Source: Halichondria panicea (Eukaryota; Porifera; Demospongiae; Suberitida; Halichondriidae). Taken from it: DNA of 64,000 nucleotides. The stretch spans positions 2,108,001 through 2,172,000 of the forward strand of contig NC_087382.1 of the NCBI RefSeq assembly GCF_963675165.1. The letters are read 5' to 3'. The position numbers and the translations under genes were made by a program. The notes beneath the pieces were generated by a model, which worked only from the letters and a program-made list of their open reading frames with translations, made no database searches and was not told the DNA's origin. Shown here one piece after another: positions 1-64,000 of this stretch (positions are counted from its first letter, which is position 1; each line of letters begins with the position of its first letter).

Positions 1-2506
1 GGGTAGTTGCTGGGGCATTAGTGACTACACACTCCATGCGATGATTATATTCCTAAACTCCATACCTGCACTATAGCAAGGTAAGCCGCTCCCTCTGCGT
101 ATCGAATGAGTAGACCTCCTCCCAGGTACGAGACCACGTACATGGCAATGAAGGCCACACCCCTCAACCCTGGCACATAGTTACAACCAGCTCCACCAAA
201 GAAACACTGAATAGCAAACCAATAGCTGCAAGAATTGAATAAGAAGAGCAACATATTAAAATTATTATGCTACCCATGCACTAATACATGCATGCAGGAA
301 CCCATAAATAAGCCCATACATTTTTCTATTATTTTATGGGCTCCTGTTAAAAAATACGGACACAAAATTTTTGTTATCTTATAATTTATACTGATATTTC
401 TTTTCTTGCGGCTTACTTTTCCCCAAATGTCTGGATGCTACCAGCAAAGCCATACCACGGCACCACGTCCACCCAGAACAACACACCCACAGAGACAGTT
501 GATACAGGGAAGTCCAGAAGAGAAAGTAGAACAAGTTAACAGTTCTCGTGTCCTTTAAACTCTTCTCTTCAATCACGTTCATAACAGCAGCCGGGACCTA
601 GAGAAGAGTGGAGGCAGTGTGAGTGTACTATGCACATGTAGGGATAGGGTTAGGGTTCACCTAGCCTCGAATTCAGGCCGATTAAAATACGGCCTGGTAC
701 CTATTGCATGTGTAATTAATCATAGGCGTGGTCCATACACGCCCACGTACTATCTACTACCGTATAGCGGGTAATTTTCGTGGGGTAAAATATTCGTTAT
801 TTTCGTGGGCAGGCTGACCTCCACAAAATTTTATCGTAGGCGTGGCTTATCTGAACGTAGGAATGCCGTGCAGCCATGAGACTAAACGAAATTTTTACTC
901 ACGAAAACTACCATTTCTCGAGTTGAACGAATTTTTTACCCCACGAAATTTACCCGCTATATACGGTATGTATATGAAGCTATGTGCCACAGCTAGCCAG
1001 CAAGTCTTCTCGACAACGCAATAGAGAGCATAAACCACAGCTTCACAGGAGACAAGTATTTGTTAAAATTAATACGGAAAGAAACTAGTAAACAAACTAG
1101 TTTACGGTTTAATTTTACAAAGGTTTACTAAAGTATAACAAGTCACCCAGATTCTGGGTGACTCAGTTCGCGCATGTGCACTATCACCCATGCAATAGAG
1201 ACCAGGCCGTATTTTAATCGGCCTGGTCTCGAGGCTAGGGTTCACCTCACTTGCCACTATAGCTACAGTTTACTATGCACATGTACAGTGGGACCACACT
1301 ATAGGCTCTGTACACACTGATGGTCGATTAAGTATAGCATTTAAATCTGCTTTGTGGTGCTTTTAAAATGTGAGTTGAAAAGGGTTGTAATAAAGTATTC
1401 TTTCCAAAATATGATATTTACGGAGTGTATGATTATCTACTTACAAATCCAATCATGAACACTAGGGGCCATATAATCCTGGAGAGAGTTGGTTGAGCAA
1501 AGAACTGAGCGTTTCCACCTTTAGAGTTATCATCAAACTGCGCCACTACTGGTATCAGTGAGAACACCAGAGCAGCCACCACTGCACAAGCACACAGCAG
1601 CTTGAGCAGTGTCGGCCGCTTACGCAGAATGAGAAACCTGTGGACATGGAGAAATGAGTTGCAGTATCCGGTCAGGCATTCATATCATTACTTTGAAAGA
1701 TCCGTTTCATATAAAGTTGCGGCTGTTGCACATTTTCTCCTACTCCCCCTGACTCTTTTAATCAATGCATGGCTTAGTGACTCTTAGGGATATATAAAGC
1801 AATGAATCTATGCATCACAATCTCAGTAATAATAAAGCATGTGCGTGGAGAAATTAGTTGATTCTGCAGGAAATAAATATTGAGGCTAGAGGCATCACTA
1901 TCTCAGTAATAATATTTATTGTTTAAAGTAGTGTGTGAATACACTTGTACTGGCTATACTGGACATGTGACTAGTAATCAGTGGCCCTCACCTGAACAGT
2001 ATGGTGAGTGGGATTGCAGAGTTGGAGAGAATAGCTTGAAGGAAGGGGGCTGTTCGAGTGGGCGGTGAGGCAAACACAACCAGCACTCCATTCAATGCAT
2101 CAAAGAACCCAATGAGCATAAACTGCCACTGGGGAAATAGAAGATCATTTTCAACTGTGATGAAACGAAATCGCCTCTCCTTGCATAATCTGTTGAGTAG
2201 GAACTGGACGGACAAAATCACCAGCAAACAAGTTCCAAATATAATAACAAACGAAATTGAAGCACTGCTCAGAACAAAGTAAGGGTCCATTTCTGGAGGA
2301 CTGGAAGTATTTGAGCTGTTTCCAGTTTCATTGCTGCTCTCAAGTGCTGTGCAGTTAGGATTGGAGAAGGAAGCAGTTGCACTGATCCACAGTGGCAGGC
2401 TGACATTCTGCCCCACTTGTCCAATCACTGCAGCCACTGCAAACACAAGGTTGATGCATACCAACAGGTATCGTGATTCTCGGAGCTTTTCAAGATATTT
2501 GGTCAT
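1..2506 (-). CDS. CRT-like (chloroquine-resistance-transporter family) membrane transporter, 3' end beyond window, frameshifted
   Basis: Exons inferred on the minus strand: 2506-1992, 1637-1445, 597-417 and 225-66, all with GT/AG borders and matching phases. ATG at 2506 starts a hydrophobic segment (YLLVCINLVFAVAAVIGQV), then an Asn-rich loop, a second membrane span and PQWQFMLIGFFDALNGVLVV. The end of exon 1 and exon 2 read IPLTILFR then FLILRKRPTLLKLL. Exon 4 gives CFFGGAGCNYVPGLRGVAF. This order (polytopic, Gln/Asp 'FFDALNG' helix, 'AIPLTIL', Cys-containing loop) is that of the CRT-like drug/metabolite transporter family, whose members sit in digestive-vacuole, lysosomal or plastid membranes. 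The substrate cannot be read here. Exon 3 begins in frame (VPAAVMNVIEEKSLKD) but its second half (VLFWVDVVPWYGFAGSIQTF) is only read two bases out of frame, and only that frame joins exon 4 in phase. A TG insertion near 477-487 would explain it. The last exons lie left of the window. The family call is from remembered pattern, not a search. Confidence 0.68.
662..1237. mobile_element. MITE of the TAGCCTC family, 576 bp, 9-bp target duplication
   Basis: The ends are long inverted repeats starting TAGCCTCGA and running about 50 bases to ...CTATTGCATG. The element is flanked by the exact direct repeat GGGTTCACC (653-661 and 1238-1246). It lies between exons 2 and 3 of the CRT-like gene. It has no open transposase frame, so it is non-autonomous. 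The 9-bp duplication points to a Mutator-like transposase. Another, smaller inverted-repeat element (758-968) is nested inside it. Confidence 0.85.
758..968. mobile_element. Nested MITE with TACCGTATAGCGGGTA ends
   Basis: Inverted repeats TACCGTATAGCGGGTAA (758 onward) and TTACCCGCTATATACGGTA (ending 968) bracket 211 bp. The arms continue inward as AATTTTCGTGGGG and its complement. The element sits inside the larger inverted-repeat element of 662-1237. A longer relative with the same ends is at 49030-49444. Flanks suggest a TA or 2-3 bp target. Confidence 0.7.
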
Positions 2507-3339
2507 GTTTCCTGGCGCGTTCTACTAGCTGCACTGATGCCAGTGATGGTGGTGGGTTCCTCTTTTGTATTGCTGGAGGGATGATGAAATACACCACAGA
2601 TTCAGAACGTGCTACAGTAGCTACAACGCTTGCACACTGTCTGCATGTGGCTAGCAGGCGCAGCTAACTAGCCCCGCCCCCCTCCGCGCAACTACTCTCA
2701 CGAATTAACCGCCCCCTCCACTCTACACACTAGCCCCGCCCTCTCCATACAACTGGTCTCATAAATTAGCCGCCCCCTCCATTGAAAGACGGCCTGGTAT
2801 ACACTGTCTGCGCATGCGTCAGTTGCCCCAAGATTCTTGGGGATCGAGATATCATAGTAAATTAGTCAGTATAATTATTGTATATTTTACAATGATGTCA
2901 TTGCACAAATCACAGCAGTTTTAATAAAATAACACAGCTACTTACAACATTTACGACCTAGACTAGTGACTAGTTTTGTTGTGATGGCTTCTACTTCTGT
3001 TATGCTCTTGCTCAAGCTCTCTCTAGTGTTGAAAAGTCAGATTTTGTCTTCTTTTGTACTGTGGTAGAGTGGTAAGCGTTTTTCTGTCAGTACCGACCGG
3101 CTCTGGCAAATCTACTTGCTTCCAGACACTTGTTTGATGCCATCTCAGTAAGATCAGTGCTCCTTGTATGAGCCTAGAGTTGTGATGGCGATTTCTCTCT
3201 CTTGACACTAAATAGTTTAATCAACCTTCTTCTTCTTCTTTGTAGCCTCCAATTAATGAATAGTATATAGCCCATTGGGCAGACGAAAAAGAATATTGAA
3301 AATGGGTATTATTATAACACGCAGCAAGAGGGTGGAGCT
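2507..3339. other. Intergenic, promoter side of the CRT-like gene
   Basis: No coding exon seen. 2665-2790 is C-rich, with two copies of a GCCCC...CTC...CATACAACTGGTCTC-like motif. It is followed by a palindromic NRF1-like site. The rest is AT-rich, with a CTTCTT run at 3222-3241. A short tract at 3057-3110 vaguely recalls a tRNA A box but lacks a good B box. Confidence 0.5.
2809..2820. promoter_or_regulatory. NRF1-like palindromic promoter motif
   Basis: TGCGCATGCGTC differs by one base from the NRF1 consensus TGCGCATGCGCA, a common metazoan core-promoter motif. It lies about 300 bp upstream of the ATG of the CRT-like gene. Binding is inferred. Confidence 0.4.
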
Positions 3340-3996
3340 TTAAACCGATGTGCGTGTGAGAAGGAGATCAGCGCGGGTTTGCCTTAGATCTTTGATGAAG
3401 AGCAAGAGCCACTCTTGCGCATGGGCAGCTTTCAGCCAGACAAGGCCTTGCAGGAGATTGTAGAGGGTGTCATGTAGTGCCCTTGGGTCGTGGGGGAGGT
3501 GAACACTGACGCAGGATGGGGCATCCTGCAGGAGAGCAAGTCTGCGCATTGAGAGAGCAGGGCAACTTACTAAAAAGTGTGAAGGTGATTCTTCTTCAGT
3601 GTTGCATAGTTTGCACGATGCATCCCCGGGAGAGATATTTCCTCTGTTGCGATATCTAAACCTGGACGCATCCAGCTCGAGCCCGTCACAGCCCACTAGG
3701 AGCCTGATTCTGAAATTTGAGGGGCCATGCAGAGAACGATCCAGCTGACAGCATGACCATAGCATCAAAGGGCGACCTAGAAGGGCAGGGAGGGATGAGA
3801 TAGGGAGATTTGTGCATGTGTCTGTCATCTTGACGTATTGTGTGACTAGTACAGATTTCTTTGCAGCTGTCTTAAAAGACCCTTTGTTTTTCCCGTTTGA
3901 GATCATAGACGAGAGTGAAGGGTAGCAACGAGATGAGACGAGTGTGGACCATGTTTTTAAGAGACCTGATGGAGAATCAACCACGTGGATGACCAT
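3340..3996 (-). pseudogene. Non-LTR retrotransposon (LINE) reverse transcriptase, C-terminal remnant
   Basis: A 218-codon open frame on the minus strand. It carries the terminal zinc-knuckle-like pattern of many LINE ORF2 proteins: C-K-L-C (residues about 129-132), then EEESPSHFLVSCP, i.e. CxxC...H....C. Upstream is LLVGCDGLELDASRFRYRNRG, as seen just after the thumb region of such polymerases. The catalytic palm (YxDD) and the endonuclease are absent. No ORF1, poly-A tail or target duplication was recognised. I take it as a dead, 5'-truncated fragment. The first methionine is only the start of the open frame. Confidence 0.65.
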
Positions 3997-5004
3997 AGTA
4001 CAAAAAGTTAATTGATAAAATTAATTACAAACAGTTTTACTAATAAATTTACTATTGAATACACCCACTCGCAAACAGTGAATACCAATTGTGAGTCTCA
4101 TCATTCACACGAGTGCCTGTGACAGCACACACACTCTGCGCTGTAGCTACAACACTGTAATAGTGATAGTACGGAAGCCCGTAGGGGCCATTTAATTCCA
4201 CTCTAACATTCCACTCTATAACCCTTTCCTTGCCATTCGTGAAATCTGGAACAGGAGCGTCTTTAGGTCGATCAATTAGTGTGGATCCGGCCTCACCACG
4301 CCTCCATGTCATTCTATTAGTCTAGATCCGGCTAGCAATTCTAGCTGGGACTCCCAGTTCTAGCTCCTTTTGTTTAGCGTGTCAGAGACTGGGAGAAGAT
4401 GATTGGCACTCCCTGGCTCCTTTGGATGTACAGCTGTCCAGATCCCTAGAACATACCCTCCATTCTGACGAGTTATCAGTGCATAGGGTGCTTACTAGAT
4501 TCTTGCCAGCCAGTACAGTTCAAGCTACACACAGCACCGCTCAACTATTCTCTACCCCATTATCTAGCTAAATCTGGTCCAACTAGACAGCAGACACAGC
4601 TAGTTAATTCAGTAAAGCCAGGGGTAGCCCTACTTCTACGGTTGTTCAGTACCCACGGTAACAATTCCTCTGGGCTGGGCTAACTAGTTGAGCCACGCCT
4701 CACAATTCTCAAGGCTAGGTACATGTCTCTGTCTAGCTGCTTCTTCAGCTTCTTGCTCAGTTTTGTGGCTTAGAGAAAGGCCAGCTACTCAGGGGGAAGA
4801 GTCCAGATGAAAGTCTGGCAGCCAGGTGACGTCCAAACGGTCAGTTATTCTTTCCACCAACTTTTTAATCTAGTCTAGTCCTGCTTGCACTGCTACTACT
4901 GCTACTGCTACTCTTCCTACTACTACTGCTGCTACTCTTCCTAGCTAGTCAAAGGTTTCTTTTTTTTTTTTTTTTTTTTTATAACTACATATGCACAAAG
5001 AGAC
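3997..5004. other. Non-coding stretch with simple repeats
   Basis: No exon recognised. 4160-4240 has weakly repeated ATTCCACTCTA motifs related to the satellite at 12,910-13,125. 4880-4945 is a CTACTACTGCTACTGCTACT-type triplet tract. 4960-4980 is a poly-T run of about 20. The last nine bases (CAAAGAGAC) are the left target duplication of the next element. Confidence 0.5.
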
Positions 5005-5773
5005 TAGCCTCGTTCCCAGGCCTTACTTTTTCTTGCTGTTGTCACTGTTCATCCATAAATCACAAGAAAGACATAGTGAGGCAGCAAAGAAAGAAATGGG
5101 CGTACAGTTAAGAAAAAGTAAGGCCTGGTTTGGGAAATCGCGTGATCCACAAGGATTTTTATGAACGTGGGCGATATGTAGCCCACAATCGTGACGTAAG
5201 GTATTCTCCCACGCATTCAGAGTTAATAAAACTGTACTGAGACAACCACCCAAGCTGTGCTGCAAGTCAGATCAGAGAACCAGCGTGGCCAGCTCTGGTG
5301 GCAGTAGCTACCTGCAATATGATAATGATGACTAAGCTATTCTTGATCTATACTAGCATGTAGAAAGACACAAGAAAAGGTAATAGTCTGATAGAATCTG
5401 AACACACAATCTAGACTAGTAGATCATCTAGCTAAGCCTAAGGTATATAGCTAGCTATAGTGCTTGCAAACTTCCAGTTCCAAGTCCATGTCCAGCTTGC
5501 TGCAGGCAAAGTTTTATTAGTCATAGATATCTGCGTGGGCAGTCCAACATCTCTAGCTCAGCATGCCCACGCTCATTTTCACCCTTCTACCGCCCTTCTA
5601 CCCTCACGCGACTTCCCGATACAGGCTCTCCTTTTTCCTAACTCTACGTCTATTTCTTTCTTTATTCCTTCAATTAATACCGTATTTTATCTCATTGAAC
5701 GATTAAGACAGTATTTTATCTTATTGAACGATTGTGATAAAGAACAGAAAAAGGAGAGCCTGTGTAGAGGCTA
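5005..5773. mobile_element. MITE of the TAGCCTC family, 769 bp, 9-bp target duplication
   Basis: The left end reads TAGCCTCGTTCCCAGGCCTT and the right end, complemented, TAGCCTCTACACAGGCTCTC. Both continue into a CTTTTTCT-like tract. The flanks are the exact direct repeat CAAAGAGAC (4996-5004, 5774-5782). Internal inverted copies of the same ends (near 5110-5140 and 5600-5640) suggest it is built of two stacked palindromic units. No transposase frame. Confidence 0.8.
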
Positions 5774-6124
5774 CAAAGAGACATCAAAGCTTACATCAAA
5801 GGACACAGATTTTTAGCCTACTTGACTGATAAGGAGGTTACCTAGACTACAGTTTGTTTGTCAGGGAGGAGCTCACATACAACTTCATCTAATTCATCAT
5901 AACGATTCCTTACCCATTGTTGTAATTTCTACAACAGATTGCCAAGGAAAGAGATAATGCACTTCCACTCTAAAATGCCACTCTAGAATGCATTTCCATT
6001 CTAAAATTCCACTCTAGAATGCACTTCCTCAATGGAAGGGAACGCCCCTGCGCAAAAAATTCAGCCACGTGTGGTTGTTGTTGTTAGCTAGCTAGCCAAA
6101 AGTTGTTGTTGCCTTTATACGTAC
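5774..6124. other. Intergenic region 5' of the kinase gene
   Basis: Holds a short satellite at 5945-6035 with alternating ATTCCACTCTAGAATGCA units, the same family as 12,910-13,125. A GTTGTTGTTGTT tract lies at 6071-6084. No obvious TATA box. Presumably contains the promoter of the kinase gene that starts at 6125. Confidence 0.4.
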
Positions 6125-9100
6125 ATGGCCAGTAGGCGCGGAGCCGGGCCAATCACTAGGAGTACCAGGAGTTCCAAGCATGACTCTGATCATGAAAGGC
6201 CAACTTCCAGCCGAGAAGAAGGTATCTTGAGTGTTGATGTCTCTACTTCGCTAGTTTATAGTGAGCATAATTATCCCCCCTGCCCAGCAATGGAGAAGTA
6301 CATCAAGCTTGCTAGCAGGAAGAACAGGAAAAAGCCTATTACAACCCCCTCTAGGTCTACAACGACATCTGCAGTCAACCCCCAGCTGTTGGTAGGTTTT
6401 ATGTACTATCATCAAGGGTATAAAGAGATGCATTGCATTGCTATACACAAACTGACAAAGAAGAGGGCATGCAACTGCTTGCAAGCAAGTATACCAGTAG
6501 GATGTGGGGGGGTGGCCAAAAATAAAAATCTGAAATTCGTTAAAACATTATATGTAGCAGGTGGACTAGTAGTTGCATGCTGTTTATAGTAACTATGTTG
6601 CTAGTGCCATCTAGGAGATGATACCTAGTACGTATGTTCCTTTAATTTATATAGATCTCTGTTGGGAGGATGTATCATGACGAAAAATTGGGTCACGGCA
6701 AAACAGATAGGAGCTTCGATCTTATGAAAATAAATTTTGATCGAGAAGAACGGTACGAGAAGATCATTGAAAAGTGCAAAAGAATTGTGTGGAGTGATTT
6801 CGGAGCAAATGCTAGTAGGCAATTCTATCTTGCTGATGGCTCTGGAACCTGTATTGAGCAACCTCAAAGTCAATTTGAGGTTAGCAGAGCTGATGGACAA
6901 CAAGAGGTGCTTCCTTGGACATTAGAAAATTATCTAAAGGTGTCCAATTTGAAGTTTGCATCCAGAGCAAGATTGTACTGTGTGATGAAGACATTAGATG
7001 ACACAGGTGTGTGTGTGTAGTGTGTGCCAATTATTTAAGAAAAACTTTGTCCATTCCTGCAGGTGTCAGTGACCCTCCGCCTGGATATTTTAGTGTTAAA
7101 TTTGTCTCAAAGACGCTGAGCAGGTACTCCGGTCTCTATTCCTTTCGAACAGGAATATCGCAGGTGGATTTACTTTGTAATTTCCTTGATACTGAAATGG
7201 ATGACGAAATGGATGTAATGATGAGTACAAGGGACACTGTGGGTTCGTCGTCCTCCGGGTACCAGGTTTTAGAGCACAACCCACTGAGCTATGGCTTTTC
7301 TCTTTACTCGATTAGTGAAGGTATATGTTTGTGAACTTTGTTTCCTTGTGATTATTATTGTGCGGCATCTAGGTGACACTGTGGAAACCTTTGTTGAGGA
7401 CATGTCAGCAGAGAGTGGCGTTATCTCATATGGGTCACCTACTGAAGGTGTAGTGTATGTATTGTAGTGTGTGTGTGCCATTAATTTTTGGTTTCCACTA
7501 TATTTAATTATATAGGCAGCAGCTTGGATGTGTGTGTTAAGTGTTTTGCCTCTCAAGAGGATGGGAGGGTGATGCTTGCTGTTATGGCCATGAATGGGTA
7601 CCACAGCACTGCTTCGTACCAATGGCTGCACAATAAGACACTACTTAAGCACAACAAAACACCACTCCTATATACATCCAGGACGGGCACAATTACATGT
7701 GTAGTGACAGCAAGAGAGGACCAAAAAGAAGTGCACTTCTGTGTAACTGGTAAGAAGTGTTTGTTTTTGACAACATTGCATGTGTTGACACATAAAGGTT
7801 CAGAGGCAGACATTTCTGTCATCAGAATAAGTAGTCAAGTAACATCTGACCGTCAAGTCACCCCTGGTAGTTTTCCTCCTCTCTTGTTTAGTATTATTGC
7901 TGAACGTGTATTTTAATTGCAGTGGAAGGACAGGCGGCCCTTCCTGGTGGTATGTCTGACAGAGTCACCCCTGGTGGTACGTTTTCCTCCTCTCTTGTTT
8001 ACTAATATTTAAATGTGTATTTTAATTGCAGTAGACGGACAGGCCCTTCCTGGTGGTATGTCGGACAGTCAAGTCACCCTTGGTGGTACGTTTCCCTCCC
8101 CTCTTGTTTACTAATATTTATTTTAATTGCAGTAGAAGGACAGGCCCTTCCTGGCGGTGTGTCTGACAGTCAAGTCACCCTTGGTGGTACGTTTCCCTCC
8201 CCTCTTGTTTACTAATATTTATTTTAATTGCAGTAGAAGGACAGGCCCTTCCTGGCGGTGTGTCTGACAGTCAAGTCACCCTTGGTAGTACGTTTTCCTC
8301 CTCTCGGGTGTCCGACAGTCAAGTCACCCTTGGTAGTACGTTTTCCTCCTCTGGTGTGTCCGACAGTCAAGTCACCCTTGGTAGTACGTTTTCCTCCTCT
8401 CTTGTTTACTAATATTTAAACGTGTATTTTAATTGCAGTGGAAGGACAGGGCGTTCTTGGAGAGTCAAATACGAAGAGTAGGTTACGTTTATAACAGAAT
8501 CTTTCTAAATCAGTTTTTTTTAGGAAAGAAACAAGATCCCCAACATTTGATGTCTACCCTTCGAAGTGTAGATGGTATTATTATAATTTGTTGACAATAC
8601 AATACATTATCTCTTACTCGTACAGACATGAAGAAGTTAACACTTCACTGTGAGATTGGTCAGGGCTCTTTCGCTAAAGTTTATAAGGCTTTCTGGAGAG
8701 GCACTGCTGTAGCAGCCAAAGTAATTCCAATTTCTGTATCAACTAAAGCCATTGAAAAAGAATTGCTGGCGTACAGGTACACAATTGGGCAAGTTTTAAT
8801 TATAATTTTTATGTATTATACAGAAACTTGATTCATCCAAACCTGCTCAACATGTTGGGTGTTGTTACAACGACCACAAGTGTTGCCATAGTTACAAATC
8901 TAGTGGATGGAAAAGATCTACACGATTTGATATTTTGCTGTGATTCTCGAAAGGTGGCAAGGATGTGGTAATTGGTGTCTAATGTGTGATACTTTATATA
9001 GCTAACTGAGAGTGAAAAGATCGCGGTGTGCATTCAAGTGTGCCAGGGGCTACTTTTTATGCATACAGCCACTCCTCCGGTTATACATATGGATTTGAAA

Positions 9101-9553
9101 CCAGCGAACATATTGGTAAGATTTGGTTTGAATTTTTATATTTGTTAGCTTTTTGTATTTTATTAGGTTCAGCTACCATCTCTTCATTGTTTTATTGCTG
9201 ATTTTGGCCTTGCCACTTGTATGAGGAACACAAACCAATTTGGCACAGCTACAATGAGGGCGGGTACCCCAGGTTTCCAAGCCCCAGAGCAGCTGATGGG
9301 TGTGACTATCACTGACAAGTGCGACGTTTATGCATTTGGCGGAGTAATGACAGAGCTATTTGGAGAGAAACCATTGTGGGACCGTGAAACACCCTATTCG
9401 ATCACTTACAAGGTGACATGTAAAGGCCAATTTCCAGAAGTCAGTCATCTACCTGACTCTGTTCAATGTGTGGTGAAATTGTGCTTCCAAGTTTATGAAA
9501 CCAGAGCTGATACATTCTCTCTTTTAAAAGCTCTTCTCAATCTAAACTGTTGA
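6125..9553 (+). CDS. TKL-type protein kinase with novel N-terminal region and amplified linker exons (16 exons, 812 aa)
   Basis: Exons joined by GT/AG borders with matching phase: 6125-6391, 6655-7006, 7063-7320, 7373-7447, 7516-7749, 7798-7866, 7923-7976, 8032-8085, 8133-8186, 8234-8383, 8439-8477, 8524-8574, 8626-8776, 8824-8953, 9002-9115, 9167-9553. They total 2,439 nt, exactly 812 codons plus stop. The kinase domain is about residues 555-812: glycine loop GQGSFAKVY, VAAK lysine (about 584), VIHMDLKPANIL catalytic loop with HMD in place of HRD, ADFG (about 695-698) and GTPGFQAPEQ. The key K, D, N and DFG are present, so it is probably active. DLKPAN suggests Ser/Thr specificity. There is no signal peptide or membrane span, so it is likely cytosolic. 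The exon 2 product (KINFDREERYEKIIEKCKRI) looks like a small alpha/beta domain I cannot name. Exon 5 (SYQWLHN...GTITCVV) resembles an Ig-like strand pair. The start is the first in-frame ATG of the open exon; an upstream exon is not excluded. Confidence 0.82.
7867..8438 (+). repeat. Tandemly amplified exon-intron units inside the kinase gene
   Basis: Units of about 100-110 bp. Each is a 54-nt phase 1-1 exon (VEGQALPGGVSDSQVTLGG type) plus a short intron starting GTACGTTT(T/C)CCTCC and ending TTTTAATTGCAG. Three clean exons (7923, 8032, 8133) precede a fused exon of 150 nt (8234-8383). In that exon the intron's first bases are retained as coding sequence (STFSSS) between repeats of VSDSQVTLG. 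All units keep frame, so the protein linker can lengthen or shorten freely. Confidence 0.85.
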
Positions 9554-9699
9554 CTTTTTACTGGCCCAGTTAATTAGGCATGTGTTGCGTTTGATTCATA
9601 ATCACTTGCACAATTTATGTTGTGTGTATTATCATCTCATCTCATATCTTCTCATTATCACTTAAACTTTAATATGTTGTGCATTATTAAGAAACAATA
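9554..9699. other. Convergent intergenic spacer
   Basis: AT-rich 146-bp spacer between the stop codons of the plus-strand kinase gene and the minus-strand integrase gene. Holds ATCATCTCATCTCAT repeats. The 3' UTRs of both genes must lie or overlap here. Confidence 0.4.
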
Positions 9700-10902
9700 T
9701 CACATTTTGAACTTTCCATTAATCAATTGCATTATAAAGATCAAAATATAAATTATGTCAGTTGGAGCAGACCAGTTGTTCTCTTCAAGGAGGATTTCAG
9801 CGACTTCTAAAAATTCTTGTCGGACAGGGGGTTTGTCACTGGTGTATTCTCTACATAGTTCTAAATCTTCTTCATCGTACATATGCTTACAATCTTGAAC
9901 CCCTGCACATTGAAGTTAGGATAATTAAGCCTAAGCTTTGTATTTAACGTACCCACCTCTTATTTCCGGTATGTGATACAGCTCATTAGGTATACCATTC
10001 ACTGTCTCTGCTGTACTTCTTCTTATCAAGTGTGTATTCCACATTTGGACTACATTGTCCAATTCCGATTGTATTAAATCCATGAATGCAAACGTCATAC
10101 AATCCCTACACAATTCAATGATATCATCATAATTTTAGCGAATACGTGCTTACACTTGAATGGGATCACTTCCATCATAGTGGCCTTCTTCCCTTAACCT
10201 CTTAAAGAAATCTATCCACCAATCTAGACACCACTTTCTCAGCACCGACCACATGGCTTCAATTCTCTGTCAAAGAGGCACTATACACCTATGTAATCCA
10301 TTATGTTGTACTCACCTGATTGTGAACTGATTTACCATACCGAAAACTATCACATCCAGCGAATGAATCAGTGTCATGTCTTCGTAGAAATGGTTGTAAA
10401 TGTGCTACTTTGGCATTTTCAGTTCCCATGTCGGCACGCACTAAAGTGGGACATCCTGAACAATTAAAATTAATTTAATACGCTATTCAAAGCTTTACAA
10501 TTGATTTACATACCTTCACACAATTCAACGGCTTTCAAGTAATAGCCCCCTATCACGAAAGAGTCTTTATTCGTTGATGCCACCTCAAGCCATAAGATCT
10601 TTCTTGAATAACTGTATTAATCTTAATTCAAATATCATAATTTCTATTTAAAACATACCCATCTATACCACCATGTATGTGGAACCCAAATGGCTTTAGC
10701 TTGTCATTTCCATCTATATGCCAGCAATGATTCGGGCCCTGTATGTACCACAATGACTAAAAATTAGAATGAGTTCACATGGATAAACCTTGCTTCTGTA
10801 AATCCTTCTATGGAGTCTACCACGTCTTCTTATCTCCACAGATCTTGGATCAACTACACTCAACAATTCTCTGACAACACGCCTAAGAGTATATACATCC
10901 GA
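9700..10902 (-). CDS. DDE integrase core-domain protein, multi-exon, 5' part missing
   Basis: Exons on the minus strand: 10902-10789, 10738-10659, 10611-10514, 10455-10316, 10266-10154, 10105-9957, 9902-9700 (stop). They join in phase and encode 298 residues. Order: a basic HTH tail (LRRVVRELLSVVDPRSVEIR), then GPNHCWHIDGNDKL (first catalytic Asp), GYSRKILWLEVAST, LVRADMGTEN (second Asp), NQRIEAMWSVLRKW (Glu), and a conserved C-terminal region (CMTFAFMDLIQSELD, HLIRRSTAETVNGIP). Spacing is roughly D-60-D-40-E, as in retroviral-type and Ginger-like integrases. The family is widespread in fish, cnidarians and sponges as an intron-rich cellular gene or domesticated element. The usual N-terminal HTH exons are not found; a perfect 113-bp inverted repeat begins at the acceptor of the first visible exon. 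Either it is truncated or the missing exons lie past that repeat. Confidence 0.78.
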
Positions 10903-11447
10903 CTAGAAAAACATTTGCAATGTGAAAAATTGCTAGGATTGGCCAGGGGAACCACAAAAAAGCGTGGGAACAAGAAATCAGACGAGAGCATAACTCCAAT
11001 CCGTTACAACGTCAATCACATGTATACTGGTAGTTTTCCCATGTTTTCCCAGCCAATATGCCACGCAATTTTACTGGTGGAGTGATGACCAATCCCTATA
11101 TATATTTATTATACATCCATTTTAGAATGTGGGGCACATAATCATGATGATTTGTGATGAATTGATGTTCCTAATACATGCAGTGTTGAGCACAGGTACA
11201 CACAGTCCATCCATGCGTAGTAACATGCACGGACCGTACTGGTGACTGCATGGAATGATGTGGTGGATGGAAGCTGATAGGTGGATCTGGAACACAGTCT
11301 ATTATTTAATATACTATGTATTGTACATGTTCATGACGTTGTAACGGATTGGAGTTATGCTCTCGTCTGATTTCTTGTTCCCACGCTTTTTTGTGGTTCC
11401 CCTGGCCAATCCTAGCAATTTTTCACATTGCAAATGTTTTTCTAGTC
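10901..11447. mobile_element. Foldback element with 113-bp perfect inverted repeats
   Basis: 10901-11013 and 11335-11447 are exact reverse complements (113 of 113 by eye), with a 321-bp loop. The left arm starts three bases inside the first visible integrase exon, so its end coincides with a splice acceptor. No clear target duplication is visible. It has no coding capacity. It could be a transposed foldback element or a rearrangement-born inverted duplication. Confidence 0.75.
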
Positions 11448-11802
11448 AGATTCCCTTTCTTTTTCAGTACAGTTTACGTATCATGACATGCATAAGTGGA
11501 ACGTCAAGAGGCAGTACAAGAAGAGAAGACAGGACTAATCAGATATCTTCTAGAATATCTCTGGACTAATAATTATAGTATAATGAGTAATAATTTATTG
11601 CTTGATAATTATGTTGAATTTGCGAATCAGTATTAAATGACAGCCATTTTAAGAGCATGATATCTAGCCAGTGCATATAGCATGCCTGTCAGAGAAAGGG
11701 AGCTAGAGCTGAACAGTGTGAAGAAAAGGAACACCTCAGGCTCTGGAAAAGTACTGCTGCACTGATTTTAGGCGCACGGTTTATTAGCCACGCCTATCTA
11801 TT
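11448..11802. other. Non-coding stretch
   Basis: A 70-codon frame crossing from the inverted repeat into this stretch looks accidental. No splice-linked exon of the integrase gene could be recognised. Otherwise AT-rich sequence. Confidence 0.4.
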
Positions 11803-12313
11803 ATTATTGGCCACAACGCAATTGCTGAGTCATTAAAGATGGCGGAATTGTCTAGGTAAGAGAAATAGAGACTGAGAGGTCATCTGCCTTGTGGAAGCAA
11901 TCGCAAATCTGAAGAAGCGCTTTGTAATCCAGGTTGTAGTCGTTTGGAAACCCTGTGCAGAATGTCCTGGAGATGGCTGTACTTGGAGTAAATGCTGGGC
12001 AAGAAACTTACTTACTTACTTACTCACTTACTTACTTACTTACTTAGCCAGTCAGACAAAGAGCGGTGAAACGTTGAAATAGTGCAATTTTTAAAATGAA
12101 AATATTCATTCATTAAAATGTTTATGGATTATGAAATGAGAGATACAAAGAGAGAAAAGGCTAAATAAACTCTATCTGTTCAGCCAGTTTCTTGATGTGC
12201 CCTTTCCCTGCAGAGATAGAACAGTTTGAACATGAGTCAAAATAATTGAAATATTGCTAAACACAGGCAAACCCACTGCCAATCCTATGTAAAACCTACT
12301 GGTTTTACTAATT
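11803..12313. repeat. Dispersed repeat, copy 1 (AAAGATGGCGGAATTG ... ACTT microsatellite)
   Basis: About 500 bp, similar throughout to 15228-15727. Both contain AAAGATGGCGGAATTG, GGTCATCTGCCT, a (ACTT)n tract followed by CAGTCAGACAAA and CGGTGAAA, and both end CAATCCTATGTA(A/C)AACCTACTGGTT. No coding frame is shared. The second copy interrupts a block that is otherwise continuous at 35.9 kb, so the family has been mobile. Confidence 0.65.
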
Positions 12314-12909
12314 TTCTAATTACAGCGAGCACCAACAACAATTTATAGAGAGGTGGTTGGGTGTTTCAGTTAGATAAGATCTACAAGACGTGTTCAAGAG
12401 AGTGCATTTGGCCATCTTCTTCAGTGTACGCTATGTACGTACCTACCTTGGTGCACAAACTTTATACTTCGTTCGTAGTAAGTGCCACATAGAACGGTAT
12501 CCAAGTAGGGACCCACTCTGCTCTAACTCACTCTATTAAAGTAATACACATAATTATATTATAATTATATAACAATATAATAATAATCCTTGACTCACCA
12601 AAATACATGAACCAATTTGAGCAAGGATAGAATCAGTTAGTCTCCCCTTTCTTCGAAGGTTCATCCTTCTAAGAACTCTTTTTAATGTTCTCAAGGACAC
12701 AACAATACCATGACAGGATGATAAAAAAACACAGAATTAGCCTGTAAGAATAGCCACTCTCGAAATACAGCTTGACAAGACGTTCAACTTTACCAGCCAT
12801 TTTTAACGGTGTGCTCAACATCACATGATTACCTCATTTAATATCTTCTTCTTATTAGTTGCCTCCGCTTCAGCAGTTTTACTGCCATGTGACAAGAATA
12901 TCACGTGAT
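12314..12909. other. Non-coding AT-rich stretch
   Basis: Contains an ATAATTATATTATAATTATATAA tract near 12550. No exon, RNA gene or inverted repeat recognised. Confidence 0.4.
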
Positions 12910-13125
12910 GAGCAGAATGGAAGTACATTCCAGAATTGAATTTTAGAATGGAAGTGTATTCTAGAGTGGAATTTAAAAATGGAATTTTAGAGTGGAAGTG
13001 CATTCCAGAGTGGAATTTTAGAGTGGAAGTGCATTCCAGAGTGGAATTTTAGAATGGAAGTGCATTCCAGAGTGGAATTTTAGAGTGGAAGTACATTCTA
13101 GAGTGGAATCTTAGAGTGGAACAGA
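12910..13125. repeat. Satellite of GAGTGGAAGTGCATTCCA units
   Basis: About six units of roughly 36 bp, each made of two half-units (ATTTTAGAGTGGAAGTGCAT and TCCAGAGTGGA). Copies drift only slightly. Shorter tracts of the same family are at 4160-4240 and 5945-6035. Both this tract and the one at 4160 abut a GGCCCCTACGGGCTTCCGTA segment, so it is a dispersed repeat end. Confidence 0.75.
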
Positions 13126-13324
13126 ATGGCCCCTACGGGCTTCCGTATGATAGTTTAAGAGCACCTGCATATTCGAGAATGCTCTGGATGCCTGAGGGAT
13201 ACTTGGAACATATTTTTGGTTGTTGACAAAGAAATGACCTGTGGTTAAGTACAACCCATAGAGCTGTCATTGAACCCTATATAGAAGTACACAGGGATAT
13301 CCGTACACAGCATACATGCATACT

Positions 13325-13469
13325 GTGTGTGTGTGTACATACGTACATACTGTGTGTGTGTGTGTGGATAGTACAGAAGTCTGGCACGTTTATAAGAGTT
13401 AGTATTAATTTTACAACTAGTACAGTATCTAGTACTGCATGCCCTCTGTGTATGTTTGCGTGTGCGTGT

Positions 13470-13507
<38 letters not shown>

Positions 13508-13560
13508 GTGTGTGTGCGTGTGCGTGTGCGTGTGGGTGTGCGTGTGTGTGTGTGTGTGGT
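13325..13560. repeat. TG-rich microsatellite tracts
   Basis: Two short TGTGTG tracts (13325-13370), then a long interrupted (TG)n with CG variants (13455-13560). Open frames here (Thr-His or Cys-Val runs) are microsatellite artefacts. Confidence 0.9.
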
Positions 13561-13670
13561 TGGCATGGCAGGATAGTGGTATACACTTCATTGCCAAAGT
13601 TGACACAATAGGACACCACAAACCATCTTTATACCCAATCTCTGTACTCTGACCTTCTATTATCCTGTAG

Positions 13671-13869
13671 CAAGAACGTGGTGTACAACTACACGGATGC
13701 AGAGGCCAAGGTTCGTGAGGCCACCTCCAATGATGCATGGGGACCCAGTAATACACTCTTGACAGAACTAGCAGAGTACACCTTCCATGTTCAAGCATAC
13801 GGTCTCGTCATGGGCATGCTGTGGAAGCGCCTTAATGATCATGGCAAGAACTGGAGACATGTGTACAAG
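13671..13869 (+). pseudogene. Orphan ENTH-domain exon (epsin family)
   Basis: A 199-nt exon with acceptor CTGTAG and donor GTATGG reads KNVVYNYTDAEAKVREATSN, then DAWGPS and KRLNDHGKNWRHVYK. This is the first half of the ENTH domain of epsins, which binds PtdIns(4,5)P2 and bends membrane at clathrin-coated pits. The signature residues (NY, KVREATSND, WGPS, KRLNDHGKNWRHVYK) are intact. The next exon of the family (LMEYLIKTGS type) is not found in the following 3 kb. That stretch holds a hAT-like insertion, minisatellites and another gene. It is either a duplicated, isolated exon or part of a gene with an unusually long downstream intron. Confidence 0.75.
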
Positions 13870-13900
13870 GTATGGGGTATGGTGTGTAAAGGTATGGGGT

Positions 13901-14556
13901 CAGGGGCGGATCCAGAGGTAGTTCGTTGGGTTCGTACGAACTACCCTTCCAGCTAGTCTTGACATTACTAAGTCTAGCTAACTCGTACAAAGTTCTCTCC
14001 GTATAATAAAAGGGTGGGGCTGGTTCTCTCTGCATAACAAGTAGAGGGTGGGGCTGGTTCTCTCTGCATAATAAAAGGGTGGGGCTGGTTCTCTCTGCAT
14101 AACAAGTAGAGAGTGGGGCTGGCTACTGCAGCCAATTGATTTGCACCGTGGTCAAGTGATAAATTATTATATCTAGCCATGAATCCTTGGTTTAAGAAGA
14201 GGAAAGTTTCAGGTAAGGGAGAGTGCATGGCACTGCATATTGAATGACACTGCATACTTACATGTATAATAATTGCTATAATCATTAATAAATTGATGGT
14301 TAAGTTCTACAAGTCTCCTCTCTTCACCAGCCATCACCGTCTGTCTTTCCATTGGGGGTCACCACGTACTATCTCTCCTCCAGTCACAAAACCATCTCTC
14401 CTGTGTTACAAATTTTTCTAAGGTAGAAAGTGATTAATTAGTAGGCGTGGCACGTCAAAAGGGGGCGTGGTCTTCAAAAATTCTGCGCTGCGCGCCGGGT
14501 GAATTTCTTGTCCGCGAGAAAGAACCCCCCTTTCTTAAATCCTGGATCCGCCCCTG
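13901..14556. mobile_element. hAT-like non-autonomous element, CAGGGGCGGATCCAG ends
   Basis: Terminal inverted repeat CAGGGGCGGATCCAG at the left and CTGGATCCGCCCCTG at the right. CAGGGGCGGATC ends are typical of animal hAT-type MITEs. It sits inside a GGTATGGGGTAT minisatellite, so the expected 8-bp duplication (TATGGGGT) is blurred. Inside are four tandem copies of a GGGGCTGGTTCTCTCTGCAT unit (13981-14115). No transposase frame. Confidence 0.7.
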
Positions 14557-14845
14557 GGGGTATGGGGTATGGGATAAAAGGAGTCGTGTGTACAAGGTAT
14601 GGGGTATGGGGTATGGGATAAAGGGAGTCATGTGTACAAGGTATGGGGTATGGGATATGGGATAAAGGGAGACATGTGTACAAAGTATAGGGTATGGGGT
14701 ATGGGATAAAGGGAGTCGTGTGTACACAAGGTATGGGGTATGGGATATGGGATAAGGGGAGACGTGTGTACAAGGTATGGGGTATGGAATATGGGATACG
14801 TGTGTACAAGGTATGGGGTATGGGGTATGGGATAAAGTGCCTATA
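14557..14845. repeat. Minisatellite of GTATGGGGTATGGGATAAAG type
   Basis: Repeats of 38-45 bp combining GTATGGGGTATGGGATA with AAGGGAGTCGTGTGTACAAG. They begin in the intron of the ENTH exon (13870-13900) and resume after the hAT-like element. The half-unit GTGTACAAGGTATGGG equals the ENTH exon-intron junction, so the repeat grew from that splice site. Long frames on either strand are artefacts. Confidence 0.8.
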
Positions 14846-14849
14846 GCCT

Positions 14850-15130
14850 GCCAGCATGTCTTGCTACCAGGGTGCCTATAGCCTGCCAGCCTGTCTTGCT
14901 ACCAGGGGGCCTATAGCCTGCCAGCCTGTCTTGCTGGCATAGTTGAATGGTGCTAGTAGCTTCCAGTGGTTGTGTTTTGTCTGGCTTCCCATTGTACGCC
15001 CATTCTTACAGACACTAGTCTTGTGTGCATGTACTATAGTTAGCTACCAGACAAAGCTCACCGCCCACATACCCACATACGTCATCCTCATATCCTCATA
15101 TTTGTTTGCTTACATGTGAACTCTAAACCT
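14850..15130. repeat. Duplicated block A: 34-bp minisatellite plus unique tail
   Basis: Three units of GCCTATAGCCTGCCAGCCTG / TCTTGCTACCAGGG, then a single-copy tail (GGCATAGTTGAATGGTGCTA...). The whole block recurs at 35400-35935 with about ten units. It marks the left edge of the duplicated segment that carries the receptor-like genes. Confidence 0.8.
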
Positions 15131-15227
15131 CCTACCAGAGAAGTTGGAGAAAAGGACTAGGGACTGTTTGTGTATACATGTACCGATCGATGTCACAGCC
15201 GGTTAACCAGCCACGGCCATCTCCTAA

Positions 15228-15727
15228 GTTGCCATGTGCGTTGCTGTGGCAATCAATTAAAGATGGCGGAATTGGGTAGGTAAGAAAAGTGGAGCCTGAA
15301 AGGTCATCTGCCTCTTGGAAGCGGACGCAATTCTGAGAAAAACGCCCATGGTCGGGGTTCTAGTCGACTAGAGGCTGCATCTAGAATCTTCTGAACATGT
15401 CTGTACAAGGAGGAAATGCTTTCCAAGAATGTTACTTACTTACTTACTTACTAACTTACTTAGTCAGTCAGACAAAACGCGGTGAAATATGAAAATAGTG
15501 CAATTTATGAAATATCAATAGTAATGCATGAGAATATTCATTGACTATAATTTCACACATTTAGACAGATAAAAGGCTAACTAAGCTATTTGTCAACTCA
15601 GTTTCTTGCTGTGGCCCTTCCCTGCAGAAATAGAGCAGTCTAAACACAAGTCAAAATTTGTGCAATAATTGAAAACACACACAACTGCACTGTCAATCCT
15701 ATGTACAACCTACTGGTTGTACTAATA
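15228..15727. repeat. Dispersed repeat, copy 2
   Basis: Paralogous to 11803-12313 (see there). Present in this copy of the segmental duplication and missing from the equivalent place near 35935, so it inserted after, or was lost from one, duplicate. Confidence 0.6.
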
Positions 15728-15779
15728 GCAGCTAAGTGGACTGTTTGGCTGGGTATCAAGACTATTGGTTTGTTGGCAC

Positions 15780-15797
15780 TATTGATATTCAACGCCC

Positions 15798-15860
<63 letters not shown>

Positions 15861-15963
15861 CCATCTCTATTTATTTTGACTAATGCCTAATGCTAATTCT
15901 AAGAACCAAAATTAGAGGTTAATAATTGTTTTGTGCTTGCCACCTATAGTAAAGCCACTACTG

Positions 15964-16028
<65 letters not shown>

Positions 16029-16153
16029 CCATCTCTATTTATTTTGACTATAATGCCTAATGCTAATTCTAAGACCCAAAATTAGAGGTTAATAATTGTT
16101 TTGTGCTTGCCACCTATAGTAAAGCCACTACTGCTCACACTCACACACACACG

Positions 16154-16190
<37 letters not shown>

Positions 16191-16240
16191 TACCATCTCT
16201 ATTTAGAGGTTAATAATTGTTTTGTGCTTGCCACCTAGAG
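15780..16240. repeat. Tandem array of (CA)n plus 100-bp spacer
   Basis: Three (CA)n tracts separated by near-identical spacers (CTACCATCTCTATTTATTTT ... GCCACTACTGCT). In the other duplicate (36035-36113) a single (CA)n tract runs straight into the first receptor ectodomain exon. Here that exon is gone. Confidence 0.85.
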
Positions 16241-16805
16241 GAACCACATAGACCCATCCCCATAATTATCAGATACTACCACCACAAAACTACCTGGCCC
16301 AGACAATACAGCCTCAAGGTCAGATTTAGTTTACACAAGTACATAGCCATGCAAGCTAAGTTGAAGTATTACAGCAGCCAATATCAAGTCTAAGATAAGT
16401 TCTATACTTTATGTCAGCATTACCTCCAATGTGAATATAGCTTACAATCAGCATGGCCCCAAATGAATAGCTTACAATCATTATTTAGTTCTGAATGCAA
16501 TTGCAACAGATGAATGGGGAGGGTTGGTGCACCGTTAAAGACTCTTTAACCCATCATTCTCGGCTCTCAAGGCCGAGCATCTGTTTGCTTTTTCTATATC
16601 TGTATGGTTTTGTGCTGTCTAGTTTCTTTGTTTGTTTCTGGTAAATCCGTGTCGTAAAATACACTTAATTAGCATCAGATGTTAAAATTAAATTAAGCGA
16701 GCATCCCGTTTGAGCTAGTAATATGAGCAGTGGACACAATTCCACCCAAAAGTTATTTATTATTTTCTTATAATTTTAATTTGAAACCTCAAAACACACG
16801 TACAG
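16241..16805. other. Unique non-coding stretch replacing the receptor ectodomain exons
   Basis: No exon seen. Contains two adjacent small hairpins, GTTAAAGACTCTTTAAC near 16533 and CTCGGCTCTCAAGGCCGAG near 16558. In the paralogous segment this interval holds the two ectodomain exons. Confidence 0.4.
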
Positions 16806-19417
16806 AAGAAGCCACTGAATGCCTGACAACGCTATTCTATTGGGTGTTGTAATTGCGGTGGTTGTCGTAGGTACTATTGTAATTGCATCTCTAGTAGTGG
16901 CCGCCCTCTGTTATATCTTATACTGGAGGCAGAAAAGAAAGACACAACATCCTGTTTCCACCATTGAAGCCACACCCACTCCCGAGGTCCGCTGCACGGC
17001 ACACACTAACAACAACTGTCGTGCCATTCTTCCACAGAGTAAGTCAACTGCATCATTATATTAATTATAACGTCCGATTTCAAACTGTTTGGTGCTTAGA
17101 TCAGTGATGATTAATATCCCTCCTTTGCTGTGCAAGTGAGAGTATAGGATCACTCATAAAGGCGGCCATGTTTTATGGTGATCCCTTGTCACCACTTGTC
17201 CAACGCTCTATAGCACAACAGACAATGCTAGAGAAGTCCCTGACAAAGGGAGGGTTTAGTAGTCGATATATTGGGCGATGGCGGGAGGACAGAGTGGCTG
17301 TGACCGTGTTCCCTGTCAAGCATCAACACTTTTGGACTAATGAGTCTACCATACTGCAGGTTAGTATAGCAGTCTACCATACTGCAGGTTAGTATAGCAG
17401 TATGAGTCTACCACACTGCAGGTTAGTATAGCAGTGTATAGCTAGCAGCCTGCATGGTTAGGGCATGGAATGCATGGTGATCATAACCATGGTTACAGGT
17501 GCTTTTTACGTATACAGTCTAGAGATTCAGTAGCTATAGGTATATGTAGTTCTTAGAGTGTTTTAGCATAATTACTCGTGAAGATTTATGATGGGTTTGA
17601 AATCCATTGCTTTTGACCAAAGCAGAGGCCCAAATGTGCTAGCTGTTGCCCACCCCTACACTTGCAATCACACACCACCCACACCACACCACCCACACCA
17701 CACCACCTACACACACACGAGCAGCTTCCACTGATGAGACATGACAGTATATTGAGCTTCATTGCTGCAGACACTGTATTCAAGAAATCAGTTAACTACC
17801 TCTACCTCATTAGTGAGTATCACCCCAGGGGCACCCTCAGGGAGCACCTCGTTAAGAGCACACTGGAGATATCAGAGGCTCTGCTGTTGATCAGCTCTCT
17901 TGTGTCTGGAGTGGAGTACTTGCACAGTGTGCTAGCTCAGGAGAGCAGAGGTGGGGTGCAGATGAAGCCATCCATTGCACAAACCAGTCAAAATGTCTAC
18001 GTGGACAAGTCAGGTGATCTATAATTGTAGCTATGTGCATTTTTTGTGCTTGAATATTATCCTTCAAATTCATTATTGGCAAGAGTTTATGATAGAGAGA
18101 GAGTATCGAACGTAGGCATACTGTGTATCAGATGTATGCGGAGAGTAACGTGACTTCCTGTATCTGTCACAAGCTTGGAATTTGCACACTGACCAATCCA
18201 AGCGTGGGTGATGTCATCTATCAAGAAAGTAGATTACATCACCCACACTTGGATGGGTTGATAGATTACATCACCCACGCTTGGATTGGTCAGTGTGCAA
18301 ATTCCAAGCTTGTGACAGATACAGGAAGTCACGTTACTCTCCGCATACATCTGATACACAGTATGCCTACGTTCGATACTCTCTCTCTATCATGAACTCT
18401 TGTTATTGGTGAAGCTATGTGCATTTTATATGCTTATTCATTAATGATCTTTACCCAACACTTTTTTCTTCTCCGTCTTCTGCAGGTTCATGTTGTCTGA
18501 GTGACTTTGCCTTGTCAGTGACTCAGAACGGGTGTGTCAGTGTGTGTGGTCACACTGCCCACTCAGACATGAGATACCGCCCACCAGAAGCATTAGCCGC
18601 TACCACTACTGACGCTGGGTTCGAGGGTTTAAAGAGTGGAGACGTGTACTCCCTCGGACTCATACTCTGGGAGGTGGCCAATTGCTGCCTAGTGCAAGGT
18701 GAGGGAACGCTCTGTGAATATAGGAAAACTGTATCCCACTCTCTCCCCGCTAAAATTACATTTGTGGATTATTTATTGTATTTTGTGCAGGTGAGGACAG
18801 TGTGTACTCTCTACCGTACTCTGACCTCTTGGACTCTGAAGCCACACCTACTAGAGACAATATGATGAGAATAGTTTGTGAGGAGGGAAAGAGACCGCCT
18901 CTACCAGATCAGAGCAATGCTCTAGAGATGAGGTGATCAATTATATTCAGTTCAGATATTTCTGTATATATAGCGTTCGTTTTGGTATAGCTATCTTTGA
19001 GAGCCCGTAATTTATGTTCAGATTGTCCAATGTCAAAACTAAATGACGTATTCAATAGCTCTCAGAATTATCTTTCCAATGGTGTGCTTAGATACAAGTT
19101 CTGTGATTGGTCAATTTAACAAAAGGGAATTTAAGGCTAGCTATTTCTAGAGCTAGAGTTTAGAGCGTTTGATTTAACATTTAACGACATTTCGTTTAGC
19201 TCTATACAATGTCCCCCCACATACTCACGCCCACACACCACAGAACACACGACTGGTTCTGGCCACCATTGACGAGTGCTGGAGCTCCTCTCCCTCGCAA
19301 AGACCAACCACACAACAACTCAAGGAGACACTGCAAACATCGCTATTGCCAGCCATTAAATGGCAAGTATCAGTTGACAAGAATGGACAAACAGTGTATA
19401 AGCAAATGACTTCCTAG
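16806..19417 (+). pseudogene. TGF-beta type I receptor-like gene, decayed duplicate
   Basis: Exons matching the copy at 36.1-39.1 kb: 16806-17038 (membrane span), 17136-17359 (GS/N-lobe), 17725-18013 (catalytic loop region), 18486-18698 (DFA/activation), 18791-18932 and 19244-19417 (C-lobe end, stop TAG). Lesions relative to the other copy: both ectodomain exons absent; one A lost before the membrane span (GAATG against GAAATG), shifting frame; acceptor CAG changed to CAA at 17134-17135; 9 nt deleted across the catalytic loop (KPSIAQTSQN against KPSIEHCNLTSQN); 5 nt inserted in 18791-18932, a further frameshift. A foldback transposon sits in the intron after 18013. The sequence otherwise stays very close to its partner, so decay is recent. 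Transcription cannot be judged. Confidence 0.85.
18080..18402. mobile_element. Foldback MITE in an intron, 7-bp target duplication
   Basis: Ends CAAGAGTTTATGATAGAGAG and its near-complement at the right. The arms pair over about 130 bases around a short centre with GATTACATCACCCAC repeats. It is flanked by TTATTGG (18073-18079 and 18403-18409). The equivalent intron at about 38065 lacks the element, giving a natural empty site. Confidence 0.85.
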
Positions 19418-19822
19418 GAATTATGACAAACTCTTGTACATAATAACAAAAAGAGGTGCTGCAAATATCATCATCGTTTTTTACTGCTTTTTTGTGTCAG
19501 AATCATTCAATTATTTTTGTCCCCGCATCAATATTACATTTCACTAAACTATAATTATATATACAAGTGTAAAAACAAAATGGGGAAGTAGGGCTGACCC
19601 ACTCAAATACCAAGAAGGTATCCCTGAGTTTATGCACCAAGCAGCGTGCAACAGTTTAAGATTAATTTGATTCAATTAACATTATATAGACTGTAAATAC
19701 TATAAGTACAATTAACAAAGACAGTGGAGCAGAGGCTCCAATACACAAAGCTATGTTAACTAGCAAAGTCGTTACAAGTAACTGAATCTAGTCCACAAAA
19801 ATCATTGTAATTAGTGTTAATG
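19418..19822. other. Convergent spacer between receptor-like and beta-helix genes
   Basis: About 400 bp of AT-rich sequence holding both 3' UTRs. It is recognisably the same as 39071-39600 and, with indels, 32438-33101, 48781-50011 and 58942-59706. It is therefore part of the repeated unit. No additional gene seen. Confidence 0.55.
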
Positions 19823-22800
19823 TTACTTTTGCACGACATCGATGACAGTGTGCGTGACTTTGGGTGCATTGTCTTGAGGAAGGGGAGGGGCTGGTCTGTA
19901 GTCCTCTGTGGTGAGGGGGGTTAGTACGTCCAGGGCAGGCTCTCTCAGCTGGTCCGGCGAATGATCAGGGTCAGATTCTTCCATGGCTCCATCAGTGTAT
20001 CTGTCCGCGTTTGTCCAGGTTTCGTTCTCCATTTCGTACTTTTCCAGTTTGCGAACTCGTGGAATCATATTTCTCAGTTTGAGTGCATTTTGCAGAACAG
20101 GAACTGTTTTCAAAATGTACTCGTAACAATGGTAGCAGACTATCACCACAAACAAAATAAAAGCCACTGCCATTGAAATGTTGGATATTATGACTTGACT
20201 CTCATTGATGTTTCCTATGTAGAGGGTGCCATACGCTAGAATTGCAAGATTGAGGAAAAAGAGTGTTTCCAGTAAATCATTGAATCGTATTTTGTACACT
20301 GGATAATTCTGCGATTTGAAAATATTAAGTACAACAGTTATAGATCCAGCTGATAGTACAGGGAGAGAAGTGTCCAAAGCCAAGGCTGTTATTAGGTTAT
20401 GAGCGATCAAAGAAAATAGGAGCAGTCCCACCCAGTAGCGATGCTTGGGAGTGAATGGAGCATGGTATGCATCCATGAAGCCATTGTAGTATGTGTTCTT
20501 AGTCCATTTCATGAGCTTCCATTTTGAACAGCGAGGAAGCCATTGTCCAAACAAAAGCAGTACAGTAAACAATATACCAGAAGTGAGGATTATGGTGGCA
20601 AAAACAAACCGAGGGACGTGACCGGGAGTGAAATATTGCACATTGCCGTCATACAACCAAACAATATCACTTGAATTGTTGGGAAAATCCAATACCTTGG
20701 TTGCACCCTCAGGATAATCCAAGACCCTGTATTGCAGTGCAGCAATGATAAACCGTAAGAGTTTGGAATAAGAGAGTAGGACGAGTGTGCCTAGGGCAGC
20801 AACTGGGTTCCTGTTGGAGAGGAGCTTTGAAAATGAGTCAGAGTACTTGCTTAAAATGATTATTAAGAACATCAAAAGAAACAGGTAAGCAGGAAAGACA
20901 ATCTGAAAGAGCACTTTTGCTTGAGAGTTCATTCTATCATAAAAACATGCCTCAATACCTAAGTCAAGATTCACCCACGATATGAAAACTGTCAAAGGGT
21001 TATGAAAAGGTATGAAAATCGATTGATTTGCAGCTAATATATTAGTGTAGAAGATCAGCCCATGGATAGTGCCTGTTGCTACGGTAATGTTGAAAACAAG
21101 AATGAATGCGACTAGTACTATGCCTGCCAGGGCAAACGGGAGTAGCAGGAGAAGGTAAGTGTTTGAGCAGAGTTCACAACGTGAAGTACCTAACACAAGA
21201 CTGAGTCCTGGTTCACATTCTCCACACAAAACACCACTTCGATTGTGGGCACATTGTTCGTCAGGGTTGCTTAGACTGATGTTGACTGGTTTTAGTACAC
21301 AATAGTCAAATGTACAGTTACTAACAATATACCCACTTCCGTTAGTAGTATTAGTCACTCCTATCCATATGTTGTTATTGCTTTCCAGCTTTATGGTCCC
21401 ATTTTCCTCAGAACAGTTTGTTATCTGATATTCTTGTTGCAAGACTGGATCACAGTCACACTTGCACTCAATTGAGGACATGATTGGCTTGAGTCCAATA
21501 GGGCATTCACACTTTAGAAAAGATATGTTTAGAATTTGTCTTGAAATTCCCAAATTGTTGCATGGACCCTCAGCATAGAGTTCCACTTGAGCAGAGCTGT
21601 CTTGTGAGAATACATTGTACTCTAATTCTGTGCACTGATTGCCAACTTCTTGCTGTGCTTGTCCTTCTTTGAGACGATCAACTCTACTGCTCTCAGTGAT
21701 AACAGAACTGTGAATTATGGCATTATTCATTGGATTTCCAGCTTGGTCTACAGCCATAACACTGATTGTGAATGCTTGTCCTTTTCTAACAGAAATGGTC
21801 TGCTTGGTGGTGTTACACAACTTCACTCTGACAGCCTTTGAAGCTATTGATGAATAATGCACAGTATTGTTCAAGTACTCAAATCCATTGTCTGATGAAG
21901 AGAGTTCGGCTGATACATCCACCGTACACCTGTCCAACAGACCTCCGTAAATATCTGCTCCTGACTGGGAAGCTGTGTTGTTAGTCAAAAAAGTGTTGCG
22001 ATATTTAACTGCACTGTTCAAACACTTAACTTCTTCATTATATCCAGTCATTAATAAAGACAAGAAAGCTTGGATCAAAGGTATCCCATCCTTAATAGAA
22101 TTGTTATCAAAACCATAGAGATCTAGAGTTTGAATGAAGCATTCTGTTTGTGGCAGATCTCCTGCAGTAGTTACATCCTCTCCTCTACACACACCACTCT
22201 CAGTACTGTCTGCCACAAATATCCCCCCTCCATATTGAGCCGTGTTACTGTAGATTTCCAGTATGACCAGCGTTTTACCAATCTCTAGCTCCACGTCCTG
22301 TTTCAGAATATATATCTTAGAACTTTGTCGTAAATAAATTCCACCTCCGCTATTGTTTGCTGAGTTTGACTTGATGTGAACGTGAGCGTGAGAAAAGGCC
22401 TTAATGTTTGAAGCGACTGCATAAATACCTCCTCCATTTTGAGCATCATTTCGATCTATAATACTCACAAACAGTACAGGTTCCATGTCACTACATGTAC
22501 ACAGGACAAACTGATGATTAAATATACAACCAGAGGTGACCTTCGAATCAAATTCAATTTCGCTTGAGTATGCATAAATCCCACCACCATTTTGTGCTTT
22601 GTTATGGGATATCTCTATTGGATAGTGAACAAAGAGTGTACTCTCTCTCAGAAATACACCTCCTCCAAAGGTAGCAGTATTGTTAGAAATGACCACTCCT
22701 TCTGCATTGATATAGATTTGACTCTGGACTGCTCTGATGGCTCCACCCTGCAAACCATGATTGTTACTGAGAGTTGTAGGTCCATTGAACTCCACTCGAC

Positions 22801-24163
22801 TGCTTAGAGCATACACAGGGTTTACATTATTGCTAATGGTGTTAACTCCCGTAAATGACAAGTTAGAATACACTGCGTAAATGATATTTTCACCCTCAAA
22901 ATTGTCAAATATGCTTGTATTAGTAATTATCAAAGTTGAGATCGCAACCGCAATCACTCCATTTTGTTGAGTGGCTCTGTTGTTTGTGAGCACAGAGTCG
23001 GAAATGTTCACAGGCACATCAGCAACAGAAATTACTCCACCAAAATCAGCACTGTTATTTTTAATCATGACTTTGGAGATGGATATAGTTCCAGTCAATA
23101 CCAAAATCGCTCCACCAGCGCTAGTTCCTCCATTACCAACTACAGCTTCATTGTCCGTTATATTACAGCTCAAGATAGATGCATTAACTCTGAAAAGTGC
23201 AATCGCTCCACCAGAGGCTGCCTTGTTGTTTGTTAACTCGCTATCGGATATTAGTAACTCTCCACTCAAAATCGAAATCGCTCCACCTGCTTTTTCAGCA
23301 CTGTTGTATGCTAGCTCACTGTCGGAGATTGAGACACTCCCAAACCAGATATTAATTGCTCCACCAACAATAGCACTATTGTTCAGTAGCGCACAGTTGG
23401 AAATGAACAAATTACTTTTGTAGGTGATAGATCTAATTGCTCCACCTCTTACATTAGCGATATTATTTGTAAAGTTGCTCCAACTGATAGTCACACTTGC
23501 AGAGACCACAAACACTGCTCCCCCCATTGTAGCAGTATTAGAATTGAACTTTGAATCATTAATAACAGTTTGATTTGAGTGAATGTTCACTGCACCACCA
23601 TCGTTACTGAAGAAGTCGCTCTTTTCAATGTACACATTATCAGCTTCAACTATCAATGCTCTGTCAGTGCTAGTGTTGTTCACGAAGAGAACTTGTTCAA
23701 TCGTCACAGTTACCGTACGAGTGATCCAGAGTGTACAAGCTTCCAACTTTAGCAATTTCAAGTCTACCAAATTGCATTGAGAAATGTTCATGTAGCCTGA
23801 ACTACTTTCATCACTTGCTCCAGTGAAATGCAAACCTTCGATACTCAATGCACTGATATTAGATAACTGCACTCTACCAGAATTGTTCAAATTGATAGTG
23901 GCATTTTGGCCAGCAATAGTCACCTCTGTGAAATTACAAATGTAAAGCATTTCACTTAATAAATGATCTCCAGGTAGAAAGCTCAAGGTGAGATTGTCTC
24001 CACCAGATAACAGGGCTGTTTGAACAAGCTGCTCGAGAGTGAAACAAGTTCCATTTTGATAGTCATTACACGAGTCGGTTGAATCCACTGGCACAATGTG
24101 ATAGTGCTCACTCCTGGTAACAGTAGCTAGGGTCAGTAGCAGCACCAACCAGGTACCGTGCAT
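19823..24163 (-). CDS. PMP-like beta-helix, multi-pass membrane protein, copy 1 (intact, 1446 aa)
   Basis: A single long coding exon. Signal peptide MHGTWLVLLLTLATVTRSEH. Residues about 60-700 are right-handed beta-helix coils of about 22-26 residues with repeated GGAI or GGGI turns and FxxN-type motifs (FFSN, FNSN, FTNN), the signature also used by chlamydial PMP proteins, and very many N-glycosylation sites. A Cys-rich stalk follows (about 880-990: CECPIGL, CKCDCDP, GVLCGECEPGL, CELCSN). About eight membrane spans cover residues 1000-1350, with GQWLPRCSKW and HRYWVGLLLF between them. A cytosolic tail of about 80 residues contains PAPPLPQ. The tail lacks a segment (CDP...ITPPII...) present in the paralogues. 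The architecture is that of animal and protist surface proteins of unknown function; adhesion or recognition is a guess. A 5' UTR intron is likely: acceptor CTTATAG ends at 24177, donor at 25032-25027. Start: the first ATG after that acceptor. Confidence 0.9.
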   Translation of the reverse strand: MHGTWLVLLLTLATVTRSEHYHIVPVDSTDSCNDYQNGTCFTLEQLVQTALLSGGDNLTLSFLPGDHLLSEMLYICNFTEVTIAGQNATINLNNSGRVQLSNISALSIEGLHFTGASDESSSGYMNISQCNLVDLKLLKLEACTLWITRTVTVTIEQVLFVNNTSTDRALIVEADNVYIEKSDFFSNDGGAVNIHSNQTVINDSKFNSNTATMGGAVFVVSASVTISWSNFTNNIANVRGGAIRSITYKSNLFISNCALLNNSAIVGGAINIWFGSVSISDSELAYNSAEKAGGAISILSGELLISDSELTNNKAASGGAIALFRVNASILSCNITDNEAVVGNGGTSAGGAILVLTGTISISKVMIKNNSADFGGVISVADVPVNISDSVLTNNRATQQNGVIAVAISTLIITNTSIFDNFEGENIIYAVYSNLSFTGVNTISNNVNPVYALSSRVEFNGPTTLSNNHGLQGGAIRAVQSQIYINAEGVVISNNTATFGGGVFLRESTLFVHYPIEISHNKAQNGGGIYAYSSEIEFDSKVTSGCIFNHQFVLCTCSDMEPVLFVSIIDRNDAQNGGGIYAVASNIKAFSHAHVHIKSNSANNSGGGIYLRQSSKIYILKQDVELEIGKTLVILEIYSNTAQYGGGIFVADSTESGVCRGEDVTTAGDLPQTECFIQTLDLYGFDNNSIKDGIPLIQAFLSLLMTGYNEEVKCLNSAVKYRNTFLTNNTASQSGADIYGGLLDRCTVDVSAELSSSDNGFEYLNNTVHYSSIASKAVRVKLCNTTKQTISVRKGQAFTISVMAVDQAGNPMNNAIIHSSVITESSRVDRLKEGQAQQEVGNQCTELEYNVFSQDSSAQVELYAEGPCNNLGISRQILNISFLKCECPIGLKPIMSSIECKCDCDPVLQQEYQITNCSEENGTIKLESNNNIWIGVTNTTNGSGYIVSNCTFDYCVLKPVNISLSNPDEQCAHNRSGVLCGECEPGLSLVLGTSRCELCSNTYLLLLLPFALAGIVLVAFILVFNITVATGTIHGLIFYTNILAANQSIFIPFHNPLTVFISWVNLDLGIEACFYDRMNSQAKVLFQIVFPAYLFLLMFLIIILSKYSDSFSKLLSNRNPVAALGTLVLLSYSKLLRFIIAALQYRVLDYPEGATKVLDFPNNSSDIVWLYDGNVQYFTPGHVPRFVFATIILTSGILFTVLLLFGQWLPRCSKWKLMKWTKNTYYNGFMDAYHAPFTPKHRYWVGLLLFSLIAHNLITALALDTSLPVLSAGSITVVLNIFKSQNYPVYKIRFNDLLETLFFLNLAILAYGTLYIGNINESQVIISNISMAVAFILFVVIVCYHCYEYILKTVPVLQNALKLRNMIPRVRKLEKYEMENETWTNADRYTDGAMEESDPDHSPDQLREPALDVLTPLTTEDYRPAPPLPQDNAPKVTHTVIDVVQK

Positions 24164-25032
24164 GTTCTCTCCGATACTATAAGATTACAAGCATATTTAA
24201 TTGCAAAACTATAGTACTATTGCTGCTTCTATATTGATATCAAAACTTAAAGCGGGTATATGGAGTAGAATAAGGTATTATGAGACGAAACCAGTTATGA
24301 GACAGCTGCAGGAATGCTTCAGCTATTCCGGCATTTAATTATAGTAATAACACTCCCACTCTATATGTTTCCAAAACAAATTTGGAGTTGGATGCTGTGT
24401 TGACAGAGATACCACAATAGTTTGTTTAAGTCCAGAATTTAATTGGAAAAAACATAGGTGCCAAATGTTTTGTAGTAGGTATCTGTTAAAACAAGAGTAA
24501 CTAATCGCTACACAGCAAAAATACATCTGTTATATGAGATGCATCATCGGAATTTAGTGTTAAAATGACAGAAATTTATGTCATTTCTACATGAAATTTC
24601 AAAAGATGCGTTTTATTAATTTATGTTACTGTAAACGAATGTGTTTTTACTGTGTATATTTTATATAAGAAGGCTTCAGATATATGCTGTTAGCCTATAG
24701 CCAATTAGCGTTAAAATTAGCAATGATGTCTCATAATACCCAAACCACTTTGAACACTAAATGCTAGCATTAGTTGCAAACAAAGTACTGTCACTATTTT
24801 TTTACTTACATGCAAAGCCTATTGACCATAGTAGTTAGTGAACAGGCTATTTAGCTCCCTCAAGATTACTGCAAGACATGCAGGGGGTCAGACACATTTA
24901 GATGTTTCATAATACCCTCTTACACCCTATACTATAGTTGTCTATAGATCTAGACACGTGGAACAAGATAATAGTCACCAGCAATATTTAATTGATAAGG
25001 CTCAATTACACAAGTTTGCAGTGTTAACTTAC
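24164..25032 (-). other. Probable 5' UTR intron and leader of beta-helix copy 1
   Basis: 13 nt of leader (24164-24176), then an intron whose acceptor (CTTATAG) and donor (GTAAGT, 25027-25032) are conserved at 54478-55347 upstream of copy 3. About 870 bp, AT-rich, with no coding signal. A GTGTGAGACTGTG-containing exon would lie just above 25033. Confidence 0.5.
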
Positions 25033-25130
25033 CTAATGGATATAAGCTTATAATTTCCTTTTTAGCTTTAATACAAGATCCCAACACAGTCTCACACACA
25101 CACACGTGTGAATACAGCAGTGGAGTAGAG
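25033..25130 (-). other. Candidate non-coding first exon of beta-helix copy 1
   Basis: On the minus strand, sequence ending TATCCATTAG directly before GTAAGT. The same block is conserved at 55348-55445. Copy 2 has a diverged version near 44733 in which the donor is lost. The 5' limit cannot be set from sequence. Confidence 0.4.
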
Positions 25131-25478
25131 AGGTAGGACTATATAGACCTATAGGTGTCTTCCACAGGCCATGCAGACAGTTTATAAACTGTACTATAGC
25201 TAGAAATTGCAAATAGCTGTAAAAATACCTTCTATGGATAACATTACTGCGTTTACTCATTCATTCGCAGAATTCGAAGAATTTTTGGGCCGCAGAAATT
25301 TCTCAAGGGCGTATAAAAGAAGAGAAGGCATGCAACAGCAAAAGAGTAGAGTTCAAACATGGGCGGATGAATGTGCATTGAATGTGCATGAAATGTTAAA
25401 AATAGAAATTTCTATTTTTAGCACTCATGCAAATTCCTACGTTCATCCGCCCACGTTTGAACTCTGCTAGCTACGTGT

Positions 25479-25530
25479 TAGCCTCGAGACCAGGCCGATT
25501 AAAATTTTAATCGGCCTGGTCTCGAGGCTA
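25479..25530. mobile_element. Minimal palindromic transposon, 52 bp, 9-bp target duplication
   Basis: A perfect 52-bp palindrome made only of two 26-bp TAGCCTCGAGACCAGGCCGA-type ends back to back. It is flanked by the exact direct repeat GCTACGTGT (25470-25478, 25531-25539). There is no internal sequence. Same family as 662-1237, 5005-5773 and 34447-34497. Confidence 0.85.
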
Positions 25531-25539
25531 GCTACGTGT

Positions 25540-26519
25540 AGGCCTTGCTCAATTATGCTCAACATTAATTTTGCCTATTAGTCTAGTCTCCAAGTCCACC
25601 TATTAGTCTTTAATTCTTACCAATTATTAGTCTTTAATTATTAACCATTAGTCTCAATAAAAATCATCAACGAGAATTATACTACAACATCACAGACGCT
25701 TCTACATAATCATCTAAGGAACTATAATTATTGGTGAAAAAAGCTTAGAAAAGAGTCAACTGATCTAGACTATAGTAGTATCTAGCACCTTCCATACGTA
25801 TATACTCAGTATAGCCACCACGTGGCCTGTTTGTAGCTCCCATTACAAACACTTGTTTTATCGATTCCAGACCTTCCATTTCTGCATGTAAGCAGTTGGT
25901 TTACGACACGAGCACTGGCGTTACTCTGTGCTTGTGCGTGTGTGTGTGTGTGTGTGTGTGCATGGCAAGGACCCACGGTCTATAGCCACCACGTGGACGG
26001 CTGGCATAATGCTCAATGCTCCACTGCACCTATTAGTCTTAAAATTATGCTAGCATAATTGGGCAAGGCCTAGCTACGTGTACTGATATAATTATATATA
26101 TAGTGGAGTCATAATTATAGATACATGCAGTATAATTATAAAGAGGGATTGGAAACGATGTTACCCTCAAAGTACCATCCGTGTTTCCCCGCGGTTTTAA
26201 TCGAGGCTTACTTTCAACGTGGGGGGTCTAAACATGAATAATTCATGAGAATTGTTTTTGCTGTCTGTAAAAAGTCCACGAGCAGTTCTGCTGCTAAACA
26301 CCAAATACTTGTGGCCATTTGGGACACAGCACACTACTTAGTGACACAACCTTAGCTATATCAAGATCATAGTAGCTAAACGAACACAACCACACAAAAC
26401 CTGCTCTGTGTTAGACTAGCTAATTCACGATAATCAAAATTATATTTTCTTTGTTTTCAAATGATACTCACCATCAGGGGGCATTTGTTAAAGTGTTAGA
26501 GGGGTCTTTGATACGCATG
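25540..26519. other. Non-coding stretch
   Basis: Contains a short (GT)n tract (25935-25962) and several tandem CTATTAGTCTT motifs (25560-25650). GCCACCACGTGG occurs twice (25813, 25985). No exon recognised. Confidence 0.4.
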
Positions 26520-27677
26520 CATTAACTATGATTAGACTCAATAAGTTTCCCGGGAAACTTCCCCAGGGTAGAAAGCGACTGAAACACGGATTATTTCTGA
26601 GCTCTACGTACATAGACTTCATTCCGTTGCCGATTCCCTTCTCCTCTATCTATGGTGGAGTTGCATGCCCTCTCTTCTTTTATACGCCCTTGGTATCACT
26701 GCATGCAGTATAGCTGTCATCAGATATTAGGCAAGTCCAACGGCTTTAATTCCTTCGCTTATTATACATGTATGCTTGTGTATTTGCTGTTCCCAGAAAA
26801 CCCATTTGTTTCTATAATTAGTATATATAGGGTAACCCTGCTTCCTACTCGTACAGTGTCATTCATATTCACTACCATTAACCTCCATTCTATATCCAAT
26901 AATTATACACGGTCTGATATTAAATCATGCATGCATCATTCTTTGCATTTTTCCCAGAATTATGCATACACCATGACATTGTGTGTTTAAGAACATAATT
27001 TAATTTGCGACTGAATAATCTTCGGTATTGTGTGTGTGGCCATTATTCCACTGACATGCATTGGTATTGGCTCAACCAGGTAGACAATGACCTCATTAGC
27101 TACTTTGTTGTTCTCTCCTGCATGTATAATTATGTGCTGTGCATAAAAAAAGTATATCTTTAATTAATAGTCACCAGCTTTGTACCCACAATGCATGCAT
27201 GAAGTAGTATAATTATACAGTTGATAAAAGCCTATAGTCTACCATGAACATGTTGTAGCCTCATAAGCAGTCACCACCTTTAACTTCCGAGTCCATCTGA
27301 AAGGGTGTCAGCATTTAATGTTGACCACCTGTATGTTTGAGATTTGCAATTGGCCACTTCTAAACCTGATCCCATGCAGGCAATATTCTCCCTACTTCCC
27401 TATCACTCGGCTCTTAGTCACCACATGCAAGACACACGTTGCTATCCAGACAGTGACCACAACACATGCACACCTGACAGTGACCACAAATTAACACACA
27501 CGACGGTATACTGCTGCATGCACAAGTACACAATGTGATATGGGATATAGGGTTAAGTGATACCACTTCCTGTTAATTATAATGCAATGTAGAACATGCA
27601 CACCACACACACCACACACACCACACACACCACACACACTACACAGAACACACACACCACACACACCACAGAACACA
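26520..27677. repeat. Segmental duplication, copy of 57225-58764 (left part of unit B)
   Basis: Near-identical to 57225-58764, apart from a 345-bp insertion at 57,905 in the other copy. Begins GATTAGACTCAATAAGTTTC and ends in a CACACCACACAC microsatellite running into the solitary receptor exon. Non-coding as far as I can see. It shows that 27677 and 32258 were adjacent before the large insertion. Confidence 0.8.
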
Positions 27678-27886
27678 CACTCTAAAAACAGCGGTGTGCA
27701 CGTCACACCAAATATCTTGCACACCACACAATTTGGTGTGACGTGCACACCTTTAGCATGGTGTGCCAACTTTTAGGTGTGCATGGCACACCATGCTGTG
27801 AATTAGGTGTGTCATTTGGTGTGGTAACCTGAAAATGGTGTGTCACTTTGGTGTGCTAACAAAACTGGTGTGCACCAACTGACGAA

Positions 27887-28330
27887 TGGTGTGCTGGATT
27901 CACACCATTAAAGATGGTGTGTCATAATTGGTGTGCTGGATTCACACCATTAAAGATGGTGTGTCATAATTGGTGTGCTGGATTCACACCATTAAAGATG
28001 GTGTGTCATAATTGGTGTGCTGGATTCACACCATTAAAGATGGTGTGTCATAATTGGTGTGCTGGATTCACACCATTAAAGATGGTGTGTCATAATTGGT
28101 GTGCTGGATTCACACCATTAAAGATGGTGTGTCATAATTGGTGTGCTGGATTCACACCATTAAAGATGGTGTGTCATAATTGGTGTGCTGGATTCACACC
28201 ATTAAAGATGGTGTGTCATATATTGGTGTGCTGGATTCACACCTCTTTTGATGGTGTGCTTTCTCTGAAATGGTGTGTCATATCGGTGTGCTGGATCCAC
28301 CATTAAAAATGGTGTGCTGGATTCTCTTTT
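27887..28330. repeat. 42-bp subterminal repeat array, GGTGTGCTGGATTCACACCA units
   Basis: Eight near-identical 42-bp units plus degenerate flanking ones. Each unit contains GGTGTG in both orientations. Because 42 is divisible by three, the array gives an open frame of repeated 14-mers (MVCHNWCAGFTPLK), which I regard as accidental. Probable transposase-binding sites. Confidence 0.85.
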
Positions 28331-28669
28331 TATGGTGTGCTTTTTTAATAATTATAATTGCTAAAATTATACACGTACATTCTCAAACATAATCATCATA
28401 CCCAAACCAAAATATTGCATTATGACAAACACTATAATTATTGTTTTGTACAAGATAATATATGGAGCTATGAATTGTATGCTACATCCGAGTTCACCAA
28501 CAACGATATAGTTTCCAGAACCACTGTAGGGACATAAGATAATTATCATTATGTATGCAGCTACGATGATATAACAAATGTTTTTATGACTATTAAGATG
28601 CCAACACATACAGACATCGAGCGACGAAACCACTACATACAGAAACACAAACACATATTCTTGTACACA

Positions 28670-29690
28670 ATCCACAAATACACCCCAGCGACGAAGTCGA
28701 CTGACCAAGGCCAGTGTAACTGACAACTGGTGTACACAACACACCCCAGTGACGAAGTCGACCGGCCAAGGCCAGTGTAACTGACAACAGAGGACACACC
28801 ACATAGACGCACGCTACAGTGTATTAAACTTATCTTGCAGGTCCATAATTACTTGAATTCAGTTGAGCACCATAACCTGTAAGATTTGTACAACCAAATT
28901 ATAAATGTACATTTGTATTCTGTACACATATTGTACGTACTGATCCACAAACACACACACACACCCCAGTGACGAAGTCGACTCACCAAGGCCAATGTAA
29001 CTGACAACTGGTGTACACAACACACCCCAGTGACGAAGTCGACCGGCCAAGGCCAGTGTAACTGACAACAGAGGACACGCTACAAGCACACACACACACC
29101 ACATAGACGCACACTACAGTGTATTAAACTTATCTTGCAGGTCCATAATTACTTGAATTCAGTTGAGCACCATAACCTGTAAGATTTGTACAACCAAATT
29201 ATAAATGTACATTTGTATTCTGTACACATATTGTACGTACTGATCCACAAATACACACACATACCCCAGTGACGAAGTCGACTGACCAAGGCCGGTGTAA
29301 CTGACAACTGGCGTACACAACACACCCCAGTGACGAAGTCGACCGGCCAAGGCCAGTGTAACTGACAACAGAGGACACGCTACAAGCACACACACACACA
29401 CCACATAGACGCACACTACAGTGTATTAAACTTATCTTGCAGGTCCATAATTCAGTTGAGCACCATAACCTGTAAGATTTGTACAACCAAATTATAAATG
29501 TACATTTGTATTCTGTACACACATTGTGCGTACTGATCCACAAATACACACACACACCCCAGTGACGAAGTCGACTGGCCAAGGCCAGTGTAACTGACAA
29601 CTGGCATACACAACACACCCCAGTGACGAAGTCGACCGGCCAAGGCCAGTGTAACTGACAACAGAGGATACGCTACAGACATGCAGACCA
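28670..29690. repeat. Tandem repeat of about 295 bp inside the CACTA-like element
   Basis: Three full units and one partial, with periods of 300 and 293 bp between TCAGTTGAGCACCATAACCT landmarks. Each unit holds two copies of a CCCCAGTGACGAAGTCGAC block, an (AC)n tract and a TACAGTGTATTAAACTTATC block. No convincing coding frame. Confidence 0.85.
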
Positions 29691-29816
29691 CATTACACAC
29701 ATCGCGTATATTAAACTTATCTCATGGTCCCATAATAAAATCCATCCATATCCCATAGGCAACATGAGCTTTACCACGAGGCAGCACTGGTGGGCGTGTC
29801 TAATTTAATTGCTAGT

Positions 29817-29828
29817 TGCGCATGCGCA
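29817..29828. promoter_or_regulatory. Perfect NRF1 consensus inside the transposon
   Basis: TGCGCATGCGCA, an exact palindromic NRF1 site. About 165 bp downstream, TTTGTGAG is followed by GTAAGC, a good donor. This looks like the promoter and first exon of a captured host gene. Confidence 0.45.
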
Positions 29829-29829
29829 T

Positions 29830-31100
29830 TTAAAATATTTAGGCGTGAAACCATGTGTCTTGTAGCTGACTGGCTCTAGCTACTGCTGCACTGACTGTAC
29901 GTACGTCCTGGCTGAATCCTACTATCTTATTTATGGCTCTGCTTACTACCCCAAATAACTATCTGGGACACATACCGACTTTGTGAGGTAAGCTAACTAA
30001 TTCAGTTCCGTTAGAAATTCATAGTGATTCGAATTGATGTCTACCTGTACCTTTGTGTGGGATCTTCATAAGATTATTAATAACCCAAATGTTATCGATC
30101 CATGTTATCTATTTGTCCCAATTGCAACGTGCCTTTCAGCTCTTGGATATTGCAGCTCTTGTATACAGGAGTTTCTGTAAAATGTGTGTGTTTATACTTC
30201 CGGCAATTTACTCTTGTAGGGGAGATCTTCAAGCAAGAAACTTAGCCTGTGCCTGCATTCTATACTGACTGTCGAACTGGTAGGATCCTCAATGGCTAAT
30301 TATAACACGAAAACCCTATAGGACACATTCTGTACATTGATACAGTTACTTCTCTATACGGTACGGTATAGTGATGGTGTCGTGTGGTGGTGTCGTGTGG
30401 ACAACACTATCAAGTATAGGTATTTCATGTTGCATTAGCAACGTGCTTTTTAGTTCTTGTAGGAGGTTCTGTAAATTATTGTGTGTGTTTATATAATTAT
30501 GTCAGTGTATGTGTGATCCTTCCAGCAATTTACTTGTATACGCGTACGGGGGATCTACAGACGTGACACAAGGAATCCTGTGCACTTATAATACATAGCT
30601 AAGCTAACTCGATATACTGATTGGAGGATCCTACTATCTCAATGGCTACCAAGAAACCCTATATATACATTCTGTAAGTTCCTTCACTGTTACAGTGTGG
30701 ATCTGAGAAGTGTGTTATCTGTTTGTCCCCACCAGCAACTATAATATATAGGTTCTGTGTTTTATGTCATTGTATGTGGATCCGAACAATTTATATACTT
30801 GTCAACTCTTGTATTATATAGGGGGGATTTTCAGTCGTGAAACACAAGGAGGAACCCTGTGCATTTGTAGCTGACTGCATTCTACTACTGACTGCTTAAC
30901 TGGATCCTATCTCAATGGCTACTAAATTTTAACTTCGTAAGTTAATAATAATTATTATAATCCTTTACATTTTCAGTTAAAATTCATCCAATAGGGATGA
31001 TGTTGTATTGGATCTAATCTATGCTGCATATAACACTCCATATCAAATCAAGTAAGTATTTATATATACATTTTATCTGTTTGTTCATATGTCTTGTATA
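29830..31100 (+). other. Exon-like relics of a captured gene, degenerate
   Basis: Promoter-like start, donor GTAAGC near 29989, then three diverged repeats of a segment around TGACTGCATTCTA...CTGACTG...GGATCCT...CAATGGCTA (30250-30300, 30590-30650, 30870-30930). A short exon-like piece at about 31000-31050 can be read DDVVLDLIYAAYNTPYQIK before GTAAGT. No continuous frame, so I list it only as relic. Confidence 0.35.
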
Positions 31101-31271
31101 CGTCTTGTATACTAGGAAGGAGATGTGTATATTTATACTTCGGTGCGCAAGTGCATAATTATAGACTGCTACAGCTGCTCAATGTAAGTTTTCATTCGTG
31201 GATTTGCAAAAATAATATTGCTTGCATATATATATACGTATAGGGGATGTGCGCTTGTGTGTCAATGGATA

Positions 31272-31475
31272 GTCCAGTCACAGCGAGGTTGATCTCTCTG
31301 TATTCCCAGAACCTCCTGCTACAGATCATACAGGTTTGTATGTTTGTTGTGACTTCATAGTTCATCACCACATGCAGGAGAAGACTTGCTACCATTAGAA
31401 AAAGTGAAGAATGCAATCACTGCTGACTGGTACAGTCTGGCAATACAGCTGGATATCGACTACAAAACTAGAAAG
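31272..31475 (+). pseudogene. Death-domain exons captured in the transposon
   Basis: Two exons in phase: 31272-31333 and 31378-31475 (acceptor GCAG, donor GTAGG). The second reads EDLLPLEKVKNAITADWYSL then AIQLDIDYKTRK. The W-x-x-L(A/G)-x-x-L pattern with the preceding hydrophobic helix is the core of Death domains, homotypic adaptors in apoptosis and innate immunity. A stop codon lies just before the first exon and no continuing Death-domain helices follow 31475, so it is a fragment, not a working gene. Identification rests on pattern only. Confidence 0.55.
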
Positions 31476-32257
31476 GTAGGAAATCTCATCTAAATGCTTG
31501 CATGTATCTCATGTTTTGTTTTTACAACGCAGGTAACAAAAGCGCCCTAAACAGATACTAGTTTAGTGAAACAGGACATGCACAAGTACGTTAATATATA
31601 TGGTGTTGTATACGTTTTCGTGAATTTGTCGAGGTCAGCTCAGCTTTTTAGTTATGTGTTTTTCAAAGTTGTGATCGTATGTTGGTCGCCATGTTCTGTG
31701 GCAAACAATAATAATATTATTATTACATAATTTTATAGTCGTACAAAATTAAAATGTTTACGTATTTGACATGCAGAATCAAGTACAACTGGATACTCGT
31801 AGAGATGAAGTCTTGGTGATGAATAAACACAAAACAATATACCCGTGAAGAAAACAGAAGTGAAGTCCTTGTGATGAAGAAACAGAACAGGCAATATACT
31901 CCTGAAGAAAACAGAAATGCAAAGTCCTTGTGATGAAGAAACAGCAGAACTGAGAAACAGAACAAACATGTATGACATTGTAGAATAGTTTACTTTTATT
32001 ATTCTTTTTGTACAATTTTGGCCTGTTTTTGGCAGTGTGCAATTCACACCAGTACTGAAATAGCACACTAATTTAGGTGTGACCCTCACACCGTTAATAA
32101 TCTAGCACACCAATTTAAGTGTGACAGTCACACCGATTGTAATGTGACGTGCACACTAAAATTTTGGTGTGCACGTCACACCAAAACTGGTGTGTGTATT
32201 GGGACAAATGTGGCACACCAAATTTGGTGTGCTGGGCACACCAACGTTTTTAGAGTG

Positions 32258-32437
32258 CACGACTGGTTCTGGCCACCATTGACGAGTGCTGGAGCTCCTC
32301 TCCCTCACAAAGACCAACCACACAACAACTCAAGGAGACACTGCAAACATCGCTATTACCAGCCATTAAATGGCAAGTATCAGTTCTGTTGACAAGAATG
32401 GACAAACAGTGTATAAGCAAATGACTGCATGCCTATA
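32258..32437 (+). pseudogene. Solitary last exon of the TGF-beta receptor-like gene (relic B)
   Basis: Reads RLVLATIDECWSSSPSQRPT and QQLKETLQTSLLPAIKWQVS, the C-lobe end of a type I receptor kinase. A 5-bp insertion (CTGTT) in the tail shifts frame. Its 5' border (acceptor CAGAACACA) was split off by the 4.58-kb transposon, and no other receptor exon is nearby. Confidence 0.85.
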
Positions 32438-33101
32438 ATTATACTGTAAACCCTTTAAAATCAAAAAGAGGTGCTGCAAATATCTTTTACTGCTTTTTTT
32501 TTGTGTCAATTATTTTTGTCCCCTTATCATTCACTCACATTTCACTGAACTATAATATACTAGTGCACAAATGGGGGGAAGTACTGTGTAGGGTTGACTG
32601 AGCCGCTCAAACACCAACAAGGTCAAGTTCAGATAAGTTGGTAAGAGTTCGTGCACTGAACAGCGTGCAACAGCGGTTCAAGATAATGATTGATTCAACC
32701 ATGCATAGATCAACTAGATCAACTAACATATGCACAAAACAATAACATAGACTGTAAATACTAACTACAACAAAGACAGTGGAGCAGAGGCTCCCATAAT
32801 TACACAGAGGGCGCTACTAGGAGCAGGCCGCTGGCTATACTAGAGCACAAGCAGTAAAGAGAACTATATAAAAGAAGTAATAGTATTAGGAACCCATGCA
32901 TGTGCAATTAATTAAACAGTACACAATACAGGAGTACAGGAAATGACTAATGAAGTGATTAACTAGCTACTAGCAAAGTCATTAAAAACTGAATCTACAT
33001 AGTCCACAACAAGTCGATGAATATAATTGTGCATGCATGCAGGCTCACAATAAACAATGAAAACAAGCTATAACAGTAATTTTTTGTTTACTGTTTACTG
33101 T

Positions 33102-33582
33102 TTACTGTTTCACGACATCGATGACAGTGTGCGTGACTTTGGGTGCATTGTCAGCTGTAGCTTGAGGAGGGGGAGGGACTGGTCTGTAGTCCTCTGTGGT
33201 GAGGGGGGCTAGTACGTCCAGGGCAGGCTTTTTCAGCTGGTCTGGCCTCGTGGCAGTTCGGATGATGGGAGGAGTGATGTAACGATCAGGGTCATCTTCT
33301 TCCATGGCTCCGTCAGTGTACGGATCACATCTGTCCGCGTTTGTCCAGGTTTCATTGTCCATTTCGTGCCTTTCCAGTTTGCAAACTCGTGGAATCCTTT
33401 TTCTCAGTTTGAGTGAGTTTTGCAGAACAGGAACTTTCTTCAACATGTACTCGTAACAATGGTAGCAAACTATCACCACAAACAAAATAAAAGCCACTGC
33501 CATTGAAATGTTTGATATTATGTCTTGATTCCCATTGATGCTTCCTATGTAGAGGGTACCATACGCTAGAATTGCAAGATTT
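33102..33582 (-). pseudogene. 3' fragment of a beta-helix membrane protein gene
   Basis: An open frame for the last two membrane spans and the cytosolic tail (NLAILAYGTLYIGS ... SMAVAFILFVVIVCYHCYEY ... THTVIDVVKQ, stop at 33102). Very like copy 4. Homology stops abruptly at 33582 in a poly-T tract. The upstream ectodomain is missing, so it is a truncated duplicate. Confidence 0.9.
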
Positions 33583-33714
33583 TTTTTCTCTACATCTAAG
33601 TCAACAGAGCTCCCAGGGGGGTCACCAGTTAGTATGTGGGGGGGGCAGGGGGATTTGGTGGGAGGTGTAATTCTACAATATTAGCATAAACTACACATTC
33701 CATGCAATGATAAC

Positions 33715-33874
33715 CTGCACTATAGCAAGGTAAGCCGCTCCCTCTGCGTATCGAATGAGTAGACCTCCTCCCAGGTACGAGACCACATACATGGCAATGA
33801 AGGCCACACCCCTCAATCCTGGCACATAGTTACAACCACCTCCACCAAAGAAACACTGAATAGCAAACCAATAG
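33715..33874 (-). pseudogene. Duplicated single exon of the CRT-like transporter
   Basis: 160 bp equivalent to exon 4 of the gene at the left edge (66-225): YWFAIQCFFGGGGCNYVPGL and the following membrane segment. The acceptor (TATTACAG) is intact. The donor is altered: GCAG is followed by GTTATC. No neighbouring CRT-like exons, so a solitary exon relic beside the truncated beta-helix fragment. Confidence 0.8.
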
Positions 33875-34143
33875 CTGTAATAAACAAAGAGCAACATAAA
33901 TATACTACCCACAATTACACCACGCAGCAGCTCATACATAAATTCTCTCCATATAATGTATACAGGTAGTCTTCCACAGGCCAGAGGTTTTATATAGTAT
34001 CACGTATGTAGCTGTCATCAGACAAGTCCAGGCTTCCAATTCCCTGTATGTTTTGCTGTTCCCAGAAAATCCATACCACCCTGCTTCCCAGAAACTGAAA
34101 GGAAGTTGTGGTTACCCCACGCCCCCACGCCCACACACCACAG

Positions 34144-34296
34144 AACACACGACTGGTTCTGGCCACCATTGACGAGTGCTGGAGCAAAGACGACCACACA
34201 ACAACTCAAGGAGACACTGCAAACATCGCTATTGCCAGCCATTAAGTATCAGTTGACAAGAACAGATAAACAGTGTACAAGCAAATGACTTCCTAC
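34144..34296 (+). pseudogene. Solitary last exon of the receptor-like gene (relic C)
   Basis: Starts NTRLVLATIDECWS after the CCACAG acceptor. A deletion of about 14 bp (CTCCTCTCCCTCG lost) shifts frame, and further indels follow. Preceded by a shortened version of the 26.7-kb block. No beta-helix gene follows this one. Confidence 0.8.
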
Positions 34297-34866
34297 TGTA
34301 AACCCTTAAAACGAGATGCTACAAATATCATACTGCTTTTTGGGATCAAAAACATCTAAATTCTAATAATTGACAATTCAACACATTTGTGGCAGGGGAA
34401 ACTTTTGCATGATTTATAAACAATTTCCGTATAGCATGTATATATTTAGCCTCGATTCCAGGCCGATTTAATTTTAATCGGCCTTGAATCGAGGCTAGTA
34501 TATATTAATTTTAAAAAACTTTTTTCTAATAAGTTAAATGTTGCACACAGCGAGAGAGTTAGCTAAAAGTCTATTTGCGTTGAGATCGACCCCGGAAGTT
34601 ATTATGCTTTATTTGGTGGACAAGTATGCCTGGGACTTCTACGTGGAAAATGCTAACTTTTAGCTGGTTGGAGCTTACTAGCTCTACAGCATATAGATAG
34701 AAGCGCTTTTTAACAAGGAATCCAATGGTAGATCTATATGAAACTTTGAATTTCAGTAAAGCATGACAAAGTTATGACAACTTTATGAAAGTCAAACTCG
34801 ACACAAATAGACTTGTAGTCCATCATAATTATAGTCAGGTTGTGCTATAGTTCTGCACAGAGGCTG
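34297..34866. other. Non-coding stretch with one minimal palindromic element
   Basis: AT-rich. The only clear feature is the 51-bp palindromic insertion at 34447-34497. Confidence 0.4.
34447..34497. mobile_element. Minimal palindromic transposon, 51 bp, 9-bp target duplication
   Basis: TAGCCTCGATTCCAGGCCGA and a near-perfect inverted partner meet at TTTAATTTTAA. Exact flanking repeat GTATATATT (34438-34446, 34498-34506). Second pure-ends member of the family. Confidence 0.85.
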
Positions 34867-34950
34867 TTAGAATGGGATTCCTTTCTTGAGTGTCATAGTC
34901 TCCCTTGAGAGCAGCTCTCTCCAAGCAAGCACATGTGTAGCCAGTCTTGT
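34867..34950 (-). other. Duplicated exon-like block (also at 46632-46733)
   Basis: In one minus-strand frame both copies read TGYTCACLERA, then KGD(Y/F)DT, then QER and PILTAS, with a 6-nt in-frame indel between them. The second copy has a TTTTACCAG acceptor. The conserved frame suggests an exon of a duplicated gene I do not recognise. Confidence 0.4.
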
Positions 34951-35355
34951 CACCATATAGATACACTTGGTTAGCACGCAACAATATTCTAGCCAGCACA
35001 TTAAAGGTCCTGCAGCAGTATCATAATTATAATGGAGGTGTAATAAAATAACAGTGAGGCCACACTTGTACACTAGTCTACACTGCAGGTCAATTAGGAG
35101 CATTTTTGCTTCTTGCTATTTAAGAAGTGAAGGGATACAGCTAGAGAACAAAACACAATAACCAAATCTGTTATCAGGAGCACATGTCATTTCCTCTTTC
35201 ATTTCCCTCACACTTGCATACCTTCCAGAGAAGTTGCTATTGGACTGACTGATGAGTTGGTATTGATAAGGACATGGCTGGAATTTCTTAGAATATTGTA
35301 CATATTTCAGTAACAAGTGTAGTGTCTACTAGCACTTTGGAGGGTACATAGACAC

Positions 35356-35379
35356 TAGTCGAGCGCCGGCGCCCGACTA
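35356..35379. repeat. 24-bp GC-rich palindrome with imperfect flanking repeat
   Basis: TAGTCGAGCGCCGGCGCCCGA followed by CTA; one mismatched pair. Flanks CATAGACAC (left) and CATAGATAGACAC (right) could be a 9-bp duplication with a TAGA slip. May be a still smaller member of the TAGCCTC-type palindromes; weak. Confidence 0.4.
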
Positions 35380-35399
35380 CATAGATAGACACAGGGCCA

Positions 35400-35935
35400 A
35401 GCCTGTCCACATGTCTTGCTACCAGGGTGCCTAAGCCTGCCAGCCTGTCTTCCAGTGCTACCAGGGTGCCTATAGCCTGCCAGCCTGTCTTGCTACTGGT
35501 GGCCTATAGCCTGCCAGCCTGTCTTGCTACCAGGGGGCCTATAGCCTGCCAGCCTGTCTTGCTACCAGGGGGCCTATAGCCTGCCAGCCTGTCTTGCTAC
35601 CAGGGTGCCTATAGCCTGCCAGCCTGTCTTGCTACCAGGGGGGGCCTATAGCCTGCCAGCCTGTCTTGCTACCAGGGGGCCTATAGCCTGCCAGCCTGTC
35701 TTGCTACCAGGGGGCCTATAGCCTGCCAGCCTGTCTTACTGGCATAGTTGAATGGTGCTAGTAACTTCAAGTGGTTGTGTTTTGTCTGGCTTCCCATTGT
35801 ACGCCCACTCTTACAGACACTAGTCTTGTGTGCATGTGCTATAGTTAGCTACCAGACAAAGCTTACCGCCCACATACATCATCCTCATATCCTCATATTT
35901 GTTTGCTTACATGTGAACTCTAAACCTCCTACCAG
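35400..35935. repeat. Duplicated block D: 34-bp minisatellite (about ten units) plus tail
   Basis: Counterpart of 14850-15130. Units GCCTATAGCCTGCCAGCCTG / TCTTGCTACCAGGG with occasional deletions. The unique tail (35740-35935) matches closely. Unit number differs: about ten here, three in the other copy. Confidence 0.85.
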
Positions 35936-36019
35936 CCAGACAGTCTCACTCACTATATATAGCAGCTAGTGGACTGTTTGGCTGGGTATCAAGACTATTG
36001 GTTTGTTGGCACTATTGAT

Positions 36020-36035
36020 ATTCAACGCCCAACAG

Positions 36036-36113
<78 letters not shown>
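36020..36113. repeat. (CA)n microsatellite abutting an exon
   Basis: A run of CA repeats ending directly in the acceptor ACAG of the first receptor ectodomain exon, so the polypyrimidine tract is replaced by CA repeats. Confidence 0.8.
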
Positions 36114-36114
<1 letters not shown>

Positions 36115-39070
36115 CCTAGAGTGTCACTGCACTGGCTGCAAGGACACTACCTACTGCACTGTACAGGATGGTGCTTGCTTCACATCATCAACTGTGAGAG
36201 CTCACACACACAATAATGTTGTGTACACTGTTTATACAACAACGTGTGTTTATAGTTCATTGTGTGTGCATGTGTGTTGTGCAAATACTTATTATATATC
36301 TCAACATTTTGACAGGTTTCCAATCATTTAATTATGGGTTGTCTGCCTGCGAGTCTAGCATCACTAATGTGCGACCAATCAGATTCAAGCGTTCAGTGTT
36401 GCCATAACAACCATTGTAACCTAGTCGGAAGTGCTGGAAATCAACGATTCTTAAGAAATGAAGGTAATGAAGATCAAAGAAGATTATGAAGATCAAAGAA
36501 GATTATGAATATCATTCAATTCTCGAGTAATATTTATTGAGTCTTTATTCTTAAGGAATGCTTGCATGACACCACCAAAGCGAGCCAGACAGATTGGGGG
36601 GCCCCTTGTGTAATTAAAGGGCCCTCCCCCTAATTACTTATAATTATACAACTATTTTATTGTATGTCCCGCCCACACACACACACACACACACACACGT
36701 ACAGAAGAAGCCACTGAAATGCCTGACAACGCTATTCTATTGGGTGTTGTAATTGGGGTGGTTGTCGTAGGTACTATTGTAATTGCATCTCTAGTAGTGG
36801 CCGCCCTCTGTTGTATCTTATACCGGAGGCAGAAAAGAAAGACACAACATCCTGTTTCCACCATTGAAGCCACACCCACTCCCGAGGTCCGCTGCACGGC
36901 ACACACTAACAACAACTGTCGTGCCATTCTTCCACAGAGTAAGTCAACTGCATCATTATAATTATTATAACGTCCGATTTCAAACTGTTTGGTGCTTAGA
37001 TCAGTGATGATTAATATCCCTCCTTTGGCTGTGCAGGTGAGAGTATAGGATCACTCATAAAGGCGGCCATGTTTTATGGTGATCCCTTGTCACCGCTTGT
37101 CCAACGCTCTATAGCACAACAGACAATGCTAGAGAAGTACCTGACAAAGGGAGGATTTAGTAGTCGATATATTGGGCGATGGCGTGAGGACAGAGTGGCT
37201 GTGACCGTGTTCTCTGTCAAGCATCAACACTTCTGGACTAATGAGTCTACCATACTGCAGGTTAGTAGCAGTGTGAGTCTACCATACTGCAGGTTAGTAG
37301 CAGTGTGAGTCTACCATACTGCAGGTTAGTAGCAGTGTGAGTCTACCATACTGCAGGTTAGTAGCAGTGTGAGTCTACCATACTGCAGGTTAGTAGCAGT
37401 GTGTAGCTAGTAGCCTGGTTAGGGCATGGAATGCATGGTGATCATAACCATGGTTACAGGTATGCATGGTGATCATAACCATGGTTACAGGTATGCTTAC
37501 GTATACAGTCTAGAGATTCAGTAGCTATAGGTATATGTAGTTCTTAGAGTGTTTTAGCATAATTACTCGTGAAGTTTTATGATGGGTTTGAAATCCATTG
37601 CTTTTGACCAAAGCAGAGACCCAAATGTGCTAGCTGTTGCCCACCCCTACACTTGCAATCACACACCACCCACACCACACCACCCACACACACACACACG
37701 AGCAGCTTCCACTGATGAGACATGACAGTATATTGAGCTTCATTGCTGCAGACACTGTATTCAAGAAATCAGTTAACCACCTCTACCTCATTAGTGAGTA
37801 TCATCGTAGGGAGACCCTCAGGGAGCACCTCGTTAAGAGCACACTGGAGGTATCAGAGGCTCTGCTGTTGATCAGCTCTCTTGTGTCTGGAGTGGAGTAC
37901 TTACACAGTGTGCTAGCTCAGGAGAGCAGAGGTGGGGTGGTGGTGAAGCCATCCATTGAACACTGCAACCTAACCAGTCAAAATGTCTACGTGGACAAGT
38001 CAGGTGATCTATAATTGTAGCTATGTGCATTTTTTGTGCTTGAATAATATCCTTCAAATTCATTGGGGAAGCTATGTGCATTTTATATGCTTATTCATTA
38101 ATGATCTTTACCCAACACTTTTTTCTTCTCCGTCTTCTGCAGGTTCATGTTGTCTGAGTGACTTTGCCTTGTCAGTAACTCAGAGTGGGTGTGTCAGTGG
38201 GTGTGGTCACACTGCCCACTCAGACATAAGATACCGCCCACCAGAAGCATTAGCCGCTACCACTACTGACGCTGGGTTCGAGGGTTTAAAGAGTGGAGAC
38301 GTGTACTCCCTCGGACTCATACTCTGGGAGGTGGCCAATTGCTGCCTAGTCCAAGGTGAGGGGGACGCTCTGTGAATATAGGAAAACTGTATCCCACTCT
38401 CTCCCCGCTAAAATTACATTTGTGGATTATTTATTGTATTTTGTGCAGGTGAGGACAGTGTGTACTCTCTACTGTACTCTGACCTCTTGGACTCTGAAGC
38501 CACACCTACTAGAGACAATATGATGAGAATAGTTTGTGAGGAGGGAAAGAGACCGCCTCTACCAGAGCAATGCTCTAGAGATGAGGTGATCAATTATATT
38601 AAGTTCAGATATTTCTGTATATATAGCGTTCGTTTTGGTATAGCTATCTTTGAGAGCCCGTAATTTGTGTTCAGATTGTCCAATGTCAAAACTAAATGAC
38701 GTATTCAATAGCTCTCAGAATTATCTTTCCAATGGTGTGCTTAGATACAAGTTCTGTGATTGGTAAATTTAACAAAAGGGAATTTAAGGCTAGCTATTTC
38801 TAGAGCTAGAGTTTACAGCGTTTGATTTAACATTTAACGACATTTCGTTTAGCTCTATACAATGTCCCCCCACATACTCACGCCCACACACCACAGAACA
38901 CACGACTGGTTCTGGCCACCATTGACGAGTCCTGGAGCTCCTCTCCCTCGCAAAGACCAACCACACAACAACTCAAGGAGACACTGCAAACATCGCTATT
39001 GCCAGCCATTAAATGGCAAGTATCAGTTGACAAGAATGGACAAACAGTGTATAAGCAAATGACTTCCTAG
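36114..39070 (+). CDS. TGF-beta type I receptor-like transmembrane pseudokinase (signal exon not found)
   Basis: Exons in phase: 36114-36193, 36316-36463, 36705-36938, 37037-37260, 37706-38003, 38143-38355, 38449-38585, 38897-39070 (TAG). The ectodomain has LECHCTGC..TYC.....ACF and ends with the three-finger hallmark CCHNNHCN. One membrane span follows (AILLGVVIGVVVVGTIVIAS). The GS-box position reads FYGDPLSPLVQRSIAQQTML: the LVQR.IA core is kept but the TTSGSGSG phosphorylation run is gone. The kinase fold is recognisable, yet the VAVK lysine is Thr (VAVTVF), the glycine loop is KGGFSSRY, HRD is HCN and DLG/DFG is DFA. The end is ATIDECWSSSPSQRPTTQQL. Such a protein cannot bind and transfer phosphate normally and could act as a decoy or scaffold, as non-signalling TGF-beta receptors do (inference). 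A first exon with signal peptide must lie upstream but could not be identified. Confidence 0.82.
37246..37400 (+). repeat. 32-bp minisatellite duplicating an exon end and its splice donor
   Basis: Five copies of CTACCATACTGCAG/GTTAGT with spacer. The first is the real end of exon 37037-37260; the others lie in the intron. The decayed copy has three (17345-17425). Each copy offers another donor, spaced 32 nt apart. Confidence 0.85.
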
Positions 39071-39600
39071 GAATTATGACAAACTCTTGTACATAATAAC
39101 AAAAAGAGGTGCTGCAAATATCATCATCGTTTTTTACTGCTTTTTTGTGTCAGAATCATTCAATTATTTTTGTCCCCGCATCAATATTACATTTCACTAA
39201 ACTATAATTATATATACAAGTGTAAAAACAAAATGGGGAAGTAGGGCTGACCCACTCAAATACCAAGAAGGTATCCCTGAGTTCATGCACCAAGCAGCGT
39301 GCAACAGTTTAAGATTAATTTGATTCAATTAACATTATATAGACTGTAAATACTATAAGTACAACAAAGACAGTGGAGCAGAGGCTCCAATACACAAAGC
39401 TATAGGGGCGCCGCTAGGAGCAGGCCGCCGGGCTAGAGCACAAAGCAGTATTAAAAGAGAACTATTATTACACAAGAAGTACATGCAATAGTAACAGGAA
39501 CCCACGCTTGAAACAGTACAACACAGATATACTAGCAAAGTCGTTACAAGTAACTGAATCTAGTCCAAAAGTCAATATATATAATTCTACATTGTTAATG
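39071..39600. other. Convergent spacer, unit D
   Basis: Homologous to 19418-19822 but with an extra segment (39400-39530) that includes GGGGCGCCGCTAGGAGCAGG. The same segment occurs in the spacers at 32800, 49700 and 59430, so copy 1 is the one that has lost it. No gene. Confidence 0.5.
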
Positions 39601-42600
39601 TTACTCTTTCACGACATCGATGACAGTGTGCGTGACTTCGAGTGTATTGTTTTGAGGAGGGGGAGGGGCTGGTCTGTAGTCCTCTGTGGTGAGGGGGGTT
39701 AGTACGTCCAGGGCAGGCTCTCTCAGCTGGTCTGGCCTCGTGGCAGGTCGGATGATGGGAGGAGTGATGTAACGATCAGGGTCATCTTCTTCCATGGCTC
39801 CGTCAGTGTACGGATCACATCTGTCCGCGTTTGTTCAGGTTTCTTTGTTCTCCATTTCGTACCTTTCCAGTTTGCGAACTCGTGGAATCCTTTTTCTCAG
39901 TTTGAGTGAGTTTTGCAGAACAGGAACTTTCTTCAACATGTACTCGTAACAATGGTAGCAAACTATCACCACAAACAAAATAAAAGCCACTGCCATTGAA
40001 ATGTTGGATATTATGACTTGACTCTCATTGATGTTTCCTATGTAGAGGGTGCCATACGCTAGAATTGCAAGATTGAGGAAAAAGAGTGTTTCCAGTAAAT
40101 CATTGAATCGTATTTTGTACACTGGATAATTCTGCGATTTGAAAACAATCAGTCCAACAGTTATAGATCCAGCTGATAGTACAGGGAGAGAAGTGTCCAA
40201 AGCCAAGGCTGTTATTAGATTATGAGCAATCAAAGAAAATAGGAGCAGTCCCACCCAGTAGCGATGCTTGGGAGTGAATGGAGCATGGTATGCATCCATG
40301 AAACCAATGTAGTATGTGTTCTTAGTCCATTTCGTGAGTTTCCATTTTGAACAGCGAGGAAGCCATTGTCCAAAGAAGAGCAGTACAGTGAACAATATAC
40401 CAGAAATGAGGATTATGGCGGCAAAAATAAACCGAGGGACATGACCGGGAGTGAAATATTGCACATTGCCGTCATACAACCAAACTATATCACTTGAATT
40501 GTTGGGAAAATCCAATACCTTGGTTGCACCATCAGGATAATCCAAGACCCTGTATTGCAGTGCAGCAATGATAAACCGTAAGAGTTTGGAATAAGAGAGT
40601 AGGACGAGTGTGCCTAGGGCAGCAACTGGGTTCCTGTTGGAGAGGAGCTTTGCAAATGAGTCAAAGTACTTGCTTAAAATGATTATTAAGAACATCAGAA
40701 GAAACAGGTAAGCGGGAAAGACAATCTGAAGGAGCACTTTTGCTTGAGAGTTCATTCTATCATAAAAGCATGTCTCAATACCTAAGTCAAGATTCACCCA
40801 CGATATGAAAACTGTCAAAGGGTTATGAAAAGGTACGAAAATCGACTGATTTGCAGCTAATACATTAGTGTAGAAGATCAGCCCATGGATAGTGCCTGTT
40901 GCTACGGTAATGTTGAAAACGAGAATGAATGCGACTAGTACTATGCCTGCCAGGGCAAACGGGAGTAGCAGGAGAAGGTAAGTGTTTGAGCAGAGTTCAC
41001 ATCGTGAAGTACCTAACACAAGACTCAGTCCTGGTTCACATTCTCCACACAAGACACCACTTCGATTGTGGGCACATTGTTCGTCAGGGTTGCTTAGACT
41101 GATGTTGACTGGTTTTAGTACACAATAGTCAAATGTACAGTTACTAACAACATACCCACTTCCGTTAGTAGTATTAGTCACTCCTATCCATATGTTGTTA
41201 TTGCTTTCCAATTTTATGGTCCCATTTTCCTCAGAGCAGTTTGTTATCTGATATTCTTGTTGCAAGACTGGATCACAGTCACACTTGCACTCAATTGAGG
41301 ACATGATTGGCCTGAGTCCAATAGGGCATTCACACTTTAGAAAAGATATGTTTAGAATTTGTCTTGAAATTCCCAAATTGTTGCATGGACCATCAGCATA
41401 GAGTTCCACTTGAGCAGAGCTGTCTTGTGAGAATACATTATACTCTAATTCTGTGCACTGATTGCCAACTTCTTGCTGTGCTTGTCCTTCTTTAAGACGA
41501 TCAACTCTACTGCTCTCAGTGATAACAGAACTGTGAATTATGGCATTATTCATTGGATTTCCAGCTTGGTCTACAGCCATAACACTTATTGTGAATGCTT
41601 GTCCTTTTCTAACAGAAATGGTCTGCTTGGTGGTGTTACACAACTTCACTCTGACAGCCTTTGAAGCTATCCATGAATAATGCACAGTATTGTTCAAGTA
41701 CTCAAATCCATTGTCTGATGAAGAGAGTTCGGCTGATACATCCACCGTACACCTGTCCAAAAGACCTCCGTAAATATCTGCTCCTGACTGGGAAGCTGTG
41801 TTGTTTGTCAAAAAAGTGTTGCGATGATTAATTGATGTACTGTTCAAACACTTAACTTCTTCTTCATATGAATTAGACTGGGAAGATTTGACAAAAGGTA
41901 TCAAAGTCTCAACAAAATTGATATCAAAACCATAGAGATCTAGAGTTTGAATGAAGCATTCTGTTTGTGTCAGATCTCCTGCAGTAGTTACATCCTCTCC
42001 TCTACACACACCACTCTCAGTACTGTCTGCCACAAATATCCCCCCTCCATATTGAGCCGTGTTATTGTGGATTTCTAGTATGACTAGCATTTTACCAATC
42101 TCTAGCTCCAAGTCCTGTTTCAAAATATAGATCTTGGAACTTTGTTGTAGATACACTCCACCTCCGCTATTGTTTACTGAGTTTGACTTGATTTGGACGT
42201 GAGCGTGAGAAAAAGCCTTAATGTTTGAAGCGACTGCATAAATACCTCCTCCATTTTGAGCATCATTTCGATCTATAATACTCACAAACAGTACAGGTTC
42301 TATGTCACTACATGTACACAGGACAAAGTTATTATTAAATATACAACCAGTAGTGACCTTCGAATCAAATTCAATTTCGCTTGAGTATGCATAAATCCCA
42401 CCACCATTTTGTGCTGTGTTGTGAGAAATCTCTATTGGATAGTGAACAAAGAGTGTGCTCTCTCTCAGAAACACACCTCCTCCAACAGTAGCAGTATTGT
42501 TAGAAATGACCACTCCTTCTGCATTGATATAGACTTGACTCTGGATTGCTCTGATGGCTCCACCCTGCACACCACGGTTGTTACTGAGAGTTGTGGGTCC

Positions 42601-44469
42601 ATTGAACTCCACTCGACTGCTTAGAGCATACACAGGGTTGACATTATTGCTAACGTTGTTAACTCCCGTAAATGACAAGTTAGAATGCACTGCGTAAATG
42701 ATATTTTCACCCTCTAAATTGTCAAATATGCTTGTATTAGTAATTATCAAAGTTGAGATAGCAACCGCAATCACTCCATCTTGTTGAGTGGCTCTGTTGT
42801 TTGTGAGCACAGAGTCAGAAATGTTCACAGTGCCACCAGCAACAAAAAACACTCCACCAAAGTCAGCACTGTTATTTTTAAACATGACTTTGGAGATGGA
42901 TATATTTCCAGTATATACCAAAATCGCTCCACCAAGACTAGTTCCTCCATTACCAAATACAGCTATACTGTCACTATCAACTACAGCTTCATTGTCCGTT
43001 ATATTACAGCTCATGATAGATGCATTAACTATGAAAAGTCCAATCGCTCCACCAGAGGCTGCCTTGTTGTTTGTTAGCTCGCTATCAGATATCAGTAACT
43101 CTCCAGTCAAAACCGAAATCGCTCCATCTGATCTTTCAGCACTGTTGTACGCTAGCTCACTGTCGGAGATTGAGAAATTCCCAAACTGGATATTAATTGC
43201 TCCACCGTCAAAAATAGCACTATTGTTCAGTAGTGCACAATTGTATATGGTCAAATTACTTCCAAATGTGAAAATTGCTCCACCTAATCCTTCAGCACTG
43301 TTGTACGCTAGCTCACTGTCGGAGATTGAGACACTCCCATTCTGGCTATAAATTGCTCCACCGCTATCGATAGCACTATTGTTCAGTAGTGCACAGTTGG
43401 AAATGAACAAATTACTTTCGGAGGTTAAAATTGCTCCACCGTCAATGATAGCACTATTGTTTAGTAGCGTACAGTTGGAAATGAACAAATTACTTTCGGA
43501 GGTTAAAATTGCTCCACCATATTCAGCACTGTTGTACGCTAGCTCACTGTCAGAGATTGAGACACTCCCATCCTCACTATAAATTGCTCCACCGCTATCG
43601 ATAGCACTATTGTACGCTAGCTCACTGTCGGAGATTGAGACACTCCCATCCTGGCTATAAATTGCTCCACCATCAAGGATAGCACTATTGTTTAGTAGCG
43701 CACAGTTGTATATGGTCAAATTACTTTCGGAGGTACTAATCGCTCCACCATTATGATAAGCGCTATTATTTGTAAAGTTGCTCCAACTGATAGTCACACT
43801 TGCAGAGACCACAAACACTGCTCCACCATATGCAGCAGTATTGGAATCGAACCTTGAACCATTAATAACAGTTTGATTTGATTTAATCTTCACTGCACCA
43901 CCATCGTTACTGAAGAAGTCACTCTTTTCAATGTACACAGTATCAGCCTCAACAACACGTAATGCTCTGTCAATGCCAGTGTTGTTCACAAAGAGAACTT
44001 GTTCAATCGTCACAGTTACCGTACGAGTGATCCAGAGTGTACAAGCTTCCAACTTTAGCAATTTCAAGTCTACCAAATAGCATTGAGAAATGTTCATGTA
44101 GCCTGAACTACTTTCATCACCTGCTCCAGTGAAATGCAAACCTTCGATACTCAATGCACTGATATTAGATAACTGCACTCTACCAGAACTGTTCAAACTG
44201 ATGGTGGCATTTTGGCCAGCAATAATCACCTCTCTGAAATTATAGATATAAAGCATTTCACGTAATATATGATCTCCAGGTAGAAAGCTCAAGGAGAGAT
44301 TGTCTCCACCAGATAACAGGGCTGTTTGAACAAGCTGCTCGAGAGTGAAACAAGTTCCATTTCGATAGTCATTACACAAGTCGGTTAAATCCACTGGCAC
44401 GATGTGATAGTGCTCACTCCTGGTAACAGTAGCTAGGGTCAGTAGCAGCACCAACCAGGTGCAGTGCAT
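39601..44469 (-). CDS. PMP-like beta-helix, multi-pass membrane protein, copy 2 (tail nonsense codon)
   Basis: Same architecture as copy 1. I start at the ATG at 44469 (MHCTWLVLLLTLATVTRSEH). An in-frame ATG 33 nt upstream lies before the conserved ATATAG acceptor and is probably intronic. The beta-helix is longer: eight coils of the SISDSELAYNSA / LLNNSAI..GGAI type between residues about 240 and 440, against two in copy 1. After the last membrane span, a tail Trp codon has become TGA (39835-39837), ending the protein at ...MENKET. Downstream the frame stays open for 78 more codons to the usual stop at 39601 (THTVIDVVKE). So the product either lacks its cytosolic tail or the allele is newly damaged; membrane part and ectodomain are unaffected. 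Confidence 0.88.
43190..43740 (-). repeat. Tandem coil duplications in beta-helix copy 2
   Basis: Near-identical 75-80 bp units (for example GAAATGAACAAATTACTTTC on the plus strand) encode alternating SNLFISNCALLNNSAI and GSVSISDSELAYNSA coils. Six more coils than copies 1 and 4. Divergence between units is low, so the expansion is recent. Confidence 0.85.
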
Positions 44470-44502
44470 GTTCTCTCTGATACTATATAAGATTACAAGC
44501 AT

Positions 44503-45095
44503 ATTAATTATGCATTGCAGTATCAGTATTGCTGCTTCTATAGTTTGTACTTAAAGCGTGTACTGTCTAAAGCATCTTATATAATAGGTAGAACATGTGG
44601 AATAAGCTAATTAATGGTCATCAGAGTTTATGAAACATTCATTACTAATTATTGATGAGGCTCAAATTCTTTAATATCAGAATTGTTTATTACACAAGAC
44701 AATCTTAGTTTGCACAGTGTTCACACAGTTAATGGATATAGAGATGCACACAGAAGTTCCCCGGCCATGTACAATGCATGTTCTAGGTAACCCTGCTTCC
44801 CAGAAAAGGGGAAGTTCGTGGTTAAGTTTTACATCATAAGGATCTACATACACTGCATGTGTGTGAGGCTGTGTTTGATTTTTGAAATGGCGCATTTTCC
44901 ACATGCATGCAACCATGCTCATGATTATATAGCCACTCTTGGATATTAGAAAACAAAAACATTTCTGAATTTATGAAACAGCAGATCACTGAAAGTACGA
45001 GTGCCTCCTCTCATTAGTATTGGCTCGATACGTAATTATGAGAGGCCCAACATAATCATACTGGAATATAGCGCCGGCTTTGTACCCACATGCAA
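44503..45095. other. Upstream region of beta-helix copy 2
   Basis: AT-rich. A piece at 44725-44745 (CAGTTAATGGATATA) matches the leader-exon block upstream of copies 1 and 3, but the GTAAGT donor is missing. 44770-44830 repeats CCCTGCTTCCCAGAAA...GGGAAGTT, found also near 34080 and 57640. No gene. Confidence 0.4.
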
Positions 45096-45304
45096 TACCT
45101 TAAGGTGACATATTTTCACAGGTAGATTTGTTTGTGTTTTTACAGTTTTGTACATTTTGCGGTATAATTTTTTGCGAAATGTCGATCTGGATACATTAAA
45201 CAAGAGGGCGGCCAATTATATGCGAGTACTAATTTTTGCGATTTTACTCTCATTCGCAGAAATAGCAGAAATTAATACACGCGAAAATATGTCACCTTAA
45301 GGTA
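45096..45304. mobile_element. MITE with TACCTTAAGGTGACATATTT ends
   Basis: 209 bp with inverted repeats TACCTTAAGGTGACATATTT at both ends. The outermost TA is the probable target duplication, suggesting a Tc1/mariner-type mobiliser. No coding. Confidence 0.75.
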
Positions 45305-45360
45305 GTAGCTATACACATAGTTTGTATTTATACCAAAACCAAGGTATGCATAAGGGTAGG

Positions 45361-45774
45361 TAGTCTCGCGAGCAGACGTGGGAGGGAGGGAACGTCTGGT
45401 CACTATTGCAGCAATTCCATGGCACTGAGGATGTAGTCACGTGCAAGATATTTGTTAATTAACCAAATTCACATGTAGACAAATATATTTTCATTCGCAG
45501 CTAGCTAGCTAGCTCTTGCTTGGTCTGAGCTCCTTGTACCGAGTTCCTTCGCAGCCAGATATGGTTCAATACTAAAATTAGCCTTTGCTAGAGTCAATAT
45601 AATCCTTCTTTTCACGTTCATTTTATCCTATAATAGGAAAATATATGGGGTGTTACCGCCCACTATGACGTGGATAAATCTGATTGGCACTGCCAACATT
45701 CTGGCAGGGGGTCCACGGAATTGCTGCAATAGTGACCAGACGTTCCCTCCCTCCCACGTCTGCTCGCGAGACTA
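45361..45774. mobile_element. MITE with 58-bp perfect inverted repeats (TAGTCTCGCGAGCAGACGTG)
   Basis: 45361-45418 and 45717-45774 are exact reverse complements. 414 bp in all. TA at each outer edge could be the target duplication. No coding frame. Confidence 0.85.
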
Positions 45775-45868
45775 ACAACTGACCTGAAAATAGTCTATTA
45801 AACATGGGGATGAGCCTGACTTATATAGCTAACAAAAAGCTAGCGCTTTAGTGCAAGGCTAACTCATA

Positions 45869-46278
45869 TGTGACAGGGCCTAGGAAAACAACCCTTATGG
45901 AGCAAACTAATTAATTGTATTTTATTGCTTAATTAAATAAAGCAGTGCTTAAGCTTCAAATTGATTACAATATCACTCACTTTGCACCTTCCTACCCCAA
46001 AATATTTTCGGGTGAAAGGGAGGAAGTATTGACCTACCATTTTGAGAAACGAATGTTCCAAGTTCTATCCGCATACAAGAACAGCATGAAAAAATTCAAT
46101 GGCTGCCTTGTAACGGCTATATAAAAAAATTTTCAGATAAAAAAATTTTTTTTTTAGTTTAAGTTACTTCTTATGAAAGAAAACCAAAATCCTAAAATAG
46201 CTCTAAATATTTTACTTTGTAGTGTACTGAACATTATTAGTTTGCTCCATAAGGGTTGTTTTCCTAGGCCCTGTCACA
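45869..46278. mobile_element. MITE with TGTGACAGGGCCTAGGAAAA ends, TA target
   Basis: About 42-bp inverted repeats (TGTGACAGGGCCTAGGAAAA...), flanked by TA on both sides. The surrounding sequence is duplicated at 47365-47510 without the element (GCTAACTCATA/ATTATGTTGAATAG), giving an empty site. AT-rich centre, no coding. Confidence 0.85.
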
Positions 46279-48476
46279 TATGTTGAATAGAATGTTTGTG
46301 CGAACAGATGATGCTATGAAAGATTCTGAAGAGACTGCATGCAACAGCCTTCAATGTGAGGCTGCATGGTTCATTGCAAGTCGGTGAACAATTTTTGCTA
46401 TGGACTCTTCTGAAAAGGCTGCACTGAATGGCATTCATTCCAAGTAAGCCGCAAAACTAGACATAACTCGAGAACGAAGCATTATTTTGCAAATCCACAA
46501 ATTCAAATCCACGAAAACATGACTAGAAGCCTATAGAAACTCTTATACTTGCACTTCATTGATCCTTGAGCAGCTGTAGCAGCCAGGTTGTGCTATAGTA
46601 CTACTACTAGATCTAGTACTAGTTCTGTACATGCAGAGGCTGTTAGAATGGGCTTCCTTTCTTGAGTGACTGTGTCAAAGTCTCCCTTGATAACAGCTCT
46701 CTCCAAGCAAGCACATGTGTAGCCAGTCTGGTAAAATTAATGTGTTACTGGTCACACTCGCTTCAATTACAACAACAAACTCACTCAAAGCCAAACACTG
46801 CATGCAGCGCAAGTAGACACTTCTACCTCAATTGTATTGCAAGGTTATGGAACTCGATGCCCACCATGCATGCATAGATATCAACACCACTAACTCAACG
46901 AGTGTTGCAAGCGTGCGCTTGCTATAATGCTTAACGCTTCTTGCCATGTTATGCTTTCGCTCAAAAAGTATTAGTGTTATAGTAGTTTCTATAATGAATT
47001 TTATATTAAAGTAATTAGCTTCTCTATATAAACTCACTGAGAAGAAAAGACTTATTTACATGCATCTATTGTTGTTATCTATTGTTGTTATTTATGGCTT
47101 ACCAGGACCTCAAGAAAGAAGAAAATTGAGGATCTGTAGTTTAGTGTATATATATAATATCTAAGAAGAAAAGACCTGTGTACATGCATATTGTTATCTA
47201 TATTGTTATATGGTAGTGTTTTGTGGCTTACCAGGCCCTCAAGAAAAGGATGATTCTGCCAGGAGAATCTGTAATTATTATTTTCTCACATGTGGAATGA
47301 GCGCGCATGCGCATTACATCCCTGGAATAGTTAAAGGGTTGTGTCCAAGCTAGCTGTTAACACTGAGTCTTGTAGCTAACAAAAAGCTAGCGCTTTAGTG
47401 CAAGGCTAACTCATAATTATGTTGAATAGAAAGTTTGTGCGAACAGATGATGCTATGAAAGATTCTGAAGAGACTGCAACAGCCTTCAATGTGAGTCAAA
47501 CTAGCCATAACTCGAGAAAGAAGCTTTAGTTTGCTAATCCACGAATCAAAATCCAAGAGAACGTGGCTAGAAGCCTATAGAAGCTGTTAGTTTTCGTCGC
47601 ATTGCAACCGTTGAGCAGTTACTACTGGAATACACACACACACACACACGCACACACACACACAGTCAGCTTTACCGTATCGCGTATACCTCGTGCGGCT
47701 ACGCCTCGAGGCATAATAAACCATCTATTATATATCACCACAGTATTTCTGGGAGAACTTTAAACAAAACTTTAACACTGCATGCATGACAACCCATGTA
47801 CTAATGTGCCCATGCAACAGATGTTCATATAGCTCCATATGTAATTATAGTTATAATTATTATATCCAGCTATGTTGCGCAATATGGCACAGTCTGTCAG
47901 CCTTTGTCACAAACATTATATACTTATATCACAATTACGTTACAGGCTGTAAAGTCATAATAATATTAATAATTATCTCACGAAATCGTAGATCTAGATC
48001 TAGACTATACTTACCTAGTATATAGAATACTGTACTTTTTAATTCCAGACCAACAGACACAAGGACACAGTGCTATAGCAGTATAGCCAGAGACTGATAA
48101 TTATAGAGCTATAGATCTATATAAGAAAGCTGTATCTAGTGTTATACCCAGATAATTGTGAACAGAGTTGTCCCTGTACATGCATGTATATAGAATAGAA
48201 GAAAATGTTGAAAAAATCCCAACTACTATAGGAAAACATCACAATGTGGTAATAATGTTTCTTCACTTGTAGTACCATGCACCAGCAAATCAAACAGAAG
48301 AGCTATGAATACATCTATTAGCCTGTAACCATGCATGACATTGTATACATGCACCTTCAAAGGATGGGCAGACAGATGATGGGATTCTATTATAAGTGAA
48401 ACCATACCCGAGTATGGCCGTGAGGTTGCAGGAATAAAACTCTGCTCCACCCACACCTCACTCACACTCACACCGA

Positions 48477-48509
<33 letters not shown>

Positions 48510-48606
48510 CTCACTCACACTCACACCCCCCCACACACACACACACACTCACACTCACACCCCCATCCACACCTCACTCACACTCACACTCACACACACA
48601 CCACAG
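46279..48606. other. Non-coding region with local duplications and simple repeats
   Basis: 46279-46560 is duplicated at 47400-47620. 46632-46733 is the second copy of the exon-like block of 34.9 kb. 47040-47260 holds two diverged copies of a GTGGCTTACCAGG(A/C)CCTCAAGAAA segment. 47303-47313 carries an NRF1-like CGCGCATGCGCA. 47632-47660 is a (CA)n tract. 48445-48600 is a CTCACACTCACACC microsatellite ending in the acceptor of the next receptor exon relic. No gene could be defined. Confidence 0.45.
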
Positions 48607-48780
48607 AACACACGACTGGTTCTGGTCACCATCGACGAGTGCTGGAGCTCCTCTCCCTCACAAAGACCAACCACACAACAACTCAAGGAGACATTGCAAA
48701 TCGCTATTATACCAGCTATTATAAATGGCAAGTATCAGTTGACAAGAATGGACAAACAGTGTATTAAGCAAATAACATAA
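48607..48780 (+). pseudogene. Solitary last exon of the receptor-like gene (relic E)
   Basis: Acceptor CCACAG, then TRLVLVTIDECWSSSPSQRP. Three small indels follow (GCAAATCGCT, TTATACCAG, ATTATAAATGG), so the end is out of frame. Followed by beta-helix copy 3 in the usual tail-to-tail order. Confidence 0.85.
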
Positions 48781-49029
48781 TAACATAAGAGGTGCTGCAA
48801 ACTCTTGTTGTGTCAGAATCATTCATTGTCCTGGCATCAACATTATATTATTTCACTCTCATTTCACTGAACTATAATTATACAAGTGGACAAAATGGGG
48901 GAAGTACTGTAGGGCTGGCTGAGCCGCTCAAACATCAGAAAGGACGTAAACAAGATGGGTTGGTGTTATAGTTATTGTAATAATATTAGGTTCCCCGTGA
49001 AGTGACCAGTAACTTGGTCAACAGTAGTA

Positions 49030-49444
49030 TACCGTATAGCGGGTATATTTCGAGGGTATAAATGTTCGCAGTTTTCGCGGATTGAGCCTGTACCGCGAAA
49101 ATTTATATTTATTGCAGTATTATTGACCACACCTATCGACAATAAAAAAAGAATCAAGAGACAAGGACGCCGGTATAGCCAGCTAGCTTGCTCTACGTCT
49201 ACTGTATCCCTTGACCATGGCCTGCACAGCAAACGTTCTGCTGGTGGAGGACATAGTGCATCACCGATTCTATACAGGCTATAGGCCTGGATTCGAGGCT
49301 AACGGTGTGGAGGTACAGTTGCATGTTGATGTGCGCATGCGCCAAAAGGCTGGAACTCAGACCACAAAAATAAAATCCGCGAAATCCTTTGTAGTGGTCC
49401 ATCCGCGAAAATTTATATCCTCGAAATATATCCGCTATACGGTA
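49030..49444. mobile_element. MITE with TACCGTATAGCGGGTA ends, 415 bp
   Basis: Left TACCGTATAGCGGGTATATT, right CGCTATACGGTA. Direct GTA flanks. Inner arms repeat TTTCGAGG...TTTCGCGGA. It contains AGGCCTGGATTCGAGGCTA (near 49281-49299), one end of the TAGCCTC family, perhaps a nested remnant. It lies between relic E and beta-helix copy 3. Confidence 0.75.
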
Positions 49445-50011
49445 GTACAATGCTGTTCCATTGGGCAAACTATTACAATTGTTCAAATTCAGATAAGTTG
49501 GTAATTTAAAGAAGTTCGTGCACTGAGCAGTGTGCGACAGTTCAAGAGAGATAATGATTTTTTTTTATTCTATCATTGATCATGATTAATAAATTTGATT
49601 CTATCATTCAACCACCATAGATCAACTATATAACAGTATGCACAAAACATAGACTGTAAAGAGTAAGTACAACAAAGACAGTGGAGCAGAGGCTCCAATA
49701 CACAAAGCTAAGGGCGCCGCTAGGAGCAGGCCGCTAGAGCACAAAGCAATAAAGAGAACTATACAAAAGAAGTAATAGTATAACACAGGACTTAAATTGT
49801 CTACAGTGCAAGGCAGGTACAGGAAATGACTGATGAAGTGATACTAGTTAGTTATACTAGCAAAGTCGTTACAAGTAAATTTAAACTGAATCTAGTCCAC
49901 AAAAAGTCAATGAATATAATTGTGCATACATGCATGAGGAGGGCTCACAAAAATAAGAAAACGGACACAAGCTATAAAATTATACAAACAGTATTTAATT
50001 GAGATATACCA

Positions 50012-53000
50012 TCATTCGTTAATGCTACTCTTTATGACATCGATGACAGTGTGCGTGACTTTGGGTGCATTGTCAGCTGTAGCTTGAGGAGGGGGAGGGG
50101 CTGGTCTGTAGTCCTCTGTGGTGAGGGGGGCTAGCACGTCCAGGGCAGGCTCTCTCAGCTGGTCTGGCCTCGTGGCTGGTCTGATGATGGGAGGAGTGAT
50201 GTAACGATCAGGGTCATCTTCTTCCATGGCTCCATCAGTGTACGGATCACATCTGCCCGCGTTTGTCCAGGTTTCTTTGTTCTCCATTTCGTACCTTTCC
50301 AGTTTGCGAACTCGTGGAATCATTTTTCTCAGTTTGAGTGCATTTTGCAGAACAGGAACTGTTTTCAAAATGTACTCGTAACAATGGTAGCAGACTATCA
50401 CCACCAACAAAATAAAAGCCACTGCCATTGAAATGTTGGATATTATGACTTGACTCTCATTGATGTTTCCTATGTAGAGGGTGCCATACGCTAGAATTGC
50501 AAGATTGAGGAAAAAGAGTGTTTCCAGTAAATCATTGAATCGTATTTTGTACACTGGATAATTCTGCGATTTGAAAATATTAAGTCCAACAGTTATAGAT
50601 CCAGCTGATAGTACGGGTAGAGATGTGTCCAAAGCCAAGGCTGTTATTAGATTATGAGCGATCAAAGAAAATAGGAGCAGTCCCACCCAGTAGCGATGCT
50701 TGGGAGTGAATGGAGCATGGTATGCATCCATGAAGCCATTGTAGTATGTGTTCTTAGTCCATTTCATGAGCTTCCATTTTGAACAGCGAGGAAACCATTG
50801 TCCAAACAAGAGCACTACAGTGAACAATATACCAGAAATGAGGATTATGGCGGCAAAAACAAACCGAGGGACGTGACCGGGAGTGAAATATTGCACATTG
50901 CCGTCATACAACCAAACTATATCATTTGAATTGTTGGGAAAATCCAACACCTTGGTTGCACCCTCAGGATAATCCAAGACCCTGTATTGCAGTGCAGCAA
51001 TGATAAACCGTAAGAGTTTGGAATAAGAGAGTAGGACGAGTGTGCCTAGGGCAGCAACTGGGTTTCTGTTGGAGAGGAGCTTTGCAAATGAGTCGGAGTA
51101 CTTGCTTAAAATAATTATTAAGAACATCAGAAGAAACAGGTAAACAGGAAAGATCATTTGAAGGAGCACTTTTGCTTGAGAGTTCATTCTATCATAAAAG
51201 CATGTCTCAATACCTAAGTCAAGATTCACCCACGATATGAAAACTGTCAAAGGGTTATGAAAAGGTATGAAAATCGATTGATTTGCAGCTAATATATTAG
51301 TGTAGAAGATCAGCCCATGGATAGTGCCTGTTGCTACGGTAATGTTGAAAACGAGAATGAATGCGACTAGTACTATGCCTGCCAGGGCAAACGGGAGTAG
51401 CAGGAGAAGGTAAGTGTTTGAGCAGAGTTCACATCGTGAAGTACCTAACACAAGACTGAGTCCTGGTTCACATTCTCCACACAAAACACCACTTCGATTG
51501 TGGGCACATTGTTCGTCAGGGTTGCTTAGACTGATGTTGACTAGTTTTAGTACACAATAGTCAAATGTACAGTTACTAACAACATACCCACTTCCGTTAG
51601 TAGTATTAGTCACTCCTATCCATATGTTGTTATTGCTTTCCAGCTTTATGGTCCCATTTTCCTCAGAACAGTTTGTTATCTGATATTCTTGTTGCAAGAC
51701 TGGATCACAGTCACACTTGCACTCAATTGAGGACATGATTGGCTTGAGTCCAATAGGGCATTCACACTTTAGAAAAGATATGTTTAGAATTTGTCTTGAA
51801 ATTCCCAAATTGTTGCATGGACCCTCAGCATAGAGTTCCACTTGAGCAGAGCTGTCTTGTGAGAATACATTATACTCTAATTCTGTGCACTGATTGCCAA
51901 CTTCTTGCTGTGCTTGTCCTTCTTTGAGACGATCAACTCTACTGCTCTCAGTGATAACAGAACTGTGAATTATGGCATTATTCATTGGATTTCCAGCTTG
52001 GTCTACAGCCATAATACTGATTGTGAATGCTTGTCCTTTTCTAACAGAAATGGTCTGCTTGGTGGTGTTACACAACTTCACTCTGACAGCCTTTGAAGCT
52101 ATCCATGAATAATGCACAGTATTGTTCAAGTACTCAAATCCATTGTCTGATGAAGAGAGTTCGGCTGATACATCCACCGTACACCTGTCTAGTAGACCTC
52201 CGTAAATATCTGCTCCTGACTGGGAAGCTGTGTTGTTTGTCAAAAAGTGTTGCGATGATTAATTGCACTGTTCAAACACTTAACTTCTTCATACGAGAAT
52301 AAATCTTGGACCAAAGTCTTAATAAAATTGATATTAAGACCATGGAGATCCAGAGTTTGAATGAAGCATTCTGTTTGTGGCAGATCTCCTGCAGTAGTTA
52401 CATCCTCTCCTCTACACACACCACTCTCAGTACTGTCTGCCACAAATATCCCCCCTCCATATTGAGCCGTGTTATTGTGGATTTCTAGCTTGACCAGTGT
52501 TTTACCAAGCTCTAGCTCCAAGTCCTGTTTCAGAATATAGATCTTAGAACTTTGTCATAAATAAATTCCACCTCCGCTGTTGTTTGCTGAGTTTGACTGT
52601 ATGTGGATGTGAGCGTGAGAAAAGGCCTTGATGTTTGAAGCAACTGCATAAATACCTCCCCCATTTTGAGCATCATTTCGATCTATAATACTCTCAAACA
52701 GTATATCTTCCACGTCACTACATGTACACAGGACAAAGTTATGATTAAATATACAACCATAAGCAGTAGTGACCTTCGAATCAAATTCAATTTCGCTTGA
52801 GTATGCATAAATCCCACCACCATTTCGTGCTGTGTTGTGAGAAATCTCTATGCGATAGTGAACAAAGAGTGTGCTCTCTCTCAGAAACACACCTCCTCCA
52901 AAGGTAGCAGTATTGTTAGAAATGACCACTCCTTCTGCATTGATATAGATTTGACTCTGGACTGCTCTGATGGCTCCACCCTGCACACCACGATTGTTAC

Positions 53001-54477
53001 TGAGAGTTGTGGGTCCATTGAACTCCACTCGACTGCTTAGAGCATACACAGGGTTTATATTATTGCTAACGTTGTTAACTCCCGTAAATGACAAGTTAGA
53101 ATGCACTGCGTAAATGATATTTTCACCCTCTAAATTGTCAAATATGCTTGTATTAGTAATTATCAAACTTGAGATAAAAACCGCAATCACTCCATCTCGT
53201 TGAGTGGCTCTGTTGTTTGTGAGCAGAGAGTCGGAAATGATCACAGTGCCATCAGCAACAAAAAACACTCCACCAAAGTCAGCACTGTTATTTTTAAACA
53301 TGACTTTGGAAACGAATATAGTTCCAGTATATACCAAAATCACTCCACCAGCGCTAGTTTCTCCATTATCAACTACAGCTTCATTGTCTGTTATATTGCA
53401 GCTCAAGATAGATGCATTAGCTATGAAAAGTGCAATCGCTCCACCAGAGGCTGCCTTGTTGTTTGTTAACTTGCTATCTGATATTAGTAACTCTCCACCA
53501 AAAACCAAAATCGCTCCACCTGATCTTTCAGCACTGTTGTACGCTAGCTCACTGTCGAAGATTGAGACACTCCCATCCTGGATAAAAATTACTGCACCGC
53601 CAAAAATAGCACTATTGTTTAGTAGCGCACAGTTGTATATGGTCAAATTAATTATGAAGGTGAAAATTGCTCCACCATATTCAGCAATATTATCCATAAA
53701 GTTACAGAAACTGATTGAAACATTAACTGCCAAATATATAGAAGTACTAATTGCTCCACCTCTTACATTAGCGATATTATTTGTAAAGTTGCACCAACTG
53801 ATAGTCACACTTGCAGAGACCACAAACACTGCTCCCCCCATTGTAGCAGTATTGGAATTGAATCTTGAATCGTTAATAACAGTTTGATTTGAGTGAATGT
53901 AAGCTGCACCACCATCGTTACTGAAGAAGTCGCTCTTTTCAATGTACACATTATCAGCTTCAACCATCAATGCTCTGTCAGTGCTAGTGTTGTTCACAAA
54001 GAGAACTTGTTCAATCGTCACAGTTACCGTACGAGTGATCCAGAGTGTACAAGCTTCCAACTTTAGCAATTTCAAGTCTACCAAATAGCATTGAGAAATG
54101 TTCATGTAGCCTGAACTACTTTCATCACCTGCTCCAGTGAAATGCAAACCTTCAATACTCAATGCACTGATATTAGATAACTGCACTCTACCAGAATTGT
54201 TCAAACTGATGGTGGCATTTTGGCCAGCAATAATCACCTCTGTGAAATTACAAATGTAAAGGATTTCACTCAATAAATTATCTCCAGGTAGAAAGCTCAA
54301 GGTGAGATTGTCTCCACCAGACAACAGGTCTGTTTGAACAAGCTGCTCGAGAGTGAAACAAGTTCCATTTCGATAGTCATTACACGAGTCGGTTGAATCC
54401 ACTGGCACAATGTGATAGTGCTCACTCCTGGTAACAGTAGCTAGGGTCAGTAGCAGCACCAACCAGGTGCAGTGCAT
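50012..54477 (-). pseudogene. PMP-like beta-helix membrane protein, copy 3 (two disabling lesions)
   Basis: Starts MHCTWLVLLLTLATVTRSEH at 54477 and is colinear with copy 1. An Arg codon CGA has become TGA at 52555-52557 (GGGIYL then stop), within the last beta-helix coils. Further on, a run of six A/T pairs has shortened to five near 52242-52246, shifting frame just before TNNTASQSGADIYGG. The rest (50012-52243) stays open through all membrane spans to the tail. Three SISDSEL/NCALLNN-type coils are present. Downstream codons look as conserved as in the intact copies, so inactivation is recent. A truncated secreted beta-helix of 640 residues could still be made. Confidence 0.88.
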
Positions 54478-55347
54478 GTTCTCTCCGATACTATAAGATT
54501 ACAAGTATATTTAATTGCAGAACTATATAGTACTATTGCTGCTTCTATATTGATATCAAAACTTAAAGCGGGTATATGGAGTAGAATAAGGTATTATGAG
54601 ACGAAACCAGTTATGAGACAGCTGCAGGAATGCTTCAGCTATTCCGGCATTTAATTATAGTAATAACACTCCCACTCTATATGTTTCCAAAACAAATTTG
54701 GAGTTGGATGCTGTGTTGACAGAGATACCACAATAATTTGTTTAAGTCCAGAATTTAATTGGAAAAAACATAGGTGCCAAATGTTTTGTAGTAGGTATCT
54801 GTTAAAACAAGAGTAACTAATCGCTACACAGCAAAAATACATATGTTATATGAGATGCATCATCGGAATTTAGTGTTAAAATGACAGAAATTTATGTCAT
54901 TTCTATATACATGAGATTTCAAAAGATGCGTTTCATTTATGTTACTGTAAACGAATGTGTTTTTACTGTGTATATTTTATATATAACAAGGCTTCAGATA
55001 TATGCTGTTAGACTATAGCCAATTAGCGTTAAAATTAGCAATGGTGTCTCATAATACCTAAACCACTTTGAACACTAAATGCTAGCATTAGTTGCAAACA
55101 AAGTACTGTCACTATGTTCTGTGCTTGCATGCAAAGCCTATTGACCATAGTAGTTAGTGAACAGGCTATTTAGCTCCCTCAAGATTACTGCAAGACAGGT
55201 GGTCAGAAACATTTAGATGTCTCATAATACCCTCTTACACCCTATACTATAGTTGTCTATAGATCTAGACACGTGGAACAAGATAATAGCCACCAGCAAT
55301 ATTTAATTGATAAGGCTCAATTACACAAGTTTGCAGTGTTAACTTAC
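54478..55347 (-). other. Leader and probable 5' UTR intron of copy 3
   Basis: Closely matches 24164-25032: acceptor CTTATAG before TATCGGAGAGAACATG, donor GTAAGT at 55342-55347, candidate leader exon above it. Similarity to the copy 1 flank continues to about 55520. Confidence 0.5.
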
Positions 55348-55833
55348 CTAATGGATATAAGCTTATAATTTCCTTTTTAGCTTTAATACAAGATCCCAAC
55401 ACAGTCTCACACACACACACGTGTGAATACAGCAGTGGAGTAGAGAGGTACAGGACTATATAGACCTATAGGTGTTTTCCACAGGCCATATAAATTGTAC
55501 TACAGCTAATAGCTGTAAAAAGATTTCTCAGGCTTCTGCGGATAACATTTCTGCGTTTACTCGTTCATTCGCAGAATTCACAGAATTTTTGGGCCGAATA
55601 AATTTCTAGCTATAATTATATACGTAGTCATAGATAGTGTAGAAGGAAACGGACCGCGTCCAATTGTTGGCGCAGGAAGTTAATTCACTGCACCGGAAGC
55701 TAATAATAGCTCTTCACATCACCTTGGGATATATGGGATGGCAGCACAGATTACAGAGCAGACAGACAGCACATGAGACTTGAGAAGAGCTAGAGATAAA
55801 GAGCAGTGAAAAATACCAGTCTACATTTGTATA
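55348..55833. other. Candidate leader exon and promoter side of copy 3
   Basis: 55348-55445 repeats the conserved leader-exon block. Beyond 55520 the sequence differs from the copy 1 flank. No other gene seen. Confidence 0.35.
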
Positions 55834-56513
55834 CAGTGCCTGTAACCTAGGGAGTAGAATACAAACATTTGTACTTAAGTGTATCTTGAGTTTGGAACAT
55901 TTCTAAGAAATGATGCTGATACCATTGTGTAGGTGAATGAATAAGCTACAAACATATTCAAAAATATTTCTCTAAAACATTGTTATAGTGGAAAATCATT
56001 TAGGTGAAAACGGGGATGATTGTAAAAAAATGTATGTAACATCAATTATCTCTGGAAGTAAAATGTTTCTAGAAAAATTGCTTCTACCAAAAGATAAACA
56101 ATTTATTAACAATTACATGTGTAAAAAAATTAGACCTTAGCCGAAAAATTTACTTGAAATCTCTCCCTAAGCGAAAAGGCACCCAAAAACACACATAATG
56201 GAGTACGAAACAGCGTGTGTACTTATGTAACCGATTTTAATTCATGCATATGTTAGCTCAACTATCCACTGATGTTAATGCCAGAGTTCCAGACCTTAGC
56301 CGACAACGGTTGGTGTTAATTTGTTGCTGTTGTAAAAGCAACCACATACCCACCACCTTAGGTTGCCATGGAAACATTTTTGGATATGTTGAAGCTCAAG
56401 CATTCACCTACACTTTGGTATCATCAAAATTTCTTAGAAATGTTTTAAGGTCAAGATATTCACATTTATGTACCAAAATGTGGTATTCTACTCTCTATAG
56501 GTTACTTGCACTG
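55834..56513. mobile_element. Imperfect foldback MITE, 680 bp, CAGTGC ends, TA target
   Basis: Left CAGTGCCTGTAACCTAGGGA and right, complemented, CAGTGCAAGTAACCTATAGA. The arms pair imperfectly over about 150 bases (for example CATTTCTAAGAAAT, GTGTAGGTGAATG). TA flanks (55832-55833, 56514-56515). A 104-codon frame inside (56244-56558) has no recognisable family. Confidence 0.75.
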
Positions 56514-56515
56514 TA

Positions 56516-57224
56516 TAGCTTGCTTGTCCATTTTAATATTGTCCCTTTTAATATTTAATAATACAGAGAAACACTCTACTGAGATTGAGAGAAGCCACTA
56601 AGCCTTTGTTTGTGAAGACGAAGGATTCAAGATATTTAGCAGTGCCAGCATCATGTAACTGCACTGACTTTAGCAACAAAGTTGTATTATAGCTATGAAT
56701 GGATGATTTACGAGGGAAATACAATTTAATAGCTTGATCACTTTAGCGTATTGTGTATTCACACTGTTTAGTATTATAGTTGATTCGATTCATAATTATA
56801 ATTATGGTTGTTTGATTACACGTCAAAAAATAATTATGTGCATCAAATAGAAATGTAGTTAAACACTTCGAGAGGGTTCTAGCCGATTCGCTCACTCAGA
56901 AAGGCACTTGCGTCAGGGAGGATGAACAGGTCCCATACCATGTCAATGAATGATTTGACTGCAAAGGGACGAGGGGAGTTTTAGGTTTACAATACACATT
57001 GTATATAATTTATATACGTACCTGATTGTGAACTTCAGTCCTTGTGGCATCACTACAGCATCTTAAGCTCCTTACGGCTAGAAACAGATTTTTCCCAGTG
57101 TCCCAGTCGTCCACTGCAGGTATTCATTCTCCAACCCTATAGTATATATCACCCATGGGTAAGTAAACAAGACGGTAGTAACATAAAGCAGATTTTTCCC
57201 AGTGCACGCATGCATTACTGAACT
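56516..57224. other. Non-coding stretch
   Basis: AT-rich, with CATAATTATAATTATGG near 56790. No exon or inverted repeat of note. Confidence 0.35.
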
Positions 57225-58764
57225 ATGATTAGGCTCAATAAGTTTCCCGGGAAACTTCCCCGGGGTAGAAAGCGAAACACGGATTGTTTCTGAGCTCTAC
57301 ATAGACTTCATTCCGTTGCCAATCCCCTTCTCCTCTATCTATGGTGGAGTTGCATGCCCTCTCTTCTTTTATACACCCTTGGTATCACTGCATGCAGTAT
57401 AGCTGTCATCAGATATTAGGCAAGTCCAACGGCTTTAATTCCTTCGCTTATTATACATGTATGCTTGTGTATTTGCTGTTCCCAGAAAACCCATTTGTTT
57501 CTATAATTAGTATATATAGGGTAACCCTGCTTCCTACTCGTACAGTGTCATTCATATTCACTACCATTAACCTCCATTCTATATCCAATAATTATACACA
57601 GTCTGATATTAAATCATGCATGCATCATTCTTTGCATTTTTCCCAGAACAGGGGAAGTTTGTGGTTACGTTTTACATTGATAGAATTATGCATACACCAT
57701 GACATTGTGTGTTTAAGAACATAATTTAATTTGCGACTGAATGATCTTCGGTATTGTGTGTGTGGCCATTATTCCACTGACATGCATTGGTATTGGCTCA
57801 ACCAGGTAGACAATGACCTCATTAGCTACTTTGTTGTTCTCTCCTGCATGTATAATTATGTGCTGTGCATAACAAGTTTTAAAGAAAATATATCTTTAAT
57901 TAGATCATGTTTGCCATAAATACTGCAATCTGATTGGTTAGAGGAAATGTTCTATCCAATTTAGAAAATCATGTACTTCAATAGAAAATCATGTACTTCA
58001 ATAGAAAATCCTGTACTTCACTTAGAAAATCATGTAGCAAAGATTAGATAAGAACATTCAAATCTGATTGGCTAAATACTCATGGTTGCTATGATCTAAA
58101 ATGCTTAGACACTGTTTAGGAAGTTTCCACATGATTTAGAAGTCCTCAGGGCTAGTAGAACCCTCACTGCGTTCGGGATACTACAACCAGCCCTTTGGGC
58201 TTCTAAATCATGTAGAAACTTCCTAAACTGTCTAACTATTATTTAATAGGCACCATGCAGCTTTGTACCCACAATGCATGCATGAAGTAGTATAATTATA
58301 CAGTTGATAAAAGCCTATAGTCTACCATGAACATGTTGTAGCCTCATAAGCAGTCACCATCTTTAACTTCCATTCTTGAGTCCATCTGAAAGGTGTCAGC
58401 ATTTAATGTTGACCACCTGATTTGCAATTGGCCACTTCTAAATCTGATCCCATGCATGCAGGCAATATTCTCCCTACTTCCCTATCACTCGGCTCTTAGT
58501 CACCACATGCAAGACACACGTTGCTATCCAGACAGTGACCACAAGACACACCAGACAGTGACCACAAATTAACACACACTGTATACTGCTGCATGCACAA
58601 GTACACAATGTGATATGGGATATAGGGTTAAGTGATACCACTTCCTGTTAATTATAATGCAATGTAGAACACACACACCACACACACCACACAGAACACA
58701 CACACCACACACACCACACACACCACACACACTACACAGAACACACACGCCACACACACCACAG
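57225..58764. repeat. Segmental duplication, copy of 26520-27677 (left part of unit F)
   Basis: Same order and near-identical sequence, ending in the CACACCACACAC microsatellite before a receptor exon. Differs by an extra GGGGAAGTTTGTGGTTACGT piece (57650) and by a 345-bp insertion at 57905-58250. Confidence 0.8.
57905..58250. mobile_element. Insertion specific to unit F, with hairpin end
   Basis: Absent at 27170. Contains three AGAAAATCATGTACTTCAAT repeats (57965-58040) and a hairpin: GTTTAGGAAGTTTCCACATG ... CATGTAGAAACTTCCTAAAC (58114-58233) with a GGGCT...AGCCC inner stem. Ends and target duplication are unclear. Confidence 0.5.
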
Positions 58765-58941
58765 AACACACGACTGGTTCTGGCCACCATTGATGGGTGC
58801 TGGAGCTCCTTTCCCTCACAAAGACCAACCACACAACAACTCAAGGAGACACTGCAAACATCGCTATTACCAGCCATTAAGCAAGTATCAGTTGACAAGA
58901 ATGGACAAACAGTGTATAAGCAAATGACTGCATGCCTATAA
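58765..58941 (+). pseudogene. Solitary last exon of the receptor-like gene (relic F, frame open)
   Basis: Acceptor CACAG, then NTRLVLATIDGCWSSFPSQR and on to a TAA; no frameshift. The rest of the receptor is absent upstream, where a microsatellite and duplicated non-coding block lie. The conserved C-lobe Glu of IDECW is Gly here. Confidence 0.8.
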
Positions 58942-59706
58942 TTATACTGTAAACCCTTTATAATCAAAAAGAGGTGCTGCAAATATCTTTTACTGCTTTT
59001 TTTTGTGTCAATTATTTTTGTCCCCTCATCATTCACTCACATTTCACTGAACTATAATATACTAGTGCACAAATAGGGGGAAGTACTGTGTAGGGTTGAC
59101 TGAGCCGCTCAAACACCAACAAGGTCAACAAGATGGGCTGGTATATTGAATTATTATTATGTATTAATATTTTAGGTTCCCCATGAAGTGGCCAGTAACT
59201 TGGTCCACAGTATGATGCTGTTCCATTGTTTCCCTTGTTCAAATTCAGATAAGTTGGTAAGAGTTCGTGCACTGGCGTGCGACAGCGGTTCAAGATAATG
59301 ATTGATTCAACCATGCATAGATCAACTAGATCAACTAACATATGCACAAAACAATAACATAGACTGTAAATACTAACTACAACAAAGACAGTGGAGCAGA
59401 GGCTCCCATAAAATTACACAGAGGGCGATGCTAGGAGCAGGCCCTGGCTATACTAGAGCACAAGCAATAAAGAGAAGTATATAAAAGAAGTAATAGTATC
59501 AGCCAGGAACCCATGCATGTGCAAACAGTACACACATGCAGGAGTACAGGAAATGACTAATGAAGTGATTAACTAGCTACTAGCAAAGTCATTACAAACT
59601 GAATCTACATAGTCCACAACAAATCGATGAATATAATTGTGCATGCATGCAGGCTCACAATAAACAATGAAAACAAGCTATAACAGTAATTTTTTGTTTA
59701 TACTGT
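58942..59706. other. Convergent spacer, unit F
   Basis: Homologous to 32438-33101, closely, and to the other unit spacers. No gene. Supports B and F as the most recently separated units. Confidence 0.5.
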
Positions 59707-62700
59707 TTACTGTTTCACGACATCGATGACAGTGTGCGTGACTTTGGGTGCATTGTCAGCTGTAGCTTGAGGAGGGGGAGGGGCTGGTCTGTAGTCCTCT
59801 ATGGTGAGGGGGGCTAGCACGTCCAGGGCAGGCTCTCTCAGCTGGTCTGGCCTCGTGGCTGGTCGGATGATGGGAGGAGTGATGTAACGATCAGGGTAAG
59901 CTTCTTCCATGGCTCCGTCAGTGTACGGATCACATCTGTCTGCGTTTGTCCAGGTTTCATTGTTCTCCATTTCGTACCTTTCCAGTTTGCGAACTCGTGG
60001 AATCCTTTTTCTCAGTTTGAGTGAGTTTTGCAGAACAGGAACTGTTTTCAACATGTACTCGTAACAATGGTAGCAGACTATCACCACAAACAAAATAAAA
60101 GCCACTGCCATTGAAATGTTGGATATTATGACTTGACTCTCATTGATGTTTCCTATGTAGAGGGTGCCATACGCTAGAATTGCAAGATTGAGGAAAAAGA
60201 GTGTTTCCAGTAAATCATTGAATCGTATTTTGTACACTGGATAATTCTGCAATTTGAAAACAATCAGTCCAACAGTTATAGATCCAGCTGATAGTACGGG
60301 GAGAGAAGTGTCCAAAGCCAAGGTTGTTATTAGATTATGAGCGATCAAAGAAAATAGGAGCAGTCCCACCCAGTAGCGATGCTTGGGAGTGAATGGAGCA
60401 TGGTATGCATCCATGAAGCCATTGTAGTATGTGTTCTTAGTCCATTTCATGAGCTTCCATTTTGAACAGCGAGGAAGCCATTGTCCAAAGAAGAGCACTA
60501 CAGTGAACAATATACCAGAAGTGAGGATTATGGCGGCAAAAACAAACCGAGGGACGTGACCGGGAGTGAAATATTGCACATTGCCGTCATACATCCAAAC
60601 TATATCACTTGAATTGTTGGGAAAATCCAACACCTTGGTTGCGCCCTCAGGATAATCCAAGACCCTGTGTTGCAGTGCAGCAATGATAAACCGCAAGAGT
60701 TTGGAATAAGAGAGTAGGACGAGTGTGCCTAGGGCAGCAACTGGGTTCCTGTTGGAGAGGAGCTTTGCAAATGAGTCAGAGTACTTGCTCAAAATGATTA
60801 TTAAGAACATCAGAAGAAACAGGTAAGCAGGAAAGACAATCTGAAGGAGCACTTTTGCTTGAGAGTTCATTCTATCATAAAAGCATGTCTCAATACCTAA
60901 GTCAAGACTCACCCACGATATGAAAACTGTCAAAGGGTTATGAAAAGGTACGAAAATCGACTGATTTGCAGCTAATATATTAGTGTAGAAGATCAGCCCA
61001 TGGATAGTGCCTGTTGCTACGGTAATGTTGAAAACGAGAATGAATGCGACTAGTACTATGCCTGCCAGGGCAAACGGGAGTAGCAGGAGAAGGTAAGAGT
61101 TTGAGCAGAGTTCACATCGTGAAGTACCTAACACAAGACTGAGTCCTGGTTCACATTCTCCACACAAGACACCACTTCGATAGTGGGCACATTGTTCGTC
61201 AGGGTTGCTTAGATTGATGTTGACTGGTTTTAGTACACAATAGTCAAATGTACAGTTACTAACAACATACCCACTTCCGTTAGTGGTATTAGTCACTCCT
61301 ATCCATATGTTGTTATTGCTTTCCAATTTTATGGTCTCATTTTCATCAGAACAGTTTGTTATCTGATATTCTTGTTGCAACACTGGATCACAGTCACACT
61401 TGCACTCAATTGAGGACATTATTGGCTTGAGTCCAATAGGGCATTCACACTTTAGAAAAGAGATGTTTAGAATTTGTCTTGAAATTCCCAAATTGTTGCA
61501 TGGACCATCAGCATAGAGTTCCACTTGAGCAGAGCTGTCTTGTGAGAATACATTGTACTCTAATTCTGTGCACTGATTGCCAACTTCTTGCTGTGCTTGT
61601 CCTTCTTTGAGACGATCAACTCTACTGCTCTCAGTGATAACAGAACTGTGAATTATGGCATTATTCATTGGATTTCCAACTTGGTCTACAGCCATAACAC
61701 TTATTGTGAATGCTTGTCCTTTTCTAACAGAAATAGTCTGGTTGGTGGTGCTACACAACTTCACTCTGACAGCCTTTGAAGCTATTGATGAATAATGCAC
61801 AGTATTGTTCAAGTACTCAAATCCATTGTCTGATGAAGAGAGTTCGGCTGATACATCCACCGTACACCTGTCTAGTAGACCTCCGTAAATATCTGCTCCT
61901 GACTGGGAAGCTGTGTTGTTTGTCAAAAAAGTGTTGCGATAATTGAGTGTACTGTTATAACACTTAACTTCTTCATTAAATCCAGTCAAAACTTCGAGCA
62001 AAGGTATCACAGACTTAATACCATTGCTACCAATACCATGGAGATCTAGAGTTTGAATGAAGCATTCTGTTTGTGTCAGATCTCGTGCAGTAGTTACATC
62101 CTCTCCTCTACACACACCACTCTCAGTACTGTCTGCCACAAATATCCCCCCTCCATATTGAGCCGTGTTACTGTAGATTTCTAGTATGACCAGCGTTTTA
62201 CCAAGCTCTAGCTCCAAGTCCTGTTTCAGAATATATATCTTAGAACTTTGTCGTAAATAAATTCCACCTCCGCTATTGTTTGCTGAGTTTGACTTGATGT
62301 GGATGTGAGCGTGAGAAAAGGCCTTAATGTTTGAAGCGACTGCATAAATACCTCCTCCATTTTGAGCATCATTTCGATCTATAATACTCTCAAACAGTAC
62401 AGGTTCCATGTCACTACATGTACACACGACAAACTGATGATTAATTATACAACCAGTAGTGACCTTTGAATCAAATTCGATTTCGCTTGAGTATGCATAA
62501 ATTCCACCACCATTTTGTGCTGTGTTATGAGAAATATCTATGGGATAGTGAACAAAGAGTGTACTCTCTCTCAGAAACACACCTCCTCCAAAGGTAGCAG
62601 TATTGTTAGAAATGACCACTCCTTCTGCATTGATATAGATTTGACTCTGGACTGCTCTGATGGCTCCACCCTGCACACCTCGATTGCTACTGAGAGTCGT

Positions 62701-64000
62701 GGGTCCATTGAACTCCACTCGACTGCTTAGAGCATACACAGGGTTTACATTATTGCTAACGGTGTTAACTCCCGTCAATGACAAGTTAGAATGCACTGCG
62801 TAAATGATATTTTCACCCTCTAAATTGTCAAATATGCTTGTATTAGTAATTATCAAACTTGAGATAAGAAGCACAATCATTCCATCTTGTTGGGTGGCTC
62901 TGTTGTTTGTGAGCAGAGAGTCGAAAATGATCACAGTGCCACCAACAACAAAAAACACTGCACCAATGTCAGCACTGTTATTTTTAATCACGACTTTGGA
63001 GATGGATATAGTTCCAATCAATGCCAAAATTGCTCCACCAGCGCTAGTAGGAAGACTAGTTCCTCCATTACCAACTACAGCTTCATTGTCCGTTATATTA
63101 CAGCTCAAGATAGATGCATTACCCATGTAAAGTCCAATCGCTCCACCAGAGGGTGCCTTGTTGTTTGTTAGCTTGCTATCGGATATTAGTAACTCTCCAT
63201 CAAAAATCAAAATCGCTCCACCTGCTTTTTCAGCACTGTTGTACGCTAGCTCACTGTCGGAGATTGAGACACTCCCAAACCAGATATTAATTGCTCCACC
63301 AACAATAGCACTATTGTTCAGTAGCGCACAGTTGGAAATGAACAAATTACTTTTGTAGGCGATAGATCTAATTGCTCCACCACTTTCAGCAATATTATTT
63401 GTAAAGTTGCTCCAACTGATAGTCACACTTGCAGAGACCACAAACACTGCTCCCCCCATTGTAGCAGTATTAGAATTGAACTTTGAACCATTAATAACAG
63501 TTTGATTTGAGTGAATGTAAGCTGCACCACCATCGTTACTGAAGAAGTCGCTCTTTTCAATGTACACATTATCAGCTTCAACCATCAATGCTCTGTCAGT
63601 GCTAGTGTTGTTCACGAAGAGAACTTGTTCAATCGTCACAGTTACCGTACGAGTGATCCCGAGTGTACAAGCTTCCAACTTCAGCAATTTCAAGTCTACC
63701 ATATTGCATTGAGAAATGTTCATGTAGCCTGAACTACTTTCATCACCTGCTCCAGTGAAATGCAAACCTTCAATACTCAATGCACTGATATTAGATAACT
63801 GCACTCTACCAGAATTGTTCAAACTGATGGTGGCATTTTGGCCAGCAATAATCACCTCTGTGAAATTACAAATGTAAAGCATTTCACTTAATATATGATC
63901 TCCAGGTAGAAAGCTCAAGGTGAGATTGTCTCCACCAGATAACAGGGCTGTTTGAACAAGCTGCTCGAGAGTGAAACAAGTTCCATTTTGATAGTCATGA
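59707..64000 (-). CDS. PMP-like beta-helix, multi-pass membrane protein, copy 4 (5' end beyond window)
   Basis: An open frame from the right edge to the stop at 59707, with no lesion. The frame is open above the TTG at 63918 (HDYQNGTCFTLEQLVQTALL), so only the signal peptide and about 15 following residues are missing. Two SISDSEL/NCALLNN coils as in copy 1; the last variable loop (GIGSNGIKSVIPLLEVL) differs from the other copies. The Cys-rich stalk, about eight membrane spans and the complete tail (CDPYTDGAMEEAYPDRYITP ... PAPPPPQ ... VIDVVKQ) are present. With copy 1 it is one of the two apparently functional genes. Confidence 0.88.
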   Translation of the reverse strand, partial: HDYQNGTCFTLEQLVQTALLSGGDNLTLSFLPGDHILSEMLYICNFTEVIIAGQNATISLNNSGRVQLSNISALSIEGLHFTGAGDESSSGYMNISQCNMVDLKLLKLEACTLGITRTVTVTIEQVLFVNNTSTDRALMVEADNVYIEKSDFFSNDGGAAYIHSNQTVINGSKFNSNTATMGGAVFVVSASVTISWSNFTNNIAESGGAIRSIAYKSNLFISNCALLNNSAIVGGAINIWFGSVSISDSELAYNSAEKAGGAILIFDGELLISDSKLTNNKAPSGGAIGLYMGNASILSCNITDNEAVVGNGGTSLPTSAGGAILALIGTISISKVVIKNNSADIGAVFFVVGGTVIIFDSLLTNNRATQQDGMIVLLISSLIITNTSIFDNLEGENIIYAVHSNLSLTGVNTVSNNVNPVYALSSRVEFNGPTTLSSNRGVQGGAIRAVQSQIYINAEGVVISNNTATFGGGVFLRESTLFVHYPIDISHNTAQNGGGIYAYSSEIEFDSKVTTGCIINHQFVVCTCSDMEPVLFESIIDRNDAQNGGGIYAVASNIKAFSHAHIHIKSNSANNSGGGIYLRQSSKIYILKQDLELELGKTLVILEIYSNTAQYGGGIFVADSTESGVCRGEDVTTARDLTQTECFIQTLDLHGIGSNGIKSVIPLLEVLTGFNEEVKCYNSTLNYRNTFLTNNTASQSGADIYGGLLDRCTVDVSAELSSSDNGFEYLNNTVHYSSIASKAVRVKLCSTTNQTISVRKGQAFTISVMAVDQVGNPMNNAIIHSSVITESSRVDRLKEGQAQQEVGNQCTELEYNVFSQDSSAQVELYADGPCNNLGISRQILNISFLKCECPIGLKPIMSSIECKCDCDPVLQQEYQITNCSDENETIKLESNNNIWIGVTNTTNGSGYVVSNCTFDYCVLKPVNINLSNPDEQCAHYRSGVLCGECEPGLSLVLGTSRCELCSNSYLLLLLPFALAGIVLVAFILVFNITVATGTIHGLIFYTNILAANQSIFVPFHNPLTVFISWVSLDLGIETCFYDRMNSQAKVLLQIVFPAYLFLLMFLIIILSKYSDSFAKLLSNRNPVAALGTLVLLSYSKLLRFIIAALQHRVLDYPEGATKVLDFPNNSSDIVWMYDGNVQYFTPGHVPRFVFAAIILTSGILFTVVLFFGQWLPRCSKWKLMKWTKNTYYNGFMDAYHAPFTPKHRYWVGLLLFSLIAHNLITTLALDTSLPVLSAGSITVGLIVFKLQNYPVYKIRFNDLLETLFFLNLAILAYGTLYIGNINESQVIISNISMAVAFILFVVIVCYHCYEYMLKTVPVLQNSLKLRKRIPRVRKLERYEMENNETWTNADRCDPYTDGAMEEAYPDRYITPPIIRPATRPDQLREPALDVLAPLTIEDYRPAPPPPQATADNAPKVTHTVIDVVKQ

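What the first reader, a model, noticed from the sequence alone, without database searches (positions are those of the whole stretch)
25470..25539. A transposon reduced to nothing but its ends: perfect 52-bp palindrome with a 9-bp target duplication
TAGCCTCGAGACCAGGCCGA arms meet head-on with no internal sequence, flanked by exact GCTACGTGT repeats. The same family appears at 34447-34497 (51 bp, GTATATATT repeats), 662-1237 (GGGTTCACC) and 5005-5773 (CAAAGAGAC). Four out of four show an exact 9-bp duplication. Known: 9 bp is typical of Mutator-like transposases. Mobilisation of a 51-52 bp palindrome would be among the smallest DNA transposons.
Basis: partly seen in the sequence, partly recalled or inferred. 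Interest (0 to 1): 0.85.

Follow-up and report, generated by a model that had tools for sequence, protein, structure and literature searches.

The report
Tiny palindromic transposons, ends only
This genome holds DNA-transposon derivatives of only 19-66 bases at over a thousand places, essentially two transposon ends glued head to head, and one 58-base form may have spread as a transposon in its own right, which would make it among the smallest known.

Summary
The 52-nt palindrome at 25479-25530 with GCTACGTGT on both sides is real, as are the other three sites; of the two short ones only this is perfectly palindromic. Genome-wide (131.5 Mb), TAGCCTCG...CGAGGCTA pairs occur at 1007 places at 36-66 nt and 106 at 19-35 nt (reversed controls 0). 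Many are passengers of larger repeats. Of 65 deduplicated insertions, 43 have 9-nt flanking repeats matching at 8-9 positions (33 exact, none longer than 9); re-paired flanks give 0.09%. Empty paralogous sites exist. These are nonautonomous cut-and-paste elements with longer relatives (about 570, 770, 1088 nt).

Mobile as such? Short forms arose by joining the two ends; many are probably decay products (down to 25 nt). One form, a 58-nt double end, is abundant (181 core matches). Of 15 sites sampled, 13 carry a duplication, all flanks differ, and 13 share the same unlike arm pair. A related 1088-nt family gives only 10 scattered palindromes. Against: the same junction occurs in two subfamilies, and 47-mers are about as common in one sample. 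I put mobility of the 58-mer at about 0.5. The 52-mer may be a centre-deleted 58-mer. The transposase was not identified.

The parts
25479..25530 (.). 52-nt perfect palindrome: two 26-nt transposon ends head to head
   Evidence: read; identical to own reverse complement
25470..25478 (+). left 9-nt target duplication GCTACGTGT
25531..25539 (+). right 9-nt target duplication GCTACGTGT
34447..34497 (.). 51-nt near-palindrome, arms of the second subfamily (ATTCCAGG / ATTCAAGG)
34438..34446 (+). left target duplication GTATATATT
34498..34506 (+). right target duplication GTATATATT
662..1237 (.). family A long member, 576 nt; its right end holds CCAGGCC-GATTAAAATAC-GGCCTGG (left end one base different); likely parent type of the 52- and 58-mers
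   Evidence: relative at L010:2167-2728
653..661 (+). left target duplication GGGTTCACC
1238..1246 (+). right target duplication GGGTTCACC
5005..5773 (.). family B member, 769 nt, same tip (TAGCCTC), different subterminal sequence
   Evidence: relative at L001:699-1468
4996..5004 (+). left target duplication CAAAGAGAC
5774..5782 (+). right target duplication CAAAGAGAC
49284..49301 (-). lone right-hand end GGCCTGGATTCGAGGCTA; no partner with a matching duplication within 2500 nt
11669..11819 (+). empty site: 98% identical to the joined flanks of L086 (34-nt element, target GCTCTGGAA present once)
11143..11276 (-). empty site matching the joined flanks of L063 and L091 (31-nt element, target GGATGGACT)
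   Evidence: 87%

Best explanation
A family of nonautonomous cut-and-paste DNA transposons, with end repeats starting TAGCCTCG and a 9-nt target duplication, has amplified in this 131-Mb genome. Shown: members from 19 to 1088 nt share the same outer end, most of those sampled are bounded by 9-nt duplications, and some have empty paralogous sites. Shown by their sequence: short members join the two end repeats with little or nothing between. Inferred (about 0.5): in family A one such product, a 58-nt double end (29 + 29 nt, joined at ATAC|GTAT), kept both ends that the transposase needs and spread as a transposon by itself. Inferred: most other lengths (19-57 nt, including the 52-mer of the finding) are in-place deletions of the 58-mer or of long copies, which keep the original duplication. 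Inferred and untested: the near-perfect palindrome could bring its two ends together by extruding a cruciform, since 58 bp is very short for an ordinary loop; the transposase comes from an autonomous relative not identified here.
For: Counts: 1007 places at 36-66 nt, 106 at 19-35 nt, reversed controls 0. Duplication: 43 of 65 deduplicated insertions at 8-9 of 9, null 0.00085; 33 of 33 exact repeats are exactly 9 long. 58-mer: 181 core matches at 3 mismatches or fewer, 34 exact on 16 contigs, not deduplicated. In 15 sampled sites 13 have duplications at 8-9 of 9, all 15 flanks differ, and 13 of 15 have the same AAT/AGA arm pair. Spectrum of family A palindromes (a pattern that cannot see 47-mers): 22 of the 50 listed (of 113) are 58 nt, the next length 7; not deduplicated, 11-nt arms assumed. 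Exact 58-nt cores (34) outnumber exact 47-mers (14), although the 47-nt join has a 12-nt repeat and the 58-nt join 2 nt. Control family C: 629 end repeats but only 10 palindromes, matched stretches of 34-50 nt, at most two of one length. Empty sites. Folding: the 52-mer and 58-mer are strong hairpins, z -13.1 and -12.3.
Against: The 58-nt junction occurs with arms of two long subfamilies (AAT/AGA and ATTCC/ATTCAA), so it arose at least twice or is a deletion hot spot. Long family A copies carry the same AAT/AGA arms, so recurrent deletion would give the same 58-mer. In the first 50 places I count 5 independent 47-mers and 4 independent 58/59-mers, so the 58-mer is not dominant there. Derived arm variants of 58-mers (CAAGG, CTAGG) also occur in long copies. 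Family C may simply be younger, and its ends were counted with a looser pattern than family A's. The 25-nt form, which keeps only 8 nt of one end, also recurs at 6 loci with different duplications (L061, L075, L089, L098-L100), so recurrence alone may come from decay. One of 4 58/59-mers of the first sample (L050) and 2 of 15 of the second lack a duplication at 8-9 of 9.
Confidence: 0.5

Rival explanations
1. Decay only: long copies insert with a 9-nt duplication, and their inverted ends are later deleted in place by replication slippage or end joining at microhomologies or hairpins. No short form ever moves; the 58-mer is a deletion hot spot.
For: Microhomology joins of the two family A ends include 36, 44, 46, 47, 52, 54 and 58 nt, all observed; weak, because 21 of the 48 lengths from 19 to 66 have some join with 2 nt or more, and observed 48, 50 and 51 nt are not among them. 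Remnants that lack most of one end keep their duplication (25 nt and others; 19 nt in L013 and L038). Same 58-nt junction in two subfamilies. 47-mers, the best-homology product, are as common as 58/59-mers in the list (5 and 4 events).
Against: Genome-wide exact 58-nt cores outnumber exact 47-mers 34 to 14. Family C, with long perfect end repeats, hardly shows symmetric palindromes.
Confidence: 0.42
2. Foldback-type copying: during gap repair after excision the polymerase switches template at the end repeat and closes the gap with a head-to-head end, making palindromes at the donor site. This is a variety of the decay reading and overlaps with it.
For: Would give short palindromes with the original duplication kept; consistent with the symmetric centres. 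L080 shows a short element at the centre of inverted flanks, which is what snap-back copying would make.
Against: Snap-back on one arm would make both arms identical, but 13 of 15 sampled 58-mers have unlike arms AAT/AGA; switching between both arms would still work.
Confidence: 0.15
3. Not transposons: chance or structural palindromes such as protein sites or satellite units.
For: Many places (for example the 50-nt form on C1) are passengers of larger repeats: 110 sites reduce to 65 events.
Against: 9-nt duplications far above re-paired flanks; empty sites; reversed control 0.
Confidence: 0.01

Closest known systems
MITEs in general, especially of Mutator-like (MULE) elements
   Same: Short, noncoding, inverted ends, duplication of fixed length, many copies, longer relatives in the same genome
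   Different: 19-66 nt with no internal sequence; typical MITEs of about 100-600 nt are recalled, not from a call. No transposase linked
Muta1 of Aedes aegypti and its nonautonomous derivatives (PMC5225508, passages seen)
   Same: 8-9 nt duplications; complex, foldback-like ends with a terminal palindromic motif; many end-truncated derivatives
   Different: Muta1 ends are 145 nt with tandem subterminal repeats; most derivatives there contain variable internal sequence
Tm1 Mutator/Foldback family of root-knot nematodes (PMC3169594, passages seen)
   Same: Mostly 9-nt duplications (8-10 nt in 45 of 53 elements), composite foldback ends, MITE-like members
   Different: MITE-like members there are described as typically under 0.5 kb; ends built of tandem repeats
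Paramecium internal eliminated sequences (PMC3464196, passages seen)
   Same: Transposon remnants shrunk to 26-28 nt that a transposase-like protein still excises
   Different: Excised in development, very likely by the domesticated PiggyMac; that paper cites 64-70 bp as the minimal in vivo value for bacterial cut-and-paste transposons
REPINs, bacterial (PMC3116915, title and start of abstract in the listing)
   Same: Called miniature mobile DNA by their authors; tiny palindromic repeats (recalled)
   Different: Bacterial; use of a Y1-type transposase without duplication is recalled, not from a call

Membership tests
Cut-and-paste (DDE-type) DNA transposon derivative | Fixed-length target duplication | tested here: met
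   9 nt; 43 of 65 events at 8-9 of 9, 33 exact
Cut-and-paste (DDE-type) DNA transposon derivative | Empty sites with one copy of the target | tested here: met
   L086 against window 11669-11819 at 98%; L063/L091, L099 and L048 against the window at 77-87%
MITE | Noncoding, inverted ends, many copies, shares ends with longer elements | tested here: met
   no open frame over 104 aa overlaps the one family C copy examined
Mutator-like (MULE) superfamily | 8-10 nt duplication | tested here: met
   9 nt; range as stated in PMC5225508
Mutator-like (MULE) superfamily | Element with the same ends encodes a MULE transposase | tested here: inconclusive
   31 PF10551 hits; none within 15 kb of 193 of the 307 matched family A ends; end lists incomplete, introns may hide domains
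Mutator-like (MULE) superfamily | Typically long end repeats, over 100 nt | tested here: not met
   49 nt in the family A copy L010, about 86 nt in the family C copy L009 (read); typical, not universal: mentions two MULE families with ends under 60 nt
hAT or P superfamily | 8-nt duplication (recalled) | tested here: not met
   33 of 33 exact repeats are 9 nt
KDZ superfamily | Element with the same ends encodes a KDZ transposase | tested here: inconclusive
   53 PF18758 hits; compared by eye, none lies between listed ends of families A or C
Independently mobile 58-nt element | Excision or insertion observed, or a polymorphic empty/58-nt site | not testable with these tools
   one assembly, no reads

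The most novel reading that the evidence does not exclude
A 58-nt palindrome made only of two 29-nt ends is a fully mobile eukaryotic cut-and-paste transposon, spread to well over a hundred places, with end pairing helped by its cruciform rather than by DNA looping; possibly even the 25-nt form moves.
Probability: 0.45. Interest if true: 0.8.

Novelty: new variant of a known kind. Interest (0 to 1): 0.56.

Why it matters
If a 58-nt double end moves by itself, two transposon ends can be synapsed in a eukaryote at a spacing below the 64-70 bp cited as the minimum for bacterial cut-and-paste transposons, and annotation that skips such short repeats misses a size class of mobile DNA. Even under decay alone, the 106 places with pairs of 19-35 nt, most of the sampled ones still marked by their duplication, are a natural record of how inverted repeats are deleted.

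Tried and rejected
Linking the family to a transposase: PF10551 and PF18758 have 31 and 53 hits, but none sits between the ends I could list. A 5,635-nt pair of exact family C ends (C1:7506402-7512036) is the best autonomous candidate; 400 nt from its middle (L148) look to me like small exons with repeats (SKIVGV-type peptides, introns GTTAGT...TTTCCAG); I ran no domain search on it.

Deciding mobility by derived arm variants: CAAGG and CTAGG both also occur in long copies (99 ends, 3 of them CTAGG), so no decision.

Literature: in the listings I saw no title or abstract start that reports this family or a eukaryotic transposon this small; one search returned only unrelated papers and none. 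Seen otherwise: passages of PMC5225508, PMC3169594, PMC3464196, PMC4726161 and PMC9942856; outline and abstract of PMC3422177; the first of four parts of PMC2872659; no match in PMC12595863 for size terms. The library lacks most subscription journals, so novelty in print is not established.

The window-wide inverted-repeat scan was dominated by a GT microsatellite.

Mended on checking: a draft said that 47-mers are ten times rarer than 58-mers; that compared an exact count with a 3-mismatch count. The like-for-like figures are 14 and 34, and 5 and 4 events in the list, so I lowered mobility of the 58-mer from 0.6 to 0.5 and raised decay from 0.35 to 0.42.

Full report
What is there. The window is G000:C6:2108001-2172000 of an unnamed 131.5-Mb genome in 39 contigs. 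The 52-mer at 25479-25530 is a perfect palindrome. The 51-mer at 34447-34497 is not quite. 662-1237 and 5005-5773 are longer members of two related families (A and B).

Genome-wide. TAGCCTCGN{20,50}CGAGGCTA occurs at 1007 places and N{0,19} at 106; the pattern read backwards occurs 0 times. These are places, not insertions. A 50-nt form alone accounts for 17 of the 50 places listed, in near-identical flanks on C1 between 1.28 and 2.38 Mb. I read 30-nt flanks at 110 sites and grouped them by flank similarity (70%) into 65 events. These sites come from the places listed first in the searches, mostly on contigs C1-C6, so they are not a random sample.

Target duplications. Of the 65 events 43 match at 8 or 9 of 9 positions in register (33 exact), and 52 of 65 if a slip of 0-2 nt is allowed. 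Randomly re-paired flanks give 0.09% and 0.34%. All 33 exact repeats are exactly 9 nt long. The 13 events below 8 of 9 even with slip are L004 (7 of 9), L010, L042, L050, L057, L062, L065, L080, L082, L087, L088, L090 and L106; they are counted in the 65. Sizes with a duplication in register run from 25 to 65 nt. Twenty further sites were read with 10-nt flanks: 17 match at 8-9 of 9, one at 7, one at 4, one at 0; two of the 17 share the same flanks. Joined flanks find empty paralogous sites, for example L086 (34 nt) against window 11669-11819 at 98% with a single GCTCTGGAA, and L099 (25 nt) against four window stretches at 77-79%, three of them inside long open frames.

Relatives. Family A: 208 exact 36-nt ends for the CCAGG variants, some of which are the far sides of 47-mers (14 genome-wide), and 99 ends for the CAAGG/CTAGG variants. 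Among 193 typed of these 307 ends I find 32 facing pairs: 23 are 496-607 nt long, one 360, one 862, and seven between 1,543 and 3,525. Family C: 629 ends at up to 3 mismatches; one element read in full has 1088 nt (L009), and most facing pairs in the listed 100 rows fit about that length. Families B (769 and 770 nt) and D (216-245 nt) are small samples. No open frame over 104 aa overlaps the one family C copy examined.

Origin of the short forms. By their sequence they are the two ends joined. Microhomology joins of the two family A ends include 32, 36, 40, 44, 46, 47, 52, 54, 58 and 62 nt among others; observed family A sizes include 36, 44, 46, 47, 52, 54 and 58, but also 48, 50 and 51, which the model did not list. 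The fit is weak evidence, because 21 of 48 possible lengths have some join of 2 nt or more. In-place decay is very likely: a 19-nt remnant with exact CATTGGAAC repeats lies inside family D, and 25-nt forms with only 8 nt of one end left occur at 6 loci, 5 with exact in-register duplications and one with a 1-nt slip.

Is any short form mobile? The 52-mer: 8 places at up to 3 mismatches, 6 independent loci, 3 with exact and 2 with 8/9 duplications, 1 without. It can equally be a 58-mer that lost ACGTAT from its centre. The 58-mer stands out in number: 181 cores at up to 3 mismatches, 34 exact on 16 contigs, not deduplicated. I sampled flanks at 15 (11 exact cores, 4 with one centre change): 13 of 15 have duplications at 8-9 of 9, one 7 of 9, one 0 of 9; no two share flanks; 13 of 15 have the same unlike arms AAT and AGA. 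Two more, with a CTAGG arm, have GTGATGACT exactly, and 7 of 9. In the first sample four independent 58/59-mers match at 9, 9, 8 and 3 of 9. In the list of strict family A palindromes 22 of 50 are 58 nt and no other length exceeds 7; this pattern cannot see 47-mers and pairs of places may be duplicates. Exact 47-mers number 14 against 34 exact 58-nt cores, although the 47-nt join has the longest repeat (12 nt against 2). Family C, with longer perfect ends, gives 10 symmetric palindromes (matched stretches 34-50 nt, at most two of one length) against 629 ends. I read this as one successful short lineage plus a background of decay, at even odds.

Against that reading. The 58-nt junction exists with the arms of both family A subfamilies, long copies carry the same arms, and derived variants are shared with long copies. 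In the list 47-mers (5 events) are as common as 58/59-mers (4 events). Family C may be younger, and the end counts of A and C used patterns of different strictness. A hot spot for this one deletion cannot be excluded; I give decay alone about 0.42. The odds were changed on checking, because a draft had compared an exact count with a 3-mismatch count.

Mechanism. The 9-nt duplication says staggered insertion of the kind DDE-type transposases make (established knowledge). Both hairpins are very stable as single strands, so a cruciform could place the two ends side by side; this is inference. The transposase is unknown. Mutator-like is the best guess from duplication length and foldback-like ends, not a finding. 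The closest published parallels seen, in passages, are Muta1, Tm1 and the shrunken Paramecium elements.

Noticed in passing
window 19823-24184, 33102-33680, 39835-44550, 50012-54498: Cluster of long paralogous open frames on the minus strand (repeat-rich N-part, apparently membrane C-part); a 25-nt element sits in a related sequence elsewhere (L099).
   Followed up: partly
L013 (4980-5266) and L012 (1501 onward): Two elements back to back sharing one copy of the target repeat between them (L013: TTCTAGAGT three times; L012: second element's far side not read). L047 is followed after its duplication by a 14-nt remnant of another end.
   Followed up: no
L080 (C2:5182657-5182691): A 35-nt element at the centre of inverted flanks, while the same form at L083 has a normal duplication; looks like a snap-back inverted duplication.
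   Followed up: no
G000:C1:7506402-7512036: Exact family C ends 5.6 kb apart; the middle looks like repeated small exons. Candidate autonomous or gene-carrying element.
   Followed up: partly
genome-wide: KDZ-type transposase pieces, apparently split by introns; six hits have identical scores, which suggests recent copies.
   Followed up: no
window 18069-18413 and 10897-11451: Two other large inverted repeats (156-nt arms 33 nt apart; 128-nt arms 299 nt apart).
   Followed up: no
G000:C1 about 1.28-2.38 Mb: A larger repeat carrying the 50-nt element at 17 listed places, inflating the raw count.
   Followed up: partly
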